DNA from: a virus
Virus record (IMG/VR): IMGVR_UViG_3300024265_002314
Location: 1 to 26,797 of that record
Reading direction: 5' to 3' (one strand)
Length of the DNA: 26,797 nt
This document shows, piece after piece, positions 1 through 26,797 of this stretch (position 1 is the stretch's first letter; each line of letters starts with the position of its first letter). The position numbers and the translations under genes were made by a program. The notes beneath the pieces are model-generated. The model searched no databases and was not told where the DNA came from. It worked only from the letters and a program-made list of their open reading frames with translations.

Positions 1-116
1 TCCGTGGGCGGGGGTTCCCGTCGTCTGAGTTGATACCTGAGACCCATCGGGAGATATTCATAGACATTGATCACATACACACCACCCCATTGACCATATT
101 TAAGAGAGAGTTATGA
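1..116 (+). CDS. 3' end of a small phage protein, partial (possible type A family member)
   Basis: The third frame is open from base 3 to a TGA at 114-116, giving a tail of about 37 residues that ends IFIDIDHIHTTPLTIFKREL. The stop overlaps the next start as ATGA, the junction style used throughout this operon. The ending loosely resembles the C-terminal part of the type A proteins downstream (for example the HDFRRTF or IDFRHSF region), so it may be the last part of another family member. The start lies outside the window. Family membership is inference from a short stretch. Confidence 0.55.
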   Translation, partial: RGRGFPSSELIPETHREIFIDIDHIHTTPLTIFKREL

Positions 117-547
117 AACCCACAATCTCTATTACAAAACCGTCAGGGGTTCAAACTATGCGAGAGCCGGAGATAAGGGTAGTGGACCACATTCCTCTTG
201 GTCGGGAACTGGTGATACAGAAAGGATATGTGCTGTATAGTACAGAGACTGAGCGGTATTTGTCGTATTACAGTGAGTCCCCGCAACTATGTTGGAGAGA
301 GAAACCAATCAATTTGTTTATGAGTGAAGATGTTGATAATAGTCTTGTTTCGGTTGTGCTTGCCCATGATATTCAATCATTTGTTGGGAAAGAAGCATAT
401 TCTTCTTGTTTCATGGTGCCCAGTGTGTATTATAGTCGGGTAGTTGACGCCTCTACAATAGATGGCAAGGTAAGTATTATTGAGGTACATGTAGTCCACG
501 ACTTTAGACGAACTTTCCCATGGAGTGACATAGCACCATGGCAATGA
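113..547 (+). CDS. Type A paralogous small phage protein
   Basis: 144 residues, function not recognised. It carries the type A signature shared with its neighbours: GYVLYSTETERYL at residues 38-50, a conserved Trp near 61, a hydrophobic stretch with FMVPS at 100-104, and HDFRRTF at 129-135. The order (hydrophobic strand, Asp/Glu-rich turn, aromatic-Leu, then Trp, then a V-P strand) suggests a small alpha/beta domain. There is no signal peptide or membrane segment. The start at 113 overlaps the previous stop (ATGA), with a purine-rich AGAGAGAG stretch just upstream. It heads the complete members of a same-strand array and ends 10 bases inside the next gene, so translation is probably coupled. 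Confidence 0.8.
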   Translation: MKPTISITKPSGVQTMREPEIRVVDHIPLGRELVIQKGYVLYSTETERYLSYYSESPQLCWREKPINLFMSEDVDNSLVSVVLAHDIQSFVGKEAYSSCFMVPSVYYSRVVDASTIDGKVSIIEVHVVHDFRRTFPWSDIAPWQ

Positions 548-915
548 TAAAAGATCTTGACTTAACTGATGATTATCTTTGGTATAATCCGGTTAACGAG
601 AAGTATCTCACCATAGAGTATTTGACTGAACCACCACCCACCATTAAGGAATTTAGTGAAGTAGAGCAAAAGCACCTATGGGGATTTGCTTGGGTAGATA
701 AACCAGTAATCACTACATGGATTAGTTTTAAAGGAAAGGAAGCTGATAAGTTAACTACTTTCATATCACAAAACCCGGATGGAAAACACGGAATGTTTGT
801 TCCCTTCAAGTTTGTGAGAATTAGGGAAGGGGTTAATATAATCTCAGTTGATCATATACTGAGCGTGTCCTTCGCAGTTGCTAATTTAGACGATATTGGG
901 GGATTGCATTTGTAA
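538..915 (+). CDS. Divergent type A paralogous small phage protein
   Basis: 125 residues, function not recognised. The N-terminal YLWYNPVNEKYLTIEY aligns with the type A opening motif, followed by an insert rich in Pro and Glu, then FAWV at about 50-53, and MFVPFKFV near 85-92, which corresponds to the V-P strand of the family. The start ATG overlaps the end of the upstream gene by 10 bases. It is more divergent than the members at 113, 1430, 2103 and 3332, so membership in the family is likely but not certain. Confidence 0.75.
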   Translation: MAMIKDLDLTDDYLWYNPVNEKYLTIEYLTEPPPTIKEFSEVEQKHLWGFAWVDKPVITTWISFKGKEADKLTTFISQNPDGKHGMFVPFKFVRIREGVNIISVDHILSVSFAVANLDDIGGLHL

Positions 916-944
916 TCTGGATTTTGTACTGGGATTAAGCTATA

Positions 945-1427
945 ATGGCATTTGACAAAGACGCGAAAATTAGAGAGAAATCAATGACATTTATTCCAAA
1001 TACGTGGGTTAAAGAAACCTCGGACAACACTTATACCCTTTATCATATGGATAAAGAAGCTCATTTATCTCTACAGTTACCAGAGGGCGTGTATACTTGG
1101 GGTGGAGAGGATATGCTTCAGTCTTGGGATGGAAAGGACACATTTCAGTTTTTTACTGATATGGAAATTGATTTTCTTACCACCATGGTACGTTCCATGA
1201 TTGAGATATCTGAGGTTACACCGCCTCCTGATGAAATTGATGTTTGTGAGGAGATGCTTGGTGGCTCTGGTATGGGTATTAGAATGCTGGGGGTAGTGAA
1301 AATGATAGTTAAAACTGGATACCAACATATACGGATAGTGCCCGGAGACTTGAAACCATCGTATATTACAAATGGGAGGATGGTTGATGTGTGGGAGCCT
1401 GATTTTCGTTACGGAATCAGGATTTAG
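945..1427 (+). CDS. Divergent type A paralogous small phage protein
   Basis: 160 residues, function not recognised. The TYTLYHMDKEAHLSL segment near residues 28-42 occupies the place of the family opening motif, VYTWGG near 49-54 supplies the conserved Trp, and IRIVPGDL near 133-140 supplies the V-P strand. The end, WEPDFRYGIRI, matches the D-F-x-x-x-x-hydrophobic ending of other members. A GGGA ribosome-binding stretch lies about 10 bases before the ATG. The TATAAT at 941-946 overlaps the start codon, so it cannot act as this gene's promoter. Confidence 0.75.
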   Translation: MAFDKDAKIREKSMTFIPNTWVKETSDNTYTLYHMDKEAHLSLQLPEGVYTWGGEDMLQSWDGKDTFQFFTDMEIDFLTTMVRSMIEISEVTPPPDEIDVCEEMLGGSGMGIRMLGVVKMIVKTGYQHIRIVPGDLKPSYITNGRMVDVWEPDFRYGIRI

Positions 1428-1429
1428 TT

Positions 1430-2101
1430 ATGGATATGTTTACAGTTGTGATAACATGGCAAGTTTGGCTGACTGCCATTGTAATATCTGTGATAGTTTT
1501 TATTGGTCTTCGGGTAAAGAAACGACCGACAGGAGCCGTTCAGGAGAAAAGAGTATACCCCATAAAGCAGAAAGTATTGGATGCTAAGCCAGAATCTCCC
1601 TATTCTGTATACGAAGGGTATGCTCTGTATTGCACAAACAAAGATATGTATTTACGGTGTATTGACAATTCAACTTACGACTGGGTAGAGACTTTAAGAG
1701 ATGCGGAAGACTTTTTCTTGAAGGCAGATGGTGAACCAAAACCAGTTTGGCACTTTCACAAAGCAATATCAAATTTCGTTGGGTCACTGCACTGTGTGCT
1801 AGTTCCATGCAAATTATATACAAAAAATTATCCAAATTATATACCATTTGCTTATTTTAAGAATATGACTTATCGTGGTAGATTCACTGAACCAGATTTT
1901 AATAAATCAATGGATTTCCACGTGTATTATGAAAGAATGATAGAAGAAAGCAGTGTGCCTGAAGAAGCAATAGTGTCTTCCAGTATAAGCACCTCACTGA
2001 GCAACCCCTTGTCTAAGAAGTCGGGGCCACCAAGACCACGACCACCCCCACCCCCAAGACCACGACCAATACCCCCAAAATCAAGAATAATTAATAATTA
2101 A
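1430..2101 (+). CDS. Membrane-anchored type A protein with proline-rich tail
   Basis: 223 residues. Residues 4-27 form one strongly hydrophobic segment followed by RVKKRP, which by the positive-inside rule puts the rest in the cytoplasm (N-out, C-in anchor). The type A core follows: GYALYCTNKDMYL at 63-75, YDWVETL at 83-89, then CVLVPCKLY. The C-terminus is a low-complexity tail of Pro and Arg (about residues 200-216, including PPRPRPPPPPRPRP). This is the only complete array member with a membrane segment. A polyproline tail on a membrane-tethered domain suggests a docking role, but no function can be assigned. It starts two bases after the previous stop. Confidence 0.85.
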   Translation: MDMFTVVITWQVWLTAIVISVIVFIGLRVKKRPTGAVQEKRVYPIKQKVLDAKPESPYSVYEGYALYCTNKDMYLRCIDNSTYDWVETLRDAEDFFLKADGEPKPVWHFHKAISNFVGSLHCVLVPCKLYTKNYPNYIPFAYFKNMTYRGRFTEPDFNKSMDFHVYYERMIEESSVPEEAIVSSSISTSLSNPLSKKSGPPRPRPPPPPRPRPIPPKSRIINN

Positions 2102-2102
2102 T

Positions 2103-2657
2103 ATGAGCATGATGAAGAGAATACATAAGAAAAGGAAACTTGGGAAACTTGTGAAAATCAACAAACCGGTGTACAAGGATACTTTCCTTTCTGAAAGGCC
2201 GGAAGAGAATGATAAGGGAGTGGCGATAGCCCGTGGTAATCTATTATACAATACAGAAACAGATAAGTTTTTGAATACAGTGAATGGGAAGGTTGGTGGA
2301 GAATTTTCTTGGGAAGCCCAGAGTGCTTATTTTATATCAACTAGAAACACTGGTTCCGCAGATGAAAAAGAATTTAACAGGATTGTAAAATTTATCACAC
2401 CAGAAGAGGGAATACAGTCAGTAATAGTGCCAGTAACCACATATAGACTACGAAGAACGGCATTTACATATGAAGTGTATGTGGAAAGAAATTTTGGGTT
2501 GGCCTTTGCTTATGTAAAGTTTATACAAGAACAGGCAAGTGAAGGTGTAGCAGGCGATAATGATCCACTTAATCAACGAACACTTATTGGTTTTGATCCC
2601 GCGCAGGATGGTGCGGATATAACGGTAATGTGTATCGGGATATCAGGTGAAATGTAG
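2103..2657 (+). CDS. Type A paralogous protein with basic N-terminus
   Basis: 184 residues, function not recognised. The first 25 residues are very basic (MSMMKRIHKKRKLGKLVKIN), which may bind nucleic acid. The family core follows: GNLLYNTETDKFL at 45-57, EFSWEAQ near 67-73, then VIVPVTTYRL. A C-terminal extension of about 40 residues is not shared with the shorter members. It follows the upstream stop by one base. Confidence 0.8.
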   Translation: MSMMKRIHKKRKLGKLVKINKPVYKDTFLSERPEENDKGVAIARGNLLYNTETDKFLNTVNGKVGGEFSWEAQSAYFISTRNTGSADEKEFNRIVKFITPEEGIQSVIVPVTTYRLRRTAFTYEVYVERNFGLAFAYVKFIQEQASEGVAGDNDPLNQRTLIGFDPAQDGADITVMCIGISGEM

Positions 2658-2665
2658 AGTAAATT

Positions 2666-3025
2666 ATGAATACTAGTACGCCCATAGCAAAAAAACGGTT
2701 TGCCATTTATCATCTTGGAATGAAAAAATTTCTGTTCATGTTGAGGGAAACACCGCATGGTAGCCCATTTACATGGATGCCAAGCAATGGGATATTCTTC
2801 ACGTTAAATCAAGAGAACATTAGTTCATTTATCGGCTACTTACATAACGATAAGTATAGTAAGATAGGAACTGTGTGTATTTGGGTGATAAATTTTCTAC
2901 GAAGGGAAAATAGTTGGAAAGATATTATGGTAGTTCCCTTGGATTTGTTGGAAGTTGGGAGTGATGAAGTAAACCTGTATGCACCGGATTATGACCGCAG
3001 CTATCAGCTATGGCTGGGAAAATGA
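2666..3025 (+). CDS. Type A paralogous small phage protein
   Basis: 119 residues, function not recognised. RFAIYHLGMKKFLFM near residues 11-25 is the opening motif, PFTWMPS near 34-40 gives the conserved Trp, DIMVVPLDLLEV near 89-100 the V-P strand, and APDYDRSYQLW the ending. It most closely resembles the next gene in layout (insert before the V-P strand), suggesting a recent tandem duplication. Its TGA stop overlaps the next start as ATGA. Confidence 0.8.
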   Translation: MNTSTPIAKKRFAIYHLGMKKFLFMLRETPHGSPFTWMPSNGIFFTLNQENISSFIGYLHNDKYSKIGTVCIWVINFLRRENSWKDIMVVPLDLLEVGSDEVNLYAPDYDRSYQLWLGK

Positions 3026-3318
3026 CTAAACAGTTCTTTGTGATCTATAATCCAGAGAAGGATAAGTTTCTCTTGGATGAAACTGACCCGGAACTTCACC
3101 GCCCGTATCGGTGGGTGGTTGGCACATCTGGATGTTCCATACTGGCCATAACAGGGGACATGCTTGATGGGTTTATTGCAAGAGAATTTGAAACGGCTAA
3201 TCATATACTTGAGTTTTTGAAAAACCACTGTCCAGATGATGGTATAATGTTGATCCCGATGAATATGATAAATGAAGACCGGGCCACGTTTGATTTCAAG
3301 CATGGGTTTAAGTTATGA
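3022..3318 (+). CDS. Type A paralogous small phage protein
   Basis: 98 residues from the ATG at 3022, chosen because it overlaps the preceding stop as ATGA; a slightly longer start at 3010 exists. It is one of the cleanest type A members: FFVIYNPEKDKFLLDE at residues 5-20, YRWVVG near 29-34, GIMLIPMNMINE near 75-86 and TFDFKHGFKL at the end. No extra domain is present, so it defines the minimal family unit of roughly 95-100 residues. Function unknown. Confidence 0.82.
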   Translation: MTKQFFVIYNPEKDKFLLDETDPELHRPYRWVVGTSGCSILAITGDMLDGFIAREFETANHILEFLKNHCPDDGIMLIPMNMINEDRATFDFKHGFKL

Positions 3319-3331
3319 TAGGGAGAACATA

Positions 3332-3898
3332 ATGACAAGAACACGCATAGCAAGAGTAATGCCTAAAGTGGTTACCGAAATCAGGCGTGGCTATGTTCTT
3401 TTTTGCACAGATACGGACAAATTTATGACATATACACCATATACTCACCCGTCATTTTTCTGGGTAGATGAAACTAGGTATCTGATTAACGAAAATATTA
3501 TTGACACCGCAAGATGCGTGCTTAGAACATCATCGTTTCAAGCATTTTTGGGTGAGGATAACGTCGTGTTGGTACCAACTGTGGGGTACTATGGGCCAGA
3601 TTTACGTAATAAAGCCGGGGATGGGACGCAACGGGATGTGTTTTTTGAGATAGATTTCAGACATTCGTTTGATATGTGGAAGGAAATACCAAAGATAAAA
3701 ATGGCACCGGTTCTTAGTAAAAAGTTGAAACACAGTTCGAAGATGTTTTCTGGGCTCAAATTGGACGGTATTGAATGGGATTTCACTAAGGGAGTTTCCC
3801 CGCATAATAGGCTTGACTCTATTAATATTCTTGACAAGTGGGCACATGACTCTCCACACTTCGATTTAAACGAGTCAAATGTCCCCGACAACGATTGA
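3332..3898 (+). CDS. Type A paralogous protein with C-terminal extension
   Basis: 188 residues from the ATG at 3332, which is preceded by an AGGGAG ribosome-binding site at 3319-3324; the frame is open further upstream but without such a site. Family core: GYVLFCTDTDKFM at 20-32, FFWVDE at 42-47, NVVLVPTVGYY at 77-87, and FEIDFRHSFDMW at 105-116. Residues 117-188 are a Lys- and Asp-rich extension without recognisable features. Function unknown. Confidence 0.82.
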   Translation: MTRTRIARVMPKVVTEIRRGYVLFCTDTDKFMTYTPYTHPSFFWVDETRYLINENIIDTARCVLRTSSFQAFLGEDNVVLVPTVGYYGPDLRNKAGDGTQRDVFFEIDFRHSFDMWKEIPKIKMAPVLSKKLKHSSKMFSGLKLDGIEWDFTKGVSPHNRLDSINILDKWAHDSPHFDLNESNVPDND

Positions 3899-3947
3899 GC
3901 ATTGTGGATTTTACATCCCATTAGTTTGACAAAATTAGGTGAGAATA

Positions 3948-4322
3948 ATGGAACATCAAAAAGGGTTTATTTTATACAATTTAAGCAATGAGATGTATCT
4001 TGGAAGGTCACTAGCGGCAACCAGTGGGGATACCCACAGATGGGTAAGTGACACGCCCCTGTTACTATGTGAGAACGCCTTGGACATGTTATTTAACATC
4101 AATTCGTTTATTCCACGGTCACGGTTTCCTAATATGAAAAATACTGAATTTAATGATCATGTCAAGGAGATTAGGCGGGAAACAAAGTTTGTACTATCTT
4201 TTTTAAAGGAACATTCCGATATGGTCGAAATTATGGTGGTTCCAATAGATGTGGAAGGAGATGGAACAAGCTATGATATTGATTTTGTTAAAGCTTTTAA
4301 ATTTGATGTAAATATGGTATAA
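3948..4322 (+). CDS. Type A paralogous small phage protein
   Basis: 124 residues from the ATG at 3948, preceded by an AGGTGAG site; an upstream GTG at 3939 overlaps that site and is less likely. The core motifs are GFILYNLSNEMYL at residues 6-18, HRWVSD near 29-34, EIMVVPIDVEGD near 98-109 and YDIDFVKAFKFD near the end. An insert of about 30 residues lies before the V-P strand. This appears to be the last type A gene before an internal promoter and a change of family. Function unknown. Confidence 0.8.
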   Translation: MEHQKGFILYNLSNEMYLGRSLAATSGDTHRWVSDTPLLLCENALDMLFNINSFIPRSRFPNMKNTEFNDHVKEIRRETKFVLSFLKEHSDMVEIMVVPIDVEGDGTSYDIDFVKAFKFDVNMV

Positions 4323-4323
4323 T
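4315..4323 (+). promoter_or_regulatory. Extended -10 promoter (TGGTATAAT)
   Basis: The sequence TGGTATAAT is a perfect TGn-TATAAT extended -10 element. No convincing -35 hexamer is seen at the right distance, which extended -10 promoters tolerate. Transcription would start near 4330, just after the type A array and upstream of the GTG at 4356, so it could drive the second half of the gene array. Confidence 0.45.
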
Positions 4324-4355
4324 AAAAGATGAAGAAAAGTAATCAGGAGAGTAAC

Positions 4356-4646
4356 GTGGATAAAAGATATGGTGTTTGGTGCTTTTCAGAACGCGATTTT
4401 GAGAATGGTGCCGATATAAGCTACAGTAATGCCATGGGTTTGGCCTTGTTTTGTGTCGAGGAAGATGAATTTGGCGTGAAAAATTTTGCTGTTATAGCGA
4501 TGGACGATAACAAAAACCCCATTTGGCATGAAATGATATGGTGTGGTCAGTTCCATGGATATGATTTCTTGTACAGAGAATGTATTCGTCTGGGTGAGAT
4601 TTCAGAACGCGAAGGTTTTGATCCCGAGGATATAGTGTTTATCTAA
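4356..4646 (+). CDS. Hypothetical small phage protein
   Basis: 96 residues from a GTG at 4356, preceded by AGGAG at the usual distance. An ATG at 4329 has no ribosome-binding site and lies at or before the predicted transcription start. The protein opens MDKRYGVWCFSERDF, has a central strand-rich part (LALFCVEEDEFG, NFAVIAMDD) and ends acidic. It does not clearly fit either paralogous family. Function unknown. Confidence 0.65.
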   Translation: MDKRYGVWCFSERDFENGADISYSNAMGLALFCVEEDEFGVKNFAVIAMDDNKNPIWHEMIWCGQFHGYDFLYRECIRLGEISEREGFDPEDIVFI

Positions 4647-4985
4647 ATGAGTTCCCCACCCACATCTTTAAAAAATATCCACGAATTAAGTCAATTTTTG
4701 GATCTAATACACAAAACCCTCGAAAAGGTGGAAGGTGAGGGTTTTGTGGTATATGACGTTTTTGATGATTCTTATATGGAAGACGGTGGTGAGATTTACT
4801 TCAATAAGGACCAATTGGCCAAGTTCTTGTGTGATCTTGGTGATCATTTATCTAATGTGGTAGTGTATGGTTTGAGTGAAACTGGTATTGATTGCACCAA
4901 GCCACTTTTGTATGGAAAGAACATAATTGAAGCTCTTGACATAGTATTTAATAACTTGGTAGATATGATAAACAAAAGGAACTAA
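4647..4985 (+). CDS. Type B paralogous small phage protein
   Basis: 112 residues, function not recognised. It is the first of five type B proteins, defined by a strand and turn F-V-V-Y-D-x-x-x-D-x-[FY], then a Phe/Lys-acidic-[QE]-hydrophobic helix, a VVVY strand, and a P-x-x-x-G-x-K ending. Here these are GFVVYDVFDDSYMEDG near 32-47, YFNKDQLAKFL near 51-61, NVVVYGL near 70-76 and KPLLYGKNIIEAL near 85-97. The opening resembles the type A opening motif, so both families may share an ancestor. It begins immediately after the previous stop, with no strong ribosome-binding site. Confidence 0.78.
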   Translation: MSSPPTSLKNIHELSQFLDLIHKTLEKVEGEGFVVYDVFDDSYMEDGGEIYFNKDQLAKFLCDLGDHLSNVVVYGLSETGIDCTKPLLYGKNIIEALDIVFNNLVDMINKRN

Positions 4986-4998
4986 TTGGACTACCCTA

Positions 4999-5352
4999 AT
5001 GATTAGCTTAAAAAGAGATTATTTACAAAGCTTTTTCGCTGATGATAAGGGGAAAACCATCTTTGTTGTTTACGATATAAATCGAGATGATTTTCTGGCC
5101 AATGGTGCCCTTGGTAAATATTTTACTAAAAGGGAACTGGTAAGTTTCTTATCAAATATTGAGTTAGAAACTGTGGTTGTGTATCCAAATAATGAGTATG
5201 AGGAACGCCCAGATTTTAGATTTCCAATAATGGGTACTAAATTATTCAAGGGTATACAAGAACTTGAAAATGAGTTGATGAGACATTCTCCGCACGAATC
5301 AAGTTTAATGGGGATTCCACGTATTCCGCCGGGAGTAAACCGGAGTGAGTAA
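4999..5352 (+). CDS. Type B paralogous small phage protein
   Basis: 117 residues, function not recognised. The type B motifs are complete: TIFVVYDINRDDFLANG near 20-36, YFTKRELVSFL near 41-51, TVVVYPN near 57-63 and FPIMGTKLFKGI near 74-85. A short tail rich in His, Ser and Pro follows. Its stop overlaps the next gene's GTG start by 8 bases. Confidence 0.78.
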   Translation: MISLKRDYLQSFFADDKGKTIFVVYDINRDDFLANGALGKYFTKRELVSFLSNIELETVVVYPNNEYEERPDFRFPIMGTKLFKGIQELENELMRHSPHESSLMGIPRIPPGVNRSE

Positions 5353-5713
5353 ACAGGCCATATTGGATCATCTTGATATTCAAAGCAATTCCGAACTGTT
5401 TGTCATATATCGACTAAGTGGTGATATTTTTGAATCGGATGACAAAGAAAATTTAACCCTTTTTTCAAAGGAGCAAGTATGTGCTAGGATGTTGTCTGGC
5501 CCATTCCCTGACATGGTAGTTTTTGAAATAAACAATGATCGTGTTATTAACTATCTTTCCCCAGCGATTATTGGCTCCAAGTTTGTTGAAGACATCGATT
5601 CCACCCAAGACATTGGTTCGTGGGATGTTTCGTTTGTTACCACTATAGATGCTATATTTAAAAATTGCTCTGTTTTCAGCCAAGATATTAACAGTTGGAA
5701 AACGGGGGCGTAG
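5345..5713 (+). CDS. Type B paralogous protein with a DUF285-like repeat fragment
   Basis: 122 residues from a GTG at 5345 overlapping the upstream gene, with GGGAG upstream. The type B motifs are LFVIYRLSGDIF, LFSKEQVCARML, MVVFEINND and PAIIGSKFVEDI. The C-terminal 38 residues read like one degenerate unit of the DUF285/BspA-type surface repeat, with QDIGSWDVSFVTTID and then VFSQDINSW, matching the typical Q-D-I-x-x-W-D-x-S-x-V-T-x-M pattern. That repeat usually occurs in many copies on surface proteins; a single copy fused to a small phage protein is odd and may be a captured fragment. Confidence 0.75.
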   Translation: MSKQAILDHLDIQSNSELFVIYRLSGDIFESDDKENLTLFSKEQVCARMLSGPFPDMVVFEINNDRVINYLSPAIIGSKFVEDIDSTQDIGSWDVSFVTTIDAIFKNCSVFSQDINSWKTGA

Positions 5714-5717
5714 GTAA

Positions 5718-6071
5718 ATGAGCGACATCGAGAAGATACATGAAGGGTTCAGGCTTGTTGAATTTAAACATGATAGACCACACACCCTTTTTCATGGCAT
5801 AAATAGATCTAGAGTGTTGAACGTTGGTGAATGGATTGAGGCTGATGTGAAACGTGTAAATGATAATGGTGGACAGAGCTACATGGGTGGGTTTCACTTT
5901 CTTTATAATCTGGATGAAATTCGGGAGTATATGGAACGGTTTACTGCTCCACGAGATTTGCGTGTGGTACGAATGTTGGCAAAGGATGTTTGGCCGAAAC
6001 CAACAAACCCCGTAGTATTCTTAAGCCGGTGGATGTTTTTGGAAAACGACTTCCAGAGGTTGTCTACATGA
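5718..6071 (+). CDS. Hypothetical conserved-looking phage protein
   Basis: 117 residues from an ATG at 5718. It contains an HTLFHGINRSRVL segment, GEWIEADVKRV, GGFHFLYNLDEI and a C-terminal WPKPTNPVVFLSRWMF. The aromatic pattern F-H-x-L...G-E-W...G-F-H-F-L looks conserved, as in a compact beta-rich fold. It fits neither paralogous family. No catalytic motif can be defended. Its stop overlaps the next start (ATGATG). Confidence 0.7.
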   Translation: MSDIEKIHEGFRLVEFKHDRPHTLFHGINRSRVLNVGEWIEADVKRVNDNGGQSYMGGFHFLYNLDEIREYMERFTAPRDLRVVRMLAKDVWPKPTNPVVFLSRWMFLENDFQRLST

Positions 6072-6598
6072 TGATAGTTTTGCCAACAAGTGATGACATG
6101 ATCGCGTTGGCCAAGATAAGAGCAAAGAAGATGCCCCGGTTAAGGAACTCAATCAGGAACGGCGGGGGGAACGTTGTAGGCTGTTTAGGGGAGATAGCAC
6201 TCAATGATTTATTAATAGGGGACTTAGTTAGTCACGAGTGCATAGATTATGACATTATGTACCGTGGCGGTACGAAGATTGAAGTTAAGACAAAAGACAC
6301 CACAGTTGAACCACAAGCAGATTTTGAAGCAAGTCTCAATAATCACAACACCAAACAGCGTTGTGATGTCTATGCATTCTGTAGAGTGAAGAAAGATCTT
6401 AGTATAGCATGGTTATGTGGTATGATTAGGAAACAAAACTTTTTAAAACAGTCTAGGTTCCTTAAAAAGGGACAAAGGGACGGTAGTAACGGTTATATCG
6501 TCAAAGCTAATTGCTGGAACATGTATCACTATGACTTAGAGATACCTCAAAAGTTAGTTGAGTATGCAATGGAGCGTGGATTTAGGGTGATAGAATGA
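6068..6598 (+). CDS. PD-(D/E)XK-like nuclease family protein
   Basis: 176 residues from the ATG at 6068, which overlaps the upstream TGA; the frame extends to 5990 but would overlap the previous gene by 82 bases. It shows the layout of the PD-(D/E)XK restriction-endonuclease fold: an N-terminal helix with GCLGEIALNDLL (Glu near 41), then DYDIMYRGGTKIEVKTKDT, where the Asp and the E-V-K of IEVKTK would be the metal-binding D...ExK residues. The RCDVYAFCRV strand after it fits the core sheet. Such proteins are Holliday-junction resolvases, restriction-like enzymes or repair nucleases; which one cannot be said. The assignment rests on motif pattern only. Confidence 0.65.
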   Translation: MMIVLPTSDDMIALAKIRAKKMPRLRNSIRNGGGNVVGCLGEIALNDLLIGDLVSHECIDYDIMYRGGTKIEVKTKDTTVEPQADFEASLNNHNTKQRCDVYAFCRVKKDLSIAWLCGMIRKQNFLKQSRFLKKGQRDGSNGYIVKANCWNMYHYDLEIPQKLVEYAMERGFRVIE

Positions 6599-6918
6599 TA
6601 CCACCAGCTCCTTGGTCAAGTGATGTGTTGTCGTCTCGACATACGATAATGGAATATTACACGAAATTTTTCGCTCCTTTCGGAAATAATGTACTTTTTG
6701 AGGTTTATGATGTATCTACAGAATCCTTTGTGATATTTCACGGTAACGAACGTTCCAAATTAATGAACAAAGGAACAATAATAGAAAATTTAACTGATTT
6801 ATCTTTAATAAAGTCACCCCTCTTTTTAGATATAATCATTTTAATATACAACACTACCAACATTGATTTCGACAATCCGGTTTTTATCGGAAGTAAGGAC
6901 GCGTATAAAGATGGATAA
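6595..6918 (+). CDS. Type B paralogous small phage protein
   Basis: 107 residues starting at an ATG that overlaps the nuclease stop (ATGA). The type B pattern is present: VLFEVYDVSTESFVIFHG near 33-50, LMNKGTIIENL near 55-65, LDIIILIYNT near 78-87 and NPVFIGSKDAYKDG at the end. The Lys-Gly replaces the usual Lys-acidic pair in the second motif, so it is a diverged member. Function unknown. Confidence 0.73.
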   Translation: MIPPAPWSSDVLSSRHTIMEYYTKFFAPFGNNVLFEVYDVSTESFVIFHGNERSKLMNKGTIIENLTDLSLIKSPLFLDIIILIYNTTNIDFDNPVFIGSKDAYKDG

Positions 6919-7402
6919 CTACATTCGTGGGTCAGATATAGAACAAAAGTATGTAATCTATGATACAGCACGGGACAAGTATATTAAGACAAAACTAATT
7001 GGCGATGGGGACATGCTAGAAATACATTACGTAGAAAATGTGCAGGATGCCACCTTCTGTAACAGTATGGCGGAAGTGGCTAAAGATTTAGAGCAAGCTG
7101 GTATTGCGATAACCAGTAAAATTAAGATCATAGGGATTAGTATATCATTAATCATCACCCCGGATTTCATTATAGACTATTCCCATAAAGTTAAGAAATC
7201 AGCAGAGGCAGATTTTAAACCTGTTCCCCGAGATCCTGCTTTGGAAAAACTAGAGAAGGAGATTAAGGAGGCACAGGGGGAAATGATAGATAAATATCAG
7301 GAGCAATTGCGGGAGGAAATAAAAAAACGTCATGAAGAAAACATGGCTGGAGGGGCTGGAGCGTATAATCCCTCCGATATTTCTACAAACAAATTCCTGT
7401 GA
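6911..7402 (+). CDS. Type B-like protein with C-terminal coiled coil
   Basis: 163 residues from the ATG at 6911, which overlaps the previous stop; an upstream in-frame start would overlap the earlier gene more deeply. KYVIYDTARDKYIKTK near 13-28 matches the family opening, and IKIIGISISLII near 72-83 the core strand. After residue 100 there is a Lys/Glu-rich helix (about 110-148, with LEKLEKEIKEAQGE and LREEIKKRHEE) predicted to form a coiled coil, then a Gly/Ala-rich end. It closes the paralogue array. Function unknown. Confidence 0.73.
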   Translation: MDNYIRGSDIEQKYVIYDTARDKYIKTKLIGDGDMLEIHYVENVQDATFCNSMAEVAKDLEQAGIAITSKIKIIGISISLIITPDFIIDYSHKVKKSAEADFKPVPRDPALEKLEKEIKEAQGEMIDKYQEQLREEIKKRHEENMAGGAGAYNPSDISTNKFL

Positions 7403-7406
7403 AATA

Positions 7407-7414
7407 GATAAATA
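7407..7414 (+). promoter_or_regulatory. T4-like late promoter motif (GATAAATA)
   Basis: GATAAATA differs from the T4 late consensus TATAAATA by one base and lies 23 bases before the ATG at 7437, just after the last gene of the array. Similar NATAAATA elements precede many other genes of this window at comparable distance. Confidence 0.5.
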
Positions 7415-7436
7415 ATATTATTACAGGAATATTTCC

Positions 7437-7646
7437 ATGTTACTCAAAGACATCCTTACTGAAGTTTCATATCTCGGCAATGTTGGTGCTATAGAGGTTT
7501 ACAAGTTCTATCAAATAGCATCTGAAGAGCAGAAGCGAGATTTTGAAGAATTACTAGACCGTAAAAAGTATGATGATGCATGGGGAATGGTACAGGATGT
7601 TACTGGCGTTCACCTTCACAGGCCAAATAATACCCAGCCTGATTAA
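7437..7646 (+). CDS. Small protein with capsid-targeting-like N-terminus
   Basis: 69 residues. It begins MLLKDILTEV, a short amphipathic peptide ending in I-L-T-E that resembles the T4 capsid-targeting peptide cut by the prohead protease after L/I-x-E. The remainder is mostly helical and charged (EEQKRDFEELLDRKKYDDAW). AGGA lies eight bases before the ATG and a late-promoter motif is found at 7407. It could be a packaged internal protein, but this is inference; otherwise function unknown. Confidence 0.75.
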   Translation: MLLKDILTEVSYLGNVGAIEVYKFYQIASEEQKRDFEELLDRKKYDDAWGMVQDVTGVHLHRPNNTQPD

Positions 7647-7652
7647 ATTAAC

Positions 7653-7671
7653 AAGGATCACTCCTTTTTTT
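7653..7671 (+). terminator. Weak rho-independent terminator
   Basis: AAGGA-TCAC-TCCTT forms a 5-bp stem with a 4-base loop that runs straight into seven T residues. It follows the stop at 7646 and precedes a new late-type start region (CCTAAATA at 7676). The stem is short, so termination may be partial. Confidence 0.45.
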
Positions 7672-7715
7672 CTAGCCTAAATAGTTTAACACACACATTT
7701 AAGGAGTGTAAAGTA

Positions 7716-8156
7716 ATGACCGATACAGTCGATACATCAGCCGCAGAAGCAACAGTTGAAGCCGCAGAAGCAACAGTTGAAGCCGCAGAAGCAACAGTTG
7801 AAAGTATGGTAACAAATATCATTAGCGCCATTACCGGATATGCTGCTAAATTCAATAACGAAAGAACAATGGCAGTAGTTGATCTAGGTACAAAGGGTGC
7901 CCATCAAGGTACAAATTTCCGTCAACTATTCGTGGAAGCCAACCAAGGCTTTATGAAAGTAAGCGTTCAGGAAGGCTTTAAGAGTGCTCACGGTGGTAAT
8001 GAACAGCGTAAACCGTTGATGACATTCTTAGTGCCAACCAGCGAAACTGAAGCATATGAAATGCTACTGGCACGGTTTTTTAATTACAAGAAGCAAGCTA
8101 ACCTAGAACAGGGTGAATTTTTACTTGATACCCTAAAGAAAACTATTCAGGGTTGA
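7716..8156 (+). CDS. Hypothetical protein with N-terminal AAEATVE heptad repeat
   Basis: 146 residues with a good AAGGAG ribosome-binding site. Residues 9-29 are three identical copies of the heptapeptide AAEATVE, which would form a helix; the DNA repeat is perfect. The C-terminal part (about 35-146) reads as a compact domain: TMAVVDLGTKGAHQGTNFRQLF, KVSVQEGFKSAHGG, LMTFLVPTSETEAYEMLLARFF. No family is recognised. A terminator and a CCTAAATA element just upstream suggest its own transcription unit. Confidence 0.8.
   Translation: MTDTVDTSAAEATVEAAEATVEAAEATVESMVTNIISAITGYAAKFNNERTMAVVDLGTKGAHQGTNFRQLFVEANQGFMKVSVQEGFKSAHGGNEQRKPLMTFLVPTSETEAYEMLLARFFNYKKQANLEQGEFLLDTLKKTIQG
7740..7802 (+). 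repeat. Three perfect 21-bp tandem repeats
   Basis: Three identical 21-base units (each beginning GCCGCAGAAGC) occupy 63 bases in the reading frame and encode A-A-E-A-T-V-E three times. Perfect identity including third codon positions shows recent expansion by slippage or unequal recombination. Confidence 0.95.
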
Positions 8157-8220
8157 TATTAAGAATCCGTCTGTGTTATCATAGGAACTTCGTTAACTAA
8201 AATTAGTGAAGGTGAAGGAT

Positions 8221-8400
8221 ATGGCATTGTTACATCTTGTTAAGAAGGCTGGGGGTATGGTTGGATGGTTGGATGGGATACCTAGTGTCCCTGTTGCCGC
8301 TGGTGCATTCGTGATTGGTCTTCTTACACCAAAGTGGGTTTTAACCATCGTTATTATCGGTATAGTGGTATACGGGGTCATAAAATATAATGACCGTTAA
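8221..8400 (+). CDS. Small membrane protein
   Basis: 59 residues from the ATG at 8221, preceded by GAAGG; a GTG at 8206 would add five residues but includes that site. After an amphipathic start (MALLHLVKKAGGMVGWLDGI) there are two hydrophobic stretches, about 22-36 (PSVPVAAGAFVIGLL) and 39-54 (KWVLTIVIIGIVVYGV), joined by a short Pro-Lys turn. This fits a hairpin of two membrane segments. A small two-pass protein could be holin-like or an inner-membrane exclusion protein; nothing decides. A weak sigma70-like pair (TTGATA 8153, TATCAT 8177) lies upstream. Confidence 0.65.
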   Translation: MALLHLVKKAGGMVGWLDGIPSVPVAAGAFVIGLLTPKWVLTIVIIGIVVYGVIKYNDR

Positions 8401-8626
8401 GAAGAGAAAAATTGATTCCAATAAGCCTCTTCGTACTGTATCTGGTCTGAATGTAATCACTGTCTTCTTTAAGGATAAGATCATGGGTGTCATACACGAT
8501 GCTGATGATGGCCATTTTTGTACATGGGATCTAGATGGAGAACGGATTAACATTTTTCCTCGTAAAAAGGGTGACAATGGGGATTCTGATTTAGTTAACT
8601 TCGATAGTGAAGAGACTAATGAGTGA
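8390..8626 (+). CDS. Hypothetical small protein
   Basis: 78 residues, overlapping the end of the membrane-protein gene by 11 bases. A basic N-terminus (MTVKKRKIDSNK) is followed by a strand-rich core (LNVITVFFKDKIMGVIHD, FCTWDLDGERINIF) and an acidic tail. No family recognised. Overlaps on both sides indicate cotranslation in an operon from 8221 to 10127. Confidence 0.65.
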   Translation: MTVKKRKIDSNKPLRTVSGLNVITVFFKDKIMGVIHDADDGHFCTWDLDGERINIFPRKKGDNGDSDLVNFDSEETNE

Positions 8627-9053
8627 AACAAATAAAATACAGAATGAAATATTACTTAGAGAAATAGTTGAAGAGGTAGAACATTGGTCAGCAAAACCAA
8701 GGGTATTTGTCATAGCTGATTTTAAAGATATGGAAACTATTGTGGTCCAGTTTGATAAGTTTGTGGGTATCATGGAAATGGACCAGAGAAGTAAAACAAT
8801 GGTGTATATTGCCTTTGGTAGAAGCCCGGTAGGAAATCTTGCAGACGGTAATATACAGCTAATAGACATGAGACATACTAATGATAGTGATCTATGGAAG
8901 AGATCAAACGAGGCGTTTATGTCTTTAATCGATGGGAAGGAACCTGAATATACGCAGGAAATAGAAGGTGAGTGGTCTTCAAAAACAATAATAACGTACA
9001 TAATTAACACATGGCAATTATCTGAAGAAAAGAGTCGGTATACTATTCATTGA
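8619..9053 (+). CDS. Hypothetical phage protein
   Basis: 144 residues from the ATG at 8619, with GAAGAG upstream; the GTG at 8607 is less likely. The N-terminal half is helical (NKIQNEILLREIVEEVEHW) and the core alternates strands (RVFVIADFKDMETIVVQF, TMVYIAFG). Function unknown. It overlaps both neighbours slightly. Confidence 0.7.
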   Translation: MSETNKIQNEILLREIVEEVEHWSAKPRVFVIADFKDMETIVVQFDKFVGIMEMDQRSKTMVYIAFGRSPVGNLADGNIQLIDMRHTNDSDLWKRSNEAFMSLIDGKEPEYTQEIEGEWSSKTIITYIINTWQLSEEKSRYTIH

Positions 9054-9475
9054 AAACATTATTGAACTTTGAAATACCCACGGTGGAATTACATAAGTAT
9101 TTTTTTAATAAAAGAATATCCCTTACTTCTCTTAAAGGTTCTGAACTTGGGAGTGTAAGAGTAATAAAGCTTTCGGATGGTATTGTTTATTATGCTGATG
9201 GTGTGTATTCACTGGCTGGGTCAGACAGTAAGATATATCAGGTAATTGTTACTGATTTGAATAGCCATGGAATACATGTCATAGATATGAAGAAAGTTGG
9301 GAAAGACAAAGAGAAACTTCGTAGAGAATTAGGCTTTTATTTCACGACATTCTATGATATACTATGTGATCCTGAAAAGGTTGGAAATATCAATGTAGAA
9401 AATGTAGACACTCACGGGATTATGGACGTGAGAGAACAAATAATAATAGAAAACTCGGGAGTTAACAATGAGTAA
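9050..9475 (+). CDS. Hypothetical phage protein (TTG start)
   Basis: 141 residues if it starts at the TTG at 9050, which overlaps the preceding stop (TTGA). No other good start is seen near by, and the frame is otherwise open only from there. Sequence features are SVRVIKLSDGIVYYADGVYSL and a helical DKEKLRRELGFYF segment. No family recognised. Its end overlaps the start of the acidic protein at 9468. Confidence 0.6.
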   Translation: MKTLLNFEIPTVELHKYFFNKRISLTSLKGSELGSVRVIKLSDGIVYYADGVYSLAGSDSKIYQVIVTDLNSHGIHVIDMKKVGKDKEKLRRELGFYFTTFYDILCDPEKVGNINVENVDTHGIMDVREQIIIENSGVNNE

Positions 9476-10127
9476 TAAAAAGAAAGGCACCACTAAAAAG
9501 GATACCTCTACCGAAGAAGTAACTGACGGCATCCAAAAGCTAGTCAAAGCAACGGCTCAAGAACCTATCGTTTTGGATCAAGAAGAAGATGAACCCCAAG
9601 GTTCAGATGCAGATAATGTAGATGTGGGGGAGAGCATAAGGGAAAAAATAGCAGAGTTCGGCAAAGAACAATCAGATAAATTTCAAGAAATGACCGAAAA
9701 GTCTGAAGCTGTTGATGATCATGACTTAGGTGAAGAAGGAGAGGGTGAAGAGGAAGCAGCCCCGGAACCGGAAATTGAGGTTCTTGAAGGTGAAATTGTT
9801 GAGGAGAAGGTGGAAGACCCAACAGCACTGGCCCGACTATCTGAACCACCGTTTGAACAAAGATCACAAGCTAACCAGATAGAGCAACGACCAGCACAGC
9901 AACCCAACGCCGTCGTAGAGAAACTAAAGAAAACTATATGGGATAAACATGGCAACCGAGGTCAATTAGCAGTTGAATTTGCTAAGGCTATTTTGTCCGC
10001 TCAAGGTCTAAAGAGTAATACAGAACAGATTGTTAAGAGAAGTTTTGAAATTACTGACGGCATTCAGGCCGAAATTGATCGTGGCTACAATGAAGAAATG
10101 ACAAGAATGATTACCGGGAATCAGTAA
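9468..10127 (+). CDS. Acidic protein sharing a segment with the VWA/metallopeptidase
   Basis: 219 residues with a GGGAG ribosome-binding site. A Lys/Thr-rich start is followed by a long acidic, probably disordered middle (about 20-120, with GEEGEGEEEAAPEPEIEVLE) and a more ordered C-terminal region (about 140-219, VEKLKKTIWDKHGNRGQLAVEF and ITDGIQAEIDRGYNEEM). Residues 67-89, in the EQSDKFQEM...VDDHDLG stretch, match a segment of the VWA protein at 14707-16230, at about 90% DNA identity. This suggests that both bind the same partner, perhaps the MoxR ATPase at 16356. Function itself is unknown. Confidence 0.8.
   Translation: MSNKKKGTTKKDTSTEEVTDGIQKLVKATAQEPIVLDQEEDEPQGSDADNVDVGESIREKIAEFGKEQSDKFQEMTEKSEAVDDHDLGEEGEGEEEAAPEPEIEVLEGEIVEEKVEDPTALARLSEPPFEQRSQANQIEQRPAQQPNAVVEKLKKTIWDKHGNRGQLAVEFAKAILSAQGLKSNTEQIVKRSFEITDGIQAEIDRGYNEEMTRMITGNQ
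9666..9733 (+). repeat. 68-bp dispersed repeat, copy 1 (inverted copy at 15674-15741)
   Basis: This stretch matches the reverse complement of 15674-15741 at 61 of 68 positions by my alignment, including an exact 25-base core (CTGTTGATGATCATGACTTA plus GGTGA). Both copies are coding and in the same reading frame, giving K-F-Q-E-M and V-D-D-H-D-L-G in both proteins. Confidence 0.9.
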
Positions 10128-10150
10128 ATAGTAATAGAGAGGATTCTGTT

Positions 10151-10429
10151 ATGAAAATTACTGCTTTAACCGCTTTACTTCTATTCGTTATTGTTGGATG
10201 TGGGTCAAAGCCTGTTGACCAAGAACCAGTATATAAAAATGTGGTAATTTGTACCCACAAATATTCATCGGATTATAGTTTTGTGTACCGTGGCCAAATT
10301 AAAACATATCAGAAAATAATGTTTGGTGAGAAGGTGTTTGTATATGAATATACACTTATCGATGGTGCAAAATTGTTTTTATCCGGTAATGATGTCGTAA
10401 ATTTTGTTTGTGTGAAGCAAATTAGATAA
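10151..10429 (+). CDS. Small phage lipoprotein
   Basis: 92 residues with a GAGAGGA ribosome-binding site. The N-terminus is a classical type II signal peptide: one Lys, a hydrophobic stretch (ALTALLLFVIV) and the lipobox I-V-G-C with Cys17, followed by GSKP. After processing and lipidation it would sit in the host envelope, likely facing the periplasm. The mature part (about 75 residues) is rich in Tyr, Val and Lys strands. Phage lipoproteins of this size often block superinfection by masking a receptor or acting in the periplasm; that role here is a guess. Confidence 0.8.
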   Translation: MKITALTALLLFVIVGCGSKPVDQEPVYKNVVICTHKYSSDYSFVYRGQIKTYQKIMFGEKVFVYEYTLIDGAKLFLSGNDVVNFVCVKQIR

Positions 10430-10432
10430 ATA
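10425..10432 (+). promoter_or_regulatory. T4-like late promoter motif (GATAAATA)
   Basis: GATAAATA overlaps the stop codon of the lipoprotein gene and lies 30 bases before the ATG at 10462. It matches the late-type motif found upstream of other genes in the window. Confidence 0.45.
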
Positions 10433-10452
10433 CTTCTATAATCAAATAGAAG
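10433..10452 (+). promoter_or_regulatory. Hairpin enclosing the ribosome-binding site of the HTH gene
   Basis: CTTCTAT and ATAGAAG form a perfect 7-bp stem with a 6-base loop (AATCAA). The 3' arm contains the AGAAGG ribosome-binding site of the gene at 10462, so the hairpin would compete with ribosome binding. It lies directly downstream of the late-promoter motif. Confidence 0.5.
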
Positions 10453-10461
10453 GATGTACCT

Positions 10462-10785
10462 ATGAAACTTACAGATATTGTGACACTCAACGAAATTGAT
10501 GATGAAGATAGGAAAAATCCTCCACCAATTACCGGTGGTGAGACCATCTCTACATCTCAGGCAGCTAGGGTTCTAAAGGTTTCTGTGTCTAGGATACGTC
10601 AACTTATTGGTGATGGCCACTTGAAGCCAGTTATTAAGCCGAGAAAGGGTGACCGTGACCACGAACTTAGACTTAAAGACGTTCAGTCATTGAAAGATAA
10701 TTTGCCGAAGAAAGGCCGTCCATTTAAGGGTAAGACTAGTGACACCAAGGAAGAACCCAGTAGCGACGAAAAAGGCAACGAATAA
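10462..10785 (+). CDS. HTH (MerR/excisionase-like) DNA-binding protein
   Basis: 107 residues. Residues 30-75 form a MerR- or excisionase-type winged helix-turn-helix: ISTSQAARVLKVSVSRIRQL is the helix-turn-helix proper, followed by a wing-like IGDGHLKPVIKP and a charged LRLKDVQSL helix. The N-terminus MKLTDIVTLNE resembles the capsid-targeting-like leaders of other proteins here. The C-terminal 30 residues are Lys/Glu-rich and disordered. It probably binds DNA as a regulator or architectural protein. A hairpin over its ribosome-binding site and a terminator downstream make it an independently controlled gene. Confidence 0.75.
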   Translation: MKLTDIVTLNEIDDEDRKNPPPITGGETISTSQAARVLKVSVSRIRQLIGDGHLKPVIKPRKGDRDHELRLKDVQSLKDNLPKKGRPFKGKTSDTKEEPSSDEKGNE

Positions 10786-10870
10786 CACAAAGAAAAGTTA
10801 ATGTAAATGCCTACATACTCAGTCATATTATAGCTTTATGACCGTGTGCGCAGTCAATTTGGAATGTTGA

Positions 10871-10906
10871 AAAGCTCACATTTTATAGATGTTTGAGCTT
10901 TTTTGT
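10871..10906 (+). terminator. Rho-independent terminator
   Basis: AAAGCTCA pairs with TGAGCTTT (8 bp) around a 16-base loop that can pair further (ACA with TGT), followed by a run of T residues. It ends the operon that includes the HTH gene. The roughly 85 bases between the HTH stop and the hairpin contain no supported gene. Confidence 0.7.
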
Positions 10907-10982
10907 GTTATAGTGTAAATTTATCTCATTATTGTTAATGAATATGGGGATATCACTATAGAAAACAATCAAGGAAACCATA

Positions 10983-11231
10983 ATGAAGAATTTTATTCTC
11001 TATGGGAAAACCAACTGTACTTTTTGTAGAATAGCGAAAGAATTATTGGATGCTAAAAATCTTCCATATGATGTATTACTTCTCTCTACAGATTATACAG
11101 TTAAACAGTTAGTGGAACGGGTGCAAGAGAGTGTACCTGATGCCGAAGTAACTTCTGTACCGCAAATTTTTCATGGGACTCAATATATTGGCGGGGCTAA
11201 AGAACTTGCAAAATATGTGAAATCCTTATAA
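10983..11231 (+). CDS. grx: Glutaredoxin
   Basis: 82 residues, the usual size of a single-domain glutaredoxin. The strand FILYGKTNCTFC carries the dithiol active site C12-T-F-C15, the TSVPQIF segment near 57-63 has the cis-proline of the thioredoxin fold, and YIGGAKEL near 68-75 is the glutathione-binding GG motif. Such phage proteins supply electrons to ribonucleotide reductase or keep phage proteins reduced, as T4 NrdC does. No reductase gene is seen in this window. AAGGAAACC lies before the ATG. It is preceded by a terminator, so a local promoter is expected but not clearly seen. Confidence 0.93.
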   Translation: MKNFILYGKTNCTFCRIAKELLDAKNLPYDVLLLSTDYTVKQLVERVQESVPDAEVTSVPQIFHGTQYIGGAKELAKYVKSL

Positions 11232-11234
11232 ATA
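11227..11234 (+). promoter_or_regulatory. T4-like late promoter (TATAAATA, exact)
   Basis: An exact TATAAATA overlaps the end of the glutaredoxin gene and lies 32 bases before the GTG at 11266. It is one of the exact matches to the T4 late consensus in this window. Confidence 0.6.
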
Positions 11235-11265
11235 CACTAAACATTAACTATTTCGGAGAAGAAAC

Positions 11266-11712
11266 GTGACAAGCAAGTTACCCTTACTTAACAAACCGTT
11301 CAATCAACAACCATTAATATCCAAACTTACATACATAGGAACCATGGTTGCTACAGTTGTTGCTGGACTAGCTGGACTTGTGCAGGTTAGTGTCTATGCT
11401 TCCGAGAGATTGGATGGTAGAGTTATTAAACTCGTTAATGAACATGCATATGAGGCTGTAGCAGTAAAGGTAAGTGGGGAACTCACAAAGATACATGAAA
11501 GTTCTGAACGTTCCCGTTTAACCCAACAAATTGCAATGGACAAAATGGAACTTCGTTTCATCAAGAGCGAAGTAAATGACATCACCAGAAATGCCGGGGA
11601 TTCATTAAATGCCTCACAACAGGCCGAGGTTAATCAGTTACGTGATGATAGGAAGGTACTCCTTGAGGAAATTAAGGATCTAAAAGAAGAAAGGCAAAAA
11701 ATAGGCGAGTGA
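11266..11712 (+). CDS. Single-pass membrane protein with coiled coil
   Basis: 148 residues from a GTG with GGAGAAG upstream. Residues 22-44 (LTYIGTMVATVVAGLAGLVQVSV) form one membrane segment. The rest is a long helical region: a charged stretch (about 70-105) and a strong coiled coil at 118-146 (AEVNQLRDDRKVLLEEIKDL onward). With few positive residues before the segment and a charged helix after it, topology cannot be fixed. It resembles small spanin- or holin-accessory-like proteins only in general shape; no role assigned. Late-promoter control suggests a function late in infection. Confidence 0.75.
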   Translation: MTSKLPLLNKPFNQQPLISKLTYIGTMVATVVAGLAGLVQVSVYASERLDGRVIKLVNEHAYEAVAVKVSGELTKIHESSERSRLTQQIAMDKMELRFIKSEVNDITRNAGDSLNASQQAEVNQLRDDRKVLLEEIKDLKEERQKIGE

Positions 11713-11716
11713 TCTG

Positions 11717-11745
11717 TTGTATTAATCAAACCGGTATGGTAAGAT
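11717..11745 (+). promoter_or_regulatory. Sigma70-type promoter
   Basis: TTGTAT, a 17-base spacer and TAAGAT, with TGG immediately before the -10 giving an extended -10 element. It lies 23 bases before the macro-domain gene start and just after the preceding gene's stop. Confidence 0.5.
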
Positions 11746-11767
11746 GCTCCGTTTTAGGGGCATTTTT

Positions 11768-12217
11768 ATGTCATTCACTATAATCAAAAAAGATATCACC
11801 ACAGTCGAACTCGGTGTGATTCTACAGGGCGTAAATTGTCAACACGTTATGGGTTCCGGTGTAGCTTTGGCCATCAAAACTAAATGGCCAGAAGTATATG
11901 ATGCCTTCATTAACACCCATCCGAGGGATCGTAGACTTGGCAATGTCAATATAATCAAGCTGGGGGAATCCCTGTGGGTTTTCAACTGTTTTACCCAAGT
12001 ATTCTATGGAAGGGATGGTAAACGGTATGCCAGCTTAGGGGGCATCTCAGAGACCGTCATGAAGGGTTTTATTTTCGCCAAAGTCAATAAACTCCCAGTA
12101 TTCATGCCAAAAATAGGATGTGGTCTTGGTGGTCTTGATTGGGAATCAGAAGTTGAACCAATTATTGAAGAACTCCGTGATAAATATCAAGTTTTAGTGA
12201 CCATATGTGAAAAATAG
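11768..12217 (+). CDS. Macro-domain protein (ADP-ribose binding)
   Basis: 149 residues, one macro domain and nothing else. The start at 11768 has AGGGG eight bases upstream. Typical macro motifs are seen: ILQGVNCQHVMGSGVALAIK near 18-37 (the N-C/N and G-x-G-x-A loop that holds the distal ribose), KWPEVYDAF, and the C-terminal MPKIGCGLGGLDWESEVEPI near 115-134, in the position of the phosphate-binding P-x-I-G-x-G-x-G-G loop. This resembles the Poa1/ALC1-like class that cleaves ADP-ribose-1''-phosphate or removes ADP-ribose from macromolecules. In a phage it may repair RNA-ligation by-products or reverse defensive ADP-ribosylation; neither is shown. Confidence 0.88.
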   Translation: MSFTIIKKDITTVELGVILQGVNCQHVMGSGVALAIKTKWPEVYDAFINTHPRDRRLGNVNIIKLGESLWVFNCFTQVFYGRDGKRYASLGGISETVMKGFIFAKVNKLPVFMPKIGCGLGGLDWESEVEPIIEELRDKYQVLVTICEK

Positions 12218-12259
12218 AGATATATAATTACATATTCACTAAATATGTTGGAGTTTGAT

Positions 12260-12442
12260 ATGGATTCGATGATAAAAGAAGACGAGAAAATTACATACCA
12301 AGTTAAATTGGGTACCCGAGTGTTAGCAGAAAAGCCGTCACAGCAATTAGCTGAACATTTCATTACTACATTGGGTACAGAACAGCAAAAGGAAGCTGTA
12401 GTAGTCCCGGTAACTGGTGGTAAACAAGTCTTATTTGGGTAA
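12260..12442 (+). CDS. Hypothetical small protein
   Basis: 60 residues from the ATG at 12260, which has GGAG seven bases upstream; the earlier ATG at 12245 has none. It contains a strand-helix-strand pattern (TYQVKLGTRVLAE, QQLAEHFITTL, EAVVVPVTGGKQVLFG). No family recognised. It is followed by two more tiny genes in close succession. Confidence 0.65.
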   Translation: MDSMIKEDEKITYQVKLGTRVLAEKPSQQLAEHFITTLGTEQQKEAVVVPVTGGKQVLFG

Positions 12443-12444
12443 GT

Positions 12445-12621
12445 ATGCGAAATTTGACCGAAACAGAAAAGAAAACTCTTCTTGAGAGAATAGATAATTT
12501 AGGCCCGGAACATTGGGATAAAGTTAAAAAGAGACTTATTGACGAAAATGATGAATTTCTCAAACACGGAAAGGCCCTATCAGTTAGCCGTTCAAAACTC
12601 GATGAAAGTTTTGATATCTGA
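12445..12621 (+). CDS. Hypothetical small helical protein
   Basis: 58 residues, starting two bases after the previous stop. The translation is MRNLTETEKKTLLERIDNLG and continues with charged helices (HWDKVKKRLIDENDEFL), ending DESFDI. Spacing, frame and codon pattern fit its neighbours. Function unknown. Confidence 0.65.
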   Translation: MRNLTETEKKTLLERIDNLGPEHWDKVKKRLIDENDEFLKHGKALSVSRSKLDESFDI

Positions 12622-12635
12622 TAGAGGACGTAACT

Positions 12636-12800
12636 GTGGGTGATTTAGAAAGAGAACACGTCAGGGAAGAAATAACAGACCACCTTGATAGCATCGAAGA
12701 AATAATGGATAATACCAGTATTGACGTTGAAGAGGACGAACAGTCTATTGAAATTCTGGATCTGATTCAGCGTATACGAGATATTATCAACAAGGAATAG
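12636..12800 (+). CDS. Hypothetical small acidic helical protein
   Basis: 54 residues from a GTG at 12636 with AGAGGA upstream. It is acidic and helical: REEITDHLDSIEEIMDN and then QSIEILDLIQRIRDIIN, with hydrophobic residues spaced as in a coiled coil or helical hairpin. It ends two bases before the next start, so it belongs to the same operon. Function unknown. Confidence 0.62.
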   Translation: MGDLEREHVREEITDHLDSIEEIMDNTSIDVEEDEQSIEILDLIQRIRDIINKE

Positions 12801-12802
12801 GC

Positions 12803-13168
12803 ATGTATAACGGTTATGAATTGGAAGCTGGATCACGACAAAAGTTGATAGATCTGTTTCCCCCGAAGTATCCCAATTTTATTGGTCATCATATTACCGA
12901 GCAATTCGGTATAAAGGATGGCGAAGCCCCAAAACAACCACAGAAGGTGTTTGTTGTTGGTTATATTGACAACGGCGAAAATGTAGAGGGTTTCTTGATA
13001 GAAATTGATGGTACTACTGTACGACCATCTGGTGGTCAGTATCACATTACTTGGTCAATTGACCGTAGTAAGGGTGCAAAGCCGGTACACACTAATTCAT
13101 ACACCGGAGATGCTGTTAGGAATTTTCGGCCTATTGAAATAGATGTGGAAGCTAAGTATTTTAATTAA
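12803..13168 (+). CDS. 2H phosphoesterase-like protein
   Basis: 121 residues. Two H-x-T motifs are seen: HHITEQFG near residues 29-36 and YHITWSIDR near 80-88, the spacing and context of the 2H phosphoesterase superfamily (2'-5' RNA ligase/cyclic phosphodiesterase fold). The opening SRQKLIDLFPPKYPNFIGHH and the central KVFVVGYIDNGENVEGFLIE recall small phage proteins of this kind. The likely activity is opening or forming 2',3'- or 2',5'-phosphodiester bonds, so RNA repair or cleavage of a signalling nucleotide are options. Its stop overlaps the convergent gene at 13161 by 8 bases. Confidence 0.6.
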   Translation: MYNGYELEAGSRQKLIDLFPPKYPNFIGHHITEQFGIKDGEAPKQPQKVFVVGYIDNGENVEGFLIEIDGTTVRPSGGQYHITWSIDRSKGAKPVHTNSYTGDAVRNFRPIEIDVEAKYFN

Positions 13169-13622
13169 CTTTCTGATTTAAAAATTCTTTAACATAATTT
13201 GGATTAGCGAACGGGTAAACCACATTACGTAAATAACTCATTACGTCACTCGTGGATACCCCCGCTTTCATAACAGCATCCCTGCTTTCATCGTCCCAAT
13301 TATAAAAAGTTTCATCTATCCCGTCACTCATACCAAGAAAATGTCTACTTAGAGTCGGTTTAGCTGTGGTTTCCCAACTAGGCTCAGAATCTGCGCTGTG
13401 GGTTGGCCTTCGACGCATGGTGGTGGAGAAATCTTTTATACTATCATTTACTTTCTGAAACATCTTGTTTATTTCTGGTGACGCGGCTTCCCATGCTTTT
13501 TGCCCGCCGATACTAAACATCAGATCCATGATATCCTCATACGCATCATTCATTCCATCCAAAATGAACCCTTGCTCAAACTGGGAGAACTTTTTTGCTT
13601 CTGTAATATCCTTTAATTTCAT
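13161..13622 (-). CDS. Hypothetical late protein with capsid-targeting-like N-terminus
   Basis: 153 residues. It begins MKLKDITEAKK, ending I-T-E before a basic stretch, like T4 internal-protein leaders cut by the prohead protease. The rest has helices (NDAYEDIMDLMFSI, INKMFQKVNDSIKDF) and a C-terminal NPNYVKEFLNQKVN. Its start overlaps the preceding stop (TAATG) and it follows a late-promoter-driven gene, so both are probably made late. A packaged internal protein is a reasonable guess only. Confidence 0.72.
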   Translation of the reverse strand: MKLKDITEAKKFSQFEQGFILDGMNDAYEDIMDLMFSIGGQKAWEAASPEINKMFQKVNDSIKDFSTTMRRRPTHSADSEPSWETTAKPTLSRHFLGMSDGIDETFYNWDDESRDAVMKAGVSTSDVMSYLRNVVYPFANPNYVKEFLNQKVN

Positions 13623-14635
13623 TATGGTGCCCTCTTCACCTGATAACTATACGCACCGTAATCATTATCAAGTTTATCTACCCTATTACGTAATCTGTTT
13701 TTATTTGGTGATGGGTTACCAACCCATTCTTTCTTTCTGTAATTCCAGATCTGCCACATTTCTTTATGTTCTTTTGAATCTTCATGTTCGCCCATAGCCT
13801 TAGGACGAACGCCCATAGCCACATTATCTTCAATTGCCTGCCACATTTCTTCGGCAGTGGAATCATGTCTGAAGGAACCAAATTCATTCCACTTTCTTTT
13901 GAACCTACGGTAAATTTTACCAGTGTTTTCGTTCCACATGAAAGCTAAATTGTCTTTACTGAAAATGACTTCACTTTCCCCACCACGAAATATTTCAAAA
14001 TTGTTATGGCGTGCAAGGTTCCTTAGTTTGGATATCTTTGACAAGTTGGCTGGGACATCTCCAACTTCTTCTGGAACTTTGTCTTTCTGTGCGGCATGAG
14101 AAAGTCTATACCCTGCTTTAGCCCAAACTCTAGCAGATCCAATTTTTCCTTCGTCCCTCAGTTCATTTGACCTTTTATAAGCATATTGATAGGTTTTTCC
14201 TTTGGCCGCGAGATTACCCGCCAGTGTTCTAGCTTGAACGTTGTCTCGTCTATCTTCAATACCCCTAATAGCAGTTGCAGTGGCCTCCTCCACATCAGAA
14301 TCTTCAAGGGTTTTATGGTGCTTAACTCTTCTGGAATAGGTTTTGTCTTTACCCACGTGAACCCCACCACTTTTACTATATGTTCTGGCGTGTTTGGCTA
14401 CTGGGTTTCGGGGTGTTGGTCTAGCGTGTTTGGTTACTGAGTTAACCCGTTTGGTGTTTTCAATGAGAGTATACACGTTGCCTTTTGATTCGGCGGGGAT
14501 TTTACTAGTATCATATGCCTCTTCGATAGATATTTTGTCAATGCCAGTTTCGTCATGTATTTTATCAATAAATTGGCGTCTGGTAGTATCGTTGACCATC
14601 TCTCCCACGATACTTTTTAAGATACTTTTGCCCAT
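13622..14635 (-). CDS. Basic hypothetical late protein
   Basis: 337 residues, strongly basic, no recognised family. N-terminal helices (about 1-60) precede a low-complexity basic stretch with two related units, KHARPTPRN and KHARTYSKS, near 74-91. Helices with Arg/Lys and Glu follow, and a C-terminal region (about 210-337) contains EIFRGGESEVIFS, YRRFKRKWNEFGSF and EMWQIWNYRKKEWVG. AGGGAG precedes the ATG and an exact TATAAATA late promoter lies 41 bases upstream. Size, charge and late control fit a DNA-binding internal head protein, which remains inference. Confidence 0.75.
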   Translation of the reverse strand: MGKSILKSIVGEMVNDTTRRQFIDKIHDETGIDKISIEEAYDTSKIPAESKGNVYTLIENTKRVNSVTKHARPTPRNPVAKHARTYSKSGGVHVGKDKTYSRRVKHHKTLEDSDVEEATATAIRGIEDRRDNVQARTLAGNLAAKGKTYQYAYKRSNELRDEGKIGSARVWAKAGYRLSHAAQKDKVPEEVGDVPANLSKISKLRNLARHNNFEIFRGGESEVIFSKDNLAFMWNENTGKIYRRFKRKWNEFGSFRHDSTAEEMWQAIEDNVAMGVRPKAMGEHEDSKEHKEMWQIWNYRKKEWVGNPSPNKNRLRNRVDKLDNDYGAYSYQVKRAP

Positions 14636-14675
14636 TGGGGTATTCTCCCTATAAAACCGTTTAATTGTATAATGG

Positions 14676-14683
14676 TATTTATA
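14676..14683 (-). promoter_or_regulatory. T4-like late promoter (TATAAATA, exact)
   Basis: Read on the minus strand this is an exact TATAAATA, 41 bases before the ATG at 14635. It sits between the gene it would serve and the stop of the upstream VWA gene. Confidence 0.6.
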
Positions 14684-14706
14684 GGGAGGAACTAATAAGT
14701 TTTAAA

Positions 14707-16230
14707 TTAAGCTGCTTCCACTGCTTCGTAGGCAGCCAAATCATAGAAGCTACACGCATCTGGGATGCAGTCACGGGAACCATTAGGTGTCAATATCCAG
14801 TGCCAATTTTTTGGCTTATCAGGTACAATCTCGTTACCGAACCCATCAGTTACCACGAAAACAGCTTCTGGATATATGAATTTAGGATCATTGGTAAGTT
14901 CTTCCTGAATACGTTCTTCCAAAATGCTAAAGTATGTGCCACCAAACCCATATAATTTTCTGTCAATTAGGTTTGTTTCATAAACCTTAGTGTCAAAACA
15001 GAACATCCGCATGTTGAACCGATCAAGGGGCATCCCCTCGGCAATCCCAAAGAACCTATCGGTATAACCAGTACATGAACCGGAAGTATCTTGAAAAAAC
15101 CATACCTCTATCTTATCTATTTCTGGTTTTCTGGTGAGAGTTTCATACTCAGTAGGTAACATCAACCCAGTATCTACCATGGTAAAGCGTCTATTTCGGT
15201 GTACCCACTGATCTTCCTCAAGATACTCAGGATTCATTTTCTTTCGTGCCCAAGAAGTGACAATATGTTCAAATTTGTGTTTCTTTGGTTCTTTCACTTC
15301 TTTAGCAAATGTCCAACCTGTACCGGCAGTCGTACCTGCTTGGGTGCCGCCATCTTTACCCGGCTTACCCGGCTTACTTTTTCCAGTGGGTTTCACTTCT
15401 GGATTCTCTTTCGGGTCACCGTTGCTATTTTCGTTCTCGTTTATGAAGTTTTCAAGAGTCTCTTTTTCATCACTTGTCAAGTCTTCATCTAACTTACCAA
15501 TGGCGTCACTGAAATCATCAGAGTACTCATTTGGGTCAAAGTAATCGAATTCATCAGGATCTAGATCACCCGGATCACCCTCATCACTCTTATCACCCTT
15601 GCCATCATCCTTGCTATCATCACTTTCTCCTTCTCCCTCTTCACCTTCTCCTTCTCCCTCTTCACCTATTTGATCACCTAAGTCATGATCATCAACAGTC
15701 TCAGACTTTCCAGCCATTTCTTGAAATTTCTCTGGTTGTTCTTCGGCCATACGAACTAGAATATTGAAGTAATATTCATAGTTTTCATCATCCGCGAACG
15801 TTTCTGGCAATAATGATTCGAAAACTCTATCTACCCAACAATATTTGTTTTCTGGGTCTACTTCTTCGCGCTTATAACCATAACGATTAACAAGAGCATG
15901 GTTAATAACCAAATCTTGTGCAATGTTGGATATTTTTCGTAACCTTCTTGTTTTTAACTCTCTTGTTCGTGCACCGTGGTTCAGTGCAATATGAAAACAT
16001 TCATGTGATATAACAAAACACTTGATAATGAAAGAAAGTCCTTCCCAAAACTCTTTATTTACGATAAAATCAATACAATCGCCCTTTTTATTGAACAGGA
16101 CACCGGCAGTGGGAACCCTTTTACTAAAGCGTATACGGCTCATAGTCCACACACGCTCAAACAAAGCATGATGGACTTCAAGTGCCCTAGCAATTTTAAA
16201 GTGTTCTTGATGTGAAAGGCGTTCGCTCAT
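14707..16230 (-). CDS. Metallopeptidase-like/VWA domain fusion (DUF2201-type)
   Basis: 507 residues with GGAGAA before the ATG. The N-terminal domain (about 1-150) carries ISHECFHIALNHG, an HExxHxxxxH zinc-peptidase-type motif (His76, Glu77, His80, His85). An acidic, probably disordered linker (about 165-300) follows, including VDDHDLG and GEGEGEE runs. The C-terminal domain (about 370-507) is a VWA fold with an intact metal site: DTSGS at 381-385, the GGT near 430-432 and the Asp of VVTDGFG near 462. Peptidase-like/VWA proteins pair with MoxR ATPases, and one is encoded divergently at 16356, so they probably form an ATPase-driven remodelling complex. Its target is unknown. Part of the linker is shared with the protein at 9468. 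Confidence 0.88.
   Translation of the reverse strand: MSERLSHQEHFKIARALEVHHALFERVWTMSRIRFSKRVPTAGVLFNKKGDCIDFIVNKEFWEGLSFIIKCFVISHECFHIALNHGARTRELKTRRLRKISNIAQDLVINHALVNRYGYKREEVDPENKYCWVDRVFESLLPETFADDENYEYYFNILVRMAEEQPEKFQEMAGKSETVDDHDLGDQIGEEGEGEGEEGEGESDDSKDDGKGDKSDEGDPGDLDPDEFDYFDPNEYSDDFSDAIGKLDEDLTSDEKETLENFINENENSNGDPKENPEVKPTGKSKPGKPGKDGGTQAGTTAGTGWTFAKEVKEPKKHKFEHIVTSWARKKMNPEYLEEDQWVHRNRRFTMVDTGLMLPTEYETLTRKPEIDKIEVWFFQDTSGSCTGYTDRFFGIAEGMPLDRFNMRMFCFDTKVYETNLIDRKLYGFGGTYFSILEERIQEELTNDPKFIYPEAVFVVTDGFGNEIVPDKPKNWHWILTPNGSRDCIPDACSFYDLAAYEAVEAA
15674..15741 (-). repeat. 68-bp dispersed repeat, copy 2
   Basis: The minus-strand reading matches 9666-9733 at about 90% identity, including 25 exact bases. 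It lies in the acidic linker of the VWA/metallopeptidase gene. Confidence 0.9.
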
Positions 16231-16256
16231 ATTTGTTCTCCGCTCAAGTAGTACTT

Positions 16257-16285
16257 ATTATAGGCGGTTATAAATAAAAAAGCAA
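16257..16285 (-). promoter_or_regulatory. Sigma70 promoter of the VWA gene
   Basis: On the minus strand: TTGCTT (16280-16285), a 17-base spacer and a perfect TATAAT (16257-16262), about 27 bases before the ATG at 16230. It is back to back with the plus-strand promoter at 16292-16320. Confidence 0.75.
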
Positions 16286-16291
16286 TAGAGG

Positions 16292-16320
16292 TTGACATCT
16301 TTTTTAAAAAAGTCTATTAT
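16292..16320 (+). promoter_or_regulatory. Sigma70 promoter of the MoxR gene
   Basis: A perfect TTGACA (16292-16297), 17-base spacer and TATTAT (16315-16320). The start codon is at 16356. The two -35 boxes of the divergent promoters are only six bases apart, so one regulator could control both. A TATAAATA at 16269-16276 on the plus strand could add late transcription. Confidence 0.8.
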
Positions 16321-16355
16321 ATAGACAAATGGAGAAACGAAAGGAAATATGAACT

Positions 16356-17756
16356 ATGATTAGTGATAAAAAATTAGACTTCTATATCGAAAATGGAATG
16401 AACGTTCTGTTTATTGGTAGACATGGGGTTGGTAAAACTGCCATGGGTAAGGCAGCATTTGAAAGGCATAACCTTAAGTGGAAATATTTTTCTGCTGCTA
16501 CTATGGACCCTTGGGTTGATTTCGTAGGTGTTCCAAAAGAAACCATAGACAAAGAAACCGGGGAGAATTATATCGAACTGGTTCGTCCCAAAGGTTTCCA
16601 CAACGATGAAGTAGAAGCAATCTTCATGGATGAACTTAATCGCGCAAAGGATAAAGTTCGTAATGCGGTGATGGAATTGATCCAGTTTCGGTCTATCAAC
16701 GGCGTGAAATTCACCAAATTGAAAATGATTTGGGCTGCTATTAATCCTGAAGATGAAGAAGACGAAGATCTGAAATATGATGTTGAGCGGTTGGACCCGG
16801 CACAGAAAGATAGGTTCCACGTTCATATACATGTTCCATACGAACCATCCAAGAAGTATTTCAAGAGAACCTTTGGAACTTCCGGTATTGGTGCCGTTGA
16901 ATGGTGGGATGGGCTGAGTAATGAACAAAATAAATTAGTGTCCCCTCGTCGTTTGGAATATGCCATTAACTTCCACCAAAGGGGTGGTGATCTTCGAGAC
17001 ATCATGCCGAATGATGAATTGAACTTAGACCAACTGCGTCAACGTTTGGTTGGTGGTTCCATTAAACTGAAACTGAAAGAACTGTTTGATGATAACGACG
17101 ACGTAAAAGCCAGCGAAACTTTCAGCAACATCAACTTTACAACAGACGCCATCCAATTAATTTTGGAAGACACGGAGTACATCGAAAGGTTCATGAAATA
17201 TGTGCCCAAAGATATGATTAGTAAATTGATTACTGATAACGACGGTGAACACATTGAGAAAGTAGTTGGGCACACTGAGGCAGAGGTAATTGTACCGATT
17301 TTGAGTTCCCTCATTGCGTCAAACAGTTTGAGACGAACGGTTCTGCAAAAGGTTACGGTGTGTGCTGATAACCGTGGGCTGGACCTGACTTCTGAAAATG
17401 CCTTTGACACGGCAATTAAAGAAGGTCTGGAGAACATCACCAAGACCCGTCCTGACCGATACAATGCTTTACATGGTGTCAGCCAAAACTTTAATAAGAG
17501 TGCTACGTTAGAAGTGTACACGCAAGCACTGTATTTTGTGACGCAAATGATCTATCATACACAGGATGGGTCATTGAATGACGAGAATAAGCCATTTAAC
17601 CAAATTGGTCGGCATATTCTGGCAGAACTTGAGGACTCCTTGAAGTCTAATCACAATACTTCTGTTATGGCTACTTGGAAGACACTGAAGGATAAATATA
17701 CTGACAAAACACGTAGTGATAGGATAGAGTCTTTCTTGAAGAAATTTCTCAAGTAA
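16356..17756 (+). CDS. MoxR-type AAA+ ATPase
   Basis: 466 residues. Walker A is FIGRHGVGKTAM (GRHGVGKT at 21-28), Walker B is AIFMDELNRA near 87-96, sensor 1 is IWAAINPEDE near 128-137, and the LDPAQKDRFHVHI segment near 149-161 carries a putative arginine finger. This is the MoxR/RavA pattern: hydrolysing ATP to remodel a partner, normally a VWA protein. Residues 200-466 are a helical lid and C-terminal domain. The partner VWA/metallopeptidase is transcribed divergently from the same region. The ATG at 16356 has AAGGA about 11 bases upstream. A dual-hairpin terminator-like element follows the gene. Confidence 0.92.
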   Translation: MISDKKLDFYIENGMNVLFIGRHGVGKTAMGKAAFERHNLKWKYFSAATMDPWVDFVGVPKETIDKETGENYIELVRPKGFHNDEVEAIFMDELNRAKDKVRNAVMELIQFRSINGVKFTKLKMIWAAINPEDEEDEDLKYDVERLDPAQKDRFHVHIHVPYEPSKKYFKRTFGTSGIGAVEWWDGLSNEQNKLVSPRRLEYAINFHQRGGDLRDIMPNDELNLDQLRQRLVGGSIKLKLKELFDDNDDVKASETFSNINFTTDAIQLILEDTEYIERFMKYVPKDMISKLITDNDGEHIEKVVGHTEAEVIVPILSSLIASNSLRRTVLQKVTVCADNRGLDLTSENAFDTAIKEGLENITKTRPDRYNALHGVSQNFNKSATLEVYTQALYFVTQMIYHTQDGSLNDENKPFNQIGRHILAELEDSLKSNHNTSVMATWKTLKDKYTDKTRSDRIESFLKKFLK

Positions 17757-17777
17757 GAACGCTTAGTAACAATTTTT

Positions 17778-17841
17778 CACCAATAGTATATCTGAAATTT
17801 GGCAATCACCAATAGATATACTATTGGTGATTGTATTTTTT
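17778..17841 (+). promoter_or_regulatory. Attenuator-like pair of alternative hairpins
   Basis: Two mutually exclusive stems can form. Hairpin 1 pairs 17778-17793 (CACCAATAGTATATCT) with 17814-17829 over 16 perfect base pairs. Hairpin 2 pairs 17804-17815 (AATCACCAATAG) with 17821-17832 over 12 perfect base pairs, closed by a 5-base loop and followed by GTATTTTTT, like a terminator. Both use the same 3' arm. The element lies between the MoxR stop and the nucleotidase start. The repeats could also be operators. Confidence 0.7.
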
Positions 17842-17853
17842 GGAGAAAGAAAA

Positions 17854-18378
17854 GTGATTCGGAATTATATAGTATACGTAGATATGGATGGAGTCATAGC
17901 TGACTTCCAAGGTGCTATGGAAGATAGGTTTGGATTTAATTTTAGAACTGCACCAAGTAGAAACAAAGCATGGAAAGAAATCCAACGCTATGACCAAGAA
18001 AATAGAGACAAGTCTGGTGGTTGGTTCTATAGTCTTCCAAAAATGGGTGATGCCGATCAGCTATGGAATTTTGTCACTTCCAATTTCTCCAGAGTAGAAA
18101 TACTTACTGCATCTGGACGTACTCCTCGTGATGCTCAAGGACAAAAGAGAGCATGGATAGGGGACAATTTCGGTTATGATGTAAAGGTTAATATCGTAGG
18201 TGCTGGTTCGGAAAAGGCAGCATTTGCCGACGACCACGCAATCCTAATAGATGACAGGGAAGTGGTTCTTAACCCATTCATTGCTGCCGGTGGTATTGGT
18301 GTGCTTCACACCAGTGCATCTAACACCATCAAAATATTGAAAGTTATGATGGAAGACTGGAAAAGGGCTGATGATTAA
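17854..18378 (+). CDS. 5'(3')-deoxyribonucleotidase-like HAD hydrolase, copy 1
   Basis: 174 residues from a GTG at 17854 with GGAG upstream; the longer frame would start inside the terminator hairpin. HAD motifs are clear: YVDMDGVIADF near 8-18 (nucleophile and acid Asp of DxD), ILTASG (motif II Thr/Ser), KRAWIGDNFG with the motif III Lys, and AILIDDRE near 133-140 (motif IV acids). This is the 5'(3')-deoxyribonucleotidase family that removes phosphate from dNMPs, useful in phage nucleotide salvage or for discarding host or unusual nucleotides. A second copy follows with 8 bases of overlap. Confidence 0.88.
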   Translation: MIRNYIVYVDMDGVIADFQGAMEDRFGFNFRTAPSRNKAWKEIQRYDQENRDKSGGWFYSLPKMGDADQLWNFVTSNFSRVEILTASGRTPRDAQGQKRAWIGDNFGYDVKVNIVGAGSEKAAFADDHAILIDDREVVLNPFIAAGGIGVLHTSASNTIKILKVMMEDWKRADD

Positions 18379-18868
18379 AACCATTCTTGTATATGTGGAT
18401 ATGGATGGTGTGTTGGCTGATTTTGACGCAGCAATGATTGATAGGTTTGGTGTTTCTGCTGACGACATTACCAAGGAAGAAAAATGGAAGAAAATCAAGA
18501 ATTATGATAATGATGTTGAACCTTGGTTCTTATCTCTACAACTTATGCCAGATGCAAAAGAGTTGTGGGCCTTCCTTACTTCCAATTTTGAACGAGTAGA
18601 GATACTGACCGCTGCTGGAATTACTCTCGATGATGCCCCCAAACAAAAGCGTAGATGGATCAAAGATAACTTTGGTCCTGATGTAAGGGTCAATATTGTT
18701 AAGAAGGCTAAAGACAAAGAAGTGTTCGCGGAAGAGAATACTATCTTAATTGATGACCGCGCCAAGGCAGTTAACCCATTCATTGCCGCTGGCGGTAAAG
18801 GAATAATATATACCAGTGCATCTACTACTATCAAAACGTTAAAAGTTATGATGGAAGACTGGGATTAA
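18371..18868 (+). CDS. 5'(3')-deoxyribonucleotidase-like HAD hydrolase, copy 2
   Basis: 165 residues, start ATG at 18371 overlapping the previous stop, AAGGG upstream. It is clearly a tandem paralogue of the upstream gene: YVDMDGVLADF, EILTAAG, QKRRWIKDNFG and ILIDDRAKAVNPFIAAGG are shared with the same spacing and the same ending (LKVMMEDW). All catalytic residues are present in both, so neither looks decayed. They may act on different nucleotides or form a heterodimer; both ideas are inference. Confidence 0.87.
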   Translation: MIKTILVYVDMDGVLADFDAAMIDRFGVSADDITKEEKWKKIKNYDNDVEPWFLSLQLMPDAKELWAFLTSNFERVEILTAAGITLDDAPKQKRRWIKDNFGPDVRVNIVKKAKDKEVFAEENTILIDDRAKAVNPFIAAGGKGIIYTSASTTIKTLKVMMEDWD

Positions 18869-18960
18869 CCAGTATTTATTACTTGAAGTATACAAGACTA
18901 AAACGCACTTGTGTATTGGTTACCGTCGGTGTTGGGATTGGATTATGCCGAACCACCATC

Positions 18961-20829
18961 TCATATTGCATACTTAGCTTCTAATTCTTCTTGTACTGCT
19001 GTAATATTTGCTCCCGATAAATCAGAAGTAAATACTACCAATTCAAATAAAGCACCTTCAATAGATATAGAATTATCATAATTTGTAAGAATCGTACCAA
19101 GATCCCAATTGTTTGATCCAGCATCACCAGTCACGTTACCGAGATCAGATATTGTAAATTTACTTGTTGCATCCCCTCTAAATTCAGAAGTAAATAATCG
19201 AGCATTTATATCATATGTTTGAGCTGAACGTAAATATGTACCCGCCCACATATACCATTCATCATTATTACCATCTTCTGTAGCTATTGAAACAATATTT
19301 CCTGAATCAGAACGATTATGCCAGATAACTGTGATTGCTGATGGGCTTGAATTTGATGGTTTAAATACTGTAAATACAACAAATGGTTCACCAATATCAA
19401 TACCACTCGTTGTTTCTAATCCCGCAGATCCAGAAGAACTAACACCTGTATGACCATTTAATGTAGATGTAGTGAGATTTGCTCCTGTTCCAACTACAAC
19501 ATCAAAATCACCAGCAGAACCAGCAGAACCAGAATTAGTCCATTCTGTAACTGGTGCACTTCCTACAATTCCTTCTTCTTTATACCAATATGCAGGATCG
19601 AGATCTGCAATAGCTGAGGGGACTGTTGGTGTTGGCGTATTAGTTGGTGTAACAACCGGTGTATCAGTCGCTGAAACTGTTGGTGTAGCCGTAGTTGTTG
19701 GTGTAACAGCCGGAGTATCCGAAACAGTAGCTGTTACCGTTGGTGTAGCCGTAGTTGTTGGTGTAACAGCCGGAGTATCCGAAATAGTTGGTGTTACTGT
19801 TGGTGTCACTGTGGATGTGACCGTAACTGTTGGTGTAACAGCCGGAGTATCCGAAATAGTTGGTGTTACTGTTGGTGTCACTGTGGATGTGACCGTAACT
19901 GTTGGTGTTACTGTTGATGTCATTGTTGGTGTTACTGTTGATGTGACCGTAACTGTTGGTGTTACTGTTGATGTGACCGTAACTGTTGGTGTCACGGTGT
20001 TGGTTGGTGTTTCTGTAGTTGTTGGTGAAGGAGTGTTTGTGGGTTGTGGTGATGGCTCCTCAGTACTCGTTGGGGTAACTGTTGATGTAGGAGTAGGAGT
20101 ATTTGTAACTGTCACCGTTGGTGTCACCGTGATTGTTGGTGTCACGGTGTTGGTTGGTGTAACAACCGGTGTATCCGAAATTGTCGGAGTGACGGTTGGT
20201 GTAATAGTTACTGTGGCTGTAACAGTTGGTGTAATAGTTGGTGTTGCCGTAGTAGTTGGTGTTGCCGTAGTAGTTGGTGTCACCTCTGGTGTAACGGATG
20301 GTATAACAGATGTGGTTGGTGTAATTGTTGGCGATATCGGGGGTGCTGTCAAACTAGGAGTAACCGTGGGGGTTGCTGGCTGGTCAGTAAAGCATCCACC
20401 GCCACCCTGTACATTAGTATCCTCATCTTCTACGGATTGTGGTATAGCAACATTCTGTGTAATTTGCAGTGCAACCCAAGAAGTTTTAAAGAATTCCTTA
20501 AATTCTTTTTTATTCACAAATGCATCATTAAGAACTTGAAAGAAAATGTGGTTTACATCTTCAACTTGAAAACTATCATATATTGCTTGCATGGTAGCAA
20601 CGATATCTTCTGGGGTAGAGAAGTTGACATTGTTATTAACGAAGGAGTCAATATCAATCCCACTAAATTCCCTAGTAGAATCAGTTAAGATACCAATAAC
20701 AGTAGATTGTGCTAAATCAGGATCAACAAAAATCTGATCATTACCTAATCCAAAACGAGTGTCAGCATCAAACCCTGCATCATACAGGATTCGTTCTAAT
20801 GATGGTAATGTTTTGGATCTATCAGTCAT
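18961..20829 (-). CDS. Virion fibre-like protein with Thr/Pro stalk and lectin-like end
   Basis: 622 residues. An N-terminal domain (about 1-145) has no signal peptide and is probably the virion-attachment part. A stalk of about 250 residues (roughly 150-405) is almost entirely V-T-P-T, T-A-T-P and S-D-T-P-A units. The C-terminal 210 residues resemble a concanavalin A-like/LamG lectin domain: PAYWYKEEGIVG, VTEWTNSGSAG, FVVFTVFKPS and a final LEAKYAI. It probably forms part of a fibre or tail decoration that binds host-surface sugars. A CATAAATA late motif precedes it, and a second protein of the same style is encoded just upstream. Confidence 0.82.
   Translation of the reverse strand: MTDRSKTLPSLERILYDAGFDADTRFGLGNDQIFVDPDLAQSTVIGILTDSTREFSGIDIDSFVNNNVNFSTPEDIVATMQAIYDSFQVEDVNHIFFQVLNDAFVNKKEFKEFFKTSWVALQITQNVAIPQSVEDEDTNVQGGGGCFTDQPATPTVTPSLTAPPISPTITPTTSVIPSVTPEVTPTTTATPTTTATPTITPTVTATVTITPTVTPTISDTPVVTPTNTVTPTITVTPTVTVTNTPTPTSTVTPTSTEEPSPQPTNTPSPTTTETPTNTVTPTVTVTSTVTPTVTVTSTVTPTMTSTVTPTVTVTSTVTPTVTPTISDTPAVTPTVTVTSTVTPTVTPTISDTPAVTPTTTATPTVTATVSDTPAVTPTTTATPTVSATDTPVVTPTNTPTPTVPSAIADLDPAYWYKEEGIVGSAPVTEWTNSGSAGSAGDFDVVVGTGANLTTSTLNGHTGVSSSGSAGLETTSGIDIGEPFVVFTVFKPSNSSPSAITVIWHNRSDSGNIVSIATEDGNNDEWYMWAGTYLRSAQTYDINARLFTSEFRGDATSKFTISDLGNVTGDAGSNNWDLGTILTNYDNSISIEGALFELVVFTSDLSGANITAVQEELEAKYAI
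19625..20370 (-). repeat. Low-complexity repeat coding the Thr/Pro stalk
   Basis: A dense run of short related units (GTTGGTGT-type on the plus strand) encodes the TPTVTPT-type stalk. Within it 19766-19837 and 19838-19909 are a perfect tandem 72-base duplication (24 codons), and shorter exact units recur around it. Such DNA can change length by recombination. Confidence 0.9.
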
Positions 20830-20853
20830 AATTTAAATTCAATATAATTATAT

Positions 20854-20861
20854 TATTTATG
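20854..20861 (-). promoter_or_regulatory. T4-like late promoter motif (CATAAATA)
   Basis: On the minus strand CATAAATA lies 24 bases before the ATG of the fibre-like gene at 20829, one base different from the T4 late consensus. Confidence 0.5.
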
Positions 20862-20862
20862 G

Positions 20863-21987
20863 CTATGCACCACCAAATGTAATACCACTTATCCACCCAG
20901 TGCAATTATCAACTGGTGTTCCGCCAGCACCAATTGCTATTTCAAGAGTCCATTGTGTATCTGCTTCCCCTGCACCACTAATCGGATCGTAAACGCAACG
21001 ATTTCCCCACTCTATGGAACCACTAGCTGGCATTTGTATCCAAGCACTATATATTCCTGTTTTAGAACCAGTTACATACCATTCAGCCGTAACTATTACT
21101 CTAAACCAATAAATTGTTGGATCTGCTGGCGGTGTTGTATTCAACCAAGTAGATGGAAAATTATCAGAATAAGAAACATGTGGTGGATTGTCAATTGGTG
21201 TAATTATTGTACCGTTTGAATTAAATCTAACCCACGTAAGCATGGTACCAGCATCTGAACGATTACCGGTTACGTAATAACTACCACCATTTAATGGCAA
21301 TGGTTCTGTTGGGGTTGGTGTAACTGCTGGTGTTCCCGGTGGTGTTGCTGTTGGTGTTGGTGTAGAAGTTACTGCCGGTGTAGAAGTTACTGCCGGTGTT
21401 GGCGAACTTGTGACTGTCACTGTTGGGGTTGGTGTTAGTGATGATGCCGGTGCCGGTGTTGCTGTTGCTGTCACTTGGGCCGTCGGTGTCACCGTCTCCG
21501 TTGGTGTCACTGTTGGCGTGACTGCTGGCGAACCACCCGGTGTTCCCGGTGGAGTACTTGCTGGTGTATTTGGTGGTGTATTTGGTGGTGTTCCCGGTGG
21601 TGTTCCCGGTGGTGTATCAGTTGGTGTCACAGTGGACGTGGCTGAAAATGTTGGTGTCACAGTGGACGTGGGAGTTACCGTGGGTGTTACAGTAGAAGTT
21701 TGTGTATTTGTTGGGGTAAGAGTAGGGGTTGGCGTAACTGTACTCGTTTCTGTTACTGTATTTGTTGGTGTCACCCAGTCTGTTATTACTGATTCTGAAA
21801 AATCAACCAATAGCTGGGTACCAACATCAAATGGATTATTAGATGCTGCATCAGGATCTACAAAGTTGTATTGCTCAAGTATCTCCAAAATTTTGGTATG
21901 ATACGGCTTAACTTCATTGAAATATGTTATAAATGATTGTATGGGTGTAGAAATCCCAGAATCTTCTGCACCGGTATTATCAGTCAT
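20863..21987 (-). CDS. Structural protein with Thr/Pro-rich stalk
   Basis: 374 residues. The N-terminal segment contains FITYFNEVKPYHTKILEILE (residues 19-38), a pattern I associate with phage tail or neck structural proteins. Residues about 75-225 are a stalk of T-V-T-P-T and P-P-G-T-P-P units. The C-terminal 145 residues are strand-rich (WVRFNSNGTIITPI, YWFRVIVTAEWYVTG, WTLEIAIG), likely a small beta-sandwich. It follows an exact late promoter and is arranged like the gene downstream, suggesting that the two make parts of the same structure. A host-binding role for the end is inferred. Confidence 0.75.
   Translation of the reverse strand: MTDNTGAEDSGISTPIQSFITYFNEVKPYHTKILEILEQYNFVDPDAASNNPFDVGTQLLVDFSESVITDWVTPTNTVTETSTVTPTPTLTPTNTQTSTVTPTVTPTSTVTPTFSATSTVTPTDTPPGTPPGTPPNTPPNTPASTPPGTPGGSPAVTPTVTPTETVTPTAQVTATATPAPASSLTPTPTVTVTSSPTPAVTSTPAVTSTPTPTATPPGTPAVTPTPTEPLPLNGGSYYVTGNRSDAGTMLTWVRFNSNGTIITPIDNPPHVSYSDNFPSTWLNTTPPADPTIYWFRVIVTAEWYVTGSKTGIYSAWIQMPASGSIEWGNRCVYDPISGAGEADTQWTLEIAIGAGGTPVDNCTGWISGITFGGA
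21305..21775 (-). repeat. Low-complexity repeat coding a second Thr/Pro stalk
   Basis: Short GTTGGTGT- and GGTGTTCCCGGTG-type units recur throughout and encode the T-P-T and P-P-G-T stalk. Composition is close to the stalk of the downstream gene, so recombination between the two is possible. Confidence 0.85.
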
Positions 21988-22012
21988 CAGAACGCCTCAT
22001 TGTTATACTACA

Positions 22013-22020
22013 TATTTATA
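22013..22020 (-). promoter_or_regulatory. T4-like late promoter (TATAAATA, exact)
   Basis: On the minus strand an exact TATAAATA lies 25 bases before the ATG at 21987, serving the structural gene. Confidence 0.65.
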
Positions 22021-22037
22021 GAGGTATACAATAAGTG

Positions 22038-22244
22038 TTATCCCTGTATTTTTACTTTCATGGATGGTTGAGCTATGGGAAGTGGGTTGAAATCTAGGTT
22101 AAGCACCCGAATGGACCGTTTTAGAGCACCGATAATAGCTTTTTTACGAAGATCAACAATATTTTCGACATCTACGAGAGAAAGAAACGTCTCTAAGTCG
22201 TTCTCATCATAAAGTATTTTAAGATATTCGTTGTCGTATTTCAT
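22038..22244 (-). CDS. Hypothetical small late protein
   Basis: 68 residues, mostly helical: YLKILYDENDLETFLSLV, then ENIVDLRKKAIIGALKRSIR, then a short Pro-rich end. No family recognised. An AATAAATA late-type motif lies 26 bases upstream, and it sits between a primase/small-gene group and the structural genes. Confidence 0.65.
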   Translation of the reverse strand: MKYDNEYLKILYDENDLETFLSLVDVENIVDLRKKAIIGALKRSIRVLNLDFNPLPIAQPSMKVKIQG

Positions 22245-22270
22245 CGGCTAAATAGTGTAATTGTTTACAT

Positions 22271-22278
22271 TATTTATT
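22271..22278 (-). promoter_or_regulatory. T4-like late promoter motif (AATAAATA)
   Basis: On the minus strand AATAAATA, one base from the consensus, 26 bases before the start at 22244. Confidence 0.4.
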
Positions 22279-22298
22279 CAACCGGTGGATATTGTTTT

Positions 22299-22490
22299 TT
22301 AAATGATACGCACGCCTTCAAAAAATTCTTCTGTCAGCGTTGGTCTGGGGGATTTACTACCTTTGGTTCTGGCACGATGAAGTTCAGCCATATGGGTAAG
22401 GACCAAAATAGAACGATTAATTTGAGCCACACGGTCTAAAGTGGTCTTCTTATTAGCCGTGGAACGATTCTGTGTTAAATAATTTACCAT
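22299..22490 (-). CDS. Hypothetical small basic late protein
   Basis: 63 residues from the ATG at 22490, which has CAGGG just upstream and sits 25 bases after a CATAAATA motif; the in-frame codons further upstream would put that motif inside the gene. The protein is basic and helical (NRSTANKKTTLDRVAQINRS, HMAELHRARTKGSK) and ends EEFFEGVRII. Function unknown. Confidence 0.65.
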   Translation of the reverse strand: MVNYLTQNRSTANKKTTLDRVAQINRSILVLTHMAELHRARTKGSKSPRPTLTEEFFEGVRII

Positions 22491-22515
22491 GGTACCCTGC
22501 ATTTGTTTACAAGAG

Positions 22516-22523
22516 TATTTATG
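22516..22523 (-). promoter_or_regulatory. T4-like late promoter motif (CATAAATA)
   Basis: On the minus strand CATAAATA, 25 bases before the chosen start at 22490. It supports that start over the upstream ATGs. Confidence 0.45.
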
Positions 22524-22528
22524 ATAAC

Positions 22529-23575
22529 TCACTGCAAAAAATTATAATTTTTCAACATGAACTCTCTAAGGCGAAGCTTGGCTTCAAAATCATAATAGGT
22601 CTTATCTACTATTGTCTTGAGTACGTACAGTTTGCCAAATTTATTTATAGATTTACATATATCAGTACAGGGCAGTGTATCTGGGAGAGAGATACCCCAC
22701 CCAAGGTCAATGGCTTGTTGAGCTAGGTTCATTCCATCTTTATTATAGTCAGGGATAACTACTTTGTTCCTTCTAGATCTATCCAGAAGCAATACCTTAC
22801 CCTTTTTCATAGCGTTTGCAAGTACGGCCACACCATTGACATGCCATGAATCAAAAAACCCTTCTGTTATATACAATGGGATTTCTGGGTCACTCACATA
22901 CAAATTATCCATCCCAAACATGACAGACTGGCTATCCTCTATGGTTACAGTGATGTATTTTTTGACACTCTCACCAACGAATATCCTCGCTTGCCAGTAA
23001 ATCATGCGGTCATTGTAATATGATGGTATAATAATTCTTGGCCGGAGAGACCTAGATAAATGTATATCCCCATCTAAGGTAGAGTTGGTCTTCCCCGTGG
23101 ATAAGAAAAACGGATAATCGTCTTGGGTCATCTTGTATTTTTCCCACAAGAAATCCCTAGCCTCCTCTGCCAATATGTCATCGTCATCGAATTTGTTCAT
23201 TAGTTTGAAGAAGTCTGGTATGGGTAAGTTGGGCAAATGAACTTTTGTTGGACGCTTTAGAACTTTGCCTTTCTCTGTCTTGATTTTTGAGGTAATAAGG
23301 GCATTTATATCCTTGGGTGGTATACCAAAAGAACGGAAGATGTCGTACATATTCTTAGAATGTGGAGAATCACGGGTTGGATCAAAATTACCATCTATGC
23401 CACAATTAAAGCAGTTGTAGAAGCATATGTCCTCTTCAAACAACCATCCTCCACGAGGTCCCTTGGTATGCGTACCATCACCACAAACCTCACAAAATAT
23501 CTTGTTCCAGCCCTTAGCTGATGGAGAATGTACGAGAGGCACATGAGTTCGTACTATGTCTTCGATAGTATCCAT
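22529..23575 (-). CDS. Stand-alone DNA primase (zinc ribbon and TOPRIM)
   Basis: 348 residues. The N-terminal zinc ribbon has C28-x-x-C31 and C55-x-x-C58 (FCEVCGDG, NCFNCGIDG). The TOPRIM core follows: LYITEGFFDSWHV with Glu238, and VVIPDYNKDG with Asp276 as the metal-binding acids. RIIIPSYYNDRMIYWQARIF near 180-199 matches the conserved strand before TOPRIM in bacterial and phage primases. There is no helicase domain, so it would work with a separate helicase, like T4 gp61 with gp41. It makes RNA primers for the lagging strand. No clear ribosome-binding site precedes the ATG; a TATACT stretch lies immediately upstream. Confidence 0.88.
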   Translation of the reverse strand: MDTIEDIVRTHVPLVHSPSAKGWNKIFCEVCGDGTHTKGPRGGWLFEEDICFYNCFNCGIDGNFDPTRDSPHSKNMYDIFRSFGIPPKDINALITSKIKTEKGKVLKRPTKVHLPNLPIPDFFKLMNKFDDDDILAEEARDFLWEKYKMTQDDYPFFLSTGKTNSTLDGDIHLSRSLRPRIIIPSYYNDRMIYWQARIFVGESVKKYITVTIEDSQSVMFGMDNLYVSDPEIPLYITEGFFDSWHVNGVAVLANAMKKGKVLLLDRSRRNKVVIPDYNKDGMNLAQQAIDLGWGISLPDTLPCTDICKSINKFGKLYVLKTIVDKTYYDFEAKLRLREFMLKNYNFLQ

Positions 23576-23635
23576 GCGCGGAGTATAGCATATTACTGGA
23601 AGTTTAGCTATTTCTTCTTTTTACATGAAGACCGT

Positions 23636-24301
23636 TTAGGTTTTGGGTTTGGGTTTTGAGTTTTTCTCAATCACTTCTTCTTCATCTATATCATAGTTAA
23701 ATTCGACAATTTTATCATCACCGCGTTGCTTAAGGCGCTCTATAAGTTCTACTGAACCAAACCAAAAATCTTTATCCTCACAGACGGCCTGTATTTCCTC
23801 CTCTGTAAGGAAATCCTTATAAAAGGAATGAGCAAGGTCCTTAAAATATTTCTCTGAGAATTTAACTCTCTTAGCTACTTCACCACCCTTACCAATCGCG
23901 CCGTGGCTATAGTTATGAATCATAAAGGAACAATTGTCATTGACAATATAATAGTCCCCGGAGAGAAATATGAATGTCCCGGCTGAACATACCTCACCTT
24001 CTATGACGGTAGTAATTTCCGCCGGGGACTTGGAAATAGCTGATATTATCTGAATAGTGGTATTTAAATCACCGCCCGGTGTGTTAAGATAAATGAATAT
24101 TTTATCATGTGGTTCAGATGTTTTGATGATGTTGAGCATGTCAACATATCTGTCAACTTCATCACTTATTTCCCCTGTGAGGTAGAAATGGTGTATGGTT
24201 ACTGGGATTACTTGAGTATAATGCTTTATGGACTTTTCTTCCAAAAGACCACTTAATAACGGTAATGCACTTAAAATCTCGTCTTCCTCAGAATTTGTCA
24301 T
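23636..24301 (-). CDS. clpP: ClpP-like serine protease (S14 family)
   Basis: 221 residues from the ATG at 24301, with AGGAG at good distance; an adjacent upstream TTG is unlikely. ClpP features are present in order: IFIYLNTPGGDL near 68-79 (oxyanion-hole glycines), EGEVCSAGTFIFLSG with nucleophile Ser106, SFMIHNYSHG with His129, and a final Asp near 178 in EDKDFWFGS. The C-terminus has an acidic and Lys/Pro tail. It could associate with a host Clp ATPase or act in capsid maturation, as S14 enzymes do in some phages. It lies immediately downstream of a tmRNA whose tag ends LAA, the ClpX signal, so tag-dependent proteolysis is an attractive role. Confidence 0.92.
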   Translation of the reverse strand: MTNSEEDEILSALPLLSGLLEEKSIKHYTQVIPVTIHHFYLTGEISDEVDRYVDMLNIIKTSEPHDKIFIYLNTPGGDLNTTIQIISAISKSPAEITTVIEGEVCSAGTFIFLSGDYYIVNDNCSFMIHNYSHGAIGKGGEVAKRVKFSEKYFKDLAHSFYKDFLTEEEIQAVCEDKDFWFGSVELIERLKQRGDDKIVEFNYDIDEEEVIEKNSKPKPKT

Positions 24302-24338
24302 CAAATGGATCTCCTAGATATCTTTGGCTGATAAAAAT

Positions 24339-24346
24339 ATTTATCA
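24339..24346 (-). promoter_or_regulatory. T4-like late promoter motif (GATAAATA) within a palindrome
   Basis: On the minus strand GATAAATA lies 37 bases before the clpP start. It is part of a perfect 8-bp hairpin, CTGATAAA/TTTATCAG with a 4-base loop, at 24328-24347, which could instead be an operator or the end of the tmRNA transcript. Confidence 0.4.
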
Positions 24347-24392
24347 GATCGGAATGCGAGTGAAAATTTTTCGAAATTAAACCTCCTAAAAT

Positions 24393-24417
24393 CAAACGGC
24401 CCCAAAGGAGCCGTTTG
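24393..24417 (-). terminator. Strong hairpin at the end of the tmRNA
   Basis: CAAACGGCTCC and GGGGCCGTTTG form an 11-bp stem (one G-U) with a TTT loop, followed by ATTTTAGG. The position after the tag frame and the short T-run allow either a terminator or a structural helix of the tmRNA coding piece. Confidence 0.55.
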
Positions 24418-24457
24418 GCAGAAACTTGGGTAATAAGGCTTTCCAAACCCCAGAAAA

Positions 24458-24514
24458 TTATGCAGCAAGAGCGAACTCTTCTTCAAAATCTTCGGTATAG
24501 CTTTCATCATTTGC
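24458..24514 (-). other. tmRNA tag reading frame (ANDESYTEDFEEEFALAA)
   Basis: Reading from GCA at 24514, the frame gives ANDESYTEDFEEEFALAA followed by TAA at 24460-24458. With the alanine from the charged tRNA-like end the tag would be 19 residues. It begins A-N-D like most bacterial tags and ends A-L-A-A, the ClpX-type degron. The acidic middle is longer than the E. coli tag and recalls alphaproteobacterial tags ending EEFAxAA. Confidence 0.9.
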
Positions 24515-24685
24515 AGATGTTTTATTTCTCGATATACGGCTCTTGAAACCGGATAGCCCAATAACCTATTCATCCCCTGTCGAAACCAAGGTCACCCCCA
24601 TAAAAATATGCTTGGTGGAGGTGGAGGAAATCGAATCCTCGTCCAGAGCAACTTTCAATTAGAAAGTTTACTATCATTAAGTTAT

Positions 24686-24714
24686 ATATTACACCATGCA
24701 AAAAGGTTTGTCAA
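24686..24714 (-). promoter_or_regulatory. Sigma70 promoter of the tmRNA
   Basis: On the minus strand a perfect TTGACA (24709-24714), 17-base spacer and TAATAT (24686-24691). Transcription would start near 24678, giving an acceptor piece of about 66 bases. This is among the best sigma70 matches of the window and is not of the late type, so the tmRNA is probably made by the unmodified host polymerase. Confidence 0.75.
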
Positions 24715-24726
24715 ATGGTTTTTGAA

Positions 24727-24990
24727 CTAACTCACATGAAGTAAACTGTCAATAGATATCTCCTCAAATGAATCCCATTTACCTATATCAGTGATTTTGC
24801 GTTGCTCGGTATCTACCATTTCACCAGTCCCATGCCCAAAATCGTAATGGGCAATCTCATTTTCCTCATAAAAAACATGTACGGTGTCTGTTTCCTTCTC
24901 CAATTTGTATGTTAACTCATATGGATAGTGCGTAATAACAGCTCTGGCCCAATCTGCGAATGTTGTTTGGTGGTTACCGCTCATTCTCAT
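24727..24990 (-). CDS. Hypothetical small protein
   Basis: 87 residues. The ATG overlaps the preceding stop as ATGA, so it is probably translationally coupled to the 2H phosphoesterase gene. Features: a Trp-containing helix (FADWARAVITHY), strands (ELTYKLEKETDTVHVFYEEN) and an acidic end. No family recognised. Its association with the Acb1-like gene may be meaningful. Confidence 0.65.
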   Translation of the reverse strand: MRMSGNHQTTFADWARAVITHYPYELTYKLEKETDTVHVFYEENEIAHYDFGHGTGEMVDTEQRKITDIGKWDSFEEISIDSLLHVS

Positions 24991-25490
24991 TTGTACTTAC
25001 CATCTAATGCTAATTCTTCTTCGTATTCCCTGTCTATCTCCAGAGAGCCAAGAAGCTCCCCCATGTTGTGGCCCTTATAGTCAAAATCCCCACAATCATA
25101 AGATAATGTCATATGTGGGATAAACTCAGGGAAATCATAGGTAGCCTTGTGTTCATCCATGATTTCTTCGTGTCTATTAACGAGATCTGGGGCATCCATT
25201 ATCACCACCAGAACGTTATTTTCCTCATCACCACTAGAAAAAATGTCCAGCTTTTTAGCCTTGATCTCAATTGGATCATCCAACTTTCCGCGTGGTTTGA
25301 AATCAGGAAGATGCTTACTAGAATGAATGACAGTCAGATGTATCTCTGATTCTTCAACTGGTTCAGGCACATTCAATTTTTCAATTACATCCAAAACCTT
25401 TTCTATTGACTCTTTAGAAAGTCTAACCCCGACGTATGTTCCCTTCTTTGGGGATTGCTTTTTTTCAGTTACGATTTGGGATAATTTCAT
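24987..25490 (-). CDS. acb1: 2H phosphoesterase, Acb1-like anti-CBASS candidate
   Basis: 167 residues. Two H-x-T motifs mark the 2H phosphoesterase fold: HLTVIHSSKH with His51 and Thr53, and FIPHMTLSYDCGD with His126 and Thr128. The surrounding NRHEEIMDEHKATYDFPEFIPHMTLSYD region agrees with what I recall of T4 57B (Acb1), which cleaves the cyclic oligonucleotides of CBASS defence, and the motif spacing (75 residues against 69 in T4) is close. The likely role is therefore hydrolysis of defence signal molecules in the cytoplasm. Oddly, the protein begins MKLSQIVTEKK, like the capsid-targeting-like leaders of other proteins here. The Acb1 match is from memory of the family, not a search. Confidence 0.78.
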   Translation of the reverse strand: MKLSQIVTEKKQSPKKGTYVGVRLSKESIEKVLDVIEKLNVPEPVEESEIHLTVIHSSKHLPDFKPRGKLDDPIEIKAKKLDIFSSGDEENNVLVVIMDAPDLVNRHEEIMDEHKATYDFPEFIPHMTLSYDCGDFDYKGHNMGELLGSLEIDREYEEELALDGKYK

Positions 25491-25491
25491 T

Positions 25492-25761
25492 TCACTTCAC
25501 CGAATCCTCTTCCGTTATGGGAACTAATATGTTCCCATATAACTCAACTATCTTCTCAACCAACACATCAACGGTGCCTTCATCTCTTTCAAGCAAGGCA
25601 GTTTGCATGTTTCTACCATGTGTGTATCTTTGGGTTTCAGATCTATGGGTGCTTATTGACAAATAAAAGTTCCCTTGATCATAGGCAACAGAGTATACTA
25701 AATCCTCTCCCAAACGCTCAATTAACTTTTTATGTAGAATCAGCGTGTCTTTAAATTTCAT
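25492..25761 (-). CDS. Hypothetical small protein
   Basis: 89 residues with AGGA upstream; the ATG lies inside the end of the DHFR gene. It begins MKFKDTLILHKKLIERLGED, perhaps another leader of the MKLxD type ending L-I-E, followed by strands (LVYSVAYDQGNFYLSISTHR) and a helical DVLVEKIVELYG. Function unknown; located between DHFR and the Acb1-like gene. Confidence 0.68.
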   Translation of the reverse strand: MKFKDTLILHKKLIERLGEDLVYSVAYDQGNFYLSISTHRSETQRYTHGRNMQTALLERDEGTVDVLVEKIVELYGNILVPITEEDSVK

Positions 25762-26278
25762 TTTGTTTCCTTTTGTAACATTCGTATATTAAACTGGAAC
25801 CTAATTCTGATGGTTGTGACGTTTCTATTTTAAAGTCTTTGCCCACACTATTGGCACGCCATGAATCAAAAATACCAGTGAGAGATACATCACAGCGATA
25901 ATATCCCGGTATTCTAGTAATATATACGTGGTCGGCAAAGGATAGTCCATCCGTGTAAATAGACTCACCACCAATAAGGAATATAGACTCATTTGTGGCC
26001 AATTTGAGAGCCTCTGGGAGGCTTTTAGCTAGTTCCGCACCCATTGTTATCAGTTCGGGGTTGCGGCTCACAACGATGCTCTGACGGCCTTTGAGAAGGG
26101 CTTTACGCTCTCCAAGCACCTTCACCATGCTATCGTATGTTTTCCTGCCCATAATACAGGTAGAACCCTTTGTTGTTTTAGCAAAAAACTGCATATCTTC
26201 CTTGAAATGCCAAGGAATACCACCATCTTTACCTATGCCTAGAGCATCATCAATCGCCACTATTATCGATATCGTCAT
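25751..26278 (-). CDS. folA: Dihydrofolate reductase
   Basis: 175 residues from the ATG at 26278, with AGGAGA at ideal distance; the frame extends upstream without such a site. DHFR motifs: MTISIIVAIDDALGIGKDGG at the N-terminus (cofactor and Met20-type loop), IPWHFKEDMQFFAKTT with the substrate-binding acid, CIMGRKTYDSM, SIVVSRN and FLIGGESIYTDGL (NADPH-binding Gly-Gly). It reduces dihydrofolate to tetrahydrofolate for thymidylate synthesis, as phage Frd does in T4. No thymidylate synthase gene is seen in the window. The 5' end overlaps the acidic gene by 29 bases. Confidence 0.93.
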   Translation of the reverse strand: MTISIIVAIDDALGIGKDGGIPWHFKEDMQFFAKTTKGSTCIMGRKTYDSMVKVLGERKALLKGRQSIVVSRNPELITMGAELAKSLPEALKLATNESIFLIGGESIYTDGLSFADHVYITRIPGYYRCDVSLTGIFDSWRANSVGKDFKIETSQPSELGSSLIYECYKRKQNEI

Positions 26279-26663
26279 CGTCGTTCTCCTCAAAAATATC
26301 ATTGTGCCATCCGGTAAGAATGGGAACTTCGTCAGGTTCATCCACGTCAGGTTCGTCAGGTTCAGCTATGTCAGGCTCATCAGGCTCATCCAACATATCA
26401 TCTATCATATACAGATCATTCAGTTCTACCCATTTCCTCTCAGTACTGGGTGGTTCTGGATGTTGTGCAGTTCTTTTGGGGGATAATTGTATCTCCACCA
26501 TCATGGGCACAATCTTGGGAGCACGGGCAGCGGTTCGTTTAGATCTGCGCTGTGGGAGAGCACTAGCATCTTCGCGTTTTTTGGCAGTTCTACCTGTCAA
26601 AATATATTCAAGACCTTCATAGATGTAAGTCTTTGACATATCAAGGATTAGTTCATCCATCAT
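26250..26663 (-). CDS. Hypothetical protein with basic and then acidic half
   Basis: 137 residues. The N-terminal half holds a helix and strand (LDMSKTYIYEGLEYILTG) and then a basic, disordered stretch (KKREDASALPQRRSKRTA). Residues about 90-116 are repeated D-E-P-D-E/I units (DEPDEPDIAEPDEPDVDEP), an acidic low-complexity run, and the end is Asp-rich. The opposite charges suggest electrostatic interaction or DNA mimicry, unproven. It starts at tandem ATG codons immediately downstream of a very small ORF. Confidence 0.7.
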   Translation of the reverse strand: MMDELILDMSKTYIYEGLEYILTGRTAKKREDASALPQRRSKRTAARAPKIVPMMVEIQLSPKRTAQHPEPPSTERKWVELNDLYMIDDMLDEPDEPDIAEPDEPDVDEPDEVPILTGWHNDIFEENDDDDIDNSGD

Positions 26664-26741
26664 TTATTTTTCCAAAATCTTATAAATATTCACAAGTTCA
26701 AATGTATTTATCATTTGAATTTCGTCAAGTAGACGAGACAT
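26664..26741 (-). CDS. Possible 25-residue small ORF
   Basis: An ATG at 26741 opens MSRLLDEIQMINTFELVNIY and ends in TAA at 26666-26664, directly before the tandem ATG of the next gene. The tight junction matches the operon style, but no good ribosome-binding site is seen. It could be a real tiny protein or a leader ORF coupling translation. Confidence 0.35.
   Translation of the reverse strand: MSRLLDEIQMINTFELVNIYKILEK
26705..26712 (-). promoter_or_regulatory. T4-like late promoter motif (GATAAATA)
   Basis: On the minus strand GATAAATA lies 41 bases before the start at 26663, at the head of the group containing DHFR and the Acb1-like gene. It falls inside the small ORF, which weakens one of the two calls. 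Confidence 0.35.
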
Positions 26742-26777
26742 AATAGCGATTCTATCTTAGACTAAATTATCACGTCG

Positions 26778-26792
26778 ATGTTAGATTAACAT
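26778..26792. promoter_or_regulatory. Short palindrome, possible operator
   Basis: ATGTTA-GAT-TAACAT is a perfect 6-bp inverted repeat with a 3-base centre, upstream of the minus-strand group at the right end. It may be a regulator site; 6 bp arms can also arise by chance. Confidence 0.25.
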
Positions 26793-26797
26793 AGCTC

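Follow-up and report, generated by a model that had tools for sequence, protein, structure and literature searches.

The window analysed here is an entire IMG/VR virus record of 26,797 bases. On its minus strand it carries a permuted tmRNA gene, which lies between the gene of an Acb1-like protein and those of a ClpP-type protease and a DNA primase. The features of this locus are the following:

24987 to 25490, minus strand: Acb1-like (anti-CBASS) protein, upstream of the tmRNA (PF23474, 102.6 bits against a cut-off of 27)
24686 to 24714, minus strand: candidate sigma-70-like promoter, TTGACA at 24714-24709, 17 nt, TAATAT at 24691-24686 (10 of 12 consensus positions)
24613 to 24675, minus strand: acceptor (3') piece of the permuted tmRNA (RF04321 alignment, stem table)
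24675-24671, minus strand: GATAG, the P2 strand in the RF04321 alignment
24640-24624, minus strand: T-arm (RF04321 alignment, stem table)
24623-24613, minus strand: acceptor 3' strand CACCTCC (24623-24617), A (24616) and CCA (24615-24613) (sequence)
24600 to 24612, minus strand: intervening segment of 13 bases, expected to be excised (sequence, length table)
24458 to 24599, minus strand: coding (5') piece (ARAGORN, RF04321)
24599-24593, minus strand: GGGGGTG, the acceptor 5' strand (sequence)
24514-24458, minus strand: tag frame of 18 codons plus TAA, resume codon GCA, tag ANDESYTEDFEEEFALAA (sequence, ARAGORN, RF04321)
24393 to 24417, minus strand: hairpin after the tmRNA, a possible terminator (folding, -16.7 kcal/mol, 4 T in the next 8 bases)
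24338 to 24345, minus strand: GATAAATA, a motif resembling T4 late promoters, upstream of ClpP (motif count)
23636 to 24301, minus strand: ClpP-type serine protease, open reading frame from TTG at 24304 or ATG at 24301 (PF00574, phrog_1827, triad, fold)
22529 to 23575, minus strand: DNA primase, the conserved partner of ClpP in the clade described below (phrog_47, 4.4e-28; gene order)

ARAGORN called a permuted tmRNA with this tag at 24705-24367 on the minus strand. The original prediction of a phage-encoded, permuted tmRNA had named a covariance search with permuted-tmRNA models as its check, and two Rfam models indeed recovered the gene over their cut-offs: the merged permuted-tmRNA model RF04321 with a full-length match (117.7 bits against 47, E-value 1e-22) and the betaproteobacterial model RF01850 (beta_tmRNA; 110.2 bits against 84, E-value 5e-33), the top model of its clan. 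Read along the minus strand, both the sequence and ARAGORN give the acceptor half, the 13-base spacer and then the coding half. All seven pairs of the acceptor stem GGGGGTG/CACCTCC form, with G3-U70 at the third, which we take to be the alanine identity of tmRNA. The tag frame opens with an alanine resume codon and runs to a hydrophobic, alanine-rich end (ALAA) before the stop codon. Tags ending in LAA suit ClpX; the AANDExY-like start presumably resembles that of the E. coli tag, where SspB binds, and we take the stretch before ALAA to be longer than in that tag. A cofold of the two pieces yielded the seven acceptor pairs and 12 further pairs between them. The P2 helix appears in the RF04321 alignment, while the free-energy cofold pairs the strand near 24671 with the tag region instead. 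The same gene occurs in two longer, near-identical IMG/VR records, and the tag is intact in three records of the virus, one of which (G002) differs by a single base just past the tag stop (24455, A to T). A standard, unpermuted tmRNA is ruled out, as ARAGORN and RF04321 both give the permuted form, and a chance match is ruled out by the Rfam E-values and by acceptor-stem shuffles (see below). The source is a virus record with phage-type genes around the locus. The gene is thus a real, well-formed and complete phage permuted tmRNA, which is a known kind.

That phage tmRNAs are not permuted, as had been assumed when the locus was singled out, is out of date. According to the accessible text of PMC9004378, a scan of 18,146 phage genomes gave 133 unique tmRNA structures in 402 phages, of which 53 were two-piece; marine or aquatic samples had supplied 50 of the 53. 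Our own pattern scan of a viral collection returned at least 120 stretches, and ARAGORN found a permuted tmRNA in 96 of 120 among the matches listed; together with the window and three further stretches from this virus, these made up the 124 stretches examined (100 of them permuted by ARAGORN). The idea of a first permuted phage tmRNA is ruled out by both sources. Weak DNA matches to the tmRNA came from S-CAM cyanophages and Pelagibacter phage Mosig, and a DNA similarity search against phage isolates gave no match for the window region. Huge phages with tmRNA and SmpB have also been reported (PMC7162821, as far as its available text goes).

More interesting than the permutation is the adjacent ClpP gene, on which the original prediction was silent. 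The protease belongs to the Pfam family CLP_protease (PF00574, 60.8 bits against a cut-off of 20.2) and to phrog_1827, and its predicted fold is that of ClpP (AF2 pLDDT 73 from six sequences; best Foldseek match 1.4e-9, TM to query about 0.5-0.6). Its closest isolates, at 48-50% identity, are the ClpP proteins of Stenotrophomonas phages CM1 and RAS14 and Xanthomonas phage XacN1, all jumbo phages of 319-385 kb, and ClpP and primase adjoin in the annotated regions of XacN1 and RAS14. Further members were collected by searching IMG/VR with ClpP and primase profiles, the clade being defined as the members above a gap in E-values (ClpP, about 1e-52 to 7e-39 (L259); primase, 2e-52 to 5e-37). With near-identical records merged, 15 lineages share the ClpP-primase block, one of which (G032) is cut by a contig end and uninformative. 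These are XacN1-like phages, of 315-385 kb where the record is long. In all 14 informative lineages the order of ClpP and primase is kept, with or without a tmRNA, and 14 of 14 clade ClpPs keep the triad S107-H130-D179, whose positions we assigned on the presumed pattern of E. coli ClpP; other cargo between the ligase and ClpP turns over among lineages.

Several further genes in and near the window are worth recording. The Acb1-like protein carries IHLT and PHMT motifs, and its BLAST relatives lie near the ClpP-primase block in G003, G005, G006, G013, G014 and G015. To the right of the window, another record of the same virus (L128, 5068-7252) places a nicotinamide phosphoribosyltransferase (phrog_448) beside a cytidyltransferase/NUDIX-like protein, an NAD-rebuilding pair that may act in counter-defence. 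The window itself also contains an array of diverged paralogous small proteins at 113-7402 (a profile built from seven matched three more of 20 tested, E <0.001), a gene pair at 14707-17756 encoding a divergent MoxR-like ATPase and a DUF2201 metallopeptidase-like protein, and, at 18961-21987, two proteins with long Thr/Pro/Val repeats (VTPTVTVT), where long opposite-strand frames occur as well.

Within the 14 informative lineages, a permuted tmRNA lies within 3 kb of ClpP in 10, in every case on the ClpP strand. It stands directly upstream of ClpP in six (the window, G003, G004, G005, G013 and G033), directly downstream, between ClpP and primase, in two (G006 and G015) and upstream with one or two genes in between in another two (G034 and G007). 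By "directly" we mean that no same-strand frame of at least 55 codons intervenes, frames overlapping the tmRNA aside; the gap of about 0.4 kb in G005 holds an 80-codon frame on the opposite strand. Two of the near cases are found on records of more than 300 kb (G005 and G013), where closeness by chance is unlikely. In XacN1, a permuted tmRNA (matched twice in record AP018399.1, 123.2 bits) lies 49 kb from ClpP, at 37231-37530, in a stretch without an annotated feature; about 1 kb upstream, two suppressor tRNA genes are annotated (anticodon cta by ARAGORN; L134, AP018399.1 35500-39500). The bacterium Xanthomonas presumably has a one-piece tmRNA. The text of the XacN1 paper (PMC5852040) contains neither "tmRNA" nor "Clp". 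No permuted tmRNA over the cut-off was found in the three remaining lineages, namely RAS14 with CM1, G012 (350 kb) and G014 (a 27-kb fragment). Uncultured phages hence often carry permuted tmRNAs, and annotation of isolates can overlook them, as that of XacN1 shows.

Beyond the clade, none of 26 more distant records carried a permuted tmRNA (G008-G011, G016-G031 and W03-W08, the last being six isolates with a more distantly related ClpP or primase), a set that includes fragments and near-copies, as G017-G019 appear to be. Among 80 primase loci, ARAGORN found a tmRNA in three: L343 (this virus), L344 and L363. Approached from the tmRNA side, ClpP appeared among the matches listed (124 stretches, only 49 of which extend 2 kb on both sides) only in the stretches of this virus and in L015, a viral contig whose permuted tmRNA lies about 2.1 kb from a quite different, distant ClpP on the same strand. 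We found no report of a phage tmRNA beside a phage ClpP in the literature within reach of our search, which largely excludes subscription papers, and the recurrent ClpP company of a tmRNA in a group of large phages appears to be unreported. A different Clp part has been recorded near a phage tmRNA in Chryseobacterium phage MA9V-3, in which the accessible text of PMC13120357 puts the tmRNA at 22766-23124 and clpX at 26938-27777, 4 kb apart; a Sinorhizobium jumbo phage has both tmRNA and clpX as well (PMC11242549, likewise from its accessible text).

The 11 clade tmRNAs, that is, the 10 near ClpP and that of XacN1, allowed us to ask how the gene is constrained. Pairing of the acceptor stem is complete, at 77 of 77 cells, and every one of the 11 tmRNAs has G3-U70. 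Pairs 4, 5 and 6 occur in four, five and four pair types, respectively, and pairs 1, 2, 3 (the G-U pair) and 7 are invariant; none of 2000 whole-strand shuffles matched the 77 pairs (mean 59.9, maximum 73). The T-stem has 52 of its 55 cells paired; in the register used, G005 accounts for all three exceptions. The resume codon is alanine throughout (GCA in eight, GCT in two, GCC in one), a stop codon is present in every tmRNA, and the tag ends in LAA in 10 and in QAA in one, although tags vary in length and letters; that of G005, which ARAGORN missed, was read by script, and for G033 and G034, whose script tags were longer, those of ARAGORN were used. Three tmRNAs do not encode the full CCA (L338, CTA; L341, AAA; L363, CAA) and would therefore need CCA addition by the host. 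The sequences show a permuted anatomy, an intact tag and a conserved acceptor pairing with compensatory changes.

Signals flanking the gene are less uniform. The original prediction endowed the tmRNA with its own promoter: a sigma-70-like element does lie just upstream and, by its position, is a plausible promoter of the gene, but such matches are no more numerous in the region than expected by chance (4 against 2.5 in shuffles, sd 1.8). Downstream, the window hairpin lies near the predicted end of the gene and was matched in stability by 1 of 40 shuffles; our terminator scan, which requires 5 T in 8 bases, did not list it. A hairpin follows the tag stop by 32-51 bases in all 11 clade tmRNAs. 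In eight of them at most 1 of 40 shuffles was as stable, the others being XacN1 (9 of 40), G007 (3) and G013 (2), and at least 5 T occur in the 8 bases after the hairpin in five of 11; a shuffle control limited to even lengths did not separate the hairpins of the window, G004 and XacN1 from shuffles.

A second kind of signal, [TG]ATAAATA, which we take to resemble the T4 late promoter consensus, occurs 14-30 bases ahead of the first base of the tmRNA match in seven of the 11. A TATAAATA-like (T4-type late promoter) element of this sort is absent just upstream of the window's own tmRNA, but one lies ahead of its ClpP. KATAAATA is enriched over the window as a whole (13 against 4.63 expected; none of 100 shuffles had as many). 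The slot from -25 to -5 was picked after viewing the sequences, which makes its P value unreliable, and the tmRNA starts of G033 and G034 were set by hand for this count. If the elements are promoters, the RNA would start near the mature 5' end of the acceptor piece.

The intervening segment had been called unusually short. This holds within the phage's own group, in which the 10 other tmRNAs have spacers of 30-142 bases, but not in general: in a scan that admitted spacers of 5-35 bases only, 28 of 124 viral stretches among the matches listed had 13 bases or fewer (five of the 28 being this virus), and Pelagibacteraceae spacers are mostly 11-12. A short spacer as a general peculiarity is ruled out on these counts.

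Based on these findings, we propose that the gene encodes a functional two-piece tmRNA that works with SmpB, EF-Tu and processing enzymes of the host, a reading to which we assign a probability of roughly 85%. In this model, transcription would begin shortly before 24675 and stop near the hairpin at 24417-24393, giving one short RNA; the 13-base spacer would be removed, presumably by host RNase P and a 3' tRNA-processing enzyme, leaving a 5' end at 24599 and a CCA end at 24613. The two pieces would be held together by the acceptor stem and the further pairing, and G3-U70 would direct their charging with alanine. Aided by SmpB and EF-Tu of the host, the RNA would then enter stalled ribosomes, free them and add the tag A-ANDESYTEDFEEEFALAA, whose LAA end suits ClpX; tagged products would be degraded, possibly through the phage ClpP encoded alongside. 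A search of 10 group records (eight distinct viruses, several of them fragments; G012-G015 and G032-G034 lay outside it) found no SmpB, so that the tmRNA must rely on host SmpB, and it is very likely a working tmRNA that borrows it. Whether tagging matters to a phage is a point of caution. In its accessible text, PMC2862035 reports work in which growth of lambda-immP22 needed ribosome recycling and not tagging; the paper's own data were used to argue for a secondary role of tagging.

What keeps the tmRNA in the company of ClpP may have a plain answer. Shared descent of gene order is the simplest rival to a functional link: the tmRNA would have entered a variable ligase-ClpP-primase region once and its order would have been inherited, with no connection to ClpP in function. 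We give this even odds. The constancy of the ClpP-primase order, whether or not a tmRNA is present, speaks for it, and a single origin of the 11 clade tmRNAs is not rejected (AU p 0.087). The tmRNA is found on either side of ClpP depending on the lineage, however, while the ligase-ClpP cargo turns over. This change of side in G006-G015, together with the varied cargo, argues that a frozen order alone does not account for the closeness, although the change itself may be one event. The ClpP-primase tree (570 columns) has deep splits and is partly unresolved. Lineages with a near tmRNA group in it as G004-G005, G006-G015 and G033-G034 (each starred) and as window-G003-G013 (88/92); G007 has a near tmRNA and its sister G012 has none. 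The tmRNA tree, with 145 columns and mostly unresolved, was rejected as a means of naming a donor and does not separate one acquisition from several. It places nine of the 11 clade tmRNAs, all except those of G006 and G015, in one starred group of 23 rows, which also holds 13 other phages and one Rhodocyclaceae contig (L200). Distances between tmRNAs and between proteins are uncorrelated (Spearman 0.10, Mantel p 0.30), which counts against joint inheritance but, with sequences this short, carries little weight.

A functional link would instead mean that truncated proteins marked by the phage tmRNA are degraded by the phage ClpP, either seated on ClpX of the host or mixed with the host's own ClpP. 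The genes would stay close because they work together. We consider this possible but unlikely. It is favoured by the near, same-strand tmRNA in 10 of 14 lineages across deep splits, by the eight cases in which the tmRNA directly adjoins ClpP on one side or the other, by the triad kept in every clade ClpP and by the lack of a permuted tmRNA in all 26 more distant records, a set weakened by its fragments and near-copies; the two phages with tmRNA and clpX mentioned above point the same way. Against it, a hairpin separates tmRNA and ClpP in most lineages, so that the two genes are not obviously one operon, clade ClpPs occur without any tmRNA in RAS14, CM1 and G012, and the tmRNA of XacN1 is far from its ClpP. 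Among the matches listed, moreover, the 119 other tmRNA stretches have a ClpP in reach only in L015, and that ClpP is of another kind. A Clp unfoldase (AAA_2) was found over the cut-off in none of 14 records; of four weaker matches, that of the window is its MoxR-like ATPase. If it acts on tagged proteins, the phage ClpP must therefore use a host unfoldase. Should the link be real, SmpB and a Clp unfoldase are all that the pair would have to borrow from the host. Proteins from stalled translation, such as that following mRNA cleavage in a defence response, would be redirected to proteolysis under phage control. That a lineage of large phages keeps a two-piece tmRNA and ClpP together as a pair, though their relative places change, is in our judgement rather doubtful. 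The recurrent closeness suggests that the tagging and proteolysis branch, and not only ribosome release, may matter to these phages.

Two further explanations fare worse. The tmRNA might be a captured host gene carried as a passenger, or a decoy titrating host SmpB, for which there is a precedent in mycobacteriophage DS6A, whose tRNA-like-only RNA is thought to act in this way (PMC11915505 and PMC4131195, in their available text); the full tag frame, the resume and stop codons and the compensatory pairing kept in 11 clade tmRNAs make this very improbable. An integration scar can practically be dismissed: bacterial ssrA is reported as a common phage attachment site (PMC9004378, accessible text), but here the gene is complete and stands at a recurrent place in large phages, and the 20 window proteins, compared with PHROGs, include no integrase and one excisionase-like HTH protein.

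The working two-piece tmRNA that we propose can be set beside several known systems. Like the permuted tmRNAs described by RF01850 and RF04321, it has its halves in the same order, and it scores over both cut-offs; it differs in its 13-base spacer, its 18-residue acidic tag and its viral source. The two-piece tmRNAs of Methylophilales phage Melnitz and other marine or aquatic phages (PMC9004378) are likewise phage-encoded, permuted and tagged. The accessible text of that paper mentions no ClpP neighbour for them, whereas the window tmRNA has one, gets its best score from the betaproteobacterial model and belongs to an XacN1-like phage. The window ClpP falls in the same family as other phage ClpP proteins (phrog_1827) and keeps their triad, but the 26 more distant records searched are without a permuted tmRNA. 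A further comparison is with XacN1, which shares the ClpP-primase block and a permuted tmRNA with the window virus, and in which the tmRNA stands apart from ClpP, has a 114-base spacer and encodes the tag ANANTFDYALAA.
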